Source: Ignavibacteria bacterium
GTDB taxonomy: Bacteria > Bacteroidota > Ignavibacteria > Ignavibacteriales > SURF-24
Length of the DNA stretch: 64,000 nt
Reading direction: 5' to 3'
Assembly: GCA_025612245.1 (NCBI GenBank)
Contig: JAAXKQ010000011.1
Location: 62,001 to 126,000, forward strand
The notes beneath the pieces were generated by a model that saw only the letters and a list, made by a program, of their open reading frames with translations, searched no databases and was not told the DNA's origin. Below, in pieces: positions 1 through 64,000 of this stretch (the stretch's first letter is position 1; every line of letters begins with the position of its first letter). A program made the translations under genes and the position numbers.

Positions 1-81
1 CAGGGACTACTTGAATATCCGCCATAGTAAAAATAATTAAAACCGGCAGAAAATCACCCGCCGGCGATAAACAAAAGCGCT

Positions 82-882
82 TTAATCCTGAAATTCGCTG
101 AATCCAAAACCCAGATAATTCATCTTTCCAAAACCGCACTGGTATCCTACCCTTATCAGCTCAGGATTTCCTTTTATTCTAAAAGGCACCACGTTTCCTA
201 AAACAGCATAGTTTTTCTGGTTATATTCCAGCATAAATTTCGGTTTTAATTTTTTGCTCGTTTTTTCATTTGCGTATATGTAGTTCCTGTCCCACTGGAA
301 AAAAATAAAATCATTACTTACCTGTGAATTGTAAATTGATTCATATTTTCTGCAGAGGTCCTCTTTTATCAGCTTACTTACCGTGCGTATGTCATCCCTG
401 TAGGAAAAGTAGATGTTTCTCAGCACGTTTTTAATCATCTTCTTGCCGGGAAGGATAATGGGGGATTTGGGGACAAAAATAATATCGTCCCTGAAGAGAG
501 GGTCCTGTATGGTTTCCACCTTGGTGATTAAAAAAGTCGTCTGCGACTGCCCCTTCTGAATAATCAGTTCCTTGTCGGACAGCCTGTCAATCACGTTACT
601 TTTTATATAATCATTGATCAATGGGAAAGAAATGCTCAGGTGCGCATTGTTGCTTCTTAAAAAGAGCGTCTCTTTTTTGTGAAAGACATTTTCGAAGTGC
701 AGATTGAAGGTAAAAAGCCCGAAAGGTTTATCGGTTGCCCTGAAGCCCTTACTTTTCAGATAATCCTTGAATTCAGGGGTTTCAAAACCCAGGAGGTTAG
801 AAATTTCCTTTGAAACAATCGCATTGTAGTTGTACGGGAATTCTTTCTCCTTAATTGCCTTCAATTTAAGTACTAAACGCAT
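82..882 (-). CDS. cas6: CRISPR-associated endoribonuclease Cas6-like
   Basis: 266 aa; N-terminal MRLVLKLKA ferredoxin-fold-like start and C-terminal Gly-rich loop GYQCGFGKMNYLGFGFSEF typical of Cas6. No other cas gene or array in the window. Confidence 0.75.
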   Translation of the reverse strand: MRLVLKLKAIKEKEFPYNYNAIVSKEISNLLGFETPEFKDYLKSKGFRATDKPFGLFTFNLHFENVFHKKETLFLRSNNAHLSISFPLINDYIKSNVIDRLSDKELIIQKGQSQTTFLITKVETIQDPLFRDDIIFVPKSPIILPGKKMIKNVLRNIYFSYRDDIRTVSKLIKEDLCRKYESIYNSQVSNDFIFFQWDRNYIYANEKTSKKLKPKFMLEYNQKNYAVLGNVVPFRIKGNPELIRVGYQCGFGKMNYLGFGFSEFQD

Positions 883-1091
883 AACCCTCTCATTTTAGAA
901 AAAACCAGCTGGAAACAGAATTATGATAACTAAAATACCAAGCTAAAATATTTTACAATTATTATCAACCCATATTAAATTTTAACTTTTCTGTTAAATC
1001 GGATTAAAGCAGAAAAAAATAAAGGCAAAGAAGCAGATTAAACATAAAGCGGGTCTCTCAAAACTGTTCAACCTCTTCTTTGCCTTTAGTT

Positions 1092-1367
1092 TTAGGACAT
1101 TGGAATTAATTTCTTTTTATATACCGGAGCCAGACTTTCAGTTGTGGACAGGTGCTCTTTAACGTTCTTGTTTGTTTTTCTAAACTGGGCAAAAATATAC
1201 TGCACGGTGCGTATACTCCAGTGATCCATCCTAGCCAGCTCATTGTAAGAAGGAACATAAATATCGTTGTGCTGACTAAAATACTTTCTGTACGAATACA
1301 GCTCCATGTGTATGCGTACTAAGTACAGTACAAATACCCATACCAGAAACAGCCAAAACAGTTCCAT
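1092..1367 (-). CDS. Small single-TM protein with a polar C-terminal domain, function unknown
   Basis: ORF 1092..1385; the internal ATG at 1367 (MELFWLFLVWVFVLYLV...) is preceded by a strong GGAGG RBS on the minus strand. Confidence 0.5.
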   Translation of the reverse strand: MELFWLFLVWVFVLYLVRIHMELYSYRKYFSQHNDIYVPSYNELARMDHWSIRTVQYIFAQFRKTNKNVKEHLSTTESLAPVYKKKLIPMS

Positions 1368-1861
1368 AGGTAACCTCCCTCTCAAATAATGCTTCTTTAT
1401 CCCTGGATGATTGATTGGAAAAAATTAACAAAAAAACATGCCCTCTCTGAAAAAACATAATGTTATGTAACAAAAAATCTTTTTTGCTTATAAAAATAAG
1501 TGGTATAGAAAATTATAACCGGGCAAATGGAGTATAGTTTTTTAATAATTTCCCCTGGGGCGATGGTCATTCAATCCTGGCTTGATAAAGAAGTTTTCCT
1601 GTCTGGTCGTTTACATGAGTATCTAATTATAATATAAAACTTAATTTCATATACGCAAATCAATCCGAAAAAAAATCTTGCAAAAAAACTCGCAAAAATA
1701 TTTCTTTATTGCCTCGTGCTCTCAAGGAAAATTGCTTTATTTCAGTGATTTAAGGCATTGCGAAATTTGCATAGGCCTTATGAGTACGGGCCTTTGGAGT
1801 TATATTTTTTTGTAATTGATCTTAGCCCGCGCTGAGGCTCCAAGGGGCAGGCCGCGCGTTT

Positions 1862-4666
1862 TCAGCGGCCTGAGGTTTGCTGCAGTTCAGGAATTGTAAA
1901 ATAAAATGTAGAGCCTTTGCCTTGTTCGGAATCTACCCAAATGCGGCCGCCATGATGCTCAACAACTTTCTTGCATATGGCAAGCCCAATGCCTGTTCCC
2001 GGGTATTCGCCCCTTTCATGCAGGCGCTGGAATATGACAAAAATTCTTTCATGATAATCCGGCTCAATGCCAATGCCGTTATCCTTAATGGAGAACAGCC
2101 AGTCTTTATTCTGAAAAGAGCAGCTGATGCTAACCTTAGGCTTGTCGTGATCGTGAAATTTAATGGCATTTATAATAAGGTTTGAGAAAAGCTGTTCAAT
2201 CTGCATGGAGTTGGCAGAAATAACGGGAAGCCTTTCGAAGCTTATGCTTGCCTGATTTTCCTGGATGAACAACCTCAGGTTTGAGAGCACCTTCTGCATC
2301 ACTTTATTGCAGTCGACAGGTCCAAAGCTGCCGTTTCTGGCTGAAAGGCGTGAATAAAGCAGGAGGTCTCTTATCAGGTGCTGCATGCGCATTGCGCCCT
2401 CGACAATAAATTCAATGAACTCGTCGGCGTTGGAATCGAGTTTATTGCGGTATCTCCTTGCAAAGAGCTGCGTAAAATTGGACACCATTCTTAAAGGTTC
2501 CTGAAGGTCGTGTGAAGCAACGTAGGCAAACTGTTCAAGGTCCTTGTTTGACCGCTCAAGTTCAGTCAGAGTGTGTCTTAATTCCTCTTCGGACTTTTTC
2601 CTTTCTGTAATATCCAGTACCGCCCCAAGCACTTCGTCCATGCGCCCTGAGTCATTTATGACTGGCTTACTTTTACAAAGGACATGCTTCTGTGTCCCGT
2701 CGGAAAGAATCAATCGGTATTCAGCTTCAAAAGACTTCTTGCTCTCCAGGGGTTCTTTTAATGTCCTTTTGAAAACTTCCAGGTCTTCTTTCATTACACG
2801 GCTTTTAACCTCTTCCATTGCAGGGCTTTCGGAGGATGGCTCCATGCCGAAGATCCTGAAGAGTTCATCTGAAAAGTTCAGGCTGTTCTTTGTAATATTA
2901 TACTGATAGCTCCCCAAATGTGTAAGGCGCTGGGCTTCGGCAAGGAGCTCTTCTTTCTGCCTGAGCGTTAATTCGGTTTGCTTTCTTACGTGGATCTCGT
3001 GCAGGTTATTGCTGTAAAGCCGTGCATTGAAAATAGCCAGCGCAATTCTGTCTGCAATATTCTGCAGGAAGAACTGGTCATCGAGGCTGTAAGGATGCCC
3101 CGGCTCATCTCTCGAAATATCCATGGTTCCGATGAGCTGGTTTTCGACGCGCAAGGGAACCATGAGGAAGCTGAACGTCCTGTAGTTTTCCGAATATGGG
3201 AAAAACTCTTTGTCGCATGCGCTGATGAGCTTTTCTTTTGTAACGTTTGCAATTAAAACGGGCTCTCCGGTTTGAATTACGTAACCTGCAAAGCCTTCAT
3301 CTAAAGCCTGGGTGTCGGATTCAAATATGTTTCGCAGGAGTTTTATTTTGTCGCAGTCGGAATTATAGAATGCCGCGGGTTTAATCCACTTCTTGTCATC
3401 CGAAGTAAGTCGGATGATTGCGGAATCGCCGATCAGTTCGGCAGTATATTTAACGGCCACGCTGAGCACAGCCTGGTAGTCGAGAGTAACCTCGTTGAGC
3501 TTTTGTGAAATTCCTGCCAGCGCCTCTGCACGGTACTTCTGGTTGTATATCTGTCCTTCTGCTTTTTTTCTTTCTGTAATGTCGCGTATGACGCTGACGA
3601 TAAGAGTAAGTTTTCCGTTTTCATCATAGATCGGGTTGACGTAATGTTCGGAGATAAATATATCCCTGTTTTTCCTCCTGAGGTGGAATACCGTCTCATA
3701 GAAACCTTTGCTTCCGAGGGCTTCATTTGATTCATCCAGGAAGCGGTTGTGCATTTCCTCGTTGACGTGTAGGATTTTCACGTCCTGGTTATCAAGCTCG
3801 TGTTTTTCATAGCCGAGTATTTTTTCTGCTGCCTTATTGCAGTCGATTACCTTCTGCGAAACAGGATCGATCAGCAGCACTGCTTCATTCAGGCTGGAGA
3901 AAACGCTTTTAAGTATTCTGTTAGACTGTCTTAATTCAGATTGTGAACGTATCTGCCCGGAAACATTAAGAAGCGATACTATCAGCCCGTTTACTCTCCC
4001 CCTGGTGCCGAAAAGAGGAACCAAGTCCCAATTCCAGTAATTGGAATCCTTTTCCACTATGCCCGGTGCACAAAGAGGGCGTTCCTGCAGGTAGAGAGGT
4101 TTCTTTGCCTTTATGACCTCACTGAAAAGCACTTTGTCATCCTCTCTTTCTATGAAATCAAAGTAGTTCTTTCCGGCAAAGAAGGATTCTTCTTCAGAGA
4201 ACATGCGTGCGAAGGCTTTATTGACCCTGATAATTGTAAAATCGTTTTTGAGGTATAAAAACAAAAGGTTCGTGTTATCAGAAATTGTCTGAAGCAGGAG
4301 GTTGGTTTCTCTTAGCGTAGTTTCGTGCTTCCTGCTATGGACAAGGTAGAGAACTATCAGCCATATAAGTAGAATTTCTATCCATCTGCTAATTAAAACC
4401 GTTTCCGACCTGTATTCGGAATGGATAAGCATGTCTGCCATTATGAGCAGCGAGGTTACTGCTGCCAGCGCATTTGTATAGGACCTTGGATATCTCCAGA
4501 ATATCATCAGCAGCGGCAGTACATACAGAAACCCTACGGAGTAGGGAAGAAATATGTCCGTTATAAAAATGCATAATGTGGCAAGAATGGACAAAAATAG
4601 CAGTGAGCCCTTTTTACTATTCTGCTCCATAGTGCGATCCCTCTTTTTGTGAACTGCACGGGCCAT
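1862..4666 (-). CDS. Membrane sensor histidine kinase with multiple PAS domains and a GAF domain
   Basis: 934 aa; N-terminal TM segments; several PAS/PAC signatures (DITERKKAE, DITERKKSE); HisKA motif YVASHDLQEPLRMV; HATPase motifs (DNGIGIEPDYHERIF, GTGIGLAICKKVVEHHGG). Confidence 0.95.
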   Translation of the reverse strand: MARAVHKKRDRTMEQNSKKGSLLFLSILATLCIFITDIFLPYSVGFLYVLPLLMIFWRYPRSYTNALAAVTSLLIMADMLIHSEYRSETVLISRWIEILLIWLIVLYLVHSRKHETTLRETNLLLQTISDNTNLLFLYLKNDFTIIRVNKAFARMFSEEESFFAGKNYFDFIEREDDKVLFSEVIKAKKPLYLQERPLCAPGIVEKDSNYWNWDLVPLFGTRGRVNGLIVSLLNVSGQIRSQSELRQSNRILKSVFSSLNEAVLLIDPVSQKVIDCNKAAEKILGYEKHELDNQDVKILHVNEEMHNRFLDESNEALGSKGFYETVFHLRRKNRDIFISEHYVNPIYDENGKLTLIVSVIRDITERKKAEGQIYNQKYRAEALAGISQKLNEVTLDYQAVLSVAVKYTAELIGDSAIIRLTSDDKKWIKPAAFYNSDCDKIKLLRNIFESDTQALDEGFAGYVIQTGEPVLIANVTKEKLISACDKEFFPYSENYRTFSFLMVPLRVENQLIGTMDISRDEPGHPYSLDDQFFLQNIADRIALAIFNARLYSNNLHEIHVRKQTELTLRQKEELLAEAQRLTHLGSYQYNITKNSLNFSDELFRIFGMEPSSESPAMEEVKSRVMKEDLEVFKRTLKEPLESKKSFEAEYRLILSDGTQKHVLCKSKPVINDSGRMDEVLGAVLDITERKKSEEELRHTLTELERSNKDLEQFAYVASHDLQEPLRMVSNFTQLFARRYRNKLDSNADEFIEFIVEGAMRMQHLIRDLLLYSRLSARNGSFGPVDCNKVMQKVLSNLRLFIQENQASISFERLPVISANSMQIEQLFSNLIINAIKFHDHDKPKVSISCSFQNKDWLFSIKDNGIGIEPDYHERIFVIFQRLHERGEYPGTGIGLAICKKVVEHHGGRIWVDSEQGKGSTFYFTIPELQQTSGR

Positions 4667-4851
4667 CTTAAAGTGGACCCGGAAGGCAGTTTTGCTAAAA
4701 GTTATGACAATTATTATTTAAAAACAAGTAGGAGTGGACATACCGGGCTACAAAACAGGATATCATGCCGGATTAGATGTGCCTTAAAGGTAATTAGATA
4801 ACTGGCAAAGGGTCCACAAGGAGAAGAGCTCAGAGTTAATAAGCGGAAGGG

Positions 4852-4886
4852 AAAAAGGCCGGCGGATTTAATCCCATCCGGCCTTA
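4852..4886 (-). terminator. Rho-independent terminator downstream of asd
   Basis: On the minus strand AAGGCCGGATGGGATTAAATCCGCCGGCCTT stem-loop followed by a short T-run. Confidence 0.65.
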
Positions 4887-4893
4887 AGGAACT

Positions 4894-5943
4894 TTATTTA
4901 ATGTAGCCTTTTGCCTTCATCAGCTCTGCACAGAGTATTGCCCCTCCGGCAGCACCGCGGACGGTATTGTGTGAAAGGACTACGAACTTATAGTCAAAGA
5001 GGTTGCACTTTCTGAGCCTCCCGATGGAAACAGCCATTGCCTTGTCGATATTCCTGTGGAGGCGTGGCTGCGGGTATTTTTCCTCCGTAAAGTAATAAAT
5101 GGGTCTTAGGGGTGCAAGCGGAAGCTCCAGATTCTGAGGCTCGCTGCGGAAAGCCTTCCAGCATTCGATGATTTCTTCTGCCGAGGCTTTCTTTTTCAGG
5201 TTTACCTGCACTGTTTCCATGTGTCCGTCAAGTACGGCAACCCTGTTTGTCTGTGCGCTTATTCTTATGTCCACGTCCTTTATGGAATCTCCATCCAGGC
5301 TTCCAAGGATCTTTAAGGGTTCTGACTCAAGTTTTGCCTCTTCACCGCCTATAAAAGGAATTACGTTGTCTATGCTGTCCAGGCTCGAGACGCCAGGGTA
5401 ACCGGCGCCTGAAAGTGCCTGCATGGTTACTACATTTACAGCTTCAAGCCCGAAGGTATCCAGTAAGGGCTTCAAGGCTATTACCATTCCGATTGTGGAG
5501 CAGTTAGGGTTTGTAACAATTGCGCCTTCTCCATATTTCTGGCATTTGATCAGTTCCAGGTGACCTGGGTTAACTTCCGGAATAAGGAGCGGAACGTCGT
5601 TATCCATGCGGTGGTTTTTGGAATTGGACACGACTATATAGCCATTCTTTGCCATGTCGCTTTCTATGTGTCCGGCAACACTTGAATCTAGTGCCGAGAA
5701 AACCAGGCGGCTTTCCAGTCCCGGCTCGCACTTTTTGACTTCGAGATCAGCGACCCCTTCGGGTATGGGTGTAGGCAGAATCCAGTTAACCGCGTCTTTG
5801 TACTTTTTCCCGGCGGACCTGTCTGAGGCCGCAACTTCTGTCAGATTGAAATATGGATGGTTTTCCAGAAGCTGGATGAATTTCTGTCCCACGCTACCCG
5901 TAGCGCCAAGAACCCCTACATTTATTTTTTCTTTTTTTTGCAA
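4894..5943 (-). CDS. asd: N-acetyl-gamma-glutamyl-phosphate reductase / aspartate-semialdehyde dehydrogenase family protein, most likely aspartate-semialdehyde dehydrogenase by context
   Basis: 349 aa; VGVLGATGSVGQKFIQLL; catalytic VTNPNCSTIG motif; adjacent to lysC/dap genes. Confidence 0.9.
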   Translation of the reverse strand: MQKKEKINVGVLGATGSVGQKFIQLLENHPYFNLTEVAASDRSAGKKYKDAVNWILPTPIPEGVADLEVKKCEPGLESRLVFSALDSSVAGHIESDMAKNGYIVVSNSKNHRMDNDVPLLIPEVNPGHLELIKCQKYGEGAIVTNPNCSTIGMVIALKPLLDTFGLEAVNVVTMQALSGAGYPGVSSLDSIDNVIPFIGGEEAKLESEPLKILGSLDGDSIKDVDIRISAQTNRVAVLDGHMETVQVNLKKKASAEEIIECWKAFRSEPQNLELPLAPLRPIYYFTEEKYPQPRLHRNIDKAMAVSIGRLRKCNLFDYKFVVLSHNTVRGAAGGAILCAELMKAKGYIK

Positions 5944-5944
5944 G

Positions 5945-7039
5945 TTAAACCTCTTGTAATATGTCTGTTAAAATATCAATACCGGTTTTAATTACGGAGT
6001 CATCCGGCAGGAACATGGGTGTATGAAGACCGTATTTGTTATCCCTCAAAGTTCCGAGCCAGAACATAAAAGAAGGGTAGAGCTGAGAGAAGAAACCAAA
6101 GTCCTCACCGGTCATTTTATATCCGCAATCCACAAATTTATGATTTTTTGAGAGCTTTTCAGAGAGTTTTCTGAAAAGTTCTTCATCTACAATAACTTCT
6201 TTATAGAGAGAGCCGTTTTCAATTGAATATTCAATTCCCGTTTTTTTCTTTACATACTCAAGCTTTGAGACAATTTTATCAAAGAACTGTTCGTTTTTTC
6301 TGCTGTTGAGGGCTCTTATTGTACATTCGGCCCTGGTAACTGATGGGATTATGTTCCTGGCAGTACCGGAAATAACTTTCCCGTAGCCGAAGATTATCTT
6401 TTCGTCTGAATGCCTGAGCTCTTGCTGAATTTCATCCAGGAACATCCTGAATGCATCAAAGGAGTGAATCCCGTTTTCCGGGAATGCCACGTGGGCGCTT
6501 TTGCCATGGATGCTGATGTCAAGCTCGTAGGCTGAAGCAAACAGAACGCCTGAAGTTGAGGCTACAGTTCCCAGCGGGTATTCATCAGTTACATGAAGCG
6601 CAAAGGCTTTCTTTATATCAAAGCTTTCAAGAATGCCGGATTCAATTACCTTCCTGGCCCCGCCTCCTCCTTCCTCACCCGGCTGAAAGAGGAAAACCAT
6701 GTTCCTTTGGGGCTTTATTTGTGCGACATGCCTGATAAAGCCGTAGAGAATTGAAGCATGCACATCGTGTCCGCATGCGTGCATATTATTGTTCTTTGAT
6801 GAAAACTCCACCCCGGTCTCCTCCTTAATTGGAAGAGCATCAATGTCTGCTCTGAACAAAAGGTAATCACCGCCGTTAACCGTGTACTCAATGACCAGAC
6901 CCGTTTCCATAGGCCGGTGGATTACTAAGCCATCTAGCTCCTCCAGATTCCTCTTCAGTATATTCGTCGTTTCAAACTCATGAAACAACAACTCCGGATT
7001 CTGGTGCAGGGTATGGCGCATTTCAATGGGCGTTAACAT
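5945..7039 (-). CDS. M20 family amidohydrolase, probable N-acetyl-diaminopimelate deacetylase
   Basis: 364 aa; RHTLHQNPEL, MHACGHDVHASILYG, FQPGEEGGGGARKVIESG motifs; located in a DAP cluster with dapH. Confidence 0.8.
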   Translation of the reverse strand: MLTPIEMRHTLHQNPELLFHEFETTNILKRNLEELDGLVIHRPMETGLVIEYTVNGGDYLLFRADIDALPIKEETGVEFSSKNNNMHACGHDVHASILYGFIRHVAQIKPQRNMVFLFQPGEEGGGGARKVIESGILESFDIKKAFALHVTDEYPLGTVASTSGVLFASAYELDISIHGKSAHVAFPENGIHSFDAFRMFLDEIQQELRHSDEKIIFGYGKVISGTARNIIPSVTRAECTIRALNSRKNEQFFDKIVSKLEYVKKKTGIEYSIENGSLYKEVIVDEELFRKLSEKLSKNHKFVDCGYKMTGEDFGFFSQLYPSFMFWLGTLRDNKYGLHTPMFLPDDSVIKTGIDILTDILQEV

Positions 7040-7114
7040 TTACCGTGTCCTTTATAATACTAATTCCAGTTTCTAATGGTGCTGTTACTTAATCTCTTAC
7101 AGTTTTAGCCTTTT

Positions 7115-8311
7115 CTACAGGTTAAACTCTTTTACCAGGGCTTCTACTGCGGAATTTTTGTACTGTTCTGCTATGAGGCAGGAAATAGCAATTTCCGAAG
7201 TGGTTACAAGCTTTATTGGAACGTTCTGAAGAGCCTTAAAGAAACTTGAGGCTACACCTATACCGGAGCGCATTCCGATTCCAACTATGGATACCTTTAC
7301 GTATCCCGTATGATACTCCACATTCCAGTCCTTCAGGTCGGAGAGCACCTTACTCAATGCCGCCTGGAGGTGTTTTTTCTTGCTTTCAACTATAGTAAAA
7401 GAAACAACCAGATCTGATTCCGAATTTATGATTGAAATCATGTCTACGTTTAACCCTTCTGTAGCAACTTTTTCAAATATCCTTCTTACCAGGGAATAAT
7501 CCACCGGCAGGTGTTTTATGAATACCTGTGTCTGGTTCTCCATCAGGCTGCAACCTGTAACGACAGGCTGTTCAATTATGATATTTTCATCAGCCACAAA
7601 ACTACCCTCCTCATCTGAAAAAGTCGATCCGCAATAAATTTTGATCCCAAACTTTTTTGCAATTTCAACTGACCTGCTATGGAGTACCTTTGCCCCGAGG
7701 CTTGCCATTTCGAGCATTTCGTCGTAGGAAATGTACTTTATTTTTTTTGCATTTGGATGCAGCCTTGGATCAACCGTATAAATTCCCGCCACGTCGCTAT
7801 AGATCTCGCAATCCACTCCAAGAGCCGCTGCAAGTGCCACAGCCGAGGTATCCGAGCCGCCGCGCCCGAGCGTGGTAACCTCACCTTCCTCGGTTATGCC
7901 CTGGAAGCCGGTTACGACGAGCGCGTCCAGCTCCTGCATCATGTCAATTATCTTTTTTTTGTCGAAGCTTACTATTTTTGCTTCATTATATCTTGCCGTA
8001 GTCTTAATTCCGGCCTGAAAACCGTTCAGGGATTTGCTTTTTATTCCCTTGCTCTGAAGCGCCATGGCTACCAGGGAGGCTGAAACCTGTTCCCCCGTGG
8101 TAAGGAGCATATCGAGCTCCCTTGGGTCAGGGGTGCTTGCAACCTCGCGGGCCAGCCTTATCAGGTTATCCGTGCTTTTACCCATTGCAGAAACGACGAG
8201 TATTACCTTGCCTCCCGCCTTTACTTTTCCGGCTATCTTTTCTGCAATCCTCAGTATTTTTTCAGAACTTGCAACCGAACTTCCGCCATATTTCTGAACG
8301 GTTATCTCCAC
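7115..8311 (-). CDS. lysC: Aspartate kinase
   Basis: 398 aa; VQKYGGSSVASSEKI, GFQGITEEGEVTTLGRGGSDTSAVALAAAL, C-terminal ACT domains. Confidence 0.95.
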   Translation of the reverse strand: MEITVQKYGGSSVASSEKILRIAEKIAGKVKAGGKVILVVSAMGKSTDNLIRLAREVASTPDPRELDMLLTTGEQVSASLVAMALQSKGIKSKSLNGFQAGIKTTARYNEAKIVSFDKKKIIDMMQELDALVVTGFQGITEEGEVTTLGRGGSDTSAVALAAALGVDCEIYSDVAGIYTVDPRLHPNAKKIKYISYDEMLEMASLGAKVLHSRSVEIAKKFGIKIYCGSTFSDEEGSFVADENIIIEQPVVTGCSLMENQTQVFIKHLPVDYSLVRRIFEKVATEGLNVDMISIINSESDLVVSFTIVESKKKHLQAALSKVLSDLKDWNVEYHTGYVKVSIVGIGMRSGIGVASSFFKALQNVPIKLVTTSEIAISCLIAEQYKNSAVEALVKEFNL

Positions 8312-8321
8312 GCTAATATCT

Positions 8322-9020
8322 TTATAGGTTTCTCAAAGCATCAATCAAAAGGGTTTTGGATTTTGTCTTCTCATCCACTTTTTTTACTACCCTTGCCGGG
8401 ATGCCCGCTACGACTGAGTTTTCCTCCACGTCGGAAATTACAACCGAGCCTGCCGCAACGACGGCTCCACGGCCAACTCTTACGCCTTCGAGCACTACCG
8501 CGTTGGCGCCGATTACGACGTTGTCTTCTATAATGACGGGGCTGGCGTTCGGGGGTTCTATTACACCCGCTATTACGCTCCCGGCCCCGATGTGGCAGTC
8601 TTTTCCAATAATGGCTCTTCCGCCAACGACGGTATTCATATCAATCATTGTACGTTCACCAATGACAGCCCCGATATTGATTACGGCGCCCATCATTATG
8701 ACGCAGTTATCCCCGATTTCAACCATGTCCCTTATTATGGCACCCGGCTCTATCCTCGCGTTATATTTCCTCAGGTCGGCAAGCGGTATTGCCGAATTCC
8801 GCCTGTCGGCTTCAATTCTTAAGCTTTTAATGTGGCTCTTGTTTTTGTCATAAAAGCCTTCAAAAGAATCGTATTCGCAGATCATTACGCCGAAATCTTT
8901 TCCCCCTACAAACTCTAAGCCCGTAAAGTCAATTTTATCCAGCTCTCCTGCGATAAAAACCTTCAGCGGGGTTACTTTCCGTGAAGAGGCTATAAAATTA
9001 ATTATTTCGTATGAATCCAT
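8322..9020 (-). CDS. dapH: 2,3,4,5-tetrahydropyridine-2,6-dicarboxylate N-acetyltransferase
   Basis: 232 aa; left-handed beta-helix hexapeptide repeats, [51 protein letters not shown] typical of DapH. Confidence 0.9.
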
Positions 9021-9034
9021 TTTAAGGGTCTTTC

Positions 9035-9700
9035 TTAATTATTTTGAAAAAGAACGTCCTTGAAACTGTAAAGGCCAAACTCCTTCTGCACAATGAAATT
9101 CACGGCCTTTAGAACCCCTTCGGCAAAAGTCCTGCGGCTTGTGGCGCTGTGGGTTAACGTCAGCACCTCTCCAAGCCCTCCGAAAGAGACCGAGTGTTCA
9201 CCTGCAATGTTTCCGATCCTCAAGGAATGAATGCCGACGTCTTTGCCAATGGCATTTCTTAACATCAGTGCCGTTCCCGAAGGTTTATCTTTCTTGAACC
9301 TGTGGTGGGTCTCTGTAATTTCAATATCCCAGTCAGCGAGATTGTCACTTAAAAACTCCACGCATTTTAAGAGCATCTGTATGCCGACTGAATAGTTATA
9401 GCTCAACACTGCCGGAATTTTCTGGCTGACCTCATTTATCATGCTGAGCTGCTCATCTGTATAGCCCGTAGTGCCTATTACAAGGGGGCTATTCATTTCA
9501 CGCGCCAGATGCAGCGTTTTCTCCAGTGTCTCGGGGGAGGAGAAATCTATTAAAACTTCAGGAGTCCCTTCCTGCCAAAGCCCGCTTTTATCGTATTTTA
9601 ACACGGCTTTGTTTCCGGCCTCTTGCATTAAGCTTTCGATTTCAAGGCCCATTCTTCCCGAGGCTCCAACAAGGCCGTACTTAATCATTCTCATTTTCAC
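9035..9700 (-). CDS. dapB: 4-hydroxy-tetrahydrodipicolinate reductase (short form)
   Basis: 221 aa; [34 protein letters not shown] motifs. Confidence 0.92.
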
Positions 9701-9740
9701 CCTCTTTATTATTAGGCCATGTAAGGCTAAAAAAAGTTAT

Positions 9741-10607
9741 TTAGCGGCTAATAGACTTCATCAGAATATCCGAGGTCTTTTCCGTAGCCTTAGTCAGCGG
9801 CAGCCGCAGGACATTTTTGCAGTAGCCCAAAAGGCTCAGGGCGAACTTAACCGGAATCGGGTTTGTTTCAATAAACAGGTCGTTCATTATTTTTAGGTAT
9901 TTTGCGTTAATTTCACGTGCCAGTGCCCAGTCACCCTTAAATATTGCATCCGTAATGCTTACCATTACCCCTGGAAAAACGTTCGAAAATACGGATATGA
10001 CCCCATTGCCTCCCAGAGCCATTATAGGGATGGTCTGGTCGTCATTGCCCGAGAATACCAGGAAATCCTCCGGCTTCATTGCCATGAGTCTGGCGATCTG
10101 TGAAATATCCCCGCTGGCTTCCTTTACGCCTATTACGTTTGGACAAACCTCATGAATTTTAAGTACCGTCTCGGGCAGCAGGTTCATTGAGGTCCTGCTT
10201 GGGACGTTATAGATTAAAATTGGCAGGTTCGTCCTTTCGGCAATATACCTGTAATGTTCAACAAGCCCTGCCTGCGTCCCTTTATTATAATAAGGGTTTA
10301 CAATCAGCAGTCCGTCGGCCTTAAAGTCTTCCGCTATTTTATTGTTCTCTACAACTTTCTTTGTATCGTTAGTGCCCGTACCTATAATGACGGGTACCTG
10401 CCTGTCTACTTCAACGATAACTGTCTCTACAATCTTTCTTCTTTCCTCATCGTCAATTGTTGCAGCCTCTCCGGTTGTTCCCAGCACAACCAGTGAGTTG
10501 ATGCCGCCTTCGAGCTGAAAGCGGATGAGTTTCTTGAGAGCTTGGTAATCAACTTCAAACGACTCCTCAAAAGGCGTAATCAGGGCTGTCCCGGTTCCTT
10601 TGAACAT
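9741..10607 (-). CDS. dapA: 4-hydroxy-tetrahydrodipicolinate synthase
   Basis: 288 aa; GTGTALITPF, VVLGTTGEAATI, YNVPSRTSMNL, GVKEASGD motifs. Confidence 0.95.
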   Translation of the reverse strand: MFKGTGTALITPFEESFEVDYQALKKLIRFQLEGGINSLVVLGTTGEAATIDDEERRKIVETVIVEVDRQVPVIIGTGTNDTKKVVENNKIAEDFKADGLLIVNPYYNKGTQAGLVEHYRYIAERTNLPILIYNVPSRTSMNLLPETVLKIHEVCPNVIGVKEASGDISQIARLMAMKPEDFLVFSGNDDQTIPIMALGGNGVISVFSNVFPGVMVSITDAIFKGDWALAREINAKYLKIMNDLFIETNPIPVKFALSLLGYCKNVLRLPLTKATEKTSDILMKSISR

Positions 10608-10759
10608 AAGTTCTCCCGAAAAAAGTTTTCAAAAGAAAAGTTTTTACAGAATAAACACTAAAAGCATGAGTAAGAACAATCTATCTGGCAAATATAACAC
10701 ATTAATGTAAATTTTGAACTCTAGGAATCGGGTTTCAGCCCTTTAAAGTCTTTGAATTT

Positions 10760-11695
10760 TTAAGTATTGGCTACGGGATTTTCTCTTTTTAGCGCCGGCC
10801 TTTCTTCTTCCTGGAGCTCCATATTAATTGCCACGCCTGCCCTTGCACCTTCGGCAGCGGCAACAACAACAAACTTCACGTCCTTTGTTATATCCCCGGC
10901 AGCAAAGATACCCTTGATATTTGTCTGCTGCTTTTTGTTTGTCGGTATAAATCCCTTGTCGTTGAACCGGCAGCCGAGCATTTCGGCAATGTTCGACTTC
11001 TGCTTCTGCCCAGTGGAAAAAAACATAACGTCACGTTCAAGGGATGATCCGTTAACGAAAACTATCCTTTGCAGTAAGCCGCCTCTGCCTTCCAGGCGGG
11101 CTATTTTACCGGTATAGATTCTTACATCGTGCCATTCAAGGGTTTCTTTGTCCTTACGGCTCAGGCGGGCAAACCCGTCTGAGACCAGTATGACGTCATT
11201 GCTCCAGGTCTTAAGTGAAAGTGAGAGTGCGAGGGCGGCTTTACCCCGCGCGTAGACCGCGAACCTCGTGTCGCGCACCTCCCAGCCGTCGCAGTAAGGG
11301 CAGTGAAATACGCTGGAGCCATAGAATTCATCAATTCCCTCGATTTGCGGTATGTTATCCGTAATGCCGGTGGCCAGCAGGATTTTTTTTGAATAGAACC
11401 TTTCACCCTCCGAGCTGACGACCTCAAAGCCCTGAGTGTGGGGGATTACACTGGAAATTTCCATCTGGCATTTTTTTATGTCGTACCGTTTCAGTTCTTC
11501 ACTTCCCAGGCGAAGAAATTCCAGGGGCTTTATTCCGTCGCGCGTAAGGTATCCATGCATGAATTTGGCCTTGAAGTTTCTCGGCCTGCCGCTGTCGCAG
11601 ATAAGGACTCTTCTGCGGCTGCGCCCGAGGACTATTGCCGCATTCAGCCCCGCCGGACCGCCGCCGATAATAATTACGTCATAATTGTTGTCCAT
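10760..11695 (-). CDS. NAD(P)/FAD-dependent oxidoreductase, thioredoxin-reductase-like
   Basis: ORF 10760..11737; likely start at 11695 (MDNNYDVIIIGGGPAGL); redox-type HCPYCDGWE; GIFAAGDITKD FAD motif. Confidence 0.88.
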   Translation of the reverse strand: MDNNYDVIIIGGGPAGLNAAIVLGRSRRRVLICDSGRPRNFKAKFMHGYLTRDGIKPLEFLRLGSEELKRYDIKKCQMEISSVIPHTQGFEVVSSEGERFYSKKILLATGITDNIPQIEGIDEFYGSSVFHCPYCDGWEVRDTRFAVYARGKAALALSLSLKTWSNDVILVSDGFARLSRKDKETLEWHDVRIYTGKIARLEGRGGLLQRIVFVNGSSLERDVMFFSTGQKQKSNIAEMLGCRFNDKGFIPTNKKQQTNIKGIFAAGDITKDVKFVVVAAAEGARAGVAINMELQEEERPALKRENPVANT

Positions 11696-12051
11696 CTTCC
11701 TAAAACCGGATAATTCTGGCAATTGAAATACACTCATTTATTTGTAAAGATTTATTCGGTTAATGTCAACGAAGGAATTCTGTCGCTTTGGTCGCTGCTT
11801 TACTGACAAAGCACATCTTTCTGACATCCTGGAATATCGCTCAGGGAAGGAGAAGAGTATGCCTAAAAATGCCCTGACTGGCAAGACTCCATCCTTCCTA
11901 ATTAAGCTTTTTCTTGCCTTATGGAGCAACTTGCAACTGGAACAAAACTCTTCAAGATGCCGGGGCATTATATAAGGGAAGAATTTCTCAGAGAAAGTAT
12001 TATCTTATTGTATAGCCCGGTTGGAAACCTATTATAAAATGAGGGGAAAAT

Positions 12052-12765
12052 ATGAACCTTGCAATCCTGGCTGCTGGCGAGAGCTCGCGCCTTAAGGCAG
12101 AGGGGCTGAAAGTTCCAAAGCCGTTAATAACCATCAATGGGGAAACCATAATTGAAAGAATCATAAGGCTCGGCCTTCAGAATGGGGCGGCTTCCATATA
12201 CTGCATTATAAATGAAGAGGAGCTCCTGCTGCGGGAATTTTTCATCTCTGGTGACTTCGAGGTGCCGGTAAAGCTCGTCATCAGGACTACCGAGAGCTCG
12301 ATGCACAGCCTTTTTAGCCTGGCTCCTTATCTTACTGATGAGCCTTTTCTCCTGACAACCTGCGATTCGGTCTTTGACGCGCTGGAATTCAGGAATTTTG
12401 TCTCTTCCGTTAAAAACAGCACGGGAATCCAGGGTACGCTTGCCGTGACTCAATATATCGACGATGAAAAACCCTTGTGTGTCAAAATGGATTCCGGGAA
12501 TAAAATTACCGCCTTCAGCGATCGGCAGGAGGGCTACCTTTGGGCTACAGGCGGAATCTACTATTTCTCGCCTGAGATATTTGAAATGATTAAGGCGGCG
12601 CATGAGCTGAAGATTTCCCGCCTGAGAAATTTCCTGAGGCTTCTTTTAAGTAACGGCTACAGCCTGAAGGGTTTTCCATTCTCCAAGATAATTGACGTGG
12701 ATCACCTGAAAGACATAAAGGCTGCCGAAGAATACCTCTGTCCTTCTGAAAAGCCGGGGGCTTAA
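12052..12765 (+). CDS. NTP-transferase family nucleotidyltransferase (sugar/polyol-phosphate nucleotidylyltransferase-like)
   Basis: 237 aa; AILAAGESSRLK...KPLITINGETIIERII signature; TTCDSVFD metal-binding region. Confidence 0.85.
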   Translation: MNLAILAAGESSRLKAEGLKVPKPLITINGETIIERIIRLGLQNGAASIYCIINEEELLLREFFISGDFEVPVKLVIRTTESSMHSLFSLAPYLTDEPFLLTTCDSVFDALEFRNFVSSVKNSTGIQGTLAVTQYIDDEKPLCVKMDSGNKITAFSDRQEGYLWATGGIYYFSPEIFEMIKAAHELKISRLRNFLRLLLSNGYSLKGFPFSKIIDVDHLKDIKAAEEYLCPSEKPGA

Positions 12766-12886
12766 ATTCAATTTTAACAGTCTCTATTGATATAATAACA
12801 AAAAATCGGTATATAATTTATTAGGCAATGAAGCCTGAGCTTAGTTCTTAGAAATACCTTCCTTAAAAACAGTGGAGAGCCAGGAT

Positions 12887-13720
12887 ATGAAGTTAAAATT
12901 TGCAGGCATCCGGCGGAAAACAGAATTTTCTCCGAATCACGAAGTAAATGACCTTGCAATTATTAATTGCACGGCCGAGAACTTAATAAAGCTGGGAGCA
13001 GATGTTAGAATATATGATGAAGACACAATTAGCCCGGAGCTCATAAAGGAAGACCTTATATTTTCCATGGTTCAGGGCCCGAAGGGAATTCAGGAACTCT
13101 TCAGGATTTCAGAACGCGGTTCCATGATAATCAATTCCCCGGCGAGTGTCTATTCGTGCTACCGCTTTAACATGCTTAAGATGCTCTCGGGCGGGGGAAT
13201 TCCTACTCCCAAAAGTATCCTGACCTCTACGGAAATAAGCCTCAACGGCCAGATAAATGAATTCAGCTCGGAAAGGCTCTGGGTTAAAAGGGGGGACGTG
13301 CATGCCGTTAGAAAAGAAGACGTTATCTCCGTCCCGGCTGAGCGCAGTGAGATAACAAGCACGCTTGAGGAATTCCACAAGAGAAAAATCGACAGGGTCA
13401 TTCTCCAGGAAGACATCCCCGGGGATACCGTTAAATTTTACGCCGTCAGGGAAACGGGATTTTTTTACTGGTACTATCTATCCAATGCTTTCAGCAACTG
13501 CTTTACAGAAAACGCCCTAAGGCAGCTGGCCGAAACTTCGGCCGAAATCCTCGGGCTTTATATCTACGGCGGTGATGCAATCATAATGAGTGACGGATCT
13601 ATTATTGTCATAGATATCAACGACTGGCCGAGCTTTGCTCCTATAAGGGAAGAAGCCGGCTATCATATCTCCAATTTATTATTAGCCAAAGGGAGGGAAT
13701 TTGTTAACAGCAGACTTTAA
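12887..13720 (+). CDS. ATP-grasp superfamily protein
   Basis: ORF 12872..13720; ATG at 12887 with GGAG upstream; central VKRGDVHA lysine region and C-terminal VIDINDWPSF (DxNxxP-like) motif. Confidence 0.7.
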   Translation: MKLKFAGIRRKTEFSPNHEVNDLAIINCTAENLIKLGADVRIYDEDTISPELIKEDLIFSMVQGPKGIQELFRISERGSMIINSPASVYSCYRFNMLKMLSGGGIPTPKSILTSTEISLNGQINEFSSERLWVKRGDVHAVRKEDVISVPAERSEITSTLEEFHKRKIDRVILQEDIPGDTVKFYAVRETGFFYWYYLSNAFSNCFTENALRQLAETSAEILGLYIYGGDAIIMSDGSIIVIDINDWPSFAPIREEAGYHISNLLLAKGREFVNSRL

Positions 13721-15059
13721 GCGCAAATACGCTTCCATGAAAACAGAGGTGCCCGGGCCAAAATCAAAAGAACTCTTCGAGTTTGAACAAAAACATATCT
13801 CGCCGGGTATCCAGACTATCGCCACTTCTTCCAAAATTGCTGTTGAGAAAGGGGAGGGGGCAGTAATTGAAGACGTGGACGGAAACAGGTATATCGACTT
13901 TTTTGCCGGGGTCGGTGTGGCAAGCCTTGGCTACAACCACCCGAAATACGTTAAAATGATGCAGGAGCAGGTCTCAAAAATCCACGTCGGGAGCTTTACT
14001 TCCAGGAACAGGGCCGGGCTTTCACAGCTCCTTTCTGAAGTGGCCGTAGGTGACCTCAGGCGTACGCAGTACTATAGCAGCGGTGCCGAAGCCGTTGAGG
14101 CGGCTTTGAGGCTTGCCAAGTCCTATACCGGCAAGTCGGAATTCATCGGCTTCTGGGAAGGATTTCACGGCAAGACGCTCGGGGTACTGGGACTCCTGGG
14201 GGATAATTTCAAGCACGGTCTGGGGCCCCTTCCTTTCGGCAGGTATCTTACTCCTTATGCAAACTGCAGGCATTGTCCTTTCGGGCGCACATTCCCGGAG
14301 TGTGATTTTATGTGTGTGGATTTCATAAAGAAAAAAATAAGGTACGAAACTACAAACGACGTTGCGGCAATTGTTGTTGAGCCCATTCAGGGTACGGCAG
14401 GAAATGTGGTCCCCCCGGAAGGCTTCCTCCTGAGGCTGAGGCAGCTTGCAGATGAAATTAAGGCCGTTCTTATTGTTGATGAAATGATTACCGGCTTCGG
14501 CAGGACAGGAAAGATGTTCGGCTACCAGCACGATAACGTGGTGCCGGATATTATTACGGTAGGCAAGGGGTTCGGGGGCGGATTCCCGATGACGGGACTT
14601 ATGTCGAGGGATGAGATTATATTTTCAAAACCTTTTGCAAACCCCAGCGGTAGCTCTTCGAGCTACGGGGGGAACCCCCTGGCCTCGGCATCCGCATACG
14701 TCACGCTTAAGACGATAATTGAAGAAGGACTGGTTGAAAATTCCGCGCGCGTGGGGGCTTTCATGCTCGAAAAACTGAAAACATTCAAGGAAAAGTTCCC
14801 GTTTGTCGGTGAAGTGCGCGGGCGCGGACTAATGATCGGAATGGAGCTCGTCAAATCACCCGGTTCCATGGAAAAGCTGGATAAAAAATATACACAGATG
14901 ATTTTCCGGGAATGCCTGAACAAAGGACTGATTGTAATGGGCTACAACCCGGACGTAAGAATCAATCCGCCGCTCATAATAAATGAGGAAATTGCCGAAG
15001 AGGGTATTGAAATAATGGAGGAAGCCTTTAAGAATGTCGCAGATAGAATTGTCGTATAA
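13701..15059 (+). CDS. Class III PLP-dependent aminotransferase
   Basis: 452 aa, TTG start with GGAGG upstream; YYSSGAEAVEAALRLAK, VDEMITGFGRTGKMF, ITVGKGFGGGFPMTGL (PLP Lys); overlaps the preceding gene. Confidence 0.92.
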   Translation: MLTADFKRKYASMKTEVPGPKSKELFEFEQKHISPGIQTIATSSKIAVEKGEGAVIEDVDGNRYIDFFAGVGVASLGYNHPKYVKMMQEQVSKIHVGSFTSRNRAGLSQLLSEVAVGDLRRTQYYSSGAEAVEAALRLAKSYTGKSEFIGFWEGFHGKTLGVLGLLGDNFKHGLGPLPFGRYLTPYANCRHCPFGRTFPECDFMCVDFIKKKIRYETTNDVAAIVVEPIQGTAGNVVPPEGFLLRLRQLADEIKAVLIVDEMITGFGRTGKMFGYQHDNVVPDIITVGKGFGGGFPMTGLMSRDEIIFSKPFANPSGSSSSYGGNPLASASAYVTLKTIIEEGLVENSARVGAFMLEKLKTFKEKFPFVGEVRGRGLMIGMELVKSPGSMEKLDKKYTQMIFRECLNKGLIVMGYNPDVRINPPLIINEEIAEEGIEIMEEAFKNVADRIVV

Positions 15060-15960
15060 AACAAGGGACGTTGAAGAGTTCCTGGACGTTTATTTTTACC
15101 GCCCCTTTGGATTTCTGATTGCAAAGGCATGCTGGAGGCTTGGCATTAAGCCTAATGCAATTACCACTATGGGCATGGTAATTGGCGTTGCAGGGGGACA
15201 CCTGCTATTTTATAACAATCACTGGCTGAACCTTTACGGCATTCTTCTTATTATACTGAACGAGGCCTTCGACAGCGCCGACGGGCAGCTTGCAAGGCTT
15301 TCCGGAATTCACTCCAGGTACGGGCGGATTTTTGACGGCTTTGCGGGCAACACGGTCTTCCTGAGCATCTATATCCACCTGTGTCTGAGATACATTTATT
15401 CAGGCGGATCGTGGTGGGTGTTCCTCCTTGCAGTCATTTCCGGCATATGCCACTCATACCAGAGTGCAATGGCCGATTACTACAGGAACGGGTACCTGCA
15501 CTTCGTGGTCTCGGTCAAAAAAGGGGAGCTGGATAAACATAAGGAAGTCCTGAGGAGATTCAGGAGCCTGAGCTGGAAGAAAGATTTTCCCGGGAAATTC
15601 CTCCTGATGTTCTATGTCAACTATACGCGCCAGCAGGAGAGCCTTTCAGGAAACTTCCAGAAGCTCTTCAGCCGCAGCGCCGAAGTCTTTCAGGATAGTA
15701 TCCCCGAGGGATTTAAGAACACGTATAAGGAATATAATAAGCCACTGCTCAAGTACTATAACATACTTACGACCAATACAAGGCAGATCTGGCTGTTTAT
15801 TGTTGTGCTCCTGGATAAACCAATCTTCTACTTTTTCTTTGAGCTTACGCTTCTGAACATACTTCTTGCCTGGGTTACAATAAAACAGGAACATCTCAAT
15901 AAAAAGCTTCTTCTGAGGCTTGAGGATTTCAGGTCGGCTAAAATTAGGGTGGAGAAATAA
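15034..15960 (+). CDS. CDP-alcohol phosphatidyltransferase family membrane protein
   Basis: 308 aa; DSADGQLARLSGIHSRYGRIFDGFAG corresponds to D-x2-DG-x2-AR-x8-G-x3-D with the last Asp altered; multiple TM segments; ATG overlaps the upstream gene. Confidence 0.85.
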   Translation: MSQIELSYKTRDVEEFLDVYFYRPFGFLIAKACWRLGIKPNAITTMGMVIGVAGGHLLFYNNHWLNLYGILLIILNEAFDSADGQLARLSGIHSRYGRIFDGFAGNTVFLSIYIHLCLRYIYSGGSWWVFLLAVISGICHSYQSAMADYYRNGYLHFVVSVKKGELDKHKEVLRRFRSLSWKKDFPGKFLLMFYVNYTRQQESLSGNFQKLFSRSAEVFQDSIPEGFKNTYKEYNKPLLKYYNILTTNTRQIWLFIVVLLDKPIFYFFFELTLLNILLAWVTIKQEHLNKKLLLRLEDFRSAKIRVEK

Positions 15961-15961
15961 T

Positions 15962-16969
15962 TTGCTTAAGGGAGCGATAATAGGGATGGGCAAAATAGCC
16001 CAGGAAGCCCATATTCCTGCTTTTCTTGACCGCCAGGTCTTTAGGGATGCAAAAATCATTGCAGCCGTGGATGAGAATGGCCGGATGCTAAATCTTGTGC
16101 GCTCAAAGTATCCTGAAATCAGGTGCTACAGTTCGGTTGATGAGATGTTTGAACGCGAGGATCTGGACTTTATCGATATCTGCACTCCGCCGGGAACTCA
16201 CGCGCACATGATTGAAGAGGGGCTTAAAAGGGGAGTCCACATAATATGCGAAAAGCCCTTTGTCCTTGGCGCCTTTGATGCCGAGAGGCTCTACCCTTCA
16301 ATTGCCGGGTATCAGAAGGTCTTTATGCCTGTCCACCAGTACAAGTATTCTCCCCTATGGAAAGCCTTTAAGGAGGAGGCTTCAAGAGGAACATCGGGTA
16401 AAAACTTCATACAGTTTAATGTGTTCAGAACTGAGGCCGATAGAGGAATTGCTTCTTTAAATAAAGGCTGGCGTACAGATCCTGAACTTAGTGGCGGCGG
16501 AATTTTATCCGACACAGGGGTGCATTACCTATATTTGTCGCTATGGATGCTTGGAGAGGTTAGGAGTATTACGGCAAGAGCGTTTTCCATTTCCCACACC
16601 GAGTACAGCGTTGAAGATACGGCGCTTGTGGTTCTGGAGTCTGAATACGGAGTTGCACAGATCAGCCTTACCTGGGGCGCGGACAGGAGGCATAACAGTG
16701 CCTGTCTTGTAAACAGCCGGAGCAGCCTTGTTTATAACGGCTCCGAACTGATAAGAAACTTTTTGAGCCAAAGCGAAAGGATTCCTGTCCCCGATGCTTC
16801 GGATAAAAAAAACTATATTTCGCTCTACGTCTCATTAGTGCGGGACTTTTTAGGTCAGGTCAACTCCGGCCTTAAGGATAACTGCCGTCTGGATGAGGCG
16901 TACAAAAGCATTAAGCTGTTGGATTCGTGCTACAGGGCAGCAGTAACAAACCGGACAATTACTTTTTAA
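15962..16969 (+). CDS. Gfo/Idh/MocA family oxidoreductase
   Basis: Track ORF 15920..16969; likely TTG start at 15962 with GGAG upstream; GAIIGMGKIAQEAHIPAF Rossmann, CEKPF motif, GGGILSDTGVHYL. Confidence 0.9.
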   Translation: MLKGAIIGMGKIAQEAHIPAFLDRQVFRDAKIIAAVDENGRMLNLVRSKYPEIRCYSSVDEMFEREDLDFIDICTPPGTHAHMIEEGLKRGVHIICEKPFVLGAFDAERLYPSIAGYQKVFMPVHQYKYSPLWKAFKEEASRGTSGKNFIQFNVFRTEADRGIASLNKGWRTDPELSGGGILSDTGVHYLYLSLWMLGEVRSITARAFSISHTEYSVEDTALVVLESEYGVAQISLTWGADRRHNSACLVNSRSSLVYNGSELIRNFLSQSERIPVPDASDKKNYISLYVSLVRDFLGQVNSGLKDNCRLDEAYKSIKLLDSCYRAAVTNRTITF

Positions 16970-17991
16970 TGCAGAAGAAATTATTTCCCATATTGTATGT
17001 CGTCGGCATTGCCATTTTTGCCCTTCTTATCTGGGACTTCGGAATTGACAAGATCATGGTCAATATAAGAAAGACAGGCTGGTGGTTCCTGCCCGTTATT
17101 GCACTCTGGGGAGTTATATACCTGATCAATGCTTACGGATGGCATATTATACTGGGCGAGGACAGAAGCAAGGTTGCATTCTGGAGGATATACGGCATAA
17201 GCCTTGGAGGCTTTGCAATAAACTACTTAACCCCGTTTGTCAACCTCGGGGGTGAACCCTACAGGATTTACGCCCTGAAGGAATTTACCGGAATCACCAA
17301 ATCGGTTTCTTCTGTCACTCTTTACAGGATGCTGCACATTATATCGCACCTGATCTTCTGGCTTACTGTAATACCTGTAACCTTCTTTGTTATTCCGGTA
17401 AGTTTTAACTTTGCAGCGGCTTTAATGGCACTGTTCCTGGTAATTTTCTTAATGCTGGCTTTTGTTTTTACGCGTCATAGGCTTGGAATATATGAGGCTT
17501 TGTCGAAGATTATTCTGCACCTTAAATTCTTGAAGTTCTTAAATAAAAAGCTCGAAAAAAATAAAAATAACATCGCAGAGATCGACCGGCAGATAAAGGA
17601 CCTTTACGTCAACAGGAAAAGGACGTTCTATACCGTTCTTTCACTTGAGTTTTTTGCGCGCATACTGGCAGCAATGGAGTTTTTCTTCATTTTTCGTTCC
17701 ATCGGTATAGACATCTCCGTCTTTCAGGCTCTCTATATTCACGGGGCTTCATCGCTTTTTCTTAACATCCTGTTCTTCATGCCGATGGAGTTCGGGACCA
17801 GGGAAGGAAGTCTTTACATTACCTTAAAGGCTTTCATCCCGGATGCCGGTGTTGGAATCTATATCGCCCTTGTTAACCGCATCCGGGAACTATTCTGGAT
17901 ACTGATAGGCATGCTGCTCATACAGTTTAACAACAGGAAATTAAAGAAAGAAAACGCCATTTATTTGCGAAAAAGCAGGATTACTTCATGA
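16969..17991 (+). CDS. Lysylphosphatidylglycerol synthase TM region / UPF0104 flippase-like integral membrane protein
   Basis: Track ORF starts 16927; likely ATG at 16969 overlapping the upstream stop (TAATG); many TM helices, LTPFVNLGGEPYRIYAL and MPMEFGTREGSLYITLK resembling LPG_synthase_TM. Confidence 0.8.
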   Translation: MQKKLFPILYVVGIAIFALLIWDFGIDKIMVNIRKTGWWFLPVIALWGVIYLINAYGWHIILGEDRSKVAFWRIYGISLGGFAINYLTPFVNLGGEPYRIYALKEFTGITKSVSSVTLYRMLHIISHLIFWLTVIPVTFFVIPVSFNFAAALMALFLVIFLMLAFVFTRHRLGIYEALSKIILHLKFLKFLNKKLEKNKNNIAEIDRQIKDLYVNRKRTFYTVLSLEFFARILAAMEFFFIFRSIGIDISVFQALYIHGASSLFLNILFFMPMEFGTREGSLYITLKAFIPDAGVGIYIALVNRIRELFWILIGMLLIQFNNRKLKKENAIYLRKSRITS

Positions 17992-18731
17992 AAGCGATAA
18001 TATTTGATTTTGGCGGCACACTCGATTTGGATGGAATTCACTGGAGCATAAAGTTTTTTGATGCTTACTGCAGGGCTGGGCTTTATGTTCCGGAGAGGGT
18101 CTTCAGAAATGCTTTTATTCTCTCTGAAAGGGATATGAAAGGACAGCTCAGCGTAAATGCAGGATTTCAGGAGACTCTCTTTAAGCAGGTCTATTTTCAG
18201 CTAAGGCACCTGATGGAGGATTATAACTTAAGATTCTTTGATGAGCCGGCCAGGATTGCAGAAAAGATTTCCTATGAGTGTTACATGGATGTGAAAAAGA
18301 ACGTAAGTGATACACGTGAAATCCTTTCACGCTTGTCTGAAAACTATGTGCTTGGCCTCATTTCGAACTTTTACGGCAACCTTAAAAGTGTGATGGAAGA
18401 GCTGGAACTGGACGAATTCTTTTCCGTTAAAATGGATTCAGAGCAAACGGGCTTAAGAAAGCCCGACCCTAAGGCCTACCTTTACCTCTTAGACAGGCTT
18501 TCATTTACGCCGGAGGAGCTCGTAATGGTTGGCGACTCCTATAATAACGACATTCTGCCTTCGAAGAATCTGGGCTTAAATACCATCTGGCTTAAGTCCG
18601 GGAGCTGGGACTGCCCTGAGGATTATTCAAAGGCGGATTTTCTTATTGGCAGTTTAACTGAAGTGGAAGATACGGTATCAGTAATGGAAAGGATGAATTA
18701 CCGCAAAAGACTATTATCTTGCCTGAAGTAA
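17988..18731 (+). CDS. HAD superfamily hydrolase
   Basis: 247 aa; IFDFGGTLDLDG, LGLISNF, GLRKPDPKAY, VMVGDSYNNDILPSKNLGLNTIWL; ATGA overlap with the upstream gene. Confidence 0.88.
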   Translation: MKAIIFDFGGTLDLDGIHWSIKFFDAYCRAGLYVPERVFRNAFILSERDMKGQLSVNAGFQETLFKQVYFQLRHLMEDYNLRFFDEPARIAEKISYECYMDVKKNVSDTREILSRLSENYVLGLISNFYGNLKSVMEELELDEFFSVKMDSEQTGLRKPDPKAYLYLLDRLSFTPEELVMVGDSYNNDILPSKNLGLNTIWLKSGSWDCPEDYSKADFLIGSLTEVEDTVSVMERMNYRKRLLSCLK

Positions 18732-18750
18732 GTGATATCCTTTTTTTTTG

Positions 18751-18789
18751 AAGGCCGCGCCGGGGTTTATTCTTCCCATGCGCGGCTTT
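18751..18789. terminator. Stem-loop between convergent HAD and proC genes
   Basis: AAGGCCGCGC ... GCGCGGCTTT inverted repeat with T-runs on both sides. Confidence 0.55.
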
Positions 18790-18793
18790 CCCT

Positions 18794-19612
18794 TTATTTT
18801 GAATACAGCTCCGCAGCTTTCTCTGCCGAAGAAGTAATGCCTTTGATGAGGGCCGAGCTGAAACCGTTGTGTTCCATCTGGTTTAAGCCCGCAATTGTGC
18901 AGCCCTGTGGAGTTGTAACCTTGTCTACCTCTTTTTCAGGATGGCTGCCAAGGTTAACAAGAAGCGACGCCGCGCCTTTTGCCGTCTGGGCTGCCATTAA
19001 AAGGGCGTCTTCGGCGTGGAACCCGATTTCTATTCCTCCCTGTGAAGCCGCGCGTATGGCTCTCAGGAAAAATGCAATCCCGCAGGCGCAAAGTGCGGTT
19101 GCAGGAACCATCAGTGATTCGTCTATTACGAGTACTTTACCGACAGATTCAAATATTCTTTTTGCCAGTTCAAGGCCGCCTTTGCCGGCCTCATCGGTGC
19201 ATATGCACGTCATGGATTCGCGAATGGCAATTGCAGTATTCGGCATGGCCCTGAGAACGGGAATGCTCCTGTTTTCAAGTTTCTTTCTGATGTCTGAAAT
19301 GGAAGCCCCCGAGACCACGGAAATAACCGTGTGCCTTTTTTCGTCCAGGGAGTCCTTTATCTCTGAAAGGAGCCCATCGAGCTGCCGGGGAGTTACGGCA
19401 ATAATTATCACGTCACTTTTACTTACAGCCGAAGCATTGCTTAGGGCTGTAGAGAAACCCTGATCCTCAAAAATCTTCAGGTGTTCTTTGCTGCGCCTTG
19501 TTACGGTAACTTCCACGGCCTCAAATATTCCGGACTTTACGAGTCCGTTTGCTATTGCCGAACCTATATTCCCGCCGCCCAAGACTGCCGCGGTATGTCT
19601 TTTCTCTGCCAT
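18794..19612 (-). CDS. proC: Pyrroline-5-carboxylate reductase
   Basis: 272 aa; AVLGGGNIGSAIANGL; VLRAMPNTAIAIRESMT; C-terminal TTPQGCTIAGL (typical ..TSPGGTT.. region). Confidence 0.92.
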   Translation of the reverse strand: MAEKRHTAAVLGGGNIGSAIANGLVKSGIFEAVEVTVTRRSKEHLKIFEDQGFSTALSNASAVSKSDVIIIAVTPRQLDGLLSEIKDSLDEKRHTVISVVSGASISDIRKKLENRSIPVLRAMPNTAIAIRESMTCICTDEAGKGGLELAKRIFESVGKVLVIDESLMVPATALCACGIAFFLRAIRAASQGGIEIGFHAEDALLMAAQTAKGAASLLVNLGSHPEKEVDKVTTPQGCTIAGLNQMEHNGFSSALIKGITSSAEKAAELYSK

Positions 19613-19804
19613 CTTTAATCCTGATTCTTAAACATGAAAACAATATAATAAAATGTTCCGAAGAATACTCTGACTTGAAAAGGATTTTAAGTGCGTGTGG
19701 AACTGATTGCATTGTTTTTCAGCGCTAATATTTGTTTTTTGAACGTAATATGGGAACCTCTTGCTGACTGGTTTTTGAACATCCTTATTTATAAGGTACT
19801 GCCT

Positions 19805-20365
19805 ATGGTGGAAATACCAAAGTACAGGTCACTGCTGTTTCTGGATGCTATGGATAAAGAGAGTGGCGGCCTGAACGTAATAATAGAAACTCCCAAAGGG
19901 AGCCGGAATAAATTTAAGTATACTCCGGCTCTGGACATCTTCAAGCTCGACAGCACGCTCCAGGCCGGGGCCAGCTTCCCCTTTGACTTCGGATTTATTC
20001 CTTCGACGCTTGGGGAGGATGGCGATCCGCTGGATATACTGGTTCTCATGGACCAGTCGGTCTATACCGGATGCCTGGTGCCGGCAAGATTGATCGGGGT
20101 AATTGAAGCAAAGCAGATGGAGAAGAAGGGAAAGTTCGAGCGTAACGACCGTCTTATAGGAGTATTTGCAAAATCCCACGCCTATAACGACATAAAAAGC
20201 CTCCAGCAGCTGAATAAAAACGTCCTTGAGGAAATTCAGTTCTTCTTTGAAACGTATAACAGGTACAAGGGCCGTGAGTTCAAGCCTCTTGGACAGTACG
20301 GCCCGAAGCAGGCAATGAAATTAGTCAGGCAGGGGATTAAAACTTTTAATGAGAAATACATCTGA
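19805..20365 (+). CDS. ppa: Inorganic pyrophosphatase
   Basis: Track ORF from 19691; homologous region begins at M19805 (MVEIPKYRSLLFLDAMDKE); ETPKGSRNKFKY, FPFDFGFIPSTLGEDGDPLDILVLMD. Confidence 0.9.
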   Translation: MVEIPKYRSLLFLDAMDKESGGLNVIIETPKGSRNKFKYTPALDIFKLDSTLQAGASFPFDFGFIPSTLGEDGDPLDILVLMDQSVYTGCLVPARLIGVIEAKQMEKKGKFERNDRLIGVFAKSHAYNDIKSLQQLNKNVLEEIQFFFETYNRYKGREFKPLGQYGPKQAMKLVRQGIKTFNEKYI

Positions 20366-20395
20366 ATAAAAAATATTAAGTAAAGGAATTTCATA

Positions 20396-20638
20396 ATGGA
20401 AAACGACAATAATTATGTAAATGACCACGGGGATGAGGACCAGGGCGGACGCAGGCCTGACACCAATCCCGGGGAGTTTGAAGGTGAAAACGAGGTAACG
20501 GGCTACGGGCATAAAAGAAGGCCAAAGGATGAAAAAAAATCTGGCAGCGGCCTTGAGGAATATAACGAGAAAGAGCAGGACAAAAAAGACTCTGAGCCGG
20601 ATCCGTTTAATGGACAGGATAACGTGCAAAATGAATAA
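20396..20638 (+). CDS. Small highly charged hydrophilic protein, unknown
   Basis: 80 aa, ATG preceded by AGGAATTTC; followed by a terminator-like stem-loop. Confidence 0.5.
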   Translation: MENDNNYVNDHGDEDQGGRRPDTNPGEFEGENEVTGYGHKRRPKDEKKSGSGLEEYNEKEQDKKDSEPDPFNGQDNVQNE

Positions 20639-20645
20639 AATGACT

Positions 20646-20681
20646 CTGCCGGGGAAGGTGCAGAGACCTTTTCCCGGCAGA
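20646..20681 (+). terminator. Rho-independent-like stem-loop
   Basis: CTGCCGGGGAAGGT ... ACCTTTTCCCGGCAG nearly perfect inverted repeat. Confidence 0.55.
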
Positions 20682-20865
20682 AACTGCTTTTTCTTTCTGC
20701 CCACCTATCCCTTCTAAGGCAAAGAGTCAAGAGTTCCGGGAGAAAATTTTTTTTTTTTATTTTTGATTTTTCAGTCCAAATAAATAACTTCGCTTCTGAA
20801 GAAAATGAAAATGTATGCTCATATCAGAGAGCTGAAAAATAAAATTATAACTGAAGGGAGTAAAA

Positions 20866-21390
20866 TTGAGCGCGGATATTAAAGAATTAAGCAGTGTCGA
20901 TTTCCTGGATAATTACAGGGAGAAAAAGCAAAAAGGTCCCGTAAAGAGGGAATTTGTCCTTTGCGAAGAAATGAAGTTCATGGCGCAGGAGATCATAAGC
21001 GAAGAGAAAATTGACGTGCATCCTGCAAAAATAGAGTACGTAACCATCGAACCGAATATCTCCAAGAGCACGGCTGCAAAATGCGTCAAGACGGGCAAGG
21101 AATTGAAATTTTTCTCGAACCTTGACTATGTGATCGAGGTTTCAGGGGAACTCTGGACAGCCCTTGACAAGGAAACGAGAAGGATACTGCTTGAGCATGA
21201 ATTAAGACACATACTGGTCCTGCAGAACGACAAGACCGGCGACTGGAACTTTAAGCTCAGAAAGCACGATATCCAGGATTTCGGTAGGATTGTCTCAAAG
21301 AACGGCGTCGACTGGATAAAGAAGGTAAGGCTCTGCTTAAGCTCACTTTACGACATGACTCCGGCTGAAGAGGACAACATACAGATGTAA
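20866..21390 (+). CDS. Putative zinc metallopeptidase (phage-type metallopeptidase domain)
   Basis: 174 aa; LLEHELRHILV (HExxH) and downstream RKHDIQDFGRIVSKNG resembling PhageMetallopep (PF18894)-type proteins. Confidence 0.7.
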   Translation: MSADIKELSSVDFLDNYREKKQKGPVKREFVLCEEMKFMAQEIISEEKIDVHPAKIEYVTIEPNISKSTAAKCVKTGKELKFFSNLDYVIEVSGELWTALDKETRRILLEHELRHILVLQNDKTGDWNFKLRKHDIQDFGRIVSKNGVDWIKKVRLCLSSLYDMTPAEEDNIQM

Positions 21391-21416
21391 TTGTCTTAAG
21401 GCTTGATTTTATTTTT

Positions 21417-21453
21417 GGGATACAGAAAAATAAATTCTGTATCCCTTTTTTTT
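21417..21453. terminator. Rho-independent terminator between convergent genes
   Basis: GGGATACAGAA-loop-TTCTGTATCCC followed by T9. Confidence 0.85.
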
Positions 21454-21458
21454 AATTC

Positions 21459-22700
21459 TTAGCGGTAAAGGTAGTACTTCTTTGAAAGTTTCTTGAATGA
21501 GTCTATATCCTTGTCAAGAAACGACTTCAGGTCCTCAAAGCGCATTTTCTCACCGAATATTTTCCTGACCTTGTCTGTTCCGGCCACCTTGTCAAAAAAG
21601 TCGATCCTGTCTTTCTTTGCCATCTCAAACGGGTTTTTGTCGGGATAGAGCTCATTGTTTGCCTGCATCAAAAGGAATTGAAGCGAAAGCAGGTTAACCT
21701 TCTTCATATCCAACAGGTGGATCTGGACGCCGTGAAGTTCTTTTTTCTCATTGGCGCCGTAGAAAGGCTTAAAGGTAATCGGCCTGAAGAGTACCCCTTT
21801 AATGCCATAAGAGTTCATCTTGTCTGCCAGTTTTTTGCCGTCTATCCATTCGGCGGCAAAAGTTTCAAAAGGAATCGTGTAGCCCACGCCTTCTGAAATT
21901 ACGCCAAGCTCACCCAAAACCCCGGTTGTAACATAATATTCAGGCGTATCATTGTGGGGCACGTGCGGACTTGCAGGAACCCATATGAGCCCGGTTTCCT
22001 TAAACGACATGCTGCGCTTCCAGCCTTTCATCGGGACGACCGTGAGCTTGCACTTGATTCCGCCTTTAAGCATTCCTTCGTCGTTAAGCATCCTGGCCAG
22101 TTCGCCGCAGGTAAGTCCGTAAACATAGGGGATCTTGAACTGGCTTACAAAAGAGATAAATCCGTCTTCAACCAGATTTCCTTCCACCTTGAGCCCGGTT
22201 AAGGGATTCGGCCTGTCTAGAACGACAAACTCCTTGTTGTTTTCTGCCGCGGCTTCCATTGCAACACCCATTGTGCTGATGTAAGTATAGGAACGGCATC
22301 CGTTATCCTGTATGTCATAGACCAGCACGTCAATGTCTTTTAACATCTCAGCCGTAGGTTTCCTGGTCTTTCCATAAAGCGAATAAACAGGAAGTTTTGT
22401 CACGGGATCGGTGTAAAAATCCACGTGTTCACCGGCTGCATAGTCGCCTCTTACGCCGTGCTCGGGCCCGTAGAGCGCAACAAGTTTAACACCGGGAGTC
22501 TCAAAAAGTATATCTATAGTAGACTTTAGCTGCTGGTCGACACCGGTAGGATTTGTAATTAAGCCTATTCTTTTACCCTTAAGAACGTCGAAATTTCTTT
22601 CCTTAAGTATATCGATACCTGTTTTAACCTTCATGGCCTGAGCCTTCAGGCCGGAAAAGGCCAACAGTAGAACTGAACACAATAGTACGATTTTTTTCAT
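21459..22700 (-). CDS. DUF1343 / NamZ-type exo-beta-N-acetylmuramidase, secreted
   Basis: 413 aa with signal peptide; GKRIGLITNPTG, YGPEHGVRGDYAAGE, DIDVLVYDIQDNGCRSYTYISTM, LDRPNPLTG. Confidence 0.9.
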   Translation of the reverse strand: MKKIVLLCSVLLLAFSGLKAQAMKVKTGIDILKERNFDVLKGKRIGLITNPTGVDQQLKSTIDILFETPGVKLVALYGPEHGVRGDYAAGEHVDFYTDPVTKLPVYSLYGKTRKPTAEMLKDIDVLVYDIQDNGCRSYTYISTMGVAMEAAAENNKEFVVLDRPNPLTGLKVEGNLVEDGFISFVSQFKIPYVYGLTCGELARMLNDEGMLKGGIKCKLTVVPMKGWKRSMSFKETGLIWVPASPHVPHNDTPEYYVTTGVLGELGVISEGVGYTIPFETFAAEWIDGKKLADKMNSYGIKGVLFRPITFKPFYGANEKKELHGVQIHLLDMKKVNLLSLQFLLMQANNELYPDKNPFEMAKKDRIDFFDKVAGTDKVRKIFGEKMRFEDLKSFLDKDIDSFKKLSKKYYLYR

Positions 22701-23326
22701 TACTTTAACCTTTGAATGATTTTGTCCACGATTGAAGCGCTTTTTGTCTTTACGTCATTACACAGTATTTCAGCGCTTTTTAAGAGTTCTCCGGCAATCG
22801 TCTGATTTTTCAGAGAACTGCAGTTAATTAAAACATTAAGGAATGCTCCCTGTACGGCAGAGGCTAAGAGTAGGGCTGCCACGCCGGCATCGGAAAGCGA
22901 ATTCTGGTTGCCTTTCTCCGCTACCGAATCTATGAGCGGAAGCACGTCATTGCACAACCTTATTACCTCGGAAGGAACTTCCGCTGCCTGGAACGTTGCC
23001 TGGTCAATTTTCTCCACGCGCTGGGCCTTTTCTTCTTCGGTTTCCTTTGGCAGCTTAAAGGCATCCATGACCCTGTCAAAGGCTTCGTTGTCTTTTTGTG
23101 CCAGGAGAATGAACTTTTCCCTGAAGTCTTCCAGGCTTTTTCTTACTTCAAGCATCTCGGCTTCGCTTCCGGCATACTTCTTTTTACCGATTGTAAGATT
23201 GCAGACCATTGTTCCAAGGCCCGAGGCCAGGCTTCCCAAGAAAGCCGATACGTTGCCTCCGCCGGGGGTGGGGGAGTTGGAGGAAAGTTCGTCCAGGTAC
23301 GATCTTATTGACTTCGAGGTATCCAT
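22700..23326 (-). CDS. Cyclodeaminase/cyclohydrolase family protein (formiminotetrahydrofolate cyclodeaminase, FTCD C-terminal type)
   Basis: 208 aa; LSSNSPTPGGGNVSAFLGSLASGLGTMVCNLT; DAGVAALLLASAVQGAFLNVLIN. Confidence 0.9.
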   Translation of the reverse strand: MDTSKSIRSYLDELSSNSPTPGGGNVSAFLGSLASGLGTMVCNLTIGKKKYAGSEAEMLEVRKSLEDFREKFILLAQKDNEAFDRVMDAFKLPKETEEEKAQRVEKIDQATFQAAEVPSEVIRLCNDVLPLIDSVAEKGNQNSLSDAGVAALLLASAVQGAFLNVLINCSSLKNQTIAGELLKSAEILCNDVKTKSASIVDKIIQRLK

Positions 23327-23379
23327 TTTTTCTCCTGTAAATTGTTTGGTTTCTTCAGGCGGTTTACATTCCTGAATAT

Positions 23380-24396
23380 TTATATCATATAATCGATTAT
23401 CTTTTGTTCCGGAATGAAAGGATTAAGCGTCGAAAGACCCAAGCGTTCAGTTGCAATTTCCACCAGCTTTGTCTCATTTGTCTCCTTGTTTTCGCTGTAG
23501 AATCTTCCTGCCATTAAAAGAGCTTCAAGGGGTACAAGTCCTACAATTTCGCTTCCATCCACCTCAAGGCCGAGCCTTTTGGCTTCTTTCTTTACTTCCT
23601 CAAAAGCCAGGTGGATTGGCACAATGGTATAGTTCTTAAGATTCATGGACACCTGTGTAATACCGTATTTCTCAAGATAAACACCCATTGCCTGAACTGT
23701 CTTAAGGCGCCCCGGGATCCTGATTGCCTGTCCGTCAACCTTTACTATGTTCCCGTTTTCATCTCTTTTCGGCTTGCCCGTTTCCCTCAGGACTTCAGAG
23801 ATTTCTTTTGAATGTTTGATATCAGTAGACTTTATGTTTACGTTGTACGCAATAAGGAAGAATCGTGCCCCCGTAACGAGTGCCCCGAGTTTTGTGTTAA
23901 ATTCAGCTTTACCGAAGTCGGGTTCCCAGGAAGGATCTTTCAGCTTTTCCTCGAGGCCTTCATATTCGCCCTTTCGTATGCTGGAAAGCAGTTTTCTCTG
24001 TGGATTGCGGCTGGCTTCTTCATAAAGGTAGACGGGAAGGTTTAATTCTCCGGCAATCCTTTTGCCGAACTCTTCAGAGATCTTTACGCATTCCTCCATC
24101 GAGGTGTTTTTAACAGGAACAAAAGGTACGACGTCTATTGCCCCGATGCGCGGGTGTTCTCCTTTATGCAGGCGCATGTCAATTTCCTCTGCTGCAGCCT
24201 TGCAGGCGGCAATTGTTCCTTCAAGAATTCCGTTTTCATTTCCAGCAAGCGTTACAACAACTCGGTTATAATCCCTGTCCGGCTCCAGGCTTAAGAGCTT
24301 TACCCCCTCAATTTTCTTTACTGCACCGGAAATTGCCTCAAATACGGCCGGGTTTCTGCCTTCACTGAAGTTGGGTACACATTCAATTATTTTCAT
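23380..24396 (-). CDS. Glutamate formimidoyltransferase (FTCD N-terminal type)
   Basis: 338 aa; IIECVPNFSEGRNPAVFEAI, HKGEHPRIGAIDVVPFVPV, GALVTGARFFLIAYNVN. Confidence 0.93.
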   Translation of the reverse strand: MKIIECVPNFSEGRNPAVFEAISGAVKKIEGVKLLSLEPDRDYNRVVVTLAGNENGILEGTIAACKAAAEEIDMRLHKGEHPRIGAIDVVPFVPVKNTSMEECVKISEEFGKRIAGELNLPVYLYEEASRNPQRKLLSSIRKGEYEGLEEKLKDPSWEPDFGKAEFNTKLGALVTGARFFLIAYNVNIKSTDIKHSKEISEVLRETGKPKRDENGNIVKVDGQAIRIPGRLKTVQAMGVYLEKYGITQVSMNLKNYTIVPIHLAFEEVKKEAKRLGLEVDGSEIVGLVPLEALLMAGRFYSENKETNETKLVEIATERLGLSTLNPFIPEQKIIDYMI

Positions 24397-25667
24397 AAAG
24401 ATAGCCCTTCTTTGAAGTTTGGTTGGTTTCTTGTATAAATTACGCGCCCGTTTTTAATTGTCATTACGTTCAGGTTCTTTCCCACCTGGTAGACTATGTC
24501 GGAATATTCAGTTGTGTCGAAGACCGCAAGGTCGGCCTTCTTTCCAGGTTCAATGCTCCCGGTCTCCTGGCTTAAAGCCAGGGCTTTTGCGGCATTTATT
24601 GTCACGGCCGAAATTACCTCTTCAATTGTCATCTTCATCTTTATTGCCGCAAGGCTCATAACAAGGTTCAGGTTTGCTATGTGTGAAGACCCGGGGTTAT
24701 AATCCGTTGAAATTGATACGATTGCCCCTTTTGAGATCAGGCTGCGTGCAGGGGCAAAGCCGTAGTCGAGGAAAAACGAGACGCCCGGAAGAAGTACGCA
24801 CACGGTTTCCGTAGCTGAGATTTTCTCGATGTCAGTTTCCTTAATTACCTCCAGGTGGTCCAGGCTCGTTGCGTTGTATTTTATTGCCAGGTCAACCCCG
24901 CCCATGGCATTAAACTGCTCGGAATGCAGTTTGATACTGAGTCCAAGATCTCTTGCCTTACGGAAGATCACCTCAACTTCTTCTTTGCTGAAAGCAGTTT
25001 TTTCCAGGAAAGCGTCGCAGAATTTCGCCAGGCGGTGTTCTGCAACCTCAGGCAGCATTTTTTCATTTATCAGCCTCAGGTAGCCTTCTTTATCCGAACG
25101 GTATTCGGCAGGGAAGCTGTGGGCTCCCAGAAAAGTCGGCACGATGTCAATTTCGTAGAGTGTGTTAAGGTGGTTTATGACGCGCAGAAGCTTAATTTCA
25201 TCCTCTGTACTCAGCCCGTAACCGCTTTTAATTTCAAGAGTTGTAATTCCCTGCGTAATGGCGTATTCAATCCTCGGTCGGGCAATTTTTACCAGTTCCT
25301 CAAAACCGGCATTCCTTACGGCATTGACCGTTCTTGCAATTCCGCCGCCTGAACGGGCAATTTCTTCGTAGCTTACACCCGAGAGCTTCTGCCTGAATTC
25401 ATCGGCTCTTGAGCCCGCGAATGCCAGGTGAGTGTGGCAGTCGATTAGCCCGGGGAGGATTACCTTGCCTTCCAGGCTGATTATATTCTGGAAGCTGCCA
25501 GGCTTTATTTTTGAAGAAGGAACGATATCTTTAATTATGTCATCTTCAAGCACCAGAGAGCAGCCTTCAAGCACGTTTACTTCCTGCATCTCAGGGCCGC
25601 GCTTAAAGTTCCTGCCCGAGGTACTGACAGTAACAATCTGCGAAGGAGAAGACAATAGTGTAATCAT
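24393..25667 (-). CDS. hutI: Imidazolonepropionase
   Basis: VILPGLIDCHTHLAFAGSRADEF, GGGIARTVNAVRNA, LEIKSGYGLSTEDEIKLLRV, STDYNPGSSHIANL. Confidence 0.95.
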   Translation of the reverse strand: MITLLSSPSQIVTVSTSGRNFKRGPEMQEVNVLEGCSLVLEDDIIKDIVPSSKIKPGSFQNIISLEGKVILPGLIDCHTHLAFAGSRADEFRQKLSGVSYEEIARSGGGIARTVNAVRNAGFEELVKIARPRIEYAITQGITTLEIKSGYGLSTEDEIKLLRVINHLNTLYEIDIVPTFLGAHSFPAEYRSDKEGYLRLINEKMLPEVAEHRLAKFCDAFLEKTAFSKEEVEVIFRKARDLGLSIKLHSEQFNAMGGVDLAIKYNATSLDHLEVIKETDIEKISATETVCVLLPGVSFFLDYGFAPARSLISKGAIVSISTDYNPGSSHIANLNLVMSLAAIKMKMTIEEVISAVTINAAKALALSQETGSIEPGKKADLAVFDTTEYSDIVYQVGKNLNVMTIKNGRVIYTRNQPNFKEGLSL

Positions 25668-25893
25668 AAGATATAATCCCGCCAAAAACTTATGTCGGTT
25701 GAAAAAATTATTTCTACAGGGTGAATAAATATAAATAATTGCGCGTTCATTTGTAATACTCTGATGGGGAGTCCTCGTCCTTTATTTTAATTTTAAAAAG
25801 CAAAAAGCCCATTTTGAGTAAAAAAGAGGAATATTTTGGCTATAACTCGATAATTTTGTAAATTGCACTATTAAAAATAAAAGGACTTGGAAA

Positions 25894-27390
25894 ATGCCGC
25901 CATCAAGAAAGCTGAAAATTCTTTTTGTTACTTCTGAAGTTGTTCCTTTTGTTAAGACTGGTGGACTGGCTGACGTTTCAGCAGCTTTACCTCAAACTCT
26001 GACTGAACTTGGGCATGAGGTTAGAATTGTTGTTCCAAAGTATGGCGCTATTGATGAAAGAAGGTTTAAGATTCATGAGGTCGTCAGGCTAAAGGATCTG
26101 ACGCTTAATATCGGCGATAAAGACGTGGTCTTTTCTCTCAGGTCTTCCTTCTTGGTGGGGCAGAAAGCCCGGGTCCAGATTTATTTTCTCGATAACTACG
26201 AATATTTCGGCAGCAGGCAGGGCCTGTATGTCGACCCTAATACCGGGACGGACTATCCAGATAACGACGAACGTTTTATACTCTTAGCACGCAGCATTTT
26301 TGAACTGATCAATAAGCTCGGCTGGATACCCGATATAATACACGGCAACGACTGGCAGACAGGCCTTATTCCGGCATACCTGAAGACGATTTATAAAGAC
26401 GATCCTTCGGTGGCATCGGTTAAAAGCGTTTTTACGGTCCATAACCTCGCATACCAGGGCTTTTTCCCGAAAGACGAGTTTTATAAGACGGGGCTTCCCG
26501 AAGAACTGAATTCCGAGAAGGGAATTGAGATATACGGAAGGCTTAACTTTATGAAAAGCGGCCTTATGTTCTCAGACGCAATTACCACCGTAAGCGAACG
26601 CTACGCCGAGGAGATTACAAAAGACGAGGAGTTGAGTGCAGGCCTTAAAAGCGTTCTTACAAAAAGGAAAAAGGACCTGTACGGAATCATTAACGGAATT
26701 GATGACAAGCTTTGGAATCCGGAGACCGACAGTCTGATCCCGAAGAAATATTCAGCCAGGACTTTTGACGAGAAAGCTGAAAATAAAAAGGCACTTACTG
26801 AAAAATTTGAACTTCCTTACGACGAAAATATACCGGTTATCGGATGCATTTCAAGGCTTGTGGATGCAAAGGGTTTCGACCTGATTGCCGCAATTATCGA
26901 AGACCTGATGCAGATGAATCTTCAGATGGTTCTCCTTGGTACCGGCGACAGGAAATACCATACATTGTTCGAGGATATTCATTCTAAATACCCGCAGAAA
27001 TTCTCCTGCTACCTGGGTTTTGATGACGAGCTGGCGCACCTGATTGAAGCCGGGAGCGATATGTTCCTCATGCCTTCACGATATGAACCCTGCGGGCTTA
27101 ACCAGATGTACAGCCTTATGTACGGAACTGTCCCCGTTGTGCGCGAAACAGGCGGACTGGCCGATACGGTCGATAAATACAACGAAAAGGAAGAAACGGG
27201 AAACGGATTCGTTTTTAAGAAATATGACTCCCCGGATCTCCTCAGGGAAATTAAAAGAGCCGTAAAGGTTTTTGGCGAGAGAAAAGCCTGGACTAAAATT
27301 GCGAAAAACGGCATGAAGTCCGACTTCTCTTGGATGGCTTCTGCTAAGAAATATGTGGAATTGTACAAGAAAATTTTAATTAATGATTAA
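25894..27390 (+). CDS. glgA: Glycogen (starch) synthase
   Basis: 498 aa; VTSEVVPFVKTGGLADVSAALP, HGNDWQTGLIPAYL, MPSRYEPCGLNQMYSLMYGTVPVVRETGGLADTV. Confidence 0.96.
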   Translation: MPPSRKLKILFVTSEVVPFVKTGGLADVSAALPQTLTELGHEVRIVVPKYGAIDERRFKIHEVVRLKDLTLNIGDKDVVFSLRSSFLVGQKARVQIYFLDNYEYFGSRQGLYVDPNTGTDYPDNDERFILLARSIFELINKLGWIPDIIHGNDWQTGLIPAYLKTIYKDDPSVASVKSVFTVHNLAYQGFFPKDEFYKTGLPEELNSEKGIEIYGRLNFMKSGLMFSDAITTVSERYAEEITKDEELSAGLKSVLTKRKKDLYGIINGIDDKLWNPETDSLIPKKYSARTFDEKAENKKALTEKFELPYDENIPVIGCISRLVDAKGFDLIAAIIEDLMQMNLQMVLLGTGDRKYHTLFEDIHSKYPQKFSCYLGFDDELAHLIEAGSDMFLMPSRYEPCGLNQMYSLMYGTVPVVRETGGLADTVDKYNEKEETGNGFVFKKYDSPDLLREIKRAVKVFGERKAWTKIAKNGMKSDFSWMASAKKYVELYKKILIND

Positions 27391-27962
27391 TGGCTAATCA
27401 TGCTGTGTTTTTTGACCGGGACGGAACCTTAAACCTGGATCCCGGCTACCTGGGAGAGGCTGAACAAGTTGTGCTTCTGCCCGGCGTTGCAGAGGCTCTG
27501 CTGAGATTGAAAAAAGAAGGCTTCAGGATTGTTGTAATATCAAATCAGTCCGGCATTGCACGGGGATATTTTACTGCCAAAGAGGTTGACGCTGTCAACC
27601 GGAGAATAAATGAGCTCCTTAAGGAATCGGGTGTTACTGTGGATGCTTTCTATTACTGCCCTTATCACCCGGACTTCAATACTCCTGAGGAATGCAGGTG
27701 CAGAAAGCCTTCGCCCCAACTGGTCTTCATGGCCGCCAGGGACTTTGATATCGACCTCGGGAGGTCTTACTTCGTTGGCGACATGATCTCGGACGTTGAA
27801 TGCGGTATTAATGCAGGGGTTAAAACCATCCTGCTAAAAAATACGCTCAAAGAGGAACAAATTTCAGGCTTGCTTGTAAAAGATAAGCTCCCCAACTTTA
27901 TTGCTGAAAATTTAATTGATGCGTCGGATTTTATTATTAAAGATTTTTCCGGAGGAAATTGA
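27390..27962 (+). CDS. HAD-IIIA family phosphatase, D-glycero-D-manno-heptose 1,7-bisphosphate phosphatase-like
   Basis: 190 aa; FFDRDGTLNLDPGYLG, ISNQSGIARGYF, CRCRKPSPQL, VGDMISDVECGINAG. Confidence 0.88.
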   Translation: MANHAVFFDRDGTLNLDPGYLGEAEQVVLLPGVAEALLRLKKEGFRIVVISNQSGIARGYFTAKEVDAVNRRINELLKESGVTVDAFYYCPYHPDFNTPEECRCRKPSPQLVFMAARDFDIDLGRSYFVGDMISDVECGINAGVKTILLKNTLKEEQISGLLVKDKLPNFIAENLIDASDFIIKDFSGGN

Positions 27963-29129
27963 TTGTACTCAAAGTTTAAGTATATATACCTGCTGGTCCT
28001 AACTGGCTTCTCAATGTTCCTTACTTCCTGCAGCGATGACCCTACGTCGACAGGATTGGGACTTCTGGACAACTACATAGCTCTTAACGCGGACAGCTCG
28101 GTTCAGACTGAGTCCGCTTCTTACTTCAGGACGGCTGCACAGCTTTCCTCTTCAGACAGGATCCTCTTAGGCAGGCACGGCAACCTGAAGGCTTCAATGC
28201 TCGTTCAGTTTGCCCTGACAACAATACCAGACACGACGAGAAATGCACTTAAAAACGGCACGCTCAGCGTCAAGTCCGCTACAATTGAAATGTCTCCTGT
28301 CTATACGATCGGAAGCAGCAGCGCAAATTTCGACTTCTCGGTCCATAAAATTAAGGATTACTGGAGCCAGTATTTTACTGCCGATAGCATTTCAAAACTC
28401 TCCTATGATGCGCCCAACCTGAAAACTTCACTCGACCAGGTAGACACACTTTATACGATGCACCTGGATAACAATGCAGTTGCAGAGATGCTTAAGGATT
28501 CAAACTACGTCTATAGCAAAAATTACGGGTTCTACTTCGAACCAAGCTCCAACTCGGGCAGGATTGTAGGATTTCAGGCCATAGCCTTGAGTCCCATAAA
28601 ATCGATCATGTATATGAAAGTGGTCTTTGCAAGGCAGGCGGGAGGCGAATACACGCTGAGCTTCAGCGCAAATAACGACCTTCATACCATTTCCGGAACA
28701 ATGCCACAGGTTTCATCCACAGATCTGGTCGTTCAGGGCGGGCTTGCCGTCAGCTCCAAGTTCATGATCAGTACGGCAAACATACCTGAAGACGCCATTA
28801 TCAACAGTGCCATCCTGGAACTGACCGTAGACACGCTTAACAGCGTTCTGGGAAGTCCCGCCTCGAACTATCTCGTCGTTAAATTTGTGACCAATGGAAG
28901 CACAAATTCTTACGACTCGACAAAGACGACCGTACTTAACAGGTCGGGCAATGTATTCTCAGGAAACATTGCATCCCACATTCAAAGATGGGTTAATCAC
29001 GAGGCAAACAACGGACTGATGATTTCTCTTGGCGACGAGGTCAGGTCAGCTGACCTTTATTCGTTTCTTAGCAGCAACTCGGCCAGCAGGCCAAGGCTCA
29101 AGATCCTTTATACAGCAAAAAAGAAGTAG
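27963..29129 (+). CDS. Surface/outer-membrane lipoprotein, unknown function
   Basis: 388 aa, TTG start; signal peptide with lipobox (FLTSCSDD); Thr/Ser-rich beta-type C-terminal segment. Confidence 0.7.
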   Translation: MYSKFKYIYLLVLTGFSMFLTSCSDDPTSTGLGLLDNYIALNADSSVQTESASYFRTAAQLSSSDRILLGRHGNLKASMLVQFALTTIPDTTRNALKNGTLSVKSATIEMSPVYTIGSSSANFDFSVHKIKDYWSQYFTADSISKLSYDAPNLKTSLDQVDTLYTMHLDNNAVAEMLKDSNYVYSKNYGFYFEPSSNSGRIVGFQAIALSPIKSIMYMKVVFARQAGGEYTLSFSANNDLHTISGTMPQVSSTDLVVQGGLAVSSKFMISTANIPEDAIINSAILELTVDTLNSVLGSPASNYLVVKFVTNGSTNSYDSTKTTVLNRSGNVFSGNIASHIQRWVNHEANNGLMISLGDEVRSADLYSFLSSNSASRPRLKILYTAKKK

Positions 29130-29161
29130 TTAAATATTCCTGAACAAGGTTAAAATATAAT

Positions 29162-30400
29162 ATGAAATTTTTAAGACCAATTATCATTCTAGCTTTTCTT
29201 TCCTCTTTTGCATTTGCACAGGGCGGATCGGTTTACTCCAGACTCGGTGCCGGGGAACTGGACCGCGCCTATTCAGCACGCAGACTCGGTCTCGGAGAAC
29301 TTGGCTTTGCCGTCAGCGACAGGGATTTCATCGGCACCTTAAATCCTGCCGGATGGACAAGCCTTAATCTTACGCGCTTTGAAATTGCGGTTAATTTCCA
29401 GGACCTGAAGATGCAGGACAACAATAATAGCAGATATTCAACTCTTACACGGTTCTCTGGTTTTGTTCTGGGCGTTCCCCTCGAAAGAAGCCTCGGGTTG
29501 TCGCTTGTGGCAGGAATTACTCCTTATACAAATGTTAATTATCTGGTCAGGCTGAAGGGGCAGAACGTCGATAGCCCTTATGACGTTGACTATGAAGGCA
29601 GCGGCTCCATTACAAAGACCTTTATCGGTACTTCTTACCGGCTGCCCTTTGACATGAGCCTTGGCGCATCTTTCGACTACTATATTGGAAACCTGAATTA
29701 CTATTCAAGGATTAATTTCCAGAACACCGACTTTACAAATTCGGAATACCAGACTCAATATAAATCCTCTGGCCTCGGAGGCACTTTCGGCCTCATATCA
29801 AACGACTTTTCAAAACTCCTTAACCTGAGTTCCATTTCAAACCTGAGACTTGGTGCTTCATACAGCTTCAGAAGCGAATTCAATGCAGACAGCGGTGAGG
29901 TGCGTACGACATCGCTTGGTACCAGTACGCTTACTTCCAGCAAATCCAGGCTTCAGCTTCCCATGAACTTCGGCCTGGGACTTAGCTTTGTTTATAATAA
30001 CTCTTTTCAGTTCCTGCTGGACTATTTCTACCAGCCATGGAGCCAGTATAAGTTTAACGGCAAAGAGTTATCAGGCCTCAGGGATGACCATAAGCTGAGC
30101 GCAGGAGTCGAGTACAGAAATCCAAATGCAAATGCCCGCGGATTCTGGGAAACACTCATGCTCAGGGGCGCACTCAGCTATGAGAAGACTCAGTACCAGT
30201 TAAACGGAAAGGGAGTCGACCAGTATTCGGTTTACGGAGGCGTTTCACTGCCTCTGGAATATGAGAACACTCTGGACCTTGGCCTGCAGTACTCAATGAG
30301 GGGATCGACCGAGAATAATCTTCTGAAAGAAAATATTTTTAAGCTAAATGTTACTTTAAGCCTTGGTGAGCTCTGGTTCTTCAGACCACAGGGAAGGTAA
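29162..30400 (+). CDS. Outer-membrane beta-barrel protein
   Basis: 412 aa; signal peptide (FLSSFAFAQGG); YSRLGAGEL...RRLGLGELGFAVSD...TLNPAGWTSLNLTRFE typical of OMPP1/FadL-like barrels. Confidence 0.75.
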   Translation: MKFLRPIIILAFLSSFAFAQGGSVYSRLGAGELDRAYSARRLGLGELGFAVSDRDFIGTLNPAGWTSLNLTRFEIAVNFQDLKMQDNNNSRYSTLTRFSGFVLGVPLERSLGLSLVAGITPYTNVNYLVRLKGQNVDSPYDVDYEGSGSITKTFIGTSYRLPFDMSLGASFDYYIGNLNYYSRINFQNTDFTNSEYQTQYKSSGLGGTFGLISNDFSKLLNLSSISNLRLGASYSFRSEFNADSGEVRTTSLGTSTLTSSKSRLQLPMNFGLGLSFVYNNSFQFLLDYFYQPWSQYKFNGKELSGLRDDHKLSAGVEYRNPNANARGFWETLMLRGALSYEKTQYQLNGKGVDQYSVYGGVSLPLEYENTLDLGLQYSMRGSTENNLLKENIFKLNVTLSLGELWFFRPQGR

Positions 30401-30419
30401 ATATTAAACAGGATTAAGA

Positions 30420-30857
30420 ATGAAAATCGCTATTGCATCTGATCATGCGGGTTTCCGATATAAAGAAATCATAAAAAAGTATCTTTGTGAAAAAGGTTTT
30501 GAGGTTTTAGATCACGGCACTGCTTCTGAAGAGTCGGTGGATTATCCCGATTTTATCAGGCCCGCAGCGCTTGAGGTCGCAATGAACAAGGTAGACAGGG
30601 CCATCGGGGTTTGCGGCAGCGGGATTGGAGTTTCAATTGTCGCCAATAAAGTCCGCGGCGTCAGGGCTGCCCTGGCTCTGAATGAGCAGATGGCAGAACT
30701 CTCTGTCATGCACAACAACGCCAACTTTCTGGCTCTTTCGGAAAGGTTCATTGACGAAAACTGCCTCCTTAAGATCGTTGATGCGTGGTTGAATGCGAAA
30801 TTTGAGGGGGGAAGACACCTCAGGCGGGTTAATAAAATTGAACAGCTGGAGAATTGA
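30420..30857 (+). CDS. rpiB: Ribose 5-phosphate isomerase B
   Basis: 145 aa; IAIASDHAGFRYKE, DYPDF, GVCGSGIGVSIVANKVRGVRAAL. Confidence 0.95.
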   Translation: MKIAIASDHAGFRYKEIIKKYLCEKGFEVLDHGTASEESVDYPDFIRPAALEVAMNKVDRAIGVCGSGIGVSIVANKVRGVRAALALNEQMAELSVMHNNANFLALSERFIDENCLLKIVDAWLNAKFEGGRHLRRVNKIEQLEN

Positions 30858-30923
30858 TCCGTTCAGGCATTAAGAGATTCCGGAAAAGGATAAATTATAT
30901 TATAAATAAAATTGAAGTAAATT

Positions 30924-32237
30924 ATGATGAACAATTTGCAAAACGACAGCGAGATTTTCGAAATTGCAAATCTCGAACTTTCACGTCAGCAGAACAATCT
31001 TGAACTGATCGCTTCTGAAAATTTTGTCAGCATGGCTGTCCTCGAAGCAGCCGGCTCGATCCTTACGAATAAGTATGCCGAAGGCTACCCTGGAAAAAGG
31101 TACTACGGCGGCTGCGAATACGTCGATATGGCCGAAAACGTTGCCCGCGAACGCCTCAAGAAACTCTTTGGCGCAGACTATGCCAACGTACAGCCCCACA
31201 GCGGCTCCCAGGCAAATATGGCTGTCTATATGACACTCATTCACCCCGGGGATACAATACTTGGACTTAACCTTGCACACGGGGGCCACCTTACACACGG
31301 ATCACCCGTTAACTTCTCGGGCCAGATCTACAGGGCTGTTTCTTACAGCCTGGACGAAAAGACACAGCGGATAGATTATAACCAGGTAGCTGACCTGGCA
31401 AAAAAAGAAAAGCCGAAGCTCATCATTATGGGTGCAAGTGCATATTCAAGGGACTGGGATTACGCAAAATTCAGGGAAATTGCCGACTCCGTTGGCGCTC
31501 TTTTAATGATGGATATGGCTCACCCGGCAGGCCTTATTGCAAAGGGGCTTCTTAATAATCCTCTTCCTTACTGCGACGTGGTTACCTCCACGACACACAA
31601 GACCTTAAGGGGCCCAAGAGGCGGCATAATTCTGGTCGGCAAGGACAGGGAAAACCCGCTTGGCATTAAAACTCCTAAGGGCGACCGCCTTAAGCTGATG
31701 TCTGAGATTTTCGACAGCATGGTTATGCCGGGCGTTCAGGGCGGACCTCTCATGCACATCATAATGGCAAAGGCCGTTGCCTTCGGTGAAGCCCTGCAGG
31801 ATTCCTTTACGGATTATGCAAAGCAGATAATAATAAATTCAAAGGCACTTGCCGCAAAGCTCCTTGAGATGGATTACAACATTGTTTCTGGCGGTACGGA
31901 TAACCACCTCATGCTCGTTGACCTTACGAACAAGAACATTACCGGCAAGCAGGCTGAAAACGCGCTCGGACTTGCCGGAATAACGGTCAATAAGAACATG
32001 GTGCCTTTCGACAAGCGCAGCCCGTTTGTCACCAGCGGCATCAGGATCGGGACCCCTGCTGTTACGACAAGGGGAATGAAAGAAGCCGAAATGGAAACCA
32101 TTGCCGCCTATATTGACAAGGCCATAAGGAATTATGAGAATGAGGAGGTCCTTTCCTCGATAAAAGGCGACGTAAAGAATCTCTGCTCCGGTTTCCCGCT
32201 TTATCCTGAACTGGGCGCTCTTTCTTTTAAGTCTTAA
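30924..32237 (+). CDS. glyA: Serine hydroxymethyltransferase
   Basis: 437 aa; [48 protein letters not shown]. Confidence 0.97.
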
Positions 32238-32262
32238 TTTGTAAGTAAATAATCTTAATTAG

Positions 32263-32294
32263 GGATGGCAGTTTCTCCGGAGAAACTGCCATCC
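32263..32294. terminator. Perfect 16-bp inverted repeat with no spacer downstream of glyA
   Basis: GGATGGCAGTTTCTCC|GGAGAAACTGCCATCC; no T-tract follows. Confidence 0.5.
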
Positions 32295-32310
32295 GAATAA
32301 AAAGAAACAT

Positions 32311-33066
32311 TTGAGTTTGGAAAAAACAGATTTGTTTGACACTGATAAGCCTCAGCCCGGCGAAATGTCATTCCTGGATCACCTGGAAGAGCTAAGATGG
32401 AGAATTATATATTCTCTTATAGGAGTTATCGCAGGAACGGTCATCTGCTGGATATATAGCGACTTCCTCATAACCAATATACTGCTTGCCCCGGCTACCA
32501 GGGCAGGGATAAAGCTGCAGAACCTGCGCCCATTCGGACAGATATTCCTGTACTTTGAGATTTCAATGATAGGGGGTATAATACTGAGTCTGCCAAATCT
32601 GGTCTATCAGCTCTGGAAATTTATTGAACCTGCCTTAAGAAACAACGAGAAAAAGTACATAAGCGCAATTGTGCTTTTTACTACCTTCTGCTTTCTGACC
32701 GGAATTGCTTTTGCTTATTTCGTAATGCTTCCCCTGACATTTGGCTTTGCCGCAAACTTTGGCTCCAAGGCCATAGAAAATAATTTTGCAGTAGATGAAT
32801 ATCTTTCGATCATTGTAAGTATAATGCTGGGTGCCGGTGTGGTCTTTGAACTGCCGATGCTTTCTTTTTTCCTTTCAAAGCTGGGCATTCTGAAGCCGCA
32901 GATCATGAGGCGCTACAGGAGGCATGCTATAGTGGTTATAATGATTCTGGCTGCATTCCTTACCCCGGGAACCGATCCCGTTTCGCAGCTTGTTTTAGCT
33001 GTACCATTGGTTTTATTGTACGAAATAAGTATATTCGTATCTAAAATGTCACAAAGGAAATCTTGA
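32311..33066 (+). CDS. tatC: Sec-independent protein translocase subunit TatC
   Basis: 251 aa; SFLDHLEELRWRIIYSL; LTPGTDPVSQLVLAVPLVLLYEISI. Confidence 0.95.
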   Translation: MSLEKTDLFDTDKPQPGEMSFLDHLEELRWRIIYSLIGVIAGTVICWIYSDFLITNILLAPATRAGIKLQNLRPFGQIFLYFEISMIGGIILSLPNLVYQLWKFIEPALRNNEKKYISAIVLFTTFCFLTGIAFAYFVMLPLTFGFAANFGSKAIENNFAVDEYLSIIVSIMLGAGVVFELPMLSFFLSKLGILKPQIMRRYRRHAIVVIMILAAFLTPGTDPVSQLVLAVPLVLLYEISIFVSKMSQRKS

Positions 33067-34043
33067 TTAAATCACAATTATCCGATATTAGTTCTCCGAT
33101 TAAGACTGAACTGGAGTGTTTTAACGACCTTTTTAAGAAGTCATTAAGATCCAGTGTCGGCCTGGTCGATCTGGTCACAAGGTTTATTCTAAAGCAGAAG
33201 GGGAAGAAAATACGTCCTTTGCTGGTGCTCCTTTCTGCCAAGGTTGCTGGTGGCGTGAACGAGAGGACGTACCGCGGCGCAATACTCGTGGAACTTCTGC
33301 ATACTGCAACGCTAGTGCATGATGACGTGGTTGACAATGCAGACAAAAGACGGGGCCTGCCCTCAATTAATGCCATCTGGAAAAACAAGATTGCCGTTCT
33401 CATGGGTGACTACCTGCTTGCACGCGGACTGATGATTGCTATTAACGGAAAGGATTTCGATTTCCTGGGCATAGTCACCGATGCCGTAAAACGCATGTCC
33501 GAAGGAGAGCTCCTGCAGATAAACAAGACCCGTAAGCTCGACATAGACGAGGACACATATTTCAGGATAATTTCGGATAAAACTGCCTCACTGCTTGCCA
33601 CCTGCTGTGAAATCGGTGCCGTCAGTGCCACGGAAGATAGCCGGCTTCATGCCTCGATGCGAAAGTTCGGGGAATATATTGGAATCGCCTTCCAGATTAG
33701 GGACGATATACTGGATTATGTGGGTACCTCGAGCATTATCGGTAAGCCGCTTGGCGGGGACATAAAAGAGAAGAAAATTACACTCCCGCTTATTTATGCC
33801 CTTAAACAGGCAAGTCCGGCTGAAGCCTCTTCCATACTCAAAATGATAAAGAAAGGGAGCAAAAACGACGGCGTGAAAAAGGTCATCGATTTTGTAAAGA
33901 GGCATAGGGGAATTGAATATGCAATTGAGACTGCTCACAGCTACTCAGAACGGGCTAAGGAGCTTTTAGACCAGTTCCCGGATTCTGAAGGGAAGCTTGC
34001 CCTTTTGGCACTGGTGGATTTCATAATTGACAGAAAAAATTAA
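33063..34043 (+). CDS. Polyprenyl synthetase family protein
   Basis: 326 aa; LLHTATLVHDDVVDNADKRRG and FQIRDDILDYVG (two Asp-rich motifs). Confidence 0.93.
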   Translation: MIKSQLSDISSPIKTELECFNDLFKKSLRSSVGLVDLVTRFILKQKGKKIRPLLVLLSAKVAGGVNERTYRGAILVELLHTATLVHDDVVDNADKRRGLPSINAIWKNKIAVLMGDYLLARGLMIAINGKDFDFLGIVTDAVKRMSEGELLQINKTRKLDIDEDTYFRIISDKTASLLATCCEIGAVSATEDSRLHASMRKFGEYIGIAFQIRDDILDYVGTSSIIGKPLGGDIKEKKITLPLIYALKQASPAEASSILKMIKKGSKNDGVKKVIDFVKRHRGIEYAIETAHSYSERAKELLDQFPDSEGKLALLALVDFIIDRKN

Positions 34044-34066
34044 AATTACCCGGTAAAGTTTTCTTC

Positions 34067-34108
34067 AAGGACTGATCTTCTGCTTTTATTTTAGATCCGT
34101 CCTTTTAT
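34067..34108 (+). terminator. Rho-independent terminator-like stem-loop
   Basis: AAGGACTGATCT ... AGATCCGTCCTTTT. Confidence 0.6.
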
Positions 34109-34139
34109 TTTATATACTGAAATTGCACCGGGGTTTAAC

Positions 34140-34171
34140 AAAAGTAAAATTACTGTTGAAATTTTACTTTT
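34140..34171. repeat. Perfect 12-bp AT-rich inverted repeat upstream of the YwqK-like gene
   Basis: AAAAGTAAAATT-ACTGTTGA-AATTTTACTTTT; a further ATTTTACTTT copy follows at about 34175. Confidence 0.5.
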
Positions 34172-34226
34172 TATATTTTACTTTCGGCGTATAAGAGTTT
34201 TTAATTAGCCTTAAAGTCAGCGTAAA

Positions 34227-34607
34227 ATGATATTTTTTAGCATTGGTAAAAGAATAAAGGACTTCTCTAAGGTAAGAATATACTCCTTTGTGCATAGTTT
34301 GACCCATAATGAGGGTGGGGAGGCTCAAGGCCAGGAATTCCAGGTGGAAATTAAGAGGCTCTACTATCCAAACGGCAACGTTAAGCTTGAAACAAACAAC
34401 AGGAACGGAAAGCTCGACGGCATTGCAAATTACTACTATGAGTCGGGAAACCTCAAAGCCCGTGAATTCTACAGGGACAACAGTATACACGGCCTCTCCA
34501 AATGGTATTATGAATCGGGCGAAATTAAAAGCGAACGATACTATAAAGACGGGACGCTGGTAAGCAAAAAAGATTACGACAAAAACGGCAGGCCGCTTGA
34601 AGCTTAA
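34227..34607 (+). CDS. MORN-repeat-variant / YwqK-family protein
   Basis: 126 aa; repeats YYPNGNVKLETNNRNGKLDG / YYESGNLKAREFYRDNSIHG / YYESGEIKSERYYKDG. Confidence 0.8.
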   Translation: MIFFSIGKRIKDFSKVRIYSFVHSLTHNEGGEAQGQEFQVEIKRLYYPNGNVKLETNNRNGKLDGIANYYYESGNLKAREFYRDNSIHGLSKWYYESGEIKSERYYKDGTLVSKKDYDKNGRPLEA

Positions 34608-34974
34608 AAACTAAGCCAGTATTATTAACGGCGCCTGAATGTGACCTTTTTACTGTTGGGGGAGGTAAAACCCCGCCTGGTCCAGGCTTATTTTATTTTC
34701 TATCTGCTTTATATTCTTCTACAATACTTATCTTTTCTTCATAAATCTTCATATCCGCAAATTTCTTCCCCGTTACACCTCACTGTTTTGACTTTTAATC
34801 TGATTTTTTTATCTTAAAATAGTTCCACACTATGTGAATATTTGAGGGCAATAAGTAGTTTCCTGAACCTTTAAGCTTCAGGCCATAGCAAGGGGCGGTT
34901 ACATTTCGAACAATTATTTTTACTTAAGAGCGTCAGGCTTACCGATCATAGGAAAGTTCTTACATCGATAGATA

Positions 34975-35598
34975 TTGGTATATCCTCAAATCTATTTGTT
35001 AAGGAAGAAAATGAAAAAAACTTTGCTGGTGAAAAAAACTGTGCTCGATTATACACTTAAAGTCAGGCTGCCTCTAACCATTTTCGTCATTTTGAGCTCC
35101 ATTGTGCTGACTTACTTCATCTCCCGTCCCGAGCGCGACGGCGTTGGTTACGGACCCACTCAGCCGGTTAATTTTTCACACAAGCTCCACGCCGGGTCAA
35201 TGGGCATAGACTGCCGTTATTGTCACACCGGGGCCGACAAGTCCCGCCACGCAATGATCCCTTCTGTCAGCACTTGCATGAACTGCCACAGCGTGGCACG
35301 CAAGGACAGACCCGAAATTATCAAGCTCACGAAATTTTATGAGGATAATAAGCCGATTCCCTGGAAGAGGATACACAGGGTGCCGGACTTTGTATACTTT
35401 AATCACAGCGTTCACGTCAACCGCGGCATCAAGTGCCAGACATGCCACGGACAGGTGCAGAATATGGAAGTCGTGGCCCAGATGAATACATTCGTTATGT
35501 CCGCATGCCTGAACTGTCATAGGAATGCCCCTCAGATGCTGCCGTACATAAATAACGTAAAATACGGACCTCAAAACTGTTTTGCATGTCACCGCTGA
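34975..35598 (+). CDS. actA: Pentaheme cytochrome c, Alternative Complex III ActA-like subunit
   Basis: 207 aa; five CxxCH motifs (CRYCH, CMNCH, CQTCH, CLNCH, CFACH); N-terminal TM; followed by the other act genes. Confidence 0.88.
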   Translation: MVYPQIYLLRKKMKKTLLVKKTVLDYTLKVRLPLTIFVILSSIVLTYFISRPERDGVGYGPTQPVNFSHKLHAGSMGIDCRYCHTGADKSRHAMIPSVSTCMNCHSVARKDRPEIIKLTKFYEDNKPIPWKRIHRVPDFVYFNHSVHVNRGIKCQTCHGQVQNMEVVAQMNTFVMSACLNCHRNAPQMLPYINNVKYGPQNCFACHR

Positions 35599-35610
35599 AA
35601 GAAAAAGGAT

Positions 35611-35817
35611 ATGACTATGCCTGAAACAACAAAAACACTTCAGAGACGAAAGTTTTTTGGAAAACTTGGCAAGGGACTTACAGGCCTGCTGCTTTTATCG
35701 GCTTTCCCGGTAAAGTTTTTTCAAAGTGAAAAGAAAGAAATCGCGTCTGAAAAAAAAATCAGAATTATCGAACATCCACTGGCAGTAAAAAGGAATAAGA
35801 AAGGTTTAAGAGGATGA
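35611..35817 (+). CDS. Small twin-arginine-signal-like protein, unknown
   Basis: 68 aa; LQRRKFFGKLGKGLTGLLLLSAF; stop overlaps the ActB start (GGATGAAC). Confidence 0.65.
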   Translation: MTMPETTKTLQRRKFFGKLGKGLTGLLLLSAFPVKFFQSEKKEIASEKKIRIIEHPLAVKRNKKGLRG

Positions 35818-38800
35818 ACAACTCAAAGAATGAAAGCTCCGGTAAGGACTATAACTACTGGAGAAGCCTGAAGGAGCTGAATAATAACCCCGAAGCATTT
35901 GATCAGAAGGCAAATGAGTTTATGAAGGGGGTTACCGATGATTTTGAAATTTCAGGTATGAGCCCGGTCTCGAGAAGAAAGTTTTTAGCCTTGCTCAGTG
36001 CTTCTGTTGCCTTTGCAGCCTCTTCGTGCACTAATTACCACAGCCACGGGGAGATAATTCCATACAATAAAAAGCCCGAGGAGGTAACGCCCGGCATCCC
36101 GAACCTGTACGCTTCCACGTGCACGGGCTGCTCAAACGCATGCGGCATCCTGATTAAGACGCGCGAGGGAAGGCCGATTAAGGTGGATGGCAACCCCGAT
36201 CACCCGGTAAATAAGGGGAAAATATGCGCCATCGGACAGGCAAGCGTCATAAACCTTTATGACCCCAACAGGCTTAAAACGCCGGTTGCAATCTCTCAAG
36301 AGGGGAATTCTTCCATAAACTGGAAGACAGTCGACGAGGGGATGATTGCAGAGCTTGAAAAGGCCTCCTCATCAGGCAAACAGATTGCCATAATTTCAGG
36401 CAGGATATCCTCTCCTTCGGAAAAAATGGTGCTGGATAACTTTATTGCAAAATACCCCACTGCAAGGGTCTACTCATACGAATTATTTGAAAACGGCGTA
36501 CGCAACGCGGCCTGGAACCGCTCTTATGCCCCGGGTTCTTTCCCTCTTATTCAGTGGGACCAGGCTAAAGTTATTGTCTCTTTGGAAGGGGATTTTCTTG
36601 CTAATGAAGGGCATGCAATTGAAAACATACAGATGTTCTCAAAAGGGCGCGATGGCTTCTTAAACAAGGACTTTAACAGGCTTTACGTCGTTGAAGCTAC
36701 AATGACGCCAACAGGAATGGCGGCCGATTACCGCCTGAGGCTTAAACCCGACAGACAGCTCGATTTTGTATTAAGCCTCATGAATGAAATTGGGGAAAGG
36801 ACAAAAAGCTCCATAAAAGCTCCTTCCGGCACATCTTCACTAAAGGACTTTGTCAAAAATGAAAATATGCTGGCCGGGACTGTGGAACATCTGGTGCAGG
36901 ACCTTATAGATAACCGGGGTTCTGCAATCGTATATGCAGGAAGCCTCCTGCCCGAAGATGTTCACGTTGCAGTAAACGCTCTTAATGAAATGCTGGGTAA
37001 TACAAGGCTCTACAGAACAGACCAGGCGGAAGTTCTGCAGATTCCATTTGCACAGAAGCAGGACCTGGAAAACCTTGTCGGTGAAATGAATAAAGGTAAC
37101 GTGCAGGTAATTATTCACTACGACACGAACCCGATTTTTGACCTTCCACAGGATTATGGTTATGCCGACGCGCTTAAAAAGGTGCCTTTCTCAATTGCAA
37201 TGCTGGAACAGGAAAATGAAACCTCGGCTCTCTGCAGGTATGCTCTTCCGATTAGCCATGACTTTGAGTCGTGGGGTGACTTCAATACAAGGATGGGCAT
37301 CTTCAGCCTCCGCCAGCCCGTAATTTATCCCTTGTATTCGACACGCCAGAAAGAGGCCATTCTTCTTAGCTGGGCCTCGGGAGACAGCAAATTCTATAAG
37401 GACACGGTCTATCACGATTTTATCATGAATAACTGGGAAAAAGGCCTTTTTGCAAGTGCGAAATCTCCATTGGACTTCAGGACTTTCTGGCTTACTGCGC
37501 TTGAAAACGGGGTTGTCGTCCTTCCTGAGAATGCCCCCGCTCCGGCCGGTTTTAAGGCTGCAAGCCTCTCTGAAATTAAGCCTCCTTCAAAGGCAGGCAG
37601 ATATACGCTTTATCTAAAGGGAAATTATTCCATTGGGGACGGGCGTTATGCAAACAACGGGTTTCTGCAGGAGCTGCCGCATCCTGTTACAAAAGTCGTA
37701 TGGGATAATTATGCCTTTATATCACCAAAGACGGCCGAGGAGTTCGGCCTGGAGATGAATGATATGGTTGAAGTTAAGGTAGGAAGCCGAAAGCAGGAGT
37801 TTCCCGTATTTATACAGCCTGGAACGGCAGACGGCGCTGTTGTAGTCGAACTGGGCTACGGCCGGAGAAAAGCCGGAGAAGTTGGGACCGGCACAGGCGT
37901 TAATGCAAATATACTTATGAGTAAAGACGCCCCAGTGACCCCTTTTATTTACAATGACGCTCAAATCAGAAAGGCTTCCGGAGCGTACAAGCTTGTTACT
38001 ACGCAGGAGCAGCATACAATTGAGGATACCCGGGCAAAGGACGCACACAAAAGGCGCGGAATTATCAGGGAGGGAACGGTCGATGAATACAAAAAAAATC
38101 CGGGGTTCCTGGAAAAAGAAGAACGCGAAAAGATCAGCATGAATAAGAACCCTGAATACCTGGGAGTAAAGTGGGCAATGGGCATAGACCTCAATAAGTG
38201 CGTGGGCTGCAATGCCTGCGTTACGGCCTGCGACATCGAAAACAACGTCCCGGTTGTAGGAAAAGAACAGGTCGACAAAGGCCGGATAATGCACTGGTTC
38301 AGGGTGGATCGTTACTATTCTGGAACTGCCGAGGACCCGGTATCCTACACTCAGCCGATGCTCTGCCAGCACTGCGACACTGCCCCGTGCGAAAACGTAT
38401 GTCCTGTTGCTGCAACTACACACAGCCCGGACGGCTTAAACCAGATGGTCTATAACAGGTGCGTTGGTACAAGGTACTGCTCAAATAACTGCCCATACAA
38501 AGTCAGGAGGTTTAATTTCTTTAACTTCAGGGACCATTTTGCCGACGGATACTACCTGCAGGAGCCGGTTGAAATGGTCTATAACCCGGAGGTTACCGTA
38601 AGGTCGCGCGGCGTAATGGAAAAGTGCACCTTCTGCGTGCAGCGCATAATGCAGGCAAGGGAAAATGCAATTGAAGAGAACAGGGAACTGAAAGGTTCCG
38701 ACGTTCAGACCGCCTGCCAGCAGGCCTGCCCGTCCGAGGCAATAGTCTTTGGAGATGCAAACGATCCAGATTCCATAATCTCAAAGTTCAGGGCTCACAA

Positions 38801-38888
38801 CCTTGGCTACCACGTCCTGGTGGATCTGAATACGCGCCCTAACATTACTTATCTGGCCAAATTAAGAAATATTCATCCGGAGGTTTAA
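35814..38888 (+). CDS. actB: ActB: TAT-variant-translocated molybdopterin-oxidoreductase-like protein fused to a 4Fe-4S ferredoxin domain
   Basis: 1024 aa; internal Tat motif SRRKFLALL...[44 protein letters not shown]-terminal [36 protein letters not shown] clusters. Confidence 0.92.
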
Positions 38889-38892
38889 CAAA

Positions 38893-40299
38893 GTGAGCAT
38901 TGATTATTCAAAAGAATTTTCAGTCATAGAGGGAAAACCAACCTTAGCCGAAATTAACGATCTGATCGCGCGCCCAACAGAGACCAGGCCGGACAGGGGA
39001 TACTATATTGCGCTTACTATTACCTTAAGCATGCTTTTAATAGGTATTGTCTGCCTGGGGCTCACCTTTTACTACGGCATCGGGATGTGGGGCAACAACC
39101 AGCCCGTAGGCTGGGGCTTCGGTATCGTGAACTTTGTCTTCTGGGTCGGTATTGGCCACGCAGGAACACTCATCTCGGCAATACTATTTCTTTTCAGGCA
39201 AAAGTGGAGAAACGGTATTGCGAGGTTTTCCGAGGGTATGACGATTTTTGCCGTCATGACGGCAGGAATTTTCCCTCTCATACACGTCGGGCGCCCATGG
39301 CTTGCGGCTTACCTTTTCCCATACCCGAATGAGCACGGAATATGGGTAAACTTTATCTCTCCGCTGGTATGGGACGTCTTTGCGGTCTCGACCTACCTTA
39401 CCGTTTCACTCATCTTCTGGTATGTGGGACTGATACCCGACCTGGCAAGCCTGAGGGACAGGACGACGGGAAAGATTAAAAAGCTGATTTACTCCGTATT
39501 CAGCCTGGGCTGGAGGCACTCAAACAGGCACTGGCACCATTATGAAATGGTCTACCTCGTGCTTGCAGGCTTCGCTACGCCACTGGTACTTTCGGTGCAC
39601 ACTATTGTAAGCTTCGACTTTGCAGTTTCGGTCCTTCCGGGCTGGCATTCGACAATTTTCCCCCCGTACTTTGTTGCCGGTGCCGTTTTCTCCGGCTTTG
39701 CAATGGTACAGAACGTGCTTATTGTAGTAAGGAAAATTTTCCACTATGAGCACATAATTACCATCGATACCCTGGAGAAGATGAATAAGATAATTCTTCT
39801 TACGGGAAGCATGGTGGGCTACTCTTACGGAATGGAGTTTTTTATAGCCTGGTACAGCGGAAACCCGGTCGAACAGTTCGTTTTCATTAACCGCGCCTTC
39901 GGACCCTATGCTTGGGCGTACTGGATCATGGTTACCTGTAACGTAATTTCGCCGCAGCTCTTCTGGTTTAAGAAGATCAGAAGGACGATTCCTGTGATGT
40001 TCGTAATCGGGGTCTTTGTAAATGTTGGAATGTGGTTTGAAAGATTTGTAATTGTCGTTTCATCGCTTTCCAGGGACTTTCTGCCTTCAAGCTGGCGGTA
40101 CTTTACCCCAACGCCGGTCGACCTGGGAATTTTACTCGGAAGCTTCGGGTTCTTTTTTACATGGATACTCTTATTCATAAAGACGCTGCCTGTAGTCTCA
40201 ATTGCTGAGATTAAAGGGGTCATTGAAGGCTCACAGATTGAACACCATGCGGCAGAAGATTCAACTTCATTCAGGCCCCGGCAGCAGGAGGGTATGTAA
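38893..40299 (+). CDS. actC: NrfD/PsrC-family membrane subunit ActC
   Basis: 468 aa; multi-[60 protein letters not shown]. Confidence 0.92.
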
Positions 40300-41438
40300 T
40301 GGATAATAAATTGTTGTTTGCAGTAACTGCACTTTTTAACTCTCCTGAGGAAATTCTCCACGCCGTAAGGGAGGTAAGGCTTGCCGGTTATACGAAATAC
40401 GACGTCAACACGCCTTATCCGCTGCACGGCATGGATGGTGCAATGAAGCTGAAGCCTTCAACCTTAAGCTATGTGGCCCTCGTACTGGGGCTCACGGGCA
40501 CTTTCTCGGCTCTGTTTTTTATGTGGTGGGTCTCTGCAGTAAATTACCCTCTCGTAATTGGAGGGAAACCCTACTTCTCACTGCCGGCATTTATACCGAT
40601 TACTTTTGAAGTGACGGTTTTACTTGCCTCAATCGGAACCGTGGTAGCAATGCTTTTTATTTATTTCAAGCTTCCAAATAACAGCTACCCCCTGCACGAC
40701 ACGGAATACATGAGGAGCGTTTCAAGCGACAAGTTCGGTATTGTCATACTGGCAAAAGACCCTCTTTTTGATGAGGATAAGGTAGTCTCACTCTTTAAGG
40801 ACCTCAGATCAGGCAATATAACTTCCGTTTACTATGAGACAGAAGAAATAAATGTAAGGCATACCGTCTTCGAACCCAAGTTCTTAAGTTTCATGGCCGC
40901 AACTTTTATCTTTACGGCTGCATTAACTTACTTCAGCCTTAATTACATACTCTACTGGCAGCCGTTTAACTGGATGTGGTTTCAGAACAGGGTAGATGCA
41001 CAGTCAAAAAGCACATACTTTTCCGACGGTTTCGGAATGCGGATGCCCGTAGAGGGGAGCGTTGCAAGGGGATTTATTCCGTATCCATACAGGGGCGACC
41101 AGGCTTCGGCATCAAAATACCTCGTAAACCCGCTTGTCGCTTCAAAGGAAGTCCTCATCAAAGGACAGGACAAGTTTAACACTTTCTGCAGCCCCTGCCA
41201 CGGCTACTTTGGTAAAGGGGACAGCCGCCTGAGAGGACAGTTCCCGGCTCCGCCGAGCCTGCAGTCTGAAAAGGTGAGAAACTACAAGGACGGCGATATA
41301 TACCACATTATTACCGTAGGACAGAACATAATGCCATCTTATGAAAAGCAGATTACGCGCGAGGAAAGATGGGCAATTATACATTACATCCGTGCGCTTC
41401 AAAGATCCCAAAACGCCAAGGAGTCTGACGTAAAATGA
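40299..41438 (+). CDS. ActD (DUF3341) fused to ActE-type monoheme cytochrome c
   Basis: 379 aa; N-terminal FNSPEEILHAVREVRLAGYTKYDVNTPYPLHGMD (DUF3341); C-terminal CSPCHGYFGKGDSRLRGQFPAPPSL heme domain. Confidence 0.9.
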   Translation: MDNKLLFAVTALFNSPEEILHAVREVRLAGYTKYDVNTPYPLHGMDGAMKLKPSTLSYVALVLGLTGTFSALFFMWWVSAVNYPLVIGGKPYFSLPAFIPITFEVTVLLASIGTVVAMLFIYFKLPNNSYPLHDTEYMRSVSSDKFGIVILAKDPLFDEDKVVSLFKDLRSGNITSVYYETEEINVRHTVFEPKFLSFMAATFIFTAALTYFSLNYILYWQPFNWMWFQNRVDAQSKSTYFSDGFGMRMPVEGSVARGFIPYPYRGDQASASKYLVNPLVASKEVLIKGQDKFNTFCSPCHGYFGKGDSRLRGQFPAPPSLQSEKVRNYKDGDIYHIITVGQNIMPSYEKQITREERWAIIHYIRALQRSQNAKESDVK

Positions 41439-42622
41439 GCTTTAATCAAGAAAACTTAAACTACAGAATAAAGGAATTTCCAAGAAGCCTGAACCTCCTC
41501 GGCTGGGGGCTTCTGGCGCTTGGAGTCCTGCTGATTGTCGTTTCTTTCTTTGTCGACAGGACGAGGAGCTCTTTTAACATACTGGTTTCTTTCATGTTCT
41601 TGATGAGTATCGGCCTTGGATCTTTGTTCCTCGTGGCCCTTGAATATGTCGCCGGTGCGGTCTGGAGCACACCCATTAGAAGAGTAAGCGAGTTTTTCTC
41701 AACCATACTGTTTGTTATTCCTTTGCTGGCAATACCTCTATACTTCAGCATGCACGAGATATTTCACTGGAGCCACACGGAAATTGTAAGGCAGGAGCCT
41801 GCTTTAAGCAGCAAATCGCCTTACCTGAACGTCCCGTTTTTTGTAATCAGGACCCTGGTTTGTTTTGCAGTGTGGCTTTTGTTTTACCTGCTAATAGTAA
41901 GGAACTCTGAAAAGCAGGATAAATTAAAGGACCAGGCGCTTACGACAAGAAACATCAGATTTTCAGCCATCTTCATGCCTGTCTTTGCCATTACGATCAC
42001 ACTTGCAGCAGTTGACTGGATGATGAGTCTGGAGCCGCACTGGTTTTCAACCATATTCGGGGTTTATTATTTTGCCGGGACCATACTGGCTGCCCTGGCC
42101 TCGGCAACAATTGCCGTAGTCTTTTTTATAAAAAGGGGTTACTTTACAAACCTCAGGGAAGACCACCTCTACAGCCTGGGCGCACTGCTCTTTGCTTTTG
42201 TAAATTTCTGGGCCTATATAGCTTTCAGCCAGTACCTCTTAATCTGGTATGCAAACCTGCCTGAAGAAACAACGTGGTTCCTTTTGCGCTGGCAGGGAAG
42301 CTGGAAGATAGTTTCAATTGCGCTAATAGTAATTCACTTTGTTATTCCTTACTTCGGGCTGCTCTCGCAGCCTTCAAAGATGAACCCGGGGCGCTTGCTC
42401 TTCATGTCGGTCTGGATACTCTTTGCTCACCTGTTTGACCTTTACTGGTTAATTATGCCGACCTTCAGTCGTAGGGGCGTTGTACTGGGCTGGATGGAAT
42501 TTGCTTTCCCAATTGCTGCCGTAGGTATCGTAATTATACTGTTTACTTTGAAGGCAAAAAATACAAACATTGTTCCTATTGGCGATCCGAAGCTGCAAAG
42601 AGGCCTGGATTTTAGACTTTAA
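41435..42622 (+). CDS. actF: ActF, NrfD-like quinol:cytochrome c oxidoreductase membrane subunit
   Basis: 395 aa; multi-TM; DWMMSLEPHWFSTIFGVYYFAG; follows ActDE. Confidence 0.88.
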   Translation: MSFNQENLNYRIKEFPRSLNLLGWGLLALGVLLIVVSFFVDRTRSSFNILVSFMFLMSIGLGSLFLVALEYVAGAVWSTPIRRVSEFFSTILFVIPLLAIPLYFSMHEIFHWSHTEIVRQEPALSSKSPYLNVPFFVIRTLVCFAVWLLFYLLIVRNSEKQDKLKDQALTTRNIRFSAIFMPVFAITITLAAVDWMMSLEPHWFSTIFGVYYFAGTILAALASATIAVVFFIKRGYFTNLREDHLYSLGALLFAFVNFWAYIAFSQYLLIWYANLPEETTWFLLRWQGSWKIVSIALIVIHFVIPYFGLLSQPSKMNPGRLLFMSVWILFAHLFDLYWLIMPTFSRRGVVLGWMEFAFPIAAVGIVIILFTLKAKNTNIVPIGDPKLQRGLDFRL

Positions 42623-42640
42623 CTTAGGGACGAAAAAAAC

Positions 42641-43585
42641 ATGGAACAAAAACCGCAAATTGAGGAAGAAATAAATTTCCGCGACGTAATACGGAATCCC
42701 AAAAGGTGGTTCGGGCTGATTTATCCGTACTTTTTTGTGATCATACTTATCGGGGGATACTATTTTGTGGATCACTTGAGCATTGCCAACCAGAATGACG
42801 TTGCTCCGGCATTGCCAGACTCGGCAAACGTCTTTATCGACGTGAAACCCACAAAGGCAAAGGCCTCACAGGGAGTAGACATAAAACAGATGCTTAAACC
42901 CGATGAGGCAATGATAAGTAAGGGCAAAAGCCTCTTCCAGGCAAACTGTTCTTCCTGCCACGGCACCAACGGCATGGGGGATGGCCCGGCGGGTGCGGCA
43001 CTTAACCCTAAGCCCAGGAATTTTCATGCTGCCGAGGGCTGGAAAAACGGCAGACGCGTAGCCGACATGTTCCAGACGCTGCAAAAGGGAATTCCGGGAT
43101 CTGGAATGCCCGCATTTGAATACCTCCCGGCATCCGACAGACTGGACATAATAAGCTACGTACGTACTTTTGCAAACGATTTCCCCAAGCCTTCGGAGCA
43201 GGAACTCTCTGATCTGGACAAGACTTTTAACCTGTCCAAAGGAACTCAGGCGGCCTCACAGATCCCGGTTTCCGAGGCAATTAGCGCAATAAATTCCGAG
43301 GCACTTCCCAGGATGCAGAATATTTACTCTGTTTTATCTTATATTAATAATAATGCAGGGGAGCCCGGATCGCGCATATTTAACGCCGTAAGCTCCAACA
43401 AGCTCAGAAGCCTGGTCTATCTCAGCTCTTCAGAGGACTGGAAGTCAAGCCAGAATGACTTCATCCGTACGGTTACTTCAAATACTGATGTGAACGGCTT
43501 TATCCCTGCAGTGGTAAATCTCAGCAGCAAAGACTGGAATGATCTATACCGGTATTTGTTGAGTTCGTTTTCGAAAAGGAGTTGA
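42641..43585 (+). CDS. Membrane-anchored monoheme cytochrome c
   Basis: 314 aa; N-terminal TM; CSSCHGTNGMGDGPAGAALNPKPRNF; extra C-terminal domain. Confidence 0.85.
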   Translation: MEQKPQIEEEINFRDVIRNPKRWFGLIYPYFFVIILIGGYYFVDHLSIANQNDVAPALPDSANVFIDVKPTKAKASQGVDIKQMLKPDEAMISKGKSLFQANCSSCHGTNGMGDGPAGAALNPKPRNFHAAEGWKNGRRVADMFQTLQKGIPGSGMPAFEYLPASDRLDIISYVRTFANDFPKPSEQELSDLDKTFNLSKGTQAASQIPVSEAISAINSEALPRMQNIYSVLSYINNNAGEPGSRIFNAVSSNKLRSLVYLSSSEDWKSSQNDFIRTVTSNTDVNGFIPAVVNLSSKDWNDLYRYLLSSFSKRS

Positions 43586-43588
43586 AAC

Positions 43589-44398
43589 ATGAGAAATTTA
43601 AACGGGGGAAAGGCTATCCTTCTTTTCATCATATTCTTCCTTTCTTCCCTTGACCTTAATGCACTGCAAAAGAATAGTACTGGAAAAGTCGGAATAGATG
43701 AAAAGCTTGGCAGTTACGTTCCTCTGGACGTTACTTTTAAGGATGAGAACGGTAAGCCGGTCACGCTTAAAAGCATGATTAAAAGGCCGGTAGTACTGGC
43801 ATTTGTGTATTACCATTGTCCCGGCGTCTGCAGCCCGCTTCTAAGCGGGGTGGCTGAGGTGATTGATAAAGTGGACCTGGAGCCCGGGCGGGATTTTGAC
43901 GTCTGGACGATCAGCTTTGACCCGAATGACAAGCCAAAAGATGCAAAGAAGTGGAAAAGTGACCACATAGGGGCCATGAGGCGCCAGTTGCCTGAAAGCG
44001 CGTGGACTTATATGACCGGTGACAGCCTTACGATTCACAGGCTTACCGATGCCGCAGGCTTTTTTTACAAGCGCGACAGGGGAGACTTCATTCACATGGG
44101 AGCACTTATCGTGCTATCCCCGGAGGGGAAAATCACCAGGTACATCTTTGGAACACAGTTCCTGCCTTTCGACCTTAAGATGGCTGTCATTGAAGCCCAG
44201 AAAGGTGAAACTACACCTACGGTAAACAAAATACTTGCCTTCTGCTACAGCTACGACAGGCAGGGAGGAAAATATGTCTTTAATGTTACAAAAGTAATTG
44301 GGAGCTTAATGTTATTCTCTGCTGTTGTGCTCTTTACGGTTCTGGTCCTCAAAAGCAGAGCAAATAAAAGTAAAGGAGAGGAGTTGAAACATGGCTGA
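43589..44398 (+). CDS. SCO1/SenC family copper-binding protein
   Basis: 269 aa; VYYHCPGVCSPLLSGV (CxxxC), FIHMGALIVLSPEGKI, C-terminal TM. Confidence 0.92.
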   Translation: MRNLNGGKAILLFIIFFLSSLDLNALQKNSTGKVGIDEKLGSYVPLDVTFKDENGKPVTLKSMIKRPVVLAFVYYHCPGVCSPLLSGVAEVIDKVDLEPGRDFDVWTISFDPNDKPKDAKKWKSDHIGAMRRQLPESAWTYMTGDSLTIHRLTDAAGFFYKRDRGDFIHMGALIVLSPEGKITRYIFGTQFLPFDLKMAVIEAQKGETTPTVNKILAFCYSYDRQGGKYVFNVTKVIGSLMLFSAVVLFTVLVLKSRANKSKGEELKHG

Positions 44399-46061
44399 TC
44401 ATGTTATCCATGGAAATTATGTGGATTTTTATGACGAGAAAGGGCCCCGAAAAGGAATCCTGGCCTGGATTCTGTCGACTGACCATAAAAGAATCGGATT
44501 GATGTACCTCATAGCCCTGACGACATTCTTCTGCATCGGGGCTACAATAGGCGTTTTAATGAGACTTGAAATGCTGGGGCAGGGAAGGACAATTATGGGT
44601 CCGCAGACCTATAACTCGCTTTTTACGCTGCACGGCCTGATCATGATTTTCCTGTTCGTAATTCCGGGCATTCCTGCCGTATTCGGCAACTTTTTCCTGC
44701 CCATTATGCTCGGTGCAAAGGACGTGGCCTTCCCGAGGCTGAACCTCCTGTCATGGTGGCTTTACATTACGGGCGGAATCTTTGCCGTTTTGTCGCTCTT
44801 CCTTGCCGGAGGACCAATTGATACGGGCTGGACTTTTTATGTCCCTTACAGCCTGAGAACCGGAACGGACGTCTCCTGGATGATTCTTGCCGCCTTTATA
44901 CTCGGATTTTCATCAATCCTGACCGGACTTAATTTTATTACAACCATTCACCGCATGCGGGCTCCCGGCATGGGCTGGTTTAAGATGCCCCTGTTTGCAT
45001 GGAGCATTTATGCTACTGCCTGGATTCAGCTCATTGCTACGCCAATTGTAGGCATAACGCTGGCACTGGTTGCAATTGAAAGAATCTTTGGCGTGGGACT
45101 CTTTGACCCTACGCTTGGAGGCGACCCGATCCTCTACCAGCACATGTTCTGGATCTATTCGCATCCCGCGGTCTACATTATGATTCTGCCTGCAATGGGC
45201 GTTGTTTCGGAGATAATACCGACTTTTGCGCACAGGACAATCTTCGGCTACAAGGCAATTGCAATTTCAAGCCTTGCAATTGCATTTGTGGGATACTTTG
45301 TCTGGGGCCATCACATGTTTGTCTCCGGAATGAGCGACACCTCAAGGTGGATATTCTCTCTTTTTACTTTCCTTGTTGCAATACCGAGTGCAGTAAAGGT
45401 ATTTAACTGGACGGCAACGCTTTACAAGGGTTCAATTGACCTCAAGGCGCCCCTTCTTTTTGTGCTGGCATTTATCTTTGTCTTCTCTATCGGGGGGCTT
45501 TCGGGCCTCGTCGTTGGCGCCCTGGCAACAGACGTTCACCTGACGGATACATATTTTGTAGTTGCACACTTTCACTTTGTGGTCTTTGGCGGAACAGGGT
45601 TCATTTTCTTTGCCGCATTACACTACTGGTTCCCGAAGATGTTCGGAAAGCTTTATAACGACAATGTCGCCAAGGTTGCCATCAGCATGATTACACTTGG
45701 ATTCCTGATGCTCTACTTTACGTTTTTTATACTGGGATACCAGGGAATGCCCAGAAGATACTACGATTACCTGCCTCAGTACCACTGGGAGCACGTATTT
45801 GCCACGGTTGGCTCGTGGGTCATGATCTCCGGGTTCATAGTGATGTTTGTAAATCTTTTCATTGCCTTTAGGAAAGGCCCCAGAGCGGGCATGAACCCCT
45901 GGGGAGGAATGACACTGGAATGGACCGTTCCTTCTCCTCCTCCCATGGAGAACTTCGAGGAAATTCCGGTTATTACACACGGTCCGTACGACTATCATGC
46001 CCAGCAGGAGGCAGAACAAAAGCAGGAAGAGTTTAACCAATCAGCGGAGGATGAAAAGTGA
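44391..46061 (+). CDS. coxA: Cytochrome c oxidase subunit I (A2-type)
   Basis: 556 aa; FWIYSHPAVYIMILPAMG, WGHHMFVSGM, VAHFHFVVFGG. Confidence 0.97.
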   Translation: MADHVIHGNYVDFYDEKGPRKGILAWILSTDHKRIGLMYLIALTTFFCIGATIGVLMRLEMLGQGRTIMGPQTYNSLFTLHGLIMIFLFVIPGIPAVFGNFFLPIMLGAKDVAFPRLNLLSWWLYITGGIFAVLSLFLAGGPIDTGWTFYVPYSLRTGTDVSWMILAAFILGFSSILTGLNFITTIHRMRAPGMGWFKMPLFAWSIYATAWIQLIATPIVGITLALVAIERIFGVGLFDPTLGGDPILYQHMFWIYSHPAVYIMILPAMGVVSEIIPTFAHRTIFGYKAIAISSLAIAFVGYFVWGHHMFVSGMSDTSRWIFSLFTFLVAIPSAVKVFNWTATLYKGSIDLKAPLLFVLAFIFVFSIGGLSGLVVGALATDVHLTDTYFVVAHFHFVVFGGTGFIFFAALHYWFPKMFGKLYNDNVAKVAISMITLGFLMLYFTFFILGYQGMPRRYYDYLPQYHWEHVFATVGSWVMISGFIVMFVNLFIAFRKGPRAGMNPWGGMTLEWTVPSPPPMENFEEIPVITHGPYDYHAQQEAEQKQEEFNQSAEDEK

Positions 46062-46735
46062 GTAAAGTCCCTGGTGCAGTAGTCGAACAGCCCGCTCTTC
46101 CGGGCAGTCATGCAGACGGCAGTCACATGCTTGAAGAAGGGCACCATCATGCCGACAAAATGGGCGCTAAGATCGGGATGTGGCTTTTTCTTCTGACGGA
46201 ACTCCTTCTTTTCGGCGGTATGTTCTTAATATACGGCGTTTACCGTTATATGAATAACGAGGACTTTCATGCAGCAGGGCAGGGAATGAATACAATCATC
46301 GGCGCCTTTAATACTGTCATACTTTTAACCAGCAGTCTTACTGTTGCCATGTCCATAACAGCCCTGCAGAAGGGGAATAAGAGACTTTCAATCACGCTTT
46401 TGGGCTTTACGATTTTCTTTGCCGTCTGGTTTTTGATAAACAAGTATTTTGAATGGTCGCATGAGATCCACAAGGGCATATACCCGAAGTCTCCTGAACT
46501 TACGAGCCGTTCCCCGGGAGAAATCCTTTTCTTCGGGCTTTACTACGTAATGACGGGTATTCACGGCCTGCACGTCATAATAGGCATCGTTATACTCAGC
46601 TTTATGGTAGTTTTTATAGCAAAAGATAAGGTGACGAGCTCTTCATATACCAAACTTGAAAACTCGGGACTCTACTGGCACCTGGTTGACATAATATGGA
46701 TATTCTTATTTCCTCTTTTTTATTTATTACGATAA
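46058..46735 (+). CDS. coxC: Cytochrome c oxidase subunit III
   Basis: 225 aa; MWLFLLTELLLFGGMF; GIHGLHVIIGIVIL; YWHLVDIIWIFLFPLFYL. Confidence 0.95.
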   Translation: MSKVPGAVVEQPALPGSHADGSHMLEEGHHHADKMGAKIGMWLFLLTELLLFGGMFLIYGVYRYMNNEDFHAAGQGMNTIIGAFNTVILLTSSLTVAMSITALQKGNKRLSITLLGFTIFFAVWFLINKYFEWSHEIHKGIYPKSPELTSRSPGEILFFGLYYVMTGIHGLHVIIGIVILSFMVVFIAKDKVTSSSYTKLENSGLYWHLVDIIWIFLFPLFYLLR

Positions 46736-46744
46736 GGATTAAAC

Positions 46745-47047
46745 ATGGCTACGGATGGCACACATAACGATTCACATCCTCATATTGTTAACTACGGCAC
46801 ATACGTACTTATATGGCTGGCTTTGCTGGCCCTTACGGCTGCAACAGTTGCCGTAGCAGGAATTAACTTTGGAGGCGTCACACTGTGGCTTGCAATACTG
46901 ATTGCCTCTGCGAAAGCTACCCTTGTATTAAATGTCTTTATGCATATAAAGTTTGATGACGTCGTCTTTAAGGTGTTTATTGCAATTGCCATAATGACGT
47001 TGCTGGCAGTCTTTATTTTTACATTTGCTGATTACATATTTAGGTAA
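46745..47047 (+). CDS. coxD: Cytochrome c oxidase subunit IV family protein
   Basis: 100 aa; three TM segments; KATLVLNVFMHIKFDD. Confidence 0.85.
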   Translation: MATDGTHNDSHPHIVNYGTYVLIWLALLALTAATVAVAGINFGGVTLWLAILIASAKATLVLNVFMHIKFDDVVFKVFIAIAIMTLLAVFIFTFADYIFR

Positions 47048-47059
47048 GGGGAAGTTAAT

Positions 47060-47875
47060 ATGTCTGGAGCTTCTAGTTACGCGCAAACAGTCGATAATTC
47101 GTTTATCTATATAGTAACCATCTCGGTAATAATATTACTGGGTGTTACTGTTGCAATGATTTATTTTGTCATCAGATACAGCCGCAAGAGGAACCCGAAA
47201 CCTGCCAACATAGAGGGGAATCTTGCTCTTGAAGTAATCTGGATTACGGTGCCTACGCTTCTGGCCCTGTCGATGTTCTACTACGGCTTTACAGCCTTTG
47301 CTGAACTCAGGAAAATCCCTAAAGACGCCATGAGCATCAAGGTTACAGGACAGATGTGGAAATGGAGTTTTGCGTATGCAAACGGGAAGAAGTACGACAC
47401 ACTCTATGTGCCGGTTGATACACCTATAAAGCTGGAATTGGCGTCACTCGATGTAACGCACAGCTTTTATATCTCGTCATTCAGAATAAAGGAAGACGCA
47501 GTGCCGGGTAAGAAAACTTATCTGACGTTTACCGCAACCAAAACAGGTAACTACCAGGTAGAGTGTGCCGAATACTGCGGCATGAACCATTCCTACATGC
47601 TGAACCATGTTATAGTAATACCAAGGGAAGACTTTTCAGCCTGGTTAAACCGGAACCCAAATAATGAACCTTCGGCGGCTTCAAATGCCCACGGGGGTGT
47701 GTCCGGCGGCGGTGCTGAAAATGAACCCCAAAACTCAGGCTCCGCGCAGGATGAAACCGGGGGCTCAAAGAATACAAATTCAGCTCAGCCCCACCAGGGC
47801 GGCAGCGGCATTCAGGGCAGCCAGGATATGCAGCAAAAAGGCGGTGGGGCTAACGAGCCCAAAAAGCAAGAATGA
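47060..47875 (+). CDS. coxB: Cytochrome c oxidase subunit II (CuA) with low-complexity C-terminal tail
   Basis: 271 aa; CuA motif VECAEYCGMNHSYM; tail rich in G/S/N/Q, no CxxCH. Confidence 0.95.
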   Translation: MSGASSYAQTVDNSFIYIVTISVIILLGVTVAMIYFVIRYSRKRNPKPANIEGNLALEVIWITVPTLLALSMFYYGFTAFAELRKIPKDAMSIKVTGQMWKWSFAYANGKKYDTLYVPVDTPIKLELASLDVTHSFYISSFRIKEDAVPGKKTYLTFTATKTGNYQVECAEYCGMNHSYMLNHVIVIPREDFSAWLNRNPNNEPSAASNAHGGVSGGGAENEPQNSGSAQDETGGSKNTNSAQPHQGGSGIQGSQDMQQKGGGANEPKKQE

Positions 47876-47934
47876 TCTGTGGTTGCAAAACAAATTCAAC
47901 TTTACAGCTATAATTTCATAAATAATTAATTTAA

Positions 47935-48861
47935 TTGCTTAAAACAGCACGTATTAACCAAAGAAAGCCGTTTTTTTTGAATAGACTTAATAACAAAGAG
48001 GGAATTATTCCAATATTGCTGGAACTGGGCAAAGTCCGTATCACTCTTTTTGTCGCGGTATCGACTTCGGTGGGTTTTATACTTGCCGCGGGAAAGCTTA
48101 GCTGGCAGGCATTTTTTGTTACACTCGGCGTGTTCCTGCTTGCCTGCGGTTCATCAGCACTGAACCATTTCCAGGAAAGGAATACCGATGCCATGATGAG
48201 CCGTACAAAGCAGAGACCGATTCCTTCAGGCGCCGTCAGCCCTTTTGAGGCTCTTATTGTGGTAATATCTTTTTCTTTATCGGGACTGGTAGTTCTCTAT
48301 TTTTCTGGGAGCCTCAAGGTTGCACTCCTGGGCATGCTTGCGCTTTTATGGTATAACGCCTTTTATACGCCGTTAAAGAAACTGACCGCCCTGGCCGTAG
48401 TTCCGGGCGCTCTGATTGGTTCCATTCCGCCCGTAATCGGCTACGTTGCAGCCGGCGGAAAGATGACCAATCCGGAAATCCTGGCCGTAGCGCTGTTCTT
48501 TTTTATCTGGCAGGTGCCTCATTTCTGGCTCCTGCTCATGATTTATGCAAAGGATTACCAGAGAGCGGGTTTCCCTGTTCTTACGGACCTTTTCAGCACG
48601 AAGCAGCTGACCAGGATTACATTTATGTGGATCGTGGCGCTTGCCGTAAGCTGCCTTCTGATCGCTCTTTTTGGCGTGGTGAAGAACCCCGTCATAAATA
48701 TGCTACTTGTACTTGCCGGGGCGTGGCTGGTCTGGGATTCGAGAAAACTGATTATGCACAGTTTTGAAAAAATGACGTACAGGTTTGCCTTCAGGGAGAT
48801 TAACATTTATGTCCTTTTGGTTGTGATCCTTCTTTCCATAAATAAGCTTTTTAATTTTTAA
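47935..48861 (+). CDS. ctaB: Protoheme IX farnesyltransferase (heme O synthase)
   Basis: 308 aa, TTG start; NHFQERNTDAMMSRTKQRPIPSG; DYQRAGFPVL. Confidence 0.95.
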   Translation: MLKTARINQRKPFFLNRLNNKEGIIPILLELGKVRITLFVAVSTSVGFILAAGKLSWQAFFVTLGVFLLACGSSALNHFQERNTDAMMSRTKQRPIPSGAVSPFEALIVVISFSLSGLVVLYFSGSLKVALLGMLALLWYNAFYTPLKKLTALAVVPGALIGSIPPVIGYVAAGGKMTNPEILAVALFFFIWQVPHFWLLLMIYAKDYQRAGFPVLTDLFSTKQLTRITFMWIVALAVSCLLIALFGVVKNPVINMLLVLAGAWLVWDSRKLIMHSFEKMTYRFAFREINIYVLLVVILLSINKLFNF

Positions 48862-48877
48862 TACAGGATGATCCATT

Positions 48878-50263
48878 ATGGAATTTCTGAACAGGCTTGT
48901 AATACCCCAATCGGCAGAGAATCTTGAGCTCCTGAGATATATACTGATTCTTGCACTGGTACTCTTACTGCCTTACCTGGCATTCTTAAAAGGGGTATCG
49001 CTTTATTCTGTTGCCTTTAACCTCCTGGGAAGAAGAAACGGCAACGAAAACTATCTCAGATTTTCGAAAGATCTGATAGACGTGGTGACATTTAACAAGA
49101 GCATTGCCCTTGTGCTTGGAATAATTCCAATTCTAAGCCTTATACTCATCTATTCGCAGCTTTTACACGCCTCGAAGATGGGAGTTGTGGGCTTCATGTT
49201 TACAGCGGGACTCTTGTTTGTGCCGGCAGTTGTATTGATTTATTCGTATAAATATACTTTCAACCTCGACTGGCTTTTAAGTATGGCTTCCTCCTCCGGA
49301 AATACCCCGGCGGAAGGCGTTCCGGAAGAGCCTAAAATGGAAAGAAGCGAGGTCGAGGCCTTTACGAAGTCGAACCTGAGGGTGAGCAGGCGTTCAGGCA
49401 TATGGGGAGTAATACTGCTTTTTATGGCTTCCTATTTTGTTATTTCGGGCATACAGCTTTCATTTGAACCCGACATGTGGAGCCAAAAGCACACTTTCTT
49501 TGGACTTATTTTCTCTATGAGTGCGATATATAAATACATATTTTTCCTCATCTCAACCGTTGCGGCTACAAGCGGTGCAATACTGTTTTATTTTTTCTCT
49601 TGGAAAAAGCAGGAGGCAGAAGCCGGTGAAGCGAAGGAGGATAGATACAGAAATGAAATCAAGAGATTTAGCCTCATAAGCGGCATATGGGCTGTTGTGG
49701 TACTGCCGGTCTTTATTCTCCTGAGCCTCTTTATGGTTCCTCACGGGGCGGTTTCGGATTCGTTTTTCGGCCTTTCGCTTTTAATTCTCTTTATACTGTT
49801 TGCGCTTGGACACTTTTATTACATGATGCTTAAGCAGTCCGGGGTAAACTACAGCGCATCCATATTCTTTCTTCTTTTGATTTTCTTCGTGCTTTTTACG
49901 GTCAACGACCAGGTGGCCTTCAGCTACGCCACTCAAAGGCACGAGCTGGCACTGGCATCAAACTACGAGGCAATTGTAAAGGAAAAGATGGAAAAAGCCG
50001 GTAAGGGCCCGGCAATCAGCGGAAAGGACATATTTGACGGCAGGTGTTCTGCCTGTCACCGGTTCGACAGGGTGCTGGTTGGCCCGGCCTATAAGAATGT
50101 GCTTCCTAAATACGAAGGACACCGCGACCAGCTGACAGCCTTTATTTCGAACCCTACGAAAAAGGATCCTGCGTTTCCGCCCATGCCTAATCAGGGCTTA
50201 AAGCCCAGGGAAGTGGAAGCAATTGCCGATTACATAATGAAAACCTACAAGCAGTATAAATAA
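48878..50263 (+). CDS. Multi-TM protein with C-terminal class I cytochrome c domain
   Basis: 461 aa; many hydrophobic helices; FDGRCSACHRFDRVLVGPAYKNVLPKY; distal Met in FPPMPNQGL. Confidence 0.85.
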   Translation: MEFLNRLVIPQSAENLELLRYILILALVLLLPYLAFLKGVSLYSVAFNLLGRRNGNENYLRFSKDLIDVVTFNKSIALVLGIIPILSLILIYSQLLHASKMGVVGFMFTAGLLFVPAVVLIYSYKYTFNLDWLLSMASSSGNTPAEGVPEEPKMERSEVEAFTKSNLRVSRRSGIWGVILLFMASYFVISGIQLSFEPDMWSQKHTFFGLIFSMSAIYKYIFFLISTVAATSGAILFYFFSWKKQEAEAGEAKEDRYRNEIKRFSLISGIWAVVVLPVFILLSLFMVPHGAVSDSFFGLSLLILFILFALGHFYYMMLKQSGVNYSASIFFLLLIFFVLFTVNDQVAFSYATQRHELALASNYEAIVKEKMEKAGKGPAISGKDIFDGRCSACHRFDRVLVGPAYKNVLPKYEGHRDQLTAFISNPTKKDPAFPPMPNQGLKPREVEAIADYIMKTYKQYK

Positions 50264-50303
50264 AGTCTTTCTCAAGCAAAGAAAAATAAATAATACTACT
50301 CTT

Positions 50304-50332
50304 AAGCTGCCCTGAAAAGGCAGCTTTCTTGT
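50304..50332 (+). terminator. Terminator-like stem-loop ending the act/cox block
   Basis: AAGCTGCC-CTGAAAA-GGCAGCTT-TCTT. Confidence 0.6.
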
Positions 50333-50522
50333 ATTCAGCCTTCGTGCTTTGTGAGCTTCCTGAAAGTCTTCCCGGATATTCCGTCTTATTAAGGTAACTC
50401 CTTTATTTATTTGCACTTCCGGAAATCCCGGCCTAAACTGGATCTTGAGTCGGCTGATTAAGATTGACATTATTTGATAAATTAGATAAATTTGACTCTT
50501 AACAACAAAATGTAAATAGTAC

Positions 50523-50891
50523 ATGATTGAACAATATATACCCATATTTCTTGTCATTGGCGTTTCTGTGGTCTTTAGCATGGCTGTCATTGCATCTTCA
50601 AAGCTTTTCGGTCCCCAGAGGCCGGACTCAGAGAAGCTTTCCACGTACGAAAGCGGCATGAAGCCCGTTGGCGGCGTGAGGGAGAGAATTTCCATAAAGT
50701 ACTACCTGGTTGCAATGCTCTTTATTGTTTTCGACATCGAAGTGATATTTGTCTATCCCTGGGGTGTTGAATTTAAGAAACTTTTGGGTGAACAGGGTAT
50801 TTCTGCACTCGTTCCGATGATTATATTCCTGGTAGTGCTTGAACTTGGTTATTTATATGTTTATAAAAAAGGCGGTCTGAAATGGGATTAG
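50523..50891 (+). CDS. nuoA: NADH-quinone oxidoreductase subunit A
   Basis: 122 aa; [39 protein letters not shown]. Confidence 0.96.
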
Positions 50892-51400
50892 AAGCCAAAC
50901 TGACTTCAGATGGTTTTATAACGACAACCATAGATGCTGTAATTTCCTGGGCCAGGAAGAATTCCGTGTGGCCCATGCCTATGGGCATTTCGTGCTGTGC
51001 AATTGAAATGATGGCTTCTGCCGACCCGAAATACGACCTCTCGCGCTTTGGAAGCGAGGTAATGAGGTTCTCTCCAAGGCAGTCGGACCTGATGATTGTT
51101 GCCGGGACAGTTACATACAAGATGGCAAAGGTTGTAAGGAAAATTTACGACCAGATGCCCGACCCGAAATGGGTGATTGCAATGGGTGCCTGCACCTCCA
51201 CGGGCGGCATGTACCGCACATATTCAGTAGTGCAGGGCATAGACCAGTTCCTTCCGGTTGACGTTTATACCGCCGGGTGCCCCCCGCGTCCGGAGAACCT
51301 GATAAATGCACTCATGGAAATCCAGGAGATCATTTCAAAGACCCGCGGAAGGGATTTCCAGGATAAGCCGCTTTTGGATATGGGATTCTCAAAGCAATAA
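50882..51400 (+). CDS. nuoB: NADH-quinone oxidoreductase subunit B
   Basis: 172 aa; [40 protein letters not shown]. Confidence 0.97.
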
Positions 51401-51402
51401 AG

Positions 51403-51424
51403 CCCCGGCATTTCGGGGTTTTTG
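51403..51424 (+). terminator. Rho-independent terminator between nuoB and nuoC
   Basis: CCCCGGCATTTCGGGGTTTTT. Confidence 0.75.
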
Positions 51425-51476
51425 ATCCCGCCGGTTAATTCAGATTTTTTTTTATCGCCTTACTCAAAAGTAAACT

Positions 51477-51959
51477 ATGGAATTAAAAGAAGTAATTATT
51501 GAAAAGCTAAACCGCACCTTTAAGGATGCTGTCCTCGAGGTGACGGATTTCCGCGGCGACCTGGCAATAACGATTTTAGCCGGGGAAGTCGTAAAGGTTG
51601 CCAGATTCCTCAAAGAGGACAGCGACCTGGAATTCAACGTGTGCGAGGACGTAACGGCTATCGACTGGGCTACACGTAAAAACAGGTTTAGCGTGGTCTA
51701 TCACGTCTATTCACTTAAGCACAGGTTCAGGCTGAGATTGAAAGTTAACCTGGAAGGCGAGACAGCAGAGAGTGTGACTTCCGTTTGGGCTTCTGCCAAC
51801 TGGTACGAAAGGGAAACTTTTGACATGTTTGGAATAAAGTTCACCGGACACCCTGACCTCAGGCGCGTTTATATGCCCGAGGAGTTTGAATATCACCCCT
51901 TAAGAAAGGAATTCCCGCTTTTGGGTATACCAGGTTCAATACCATTACCGAAGAAATAA
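51477..51959 (+). CDS. nuoC: NADH-quinone oxidoreductase subunit C
   Basis: 160 aa; WYERETFDMFGIKFTGHPDLRRVYMPEEFEYHPLRKEFPL. Confidence 0.96.
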   Translation: MELKEVIIEKLNRTFKDAVLEVTDFRGDLAITILAGEVVKVARFLKEDSDLEFNVCEDVTAIDWATRKNRFSVVYHVYSLKHRFRLRLKVNLEGETAESVTSVWASANWYERETFDMFGIKFTGHPDLRRVYMPEEFEYHPLRKEFPLLGIPGSIPLPKK

Positions 51960-51963
51960 CAAT

Positions 51964-53217
51964 ATGGATAACAGAATACATAAAGAAGAATTTGATTCCA
52001 AGATCCTTAAGGCGCTCATGGCGGATACGGATATCAGCATCGATGACGCGCTTGAAAATGAAATGATACTGAACATGGGTCCCCAGCACCCGGCTACACA
52101 CGGCGTCCTGCGCCTGCTCCTGAGGCTCGATGGCGAAACCGTCATGGCGTGTGTTCCGGAACTTGGATACCTGCACCGCGGCTATGAAAAACTGGCTGAA
52201 AACATGTCCTACATGGAGTTCATACCTCACACAGACAGACTCGACTATACATCAACCATGTGCAACAACGTGGCCTACGTTCTGGCCGTGGAAAAGCTTG
52301 CCGGTATCGACGTCCCTAAAAGGGCGCAGTATATAAGAATGCTCATGGCCGAGCTTTCACGCATTGCGGGGCACCTGATTGCAATTGGAACTTTTGCAAT
52401 GGACGTTGGTGCTCTTACGGTTTTGCTCTGGGCCTTCAGGGAAAGAGAGAAGATACAGGAGTTTTTCGACATGGTTGCCGGCGCCAGGTTCACCACCAGC
52501 TACACGCGCATTGGCGGCGTTGCCGCAGACGTTACCGAGGAAGCCATTGCTGTAATTAAAAACTTTGTGGATAACTTTGACCCCGCAGTTGACGAAATTG
52601 AAAAGATACTGAATACCAACAGGATATTTATAGACCGCCTTGAAGGCATCGGTTACCTTTCAAGGGAAGACGCCATAAGGCTCGGCGTTACAGGACCCAG
52701 CCTCAGGGCTTCCGGCGTTGAACACGACCTCAGGCGCTCAAATCCGTACCTGTTTTATGATGAAATGGATTTTAAGATCCCGGTTTATACCGAAGGCGAC
52801 TGCCTTGCACGTTACTTTGTCAGAATTGAAGAGCTGAGGGAAAGCGCAAAGATTGTGCGCCAGGTGCTCCAGAAAATGCCCCAGGGAGATGTAAGGGCGA
52901 ACAGCCCGAAGAAAGTTCTTCCCTATAAGACTGAGATATATACAAAAATGGAAGAGCTCATTCACGACTTTATGCTCGTCAACTTCGGAATGAACCCACC
53001 CGTCGGCGAAGTTTTCAGTGCAGTTGAAAACCCGAAAGGGGAGCTGGGGTTCTATATCGTAAGCAGGGGGCAGGGCTCACCATGGCGCTTTAAGATCCGT
53101 TCACCTTCGTTCTGCAACGTGCAGGCTCTTCCTGTCATTATTAAGGGTTGCATGATCTCAGACGTGGTTGCAATAATTGGAAGCATTGATCCTGTTATGG
53201 GTGAAGCCGATAAGTAA
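51964..53217 (+). CDS. nuoD: NADH-quinone oxidoreductase subunit D
   Basis: 417 aa; NMGPQHPATHGVLRL; ELGYLHRGYEKLAE; C-terminal SIDPVMGEADK. Confidence 0.97.
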   Translation: MDNRIHKEEFDSKILKALMADTDISIDDALENEMILNMGPQHPATHGVLRLLLRLDGETVMACVPELGYLHRGYEKLAENMSYMEFIPHTDRLDYTSTMCNNVAYVLAVEKLAGIDVPKRAQYIRMLMAELSRIAGHLIAIGTFAMDVGALTVLLWAFREREKIQEFFDMVAGARFTTSYTRIGGVAADVTEEAIAVIKNFVDNFDPAVDEIEKILNTNRIFIDRLEGIGYLSREDAIRLGVTGPSLRASGVEHDLRRSNPYLFYDEMDFKIPVYTEGDCLARYFVRIEELRESAKIVRQVLQKMPQGDVRANSPKKVLPYKTEIYTKMEELIHDFMLVNFGMNPPVGEVFSAVENPKGELGFYIVSRGQGSPWRFKIRSPSFCNVQALPVIIKGCMISDVVAIIGSIDPVMGEADK

Positions 53218-53291
53218 GCATATAAAGAAGTTAAGTCTTTTATGGGCTTAAAGCAATTAAACATGAATTTTTACTTTTAGACTGAAAATAA

Positions 53292-53765
53292 ATGGATTTT
53301 AAGTTTACAGAAGAAAACCTTTCGAGAATTGAATCCGTAAGGAAAAAATACCCCGATTCAAAGGCTGCCCTCATGCCCGTGCTCTACATTGCACAGGAGC
53401 AGAACGGATATATAACACGGGAAGTAATGGACGAGGTTGCCCTGGTGCTCGGAATTAAGGCTGTTGACGTTCTGGGCGTGGCTACGTTCTACACCATGTA
53501 TCATACCTCTCCTGTAGGAAAATATCACCTGCAGGTATGCACAAACGTTTCCTGCATGCTCAAAGGCGGCTATGAAATGCTTGAGGAGACGGTAAAAAAA
53601 CTGGGCATAGGGGTAAATGAAGTTACTCCGGATGGCAAATTCTCAATTGAAGAGGTCGAATGCATGGGCTCTTGCGGAACAGCCCCCATGATGGCGGTTA
53701 ACAACGACTACTTCGAGAACCTTACGAAAGAAAAACTAAACGAAATTTTGGATTCCTTAAAATAA
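53292..53765 (+). CDS. nuoE: NADH-quinone oxidoreductase subunit E
   Basis: 157 aa; VCTNVSCMLKGG and VECMGSCGTAPMM. Confidence 0.96.
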   Translation: MDFKFTEENLSRIESVRKKYPDSKAALMPVLYIAQEQNGYITREVMDEVALVLGIKAVDVLGVATFYTMYHTSPVGKYHLQVCTNVSCMLKGGYEMLEETVKKLGIGVNEVTPDGKFSIEEVECMGSCGTAPMMAVNNDYFENLTKEKLNEILDSLK

Positions 53766-53774
53766 AAGAACCGA

Positions 53775-55100
53775 ATGGAAAAAATTTTATTACTGGATAT
53801 ACCCAACTATCACCGTATAGATGTTTATAGAGAGCACGGCGGATATGAAACCGTAAAGAAGGCCTACAGCATGAGCCCGGATGAGGTAATTGACGAGGTG
53901 AAAAAGTCAGGCCTCAGGGGCCGTGGCGGCGCATCCTTCCTTACGGGGCTCAAGTGGAGCTTTATGCCGAAGACTTCGGACAAGCCAAAATATCTCTGCA
54001 TTAACGGGGATGAAAGCGAGCCGGGATCGTTCAAGGACCGCCAGATATTTGAGTTTAATCCGCACGCCCTCATTGAAGGCGCCCTTATTGCGTGCTATGC
54101 GATCCAGGCAAAAGCAGCCTATATTTATGTGAGAGGAGAATATCATAACTGGATAGAAATGCTGCAGAAGGCTCTGGACGACGCTTACTCAATGGGACTT
54201 GTGGGGGAAAAGATGAAAGAGACTTTCCAAACGCCCTATGAATGCAATATTTACATTCACAAGGGGGCCGGAGCCTACATTTGCGGCGAGGAATCCTCTT
54301 TGATGAATTCAATTGAAGGCAAGCGCCCTTACCCCAGGGTGAAGCCTCCTTTCCCGGCACAAAACGGCCTCTGGGGATGCCCGACCACGATTAACAACGT
54401 TGAAACAATTTCAAACATTCCGGCAATCATTAAAAACGGCTGGCAATGGTTCAGCCGGATTGGTGAGCCCAGACACCCGGGAACGCTCCTTTTCGGCGTG
54501 AGCGGGCACGTAATGAAGCCCGGCGTATATGAGCTTCCTTCGGGCGTCTTGCTGACTGACCTTATCTATAATTATGCCGGTGGAGTGCCAGGAGGAAAGA
54601 AAATTAAATGCGTGATCCCTGGTGGCTCCTCAATGCCGCCATTAAGAGGAGACCAGATTGAAGGCGTTAAAATGGATGCCGAAAGCCTCAAGGCTGCAGG
54701 CTCTGCTATAGGAACCGGCGGCGTAATTGTGATGGACGAGGACACGGACCTTGTCAGGGTCCTCGCCAGGATTACAAAATTCTATTACCATGAAAGCTGC
54801 GGGCAGTGTACCCCATGCCGTGAGGGTACGGGCTGGATGCTTAAGGCACTCAACAGAATTGCAAGGGGGCAGGGGACCACTTCGGATCTGGAGCTCCTAA
54901 TAGACGTAGCAAAGAATATTGAAGGGAACACCGTATGCGCCCTCGGCGATGCCGCTGCTTGGCCGGTTAAATTCATGATTACAAGATTCAGGGATGAATT
55001 TGAAAAGGCGGTCAAAAAAGAAGTTGTAATGCCTGTAGCCAGCATGGTTCACTCCATGAGGCATACTGCGCTCCCGCTTGCGGAACTGAAGAAAAACTAG
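53775..55100 (+). CDS. nuoF: NADH-quinone oxidoreductase subunit F
   Basis: 441 aa; GLRGRGGASFLTGLKW; ICGEESSLMNSIEGKRPYPRVKPPFP; ESCGQCTPCREGTGWM. Confidence 0.97.
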   Translation: MEKILLLDIPNYHRIDVYREHGGYETVKKAYSMSPDEVIDEVKKSGLRGRGGASFLTGLKWSFMPKTSDKPKYLCINGDESEPGSFKDRQIFEFNPHALIEGALIACYAIQAKAAYIYVRGEYHNWIEMLQKALDDAYSMGLVGEKMKETFQTPYECNIYIHKGAGAYICGEESSLMNSIEGKRPYPRVKPPFPAQNGLWGCPTTINNVETISNIPAIIKNGWQWFSRIGEPRHPGTLLFGVSGHVMKPGVYELPSGVLLTDLIYNYAGGVPGGKKIKCVIPGGSSMPPLRGDQIEGVKMDAESLKAAGSAIGTGGVIVMDEDTDLVRVLARITKFYYHESCGQCTPCREGTGWMLKALNRIARGQGTTSDLELLIDVAKNIEGNTVCALGDAAAWPVKFMITRFRDEFEKAVKKEVVMPVASMVHSMRHTALPLAELKKN

Positions 55101-55123
55101 TATGGTATTTTAAGCAGAACTTA

Positions 55124-55156
55124 AAAGCCGGCAAAAAGCCGGCTTTGCTTTTTTTC
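55124..55156 (+). terminator. Rho-independent terminator after nuoF
   Basis: AAAGCCGGC-AAAAA-GCCGGCTTT followed by GCTTTTTTT. Confidence 0.9.
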
Positions 55157-55202
55157 TTCGGATAAATGTTTATTTTTATGAAATTTTTAGCTCAATTTTA
55201 AT

Positions 55203-55679
55203 ATGGAAGAATTAAAACACGTTACAATTTTTACCGACGGCGGAAGCCTTGGAAACCCGGGACCCGGCGGATATGCCGCAATTGTGGAGTATAAGGATAG
55301 AAGAAGGGAATTATCCCAGGGCTACAGGCTTACTACTAATAACCGCATGGAGCTCATGGCCGCCATTACGGGTTTAAGCGCTCTTAAGGAACGCTGCAAG
55401 GTTACACTCTATACGGACTCCCAGTACCTTGTAAACGGAATAATGAAAGGCTGGGCCAAAAGGTGGCAGTCAAAAGGCTGGATGAGAAATAAGACCGAGA
55501 AAGCCGAAAACGTGGATCTATGGGAAAAGCTCCTTGGACTTATTGCTTATCACGAAGTTGAATTTAAGTGGGTAAGAGGCCACGCAGGCCACACTGAAAA
55601 CGAAATGTGCGACCAGCTTTGCAAACAGGCCGCCCAGGCACCGAATCTTCTGGAAGACACGGGCTACAGGAGAGCGTAA
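55203..55679 (+). CDS. rnhA: Ribonuclease HI
   Basis: 158 aa; IFTDGGSLGNPGPGGYAA; NNRMELMAAI; YTDSQYLVNGI; RGHAGHTENEMCD. Confidence 0.96.
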   Translation: MEELKHVTIFTDGGSLGNPGPGGYAAIVEYKDRRRELSQGYRLTTNNRMELMAAITGLSALKERCKVTLYTDSQYLVNGIMKGWAKRWQSKGWMRNKTEKAENVDLWEKLLGLIAYHEVEFKWVRGHAGHTENEMCDQLCKQAAQAPNLLEDTGYRRA

Positions 55680-55700
55680 TAGAAAAATGAGATAAAGAAA

Positions 55701-55732
55701 AATGGGGGCAGTGCTTTGGCTCTGCCCCCATT
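55701..55732. terminator. Terminator between convergent rnhA and feoB
   Basis: AATGGGGGCAG-10 nt-CTGCCCCCATT perfect 11-bp stem. Confidence 0.7.
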
Positions 55733-55794
55733 TACTTTATTCGGAGTAATCTAAAGTTAGGATTTGGACCTAAGATAGAACAAAGAATTTCTAA

Positions 55795-57837
55795 TTATAT
55801 AAATATCTGTGAGATAATCCCGCCAATCAAAAAGGCGAAAACCCATGTGCCGCTCCAGATTATTAGACCCTGCTTCCAGCCTCTTTCCTTCAGCATTATG
55901 ACAAACGAGGCTATGCAGGGGACGAAGAGCGTAATGGTTGTTATAGCCACGGTTATCTGCATGGGGCTCAATGTGAGATGGAAAAGCCCTGCCGCCCCGA
56001 AATCCCTTCTCACCATTCCCATAACAAAGGCGTTTGCGGCTTCCTTGGGCAGCTTAAGCCACAGTGTCGTAAATGGCTCAAGTATGTTCTGCCATACGGT
56101 TAAAAGCCCCGTAAGCTCCATTATTCCCACCCCAAGGGCACCGACAAAAAACCAGAAGCTGGCTTCCTTCATAAAGCCATAAGTCCTGTAGAACATCTTC
56201 TTAAATATGTTATCGAGCCTTGGAAGCTTCATTGAAGGGAGGTCTATAAGAAGCGGTGAGCTTTCACCGGGCAAAAACCTGTTCAGCAGGGTTGAAAGCA
56301 CGATAAGGACCGTCAGTATTGTAACCACATAAATCGTAAATGGTACCGCGCCTGCCATGCTCATTAAAACTGCAATTACCGCCAGCTGTGCCGAGCAGGG
56401 AATTACAAACTGCAGAATTGCCGTTACAATTGTCTTTTCTCTTTCTGTTCCAAGTAGCCTTGTTGTAATTGTTGCCATCGTAACGCATCCGAAGCCGAGT
56501 ATGAGTGGAATTACGGCCCTGCCGTTTAAGCCGAGCTTGTTTAAGGACCTGTCCAGCATCGTTGCCAGGCGCGGCAGATAGCCCGAATCTTCCAGGAGAG
56601 CCATTACAAAGTAAAATGCCGCAACCAGTGGCAGGAGCAGGAACAGGAGGTAAGTAATCGTCATTGTGATTATGCCGAACTCACCAAAGAAAAGCTTTAC
56701 AAAGGGGTTCTTAAATTCAAATGAGGTGCTTGTCCCGTGCGGGGCGGATACCCTTTTGAACTCCGAAGCCTTCTGTATGTCGTTATTAAGCCCCTGAGGG
56801 AAGCTGAAGTCTTTTGTTGAAACCGTGTTTCCGTTGTCATCCTGAAAATCCACCTTAATATCCACGGGTGTAAACTTTCCGACGAAGGATTTGACGTGGT
56901 ACTCAAATTCTCCTTTTCCAAGCGTGGTTTCGGTGTACTTGACCACTCTTTGGGAAATGAAGTCGCCTATGAAAAAGTAGACCAGTACGAGTACAAAAGC
57001 CAGTATGGGAAGTCCCGTAACGGGGTTGACCGAGAGTCTGCCGAGCTTGTTGAAAAACTCTCCCTTTCGGGAGTCCTCAAATTCAACTTCGCTTACAATT
57101 TCATTTACCGTATTGCGCCGGTTGATGTAAATTGCCTCCCTCTGGTCCGCTGTTCCCGGTTCAATGCCGTGCTTTTCAGCAATTATTTCGTCTCCTTCGA
57201 GTATAATCAGGGCTTCGGCCTGTGTGCCGACGCGGTTAAGCGTATTGTGCAGGAGGTGGTGCAGTTCAGGCGACTGGTTGCCTTCACGTGCATTTTGTAT
57301 TGCATACTCCAGCTTATCGAAGCCTGATCTGGTTACAGCCGAGGTTTCAATTACCTCTACACCCAGGAGCTCCGAGAGGCGTTTTGTGTCAATCTTAAGC
57401 TTTCTTTTCTTTACCTCGTCGCTGAAATTCAGGAATACCGTTACCTTTTTTCCCATTTCAATCAGCTGCATGGTAAGGAAGAGATCGCGTTCAAGGTGAA
57501 GCGCGTTTACAACGTTAAGTACTATGTCGCCCGAGAGTATGATGTCCCTGGCTACTTTTTCCTCGTCGTTAAATGAGGATACCCCGTAGACGCCCGGGGT
57601 ATCGAATATCTCGTAATCTTTATACGTCCCTTTCGTAATGGAAATTGTCGTGCCCGGGAAATTGGAAACGTCTACGTACATTCCACTTAAGTAGTTAAAG
57701 AAAAGGGATTTCCCGACGTTCGGGTTGCCCGCAAGAACAACCTTGTTACCTCCTGAAGCGGAGCTTAAGACTTCCTTGACCAGAAGGTGAGGGTGGCAGT
57801 CGTTGTGGGATTTATTTATAATTGTATCGGATTTCAT
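55795..57837 (-). CDS. feoB: Ferrous iron transport protein B
   Basis: 680 aa; AGNPNVGKSLFFNYLSG; DTPGVYG; LLEDSGYLPRLATMLDRSLNKLGLNGRAVIPLILGFGC. Confidence 0.95.
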   Translation of the reverse strand: MKSDTIINKSHNDCHPHLLVKEVLSSASGGNKVVLAGNPNVGKSLFFNYLSGMYVDVSNFPGTTISITKGTYKDYEIFDTPGVYGVSSFNDEEKVARDIILSGDIVLNVVNALHLERDLFLTMQLIEMGKKVTVFLNFSDEVKKRKLKIDTKRLSELLGVEVIETSAVTRSGFDKLEYAIQNAREGNQSPELHHLLHNTLNRVGTQAEALIILEGDEIIAEKHGIEPGTADQREAIYINRRNTVNEIVSEVEFEDSRKGEFFNKLGRLSVNPVTGLPILAFVLVLVYFFIGDFISQRVVKYTETTLGKGEFEYHVKSFVGKFTPVDIKVDFQDDNGNTVSTKDFSFPQGLNNDIQKASEFKRVSAPHGTSTSFEFKNPFVKLFFGEFGIITMTITYLLFLLLPLVAAFYFVMALLEDSGYLPRLATMLDRSLNKLGLNGRAVIPLILGFGCVTMATITTRLLGTEREKTIVTAILQFVIPCSAQLAVIAVLMSMAGAVPFTIYVVTILTVLIVLSTLLNRFLPGESSPLLIDLPSMKLPRLDNIFKKMFYRTYGFMKEASFWFFVGALGVGIMELTGLLTVWQNILEPFTTLWLKLPKEAANAFVMGMVRRDFGAAGLFHLTLSPMQITVAITTITLFVPCIASFVIMLKERGWKQGLIIWSGTWVFAFLIGGIISQIFI

Positions 57838-57863
57838 TTTGTCTTACTGTTTAATGAGCAATC

Positions 57864-58085
57864 TTAGTTTTCAATTGTAATCTTTTTTGCCAGGTCGTAT
57901 CCTATAGCAATTTCCTGCCTGCTTTTCTGCAGAACCACAGTGCCTCCGGGCAGTCGTTCAAGGCAATAAACCTTTGAGCCTTCGGTTATTCCAAGCCTGA
58001 TGAGCTGTACTTTAAGTAAACCCTGGGGGAGTGAACGCACTGTAATGTAAGTGCCTTTTTTTGCCTTGTCTAGTGTATTATTCAT
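57864..58085 (-). CDS. feoA: FeoA family protein
   Basis: Track ORF to 58121; likely start 58085 (MNNTLDKAKKGTYITVRSLPQGLLKVQLIRLGITEGSKV). Confidence 0.88.
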   Translation of the reverse strand: MNNTLDKAKKGTYITVRSLPQGLLKVQLIRLGITEGSKVYCLERLPGGTVVLQKSRQEIAIGYDLAKKITIEN

Positions 58086-58524
58086 CTTTTTTACTGCAAT
58101 TTTTGTCTGAGCATTTGCCAAAAATGTTAAATGTATAGTTCGTCATCTCAAAGCCGTTCTGCCTGCAGACTTCTTCAATGATGGCTTCAAGCCTGGGTGT
58201 ACTGAATTCAATGATTTTCCCGCAGGTTGTGCAGACGAGATGCTCGTGATTCATTTTTCCGAAACAACTTTCGTAGCGGTTCATATTGTCGCCAAAATTT
58301 CTTTTGGAAATAATCTGACACTGCTCCAGGAGCTCAACTGTATTGTAGACAGTGGCCCTTGAAACGCTGGAGTTCATTTTTTTCATGGCGATATAGAGGT
58401 CGTCAGCCCCAAAATGACCCTGATAGTCCAGGGCGGCATTTAATACCTCAAATCTTTCAGGTGTGATGCGGTTTTTCCCGTTTTTCAGGAATTCCCGGAA
58501 TTTTTCTTCGGCTTCTGCTTTCAA
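58078..58524 (-). CDS. Fur family transcriptional regulator
   Basis: 148 aa; NRITPERFEVLNAAL; VSRATVYNTVELLEQ; NHEHLVCTTCGKIIEF; C-terminal CSDKNC. Confidence 0.93.
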   Translation of the reverse strand: MKAEAEEKFREFLKNGKNRITPERFEVLNAALDYQGHFGADDLYIAMKKMNSSVSRATVYNTVELLEQCQIISKRNFGDNMNRYESCFGKMNHEHLVCTTCGKIIEFSTPRLEAIIEEVCRQNGFEMTNYTFNIFGKCSDKNCSKKDE

Positions 58525-58748
58525 TTTCGTATTATTTTTTTATGTTATTTAGATTTAGTCTGTGTAAAAATAGAATTTTTGTCCTTTATAATCAATAGTA
58601 TAGAATAAATTTATCTGTTTTTCTTTTCCCATAGAACAATTCTTAATAATTTGACCAAAGAGGCAAAAAATCTTTGAGTTTATCCGGGATTTTCATGATC
58701 TTATTGTAACTTACACTATTTTCAACAATCTAATAGGAAGAAAAGGAT

Positions 58749-58952
58749 ATGTCGAAAACGTTTGAAATCATTGAAATTGTAGGAGTTTCCTATGAAAGCT
58801 CTTCAGAGGCGGTAAAAAATGCCGTCATGGAAGCAAACAAGAACCACCCGGTAGCATGGTTCCACGTCGTCGAGGAAAGGGGCCGCGTTACACAGGAGGG
58901 GAAAGTGGAGTTCCAGGTTGCCGTCAAAATCGGCAGGAAAATTTCAGAATGA
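58749..58952 (+). CDS. Dodecin family flavin-binding protein
   Basis: 67 aa; [25 protein letters not shown]...[11 protein letters not shown]...[12 protein letters not shown]. Confidence 0.92.
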
Positions 58953-59076
58953 TGTAATTCCTCCCGAAAGGAAGTTCAAATTAAATTCATGGCAGGAAAG
59001 GTACAATTTACCTGGAACTGTTAATACGGAACTTCTTTTTAATTGTAAAACGTTAAAACTTAAAAAAGGAGATAAT

Positions 59077-59553
59077 ATGCTCAAAGAAGGCGATAAAGCA
59101 CCTGAGTTTTCATTAAAGGATAGTAACGGAAATACAGTTTCTTTGAAGGATTTTCACGGGAAAAAAGTGGTACTATATTTTTATCCCAAGGACGATACTC
59201 CGGGCTGCACAAAGGAAGCCTGCAGCTTCAGGGATAATCTGCCGGAATTCGGGAAACTGAACGCCGTGGTTCTTGGTATCAGTGCCGACTCTGAAGCCTC
59301 GCATAAGAAGTTTGCTTCCAAGTACGAGCTTCCTTTTACACTCCTGAGCGACCCGGATAAACAGGTTATTCAGGAATATGAGGTCTGGAAGGAGAAGAAT
59401 CTGTACGGCAAAAAGTCCATGGGAATTGAGCGCACAACGTTTGTTATAGATGAAAATGGCAGAATAATGAGGGTTTTCCCGAAAGTCAAAGTCGACGGCC
59501 ACGTTGAAGAGGTTATGAACGTAATCGGCAGCAGAAAAGAAACAGTAAGCTGA
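59077..59553 (+). CDS. bcp: Thioredoxin-dependent thiol peroxidase (peroxiredoxin, Bcp family)
   Basis: Likely start 59077 ([18 protein letters not shown]) after [30 protein letters not shown]. Confidence 0.95.
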
Positions 59554-59560
59554 AATATAG

Positions 59561-59587
59561 GGGATGGGGCCTTAAAGGCCTCATCCC
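59561..59587 (+). terminator. Stem-loop after bcp
   Basis: GGGATGGGGCC-TTAAA-GGCCTCATCCC. Confidence 0.6.
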
Positions 59588-59640
59588 AAAAATCTTCAAA
59601 AGTGGCTTTTCAGTGCAATAAATGAGAAAGGTTATCAGAA

Positions 59641-60048
59641 ATGCTATATGTTACCCGCAGGGAAGTCTTCAGCGCATCGCACCGCTTGCATAACCCAAAG
59701 CTTGATGACAATGAAAACAGAAGTATATACGGTAAATGCAACAACCAGTACGGACACGGGCATAATTATATCCTGGAGGTAGTAATTGCAGGGGAAACTG
59801 ACCCCAAAACAGGCTACCTTATCGATATAAAATGCCTTAAGGAAATAATTTTAAGAAACGTTATTGATAAAGTAGACCATAAGCACTTAAATTACGAGGT
59901 GGATTTCTTAAAAGGAATTATACCCACAACAGAAAACTTAGCCGTTGCCATATGGAAAGAGTTAAAAGATAAAATCACTTCCGGCAGGCTTTTTTCAGTA
60001 AAATTATACGAAACGGAAAATAATTATGTTGAATACAAAGGAGAATAA
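59641..60048 (+). CDS. 6-pyruvoyl-tetrahydropterin synthase, PTPS-II-type
   Basis: 135 aa; [38 protein letters not shown] (CxxxxxHGH), [35 protein letters not shown]. Confidence 0.92.
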
Positions 60049-60619
60049 GGGCATAAATCTGGACGTCGTTGAGGCCCAGGTAAAGATGCTACTCGAGGAA
60101 CTGGGTGAAGATCCCCACCGTGAAGGGCTCTTAAGAACCCCGCACAGGGTGGCTAAAGCCTATGAATTCCTGACGCAGGGATATAAAAAGGACATAAAAA
60201 CCGTCTTAAACGGTGCCATATTCGAGGAGCGCTATGATGAAATGGTGGTTGTAAAGGACATAGATTTCTTCAGCCTCTGCGAGCATCATCTGCTGCCGTT
60301 CTACGGCAAAGTGCACGTGGCTTATATTCCCAATGGCAAAATTGTCGGCTTGAGCAAGATCCCGCGCATAGTTGAGGTCTTTGCCCGAAGGCTCCAGGTA
60401 CAGGAACGCATGACACAGGAGATAGCAGATACAATAAGGGATTTCCTGGAGCCAAAGGGTGTAGCCGTGGTCTCTGAGGCACGGCATATGTGCATGATGA
60501 TGCGCGGGGTGGAGAAACAGAATTCTGCCGCTATGGCAAGCGCCATGCACGGGCTTTTTAAGGAGGATGCCCGTACGAGAGCAGAATTTCTGAACTTAAT
60601 CTCGCATAACAGATACTGA
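60026..60619 (+). CDS. folE: GTP cyclohydrolase I
   Basis: 197 aa; [80 protein letters not shown]. Confidence 0.97.
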
Positions 60620-60620
60620 T

Positions 60621-61340
60621 ATGGAAAAAAAGGAGCCCGTGGTTTGGGTCACAGGTGCAAGTTCCGGCATTGGTAAAGCAGCGGCAATTGAATTTGCAAG
60701 AGAGGGCTTTCAGGTTGCCGCTTCCTCGAGGCATGAAAGCCGGCTGAGGCTCCTTGAAAAAGAGCAGGGCAGTGAAAGCCTCATTCTTCATTTAATAGCC
60801 TGCGATGTCAGTTCACCTTCCAGCGTAGAAGAAGCTTTAAGTAAAATTATATCCCGGACGGGATTGGAGGTCAGCTGCCTCATAAACAACGCCGGGGTTA
60901 CTTCCTTTAATTCGGCAGAAGAGGACTCTGTCGGGGAGATTAAGAACATCATTGAGACAAATCTTTTGGGCTCAATCTACGCCATAAAAGCCGTCCTGCC
61001 GGGAATGATCAAAAGAAAAGAAGGCACAATAATTAACGTACTCTCAACTGCCGCCGTGGAGGTCCTTAAGGGTAGCAGCGCTTACTCTGCCTCAAAGGCA
61101 GGATTGCGCGCTTATTCGGATGTCTTAAGAGAAGAGGTCCGAAAGTACAATATCAAGGTAATCGATATCCTCCCGGGGCCTACCAGAACGCCCATGTGGC
61201 CCGAAGAAATGTTAAATAAATTTGACAGTAATATGATGGCTCCGGAAGAAATTGCCCGGCTCATGGTATCGCTTTACAGGAACTCGGGGAGCCTTGTTCT
61301 GGAGAAGGTTATTATGAAACCAATTGGAGGAAGCATCTGA
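60621..61340 (+). CDS. Short-chain dehydrogenase/reductase
   Basis: 239 aa; VTGASSGIGKAAA; NNAGV; STAAVEVLKGSSAYSASKAGL. Confidence 0.92.
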   Translation: MEKKEPVVWVTGASSGIGKAAAIEFAREGFQVAASSRHESRLRLLEKEQGSESLILHLIACDVSSPSSVEEALSKIISRTGLEVSCLINNAGVTSFNSAEEDSVGEIKNIIETNLLGSIYAIKAVLPGMIKRKEGTIINVLSTAAVEVLKGSSAYSASKAGLRAYSDVLREEVRKYNIKVIDILPGPTRTPMWPEEMLNKFDSNMMAPEEIARLMVSLYRNSGSLVLEKVIMKPIGGSI

Positions 61341-62059
61341 TGGATGAGGAAAGACAGGTATCAATTGTAACGGGTGCAGGCAGGGGAATTGGAAAAGCCA
61401 TAGCTCTCCGCCTGGCAAAAGAAGGTCACAATGTCGCCATATTCAGCAGAACCGAGGGCCAGCTGCGTCAAGTGCAGGAAATGGTTGCACTTACGGGCGT
61501 CGGCTGCGTCTATTATGCCGGGGATGTTGCCGACGAAAAATTCGTTAACTCCTCTGTAGAAAATGTCTTGGCGCGGTTTGGTAAAGTGGATTGTTTGATA
61601 AATAACGCCGGGATAGGAATATTTAAGAAGTTAGTGGATTCTTCGCTCGCAGATTTCAGGCGCCAGATAGACACAAATCTGGTTGGGGCATACCTTTTTT
61701 CAAAGGCCGTTCTTCCTTCAATGATTAAAAGGAAGTCGGGCTCCATAATTAATGTAGCCTCGCTTGCGGGGAAAAATTCGATGCCGGGCGGCACCATGTA
61801 TTCATCCACAAAGCACGCTCTTCTGGGCCTTGCTCGTTCACTAATGCTGGAGGTAAGGGAATATAATATAAGGGTAGCCTCCGTCTGCCCCGGCTCTGTG
61901 GAGTCGGAATTCGCCAGGGGTTCCGAATCAGACCCCAGGAGCGCCTCAGGGATACTAATGCCCGAAGACGTTGCCGAGACTGTTATGAGTATACTGAAAA
62001 TGCCCGTGCGTGCACTGATAAGTGAAATTGACCTCAGGCCCTCAAATCCTAAAAAGTAA
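61340..62059 (+). CDS. Short-chain dehydrogenase/reductase
   Basis: 239 aa; VTGAGRGIGKAIA; NNAGIGIF; MYSSTKHALLGL; overlaps the upstream SDR stop (TGATGG). Confidence 0.92.
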   Translation: MDEERQVSIVTGAGRGIGKAIALRLAKEGHNVAIFSRTEGQLRQVQEMVALTGVGCVYYAGDVADEKFVNSSVENVLARFGKVDCLINNAGIGIFKKLVDSSLADFRRQIDTNLVGAYLFSKAVLPSMIKRKSGSIINVASLAGKNSMPGGTMYSSTKHALLGLARSLMLEVREYNIRVASVCPGSVESEFARGSESDPRSASGILMPEDVAETVMSILKMPVRALISEIDLRPSNPKK

Positions 62060-62212
62060 AGCTTCGTAATCCCTCTGAAGTCCTGGCTTTAACCTTTGTC
62101 GTATTTGTATGGTTATGCCTTCCCTGTGGGATAGTGACACCGTTTGTATGTTGGTGGAAATTATTTATATTTGGCTAGCCATACTGTAACTTTTTTATCA
62201 GGTGTTTTCTAT

Positions 62213-62791
62213 ATGAGAATTGTTTCTTCATCTGTCCTGCTTCTGATTTTGTTAGGAACGGTTTGTTTTGCCCAGGCTGAAAGTGGGGCTTATGTTGCGG
62301 CTGCCGTAAAAAGCGGATCAATCGTTGGACGGAACAGCCTTATTGCCGGAGGAAGAGCCGGCTGGAGTTTTGGCAAAAAGATTTTTCTTGGCGGGGCGTT
62401 CTACAGCCTCGTAAATGAAGTTGAAATGGACCAGAAAGATCCCTTAACCAACCGGAAGCTGCTGGCAGGATTTAACTGCGGCGGTCTTGAACTGGAATAT
62501 ATCTATCCCTTAAACGAGCTATTTCACGGATCCATCCTTCTTTTTATGGGAGGAGGCGGACTGAAGCCTAAGGCTAAAGACCTCTCGGTCCCTCATACGA
62601 GCTACTACGGTCAAAGCCTCCTTGTCTGGGAGCCGCAGGTAAATGTCGAGCTAAACCTGACAAAGCTTCTTCATCTGGGGCTCGGAGTGAGCTACAGGTT
62701 CGTAACAGGTGTGGATGGCTATCAGGGGCTACAAAATAAAGATCTTAGCAGCGTTAACTCACTTATTACTTTAAGGTTCGGCAGCCTTTAG
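62213..62791 (+). CDS. Predicted secreted/outer-membrane protein, unknown
   Basis: Likely start 62213 (MRIVSSSVLLLILLGTVCFAQAESG signal peptide); Gly/aromatic-rich beta-barrel-like sequence. Confidence 0.65.
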   Translation: MRIVSSSVLLLILLGTVCFAQAESGAYVAAAVKSGSIVGRNSLIAGGRAGWSFGKKIFLGGAFYSLVNEVEMDQKDPLTNRKLLAGFNCGGLELEYIYPLNELFHGSILLFMGGGGLKPKAKDLSVPHTSYYGQSLLVWEPQVNVELNLTKLLHLGLGVSYRFVTGVDGYQGLQNKDLSSVNSLITLRFGSL

Positions 62792-62871
62792 AACTGCTTT
62801 ATTTTCAACCATGAATGATTAAATTAACCCGAAGCGGTGTAAGGAAAATGCCGTTTAACCTGGAAATAAAT

Positions 62872-63915
62872 ATGCCGAAATATATTTTATTGTTTGTTCT
62901 TTTTTTTTGCTGCAGTTCTGCATCGTCGTCAGCGGCAGCGGAGCCCTCAAAAGGGGAAAGCCTGCTTCAGTCGGACTCAACTGTAAATGATCCAAAGCCC
63001 GCTAAGTACCTGTCACTAAATGAGTTTACCTATGCCGGTGAAAGGCGTTACATTTTGGATGGATCGCTGCCACTTATGAAAACAGAGATAAAACCTGTTA
63101 CCGCCTCAATTGTAGGCGGAATTTACCTGGGAGCCATAGTAGGCCTGCACATCAATCAGCGTAATGCCTGGTGGAAAGACAACAGGCAGGCTTTTCATTT
63201 TCAGGAGGACTGGTTCTCTGCTGTTCAGGTGGATAAGGCAGGGCACTTCTTTGGCGGCTACATAACTTCATATGTAATGGGAGAGGGCCTTCTGGCCTCG
63301 GGCATCAGCTATGAGTCTTCGGCCATATGGGGAAGCGCGCTTGCACTTGCATACCAGACTTATGTTGAAACTGAGGACGGTTTTGCAAAGCAGTGGGGCT
63401 TCAGCCCTTCGGACTGGTATTTTGACCTTCTTGGCGCAAGCTTTTTTCTGGCGCAGCATTATAACCCTTTGCTTCAGAATGTGACCCCAAAGTGGCAGTT
63501 TGTCCCTTCGGAATGGACGGGTAAACCGATAATCTTGCGCCCGAGAACGTTTATAGATGACTACAACAGCTCAACTTTCTGGTACTCTGTAGACGTATAT
63601 AATCTGCTGAATGAAAACGGGAAGAAATACTGGCCTAAATGGCTTAACCTTGCCGTTGGCTATGGCGGCGACGCAATTGACGCGAATCCTGATCCTAACG
63701 GTCCGCCCGACCAGCTTTCCGTAAGGCGGTATGTCCTGGGTCTGGACCTCAATTTGGTGAGGCTTTTGCCTTCGGGAGGCTGGTTCTGGAACTGGGCGAG
63801 GCAGAGCCTGAACTATATTAAACTTCCTGCACCGGCAGTGGAGTTTACGGAAAAAGGGACGAAGTTTTATGTCCTCTATCCATTCCGCTTTAGCCTTGGA
63901 AACCTGAGGTTTTAA
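62872..63915 (+). CDS. DUF2279-like membrane-associated protein
   Basis: Track ORF from 62815; signal peptide from 62872 (MPKYILLFVLFFCCSSASS); VDKAGHFFGGYITSYVMGEGLLASG...WGFSPSDWYFDLLGASFFLAQ. Confidence 0.7.
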   Translation: MPKYILLFVLFFCCSSASSSAAAEPSKGESLLQSDSTVNDPKPAKYLSLNEFTYAGERRYILDGSLPLMKTEIKPVTASIVGGIYLGAIVGLHINQRNAWWKDNRQAFHFQEDWFSAVQVDKAGHFFGGYITSYVMGEGLLASGISYESSAIWGSALALAYQTYVETEDGFAKQWGFSPSDWYFDLLGASFFLAQHYNPLLQNVTPKWQFVPSEWTGKPIILRPRTFIDDYNSSTFWYSVDVYNLLNENGKKYWPKWLNLAVGYGGDAIDANPDPNGPPDQLSVRRYVLGLDLNLVRLLPSGGWFWNWARQSLNYIKLPAPAVEFTEKGTKFYVLYPFRFSLGNLRF

Positions 63916-63919
63916 GGAA

Positions 63920-63950
63920 GGTGCCGGAGGAGATTAAATCTTCCGGCACC
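63920..63950 (+). terminator. Stem-loop after the DUF2279-like gene
   Basis: GGTGCCGGAGGAGATT/AATCTTCCGGCACC imperfect inverted repeat. Confidence 0.55.
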
Positions 63951-64000
63951 CATTTTAAGAAAATCAGCTCCCTGGAGCTATAGTGAAAATAACAGGGGAA

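Follow-up and report, generated by a model that had tools for sequence, protein, structure and literature searches.

A conserved seven-gene operon of the Ignavibacteriales with a predicted role in the synthesis of an inositol-phosphate membrane lipid

An operon of seven genes was identified in a 64,000-nucleotide stretch of DNA from an Ignavibacteria bacterium (contig JAAXKQ010000011.1; the whole stretch is hereafter called the window). It probably directs a CDP-inositol route to an inositol-phosphate membrane lipid, one that may carry an amino-inositol headgroup and would be transported by an MlaEFD system. Among bacteria, inositol lipids are regarded as rare. The CDP-inositol route has so far been a predicted one; with the operon, this route gains a genomic signature conserved in another bacterial group, together with headgroup-modifying enzymes that could yield an amino-inositol lipid. 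Literature searches turned up no amino-inositol bacterial phospholipid and, for this clade, neither biochemistry nor lipidomics. We suggest, tentatively and with somewhat less than even confidence, that the system represents an undescribed class of amino-inositol phospholipids, made with a CDP-alcohol phosphotransferase (CDP-AP) able to act in the absence of the canonical catalytic aspartate and served by an MCE transporter dedicated to one lipid.

Computation established the genes and their conserved order, the joint occurrence of the operon with myo-inositol-1-phosphate synthase (MIPS) and MlaEFD, and the affinities of genes 1, 4 and 5; from these we infer the substrates, products, amino group, order of steps, flipping and direction of transport as follows. 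MIPS, encoded elsewhere in the genome, would convert glucose-6-phosphate to inositol monophosphate, from which the product of gene 1 would form CDP-inositol at the expense of CTP, and gene 4 would move the inositol-phosphate onto a lipid alcohol. Acting as one module, gene 5 would oxidise a ring hydroxyl and gene 3 would swap in an amino group, giving the amino-inositol headgroup. The ATP-grasp enzyme (gene 2) may attach another substituent, more likely a phosphate than an amino acid, and the HAD protein (gene 7) may trim or transfer a phosphate. Flipping of the lipid at the inner membrane would fall to gene 6, and its movement between the inner and the outer membrane to the dedicated MlaEFD (MCE) transporter. 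The preliminary description of the locus had proposed CDP-activation of a phosphorylated polyol, its transfer by a CDP-AP, decoration and flipping, and this class of inference fits all the findings.

Gene content and conservation of the operon

All seven open reading frames were confirmed on the same strand, at or near the positions first described (Table 1). The protein families originally proposed were recovered as well, by Pfam for six genes and by Foldseek for gene 2. Translational coupling had been claimed for the whole block; it is supported for genes 2 to 7, which overlap (2/3, with gene 3 starting at 13701 or later; 3/4; 5/6, in TAATG; 6/7, in ATGA) or abut (4/5), but not for gene 1, which lies some 106-121 bp away from gene 2 (12766 to 12871 or 12886). 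The start of gene 2 was set at the ATG at 12887, as suggested by the orthologues, a GTG at 12872 being possible. An Rfam search of the window yielded no riboswitch or other RNA element, and a promoter scan performed at about chance level, leaving the operon structure without promoter support.

Table 1. Genes of the operon, with positions in the window
Gene	Position	Strand	Protein family	Basis of assignment
1	12052..12765	+	NTP_transferase	PF00483/PF12804
2	12887..13720	+	ATP-grasp, new family	no Pfam; structure prediction and Foldseek
3	13701..15059	+	class III PLP aminotransferase	Aminotran_3, PF00202, E 2e-94
4	15034..15960	+	CDP-alcohol phosphotransferase (CDP-AP)	CDP-OH_P_transf, PF01066, 1e-10
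5	15962..16969	+	Gfo/Idh/MocA dehydrogenase, TTG start	GFO_IDH_MocA, PF01408/PF22725
6	16969..17991	+	LPG_synthase_TM / HpnL-like membrane protein	PF03706, E 1e-32
7	17988..18731	+	HAD-IA family protein	PF00702/PF13419

No fewer than 14 further loci within the same taxonomic order carry the seven genes in identical order. The flanking genes are shared with the same-genus genome (L034) alone and differ elsewhere. Since gene order is kept while the flanks vary, the arrangement is not a matter of chance, and selection acts on the block as a unit. Co-occurrence in other genomes had been chosen beforehand as one test by which the proposal could fail, and the genes do co-occur. The gene 2 family and the gene 3 clade are both restricted to genomes with the operon, gene 3 showing 69-90% identity between operons. 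A scan of genome contigs with the single CDP-AP protein retrieved only distant relatives.

Inositol supply, activation and transfer

MIPS is encoded in 17 of the 17 relatives with an operon-type CDP-AP and in none of the 43 others (60 genomes; Fisher p=2.6e-15; 14 of 42 genera at genus level, kinship in this count and in that for MlaE below being handled at the genus-level count only). In most homologous operons the MIPS gene adjoins the HAD gene; the window's genus keeps MIPS apart from the operon, and in the window's own genome it lies unlinked on another contig. Among the checked genomes outside the order that have the operon core, a single one (G227) lacks MIPS. Its operon is followed by a gene for a PfkB kinase, the best solved relative of which, TM0415 (1vk4, 4.5e-26), was experimentally shown to phosphorylate myo-inositol (PMC5931981); a homologous PfkB kinase gene adjoins MIPS in another genome (G376). 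We conclude that the kinase homologue of G227 stands in for MIPS. This replacement, the co-occurrence and linkage of MIPS, and the solved relatives of gene 1 together indicate that the polyol is very probably inositol.

The best solved relative of the gene 1 family profile, over nearly its full length, is 4jd0 (E 2.3e-12), the inositol-1-phosphate cytidylyltransferase (IPCT) of T. maritima (PMC12275187), and Arg13, Lys23 and Asp105 are invariant in 22 of 22 members. Gene 1 is thus predicted to encode an inositol-1-phosphate cytidylyltransferase that makes CDP-inositol or a derivative of it. Other CDP-compounds are also produced by NTP-transferases of this fold, an observation that counts against the inositol reading: CpgD, which likewise has 4JD0 as its closest structure, makes CDP-glycerate (PMC12275187). 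The ceramide diphosphoglycerate pathway of Caulobacter, to which CpgD belongs, resembles the proposed one in using an IPCT-like cytidylyltransferase to provide an anionic lipid of the envelope with a CDP-activated headgroup; it differs in its phosphoglycerate substrate, and the part of PMC12275187 available to us describes no association with MIPS.

For gene 4, profile and fold comparisons give AF2299, phosphatidylinositol-phosphate (PIP) synthases and DIPP synthase as best solved relatives, AF2299 being the top structural match in Foldseek with modest TM-scores (<=0.48). Its product is predicted from these relationships to transfer an inositol-phosphate headgroup. The protein stays below the PIP-synthase cutoffs (NF045883, 43 bits vs 170; NF052561, 35 vs 350), and the IPCT/DIPPS equivalog NF041135, a model of a fused two-domain enzyme, is matched at 47 and 25 bits (gene 4: 25) against a cutoff of 580. 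The signature of gene 4 reads DSADGQLAR..GRIFDGFAG. The first seven residues of D1xxD2G1xxAR..G2xxxD3, which form the metal/nucleotide site, are invariant in A2, but the complete DxxDGxxAR..GxxxDxxxD signature is absent: the fourth aspartate (D4) is replaced by G, S, T or E in the window and throughout the operon clade. Bacteroides-type clusters (L103 and L106) retain it. As D4 is the likely catalytic base of CDP-alcohol phosphotransferases, and its change to N in a PIP synthase nearly abolishes activity (PMC4634129), the transfer reaction of gene 4 may be non-standard. With D4 lost, the operon clade provides a naturally occurring test case for the mechanism accepted for CDP-APs.

The preliminary description recognised no named pathway in the block, which holds only in part. 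An NTP transferase, a CDP-AP, a HAD protein and MIPS occur together, with a lysylphosphatidylglycerol-synthase-like protein nearby, in the 'putative alternative inositol lipid cluster' of B. vulgatus and Prevotella, for which a Kennedy-like CDP-inositol route was predicted (Heaver et al. 2022, PMC9246714); genes 1, 4 and 7 are the counterparts here. The window-type operon adds an ATP-grasp protein, the aminotransferase/dehydrogenase module and mostly MlaEFD, while its CDP-AP forms a clade of its own, and the published cluster is itself predicted only. Because the window-type CDP-AP lacks D4, we consider the operon a relative or variant of the B. vulgatus-type cluster and not a member. The PIP-synthase route (BT_1522-1526 of B. 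thetaiotaomicron; mycobacterial PgsA1) likewise relies on MIPS-supplied inositol phosphate and a phosphodiester formed by a CDP-AP. It uses CDP-diacylglycerol, however, and has no inositol-phosphate cytidylyltransferase; its phosphatase is PgpA-like instead of HAD, and ATP-grasp, aminotransferase and MCE genes are not described for it.

Modification of the headgroup

Genes 3 and 5 are jointly present or jointly absent in every operon examined (p 4e-6). The best NCBIfam match of gene 5 is the iolG model TIGR04380, far below its curated cutoff; PDB matches include 1zh8, DgpA and, over the full length, the myo-inositol 2-dehydrogenase 3cea, and Lys98, Asp184 and His188 are invariant. The protein is predicted to oxidise an inositol ring hydroxyl ahead of transamination. 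Gene 3 has 7vno of P. horikoshii as its best PDB relative, with Lys289 and Asp260 invariant; to our knowledge, inososes are not usually the substrates of class III aminotransferases.

Gene 2 has no Pfam match. Its AF2 model (pLDDT 92) displays the ATP-grasp fold, and the product is predicted to be a kinase or a ligase acting on the inositol headgroup. As an ITPK-like inositol (phosphate) kinase it would make the lipid a ring-phosphorylated bacterial phosphoinositide, which is quite conceivable if short of an even chance. In a profile search of solved proteins plant ITPK4 ranked first (E 4.8e-4), with human ITPK1 at E 1.6e-3, and the family aligns with ITPK4 in QE...KFYV and IIDIN..PSF, but these matches are short (about 50 residues). 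Foldseek, on the other hand, places the ligases D-Ala-D-Ala ligase, PsnB, LysX and RimK on top, with ITPK absent from the best 50, and within the family the Pfam matches, all weak, are to RimK in two members and to Ins134_P3_kin in one of 23. In favour of the kinase, gene 2 stays in operons from which genes 3 and 5 are both missing, so that its activity would not need the amine, and tandem diverged copies in four loci (L044, L046, L048, L049) suggest two successive modifications.

Rather unlikely, in our estimate, is that gene 2 encodes a carboxylate-amine ligase attaching an amino acid, perhaps supplied by gene 3 as an amino-acid aminotransferase or racemase, in which case the product would be an aminoacylated inositol lipid and not one with an amino-inositol headgroup. 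The fold matches and the weak RimK/MptN matches agree with such a ligase, and the class of gene 3 includes amino-acid racemases and omega-aminotransferases. Against it, the ATP-grasp gene persists when genes 3 and 5 are gone, and gene 3 is strictly paired with gene 5 and not with gene 2, as expected of a dehydrogenase-transaminase pair. Matches of gene 2 to beta-lactamases were dismissed as weak chance matches.

In gene 7, motif I reads DFGGT and thus lacks the Asp at +2; DFGGT or DYGGT occurs in all 22 HAD orthologues listed.

Membrane transport and the nature of the product

Gene 6 contains PF03706 as its sole domain, with no synthase domain, and matches the HpnL model TIGR03476 (E 1e-29), making its product a candidate flippase. 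In most homologues (14 loci) genes 1 and 2 enclose MlaE-MlaF-MlaD genes, which in the homologous operon L042 carry PF02405, PF00005 and PF02470, corresponding to the MlaE permease, an MlaF-like ATPase and the MlaD MCE-domain protein. These are the three components of the general Mla/MCE systems, here tied to and co-inherited with one lipid-synthesis operon: the operon-linked MlaE clade was found in 15 of 17 operon genomes and in none of 43 others, and its members share about 30% identity with the general MlaE copies that these genomes also have. The window lacks MlaEFD genes. The two genomes with a window-type operon without this linkage (G000 and G001) have unlinked MlaE-MlaF-MlaD copies (G000:C14, G001:C13), and a further operon genome (G050) lacks an MlaE of the operon-linked clade. 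None of the papers listed by our literature searches described an MCE system tied to inositol-lipid synthesis. With such a transporter tied to one biosynthetic operon, the disputed cargo and direction of Mla become directly testable.

The preliminary description had left the choice between a lipid and a soluble phosphodiester; the linked MlaEFD transporter favours the lipid. A soluble inositol phosphodiester, be it a compatible solute akin to di-myo-inositol-phosphate or a derivative of amino-inositol, would be made by the cytidylyltransferase, a DIPPS-like transfer and dephosphorylation by the HAD protein, with the membrane proteins incidental or acting as exporters. We regard this as improbable. 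Genes 1 and 4 do both match the IPCT/DIPPS enzyme (NF041135; 4mnd), the intermediate that DIPPS yields is phosphorylated and calls for a phosphatase such as HAD, and the pathway of the hyperthermophiles equally combines MIPS, a CTP:inositol-1-phosphate cytidylyltransferase and a CDP-AP. Its product, however, is a soluble solute, D4 is kept in the alignment of AF2299-type enzymes, and we know of no flippase-like protein, MCE transporter, ATP-grasp protein or aminotransferase in that pathway. Gene 4, moreover, is no DIPPS equivalog by its score, the co-inherited MCE transporter and the LPG_synthase_TM protein point to a lipid, and strains of Bacteroides and Prevotella that carry the NTP/CDP-AP/HAD cluster make inositol lipids (PMC9246714).

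Finally, a phosphonolipid (CMP-aminoethylphosphonate) route was considered since an NTP-transferase, an aminotransferase and a CDP-AP occur together there; it was rejected, the window block containing no PEP mutase and its CDP-AP clade being separate. Phosphonolipid-type clusters with PEP mutase do occur with a sister CDP-AP family of 26-30% identity (L053-L058, L031).

Conservation of the operon

The seven open reading frames of the preliminary description are present as it described them, and six of its gene families were matched by Pfam. Gene 2 has no Pfam match; its AlphaFold2 model (pLDDT 92) adopts the ATP-grasp fold, and the solved structures nearest to it are D-Ala-D-Ala ligase, PsnB, LysX and RimK. 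The proposed translational coupling holds for genes 2 to 7, which abut or overlap, but not for genes 1 and 2, which are separated by about 110 bp, a gap that holds three extra genes in homologous operons.

Close homologues of the CDP-alcohol phosphotransferase (CDP-AP, gene 4; 44-82% identity) were found in 17 of 60 related genomes searched, several with two copies. The same gene order recurs around these homologues, and the window's flanking genes are kept only in a genome of the same genus (locus L034). It is therefore selection, not general synteny, that keeps the block together. The ATP-grasp family is confined to CDP-AP genomes and found in all of them except G054, whose contig starts inside gene 3. 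The gene 3 (aminotransferase) clade is likewise restricted to operon genomes. A second CDP-AP copy, 48-49% identical, is encoded at L042 in the window's genome.

Coordinates of the operon, its flanks and related features
Locus	Position	Strand	Feature
Window	5945-10607	-	Upstream flank: housekeeping-looking lysine/diaminopimelate genes (names from reading translations)
Window	12052-18731	+	Operon, seven genes
Window	18794-24396		Downstream flank: housekeeping-looking, ProC-like and pyrophosphatase-like genes (names from reading translations)
L042 (G000:C43)	5194-15659		Second complete, diverged operon; unlike the window operon, includes MIPS and MlaEFD
L042	15861-18008	divergent	Sigma-54 activator gene, just upstream of the operon copy
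L095	6614-7549		PfkB kinase of G227, followed by a DUF4833 gene
L096	9237-10250		Close CDP-AP homologue outside operon context
L099	9705-10604		Close CDP-AP homologue outside operon context
L099	10946-11857		MlaE-like gene near the CDP-AP

Partner genes and the source of inositol phosphate

Two partners of the operon had been missed: myo-inositol-1-phosphate synthase (MIPS) and the MlaE-MlaF-MlaD lipid transporter. In most homologous loci an MlaE-like permease (PF02405), an MlaF-like ATPase (PF00005) and an MlaD MCE protein (PF02470) are encoded between genes 1 and 2, and MIPS (PF07994 and PF01658) directly downstream of gene 7. All 17 CDP-AP genomes encode MIPS, and the 43 others all lack it (Fisher p 2.6e-15, not fully corrected for phylogeny); at genus level MIPS and the CDP-AP co-occur in 14 of 42 genera. 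The MlaE clade is found in 15 of the 17 and again in none of the 43. The window's genus retains both partners, though unlinked from the operon (MIPS on G000:C31 and G001:C12, MlaE-MlaF-MlaD on G000:C14 and G001:C13).

Three genomes from outside the order, G227, G272 and G376, also carry the core (NTP-transferase, ATP-grasp, CDP-AP, flippase-like and HAD genes); a fourth, G175, has all of it but the flippase-like gene. MIPS is found in G272, G376 and G175, leaving G227 as the only checked core genome from which it is absent. In G227 the gene directly after the operon encodes a PfkB kinase; this is closest to TM0415, an enzyme that phosphorylates myo-inositol (PMC5931981). In G376 a homologous kinase adjoins MIPS. 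Such an exchange of inositol-phosphate sources is strong, though circumstantial, evidence that inositol phosphate is the operon's input.

The solved relatives of genes 1, 4 and 5 point to inositol independently. The best solved relative of the gene 1 family profile is 4jd0, the inositol-1-phosphate cytidylyltransferase of T. maritima (PMC12275187). This likeness calls for caution, since 4jd0 is also the closest structure to CpgD, yet the substrate of CpgD is phosphoglycerate (PMC12275187). The nearest solved relatives of gene 4 are AF2299, PIP synthases and DIPPS. Matches of gene 5 include myo-inositol 2-dehydrogenase, among others, and Lys98, Asp184 and His188 are kept.

Amino module and ATP-grasp

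Genes 3 and 5 are jointly present or jointly absent in every operon examined (both missing in L035, L047, L051, L095, L097, L098 and L100), the pattern expected of a dehydrogenase-transaminase pair that would make an amino-inositol; the amino group is a putative one. The ATP-grasp gene is kept where both are absent and therefore does not need this amine. Four loci (L044, L046, L048, L049) carry two tandem, diverged ATP-grasp copies, suggesting two successive modifications. Gene 2 could be a kinase, being ITPK-like in the profile search, or a ligase, as favoured by the fold search.

Relation to known clusters and unusual active sites

Among known systems, the operon most resembles the "putative alternative inositol lipid cluster" of B. 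vulgatus and Prevotella, which comprises an NTP transferase, CDP-AP, HAD, MIPS and an LPG-synthase-like neighbour. The paper on that cluster proposes, but does not confirm by experiment, that it makes an inositol lipid from CDP-inositol (PMC9246714). Bacteroides-type loci with NTP transferase, CDP-AP and MIPS were also found here (L103, L106). The window operon, its functions assigned from sequence, structure prediction and gene association, is an expanded variant that presumably operates in a similar way, but its CDP-AP falls in a distinct clade and fails one signature test.

The last signature aspartate, D4, is considered the probable catalytic base; replacing it by N nearly abolished the activity of a PIP synthase (PMC4634129). 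The operon clade, the window protein included, retains the first seven signature residues but has G, S, T or E in place of D4, followed by N, D or E. D4 is retained in the sister families and in the operon-free relatives L096 and L099. Motif I of the gene 7 HAD protein is DFGGT or DYGGT in 22 of 22 orthologues, lacking the usual second Asp. Both deviations suggest that the end reactions of the operon differ from the textbook ones.

The sister CDP-AP loci (L053-L058, L031, L105; 26-30% identity) are likely phosphonolipid clusters. L056 also encodes an NTP-transferase, a class I/II aminotransferase and a LysE-type protein; the CDP-AP of L031 lies near a PEP mutase/NTP-transferase fusion.
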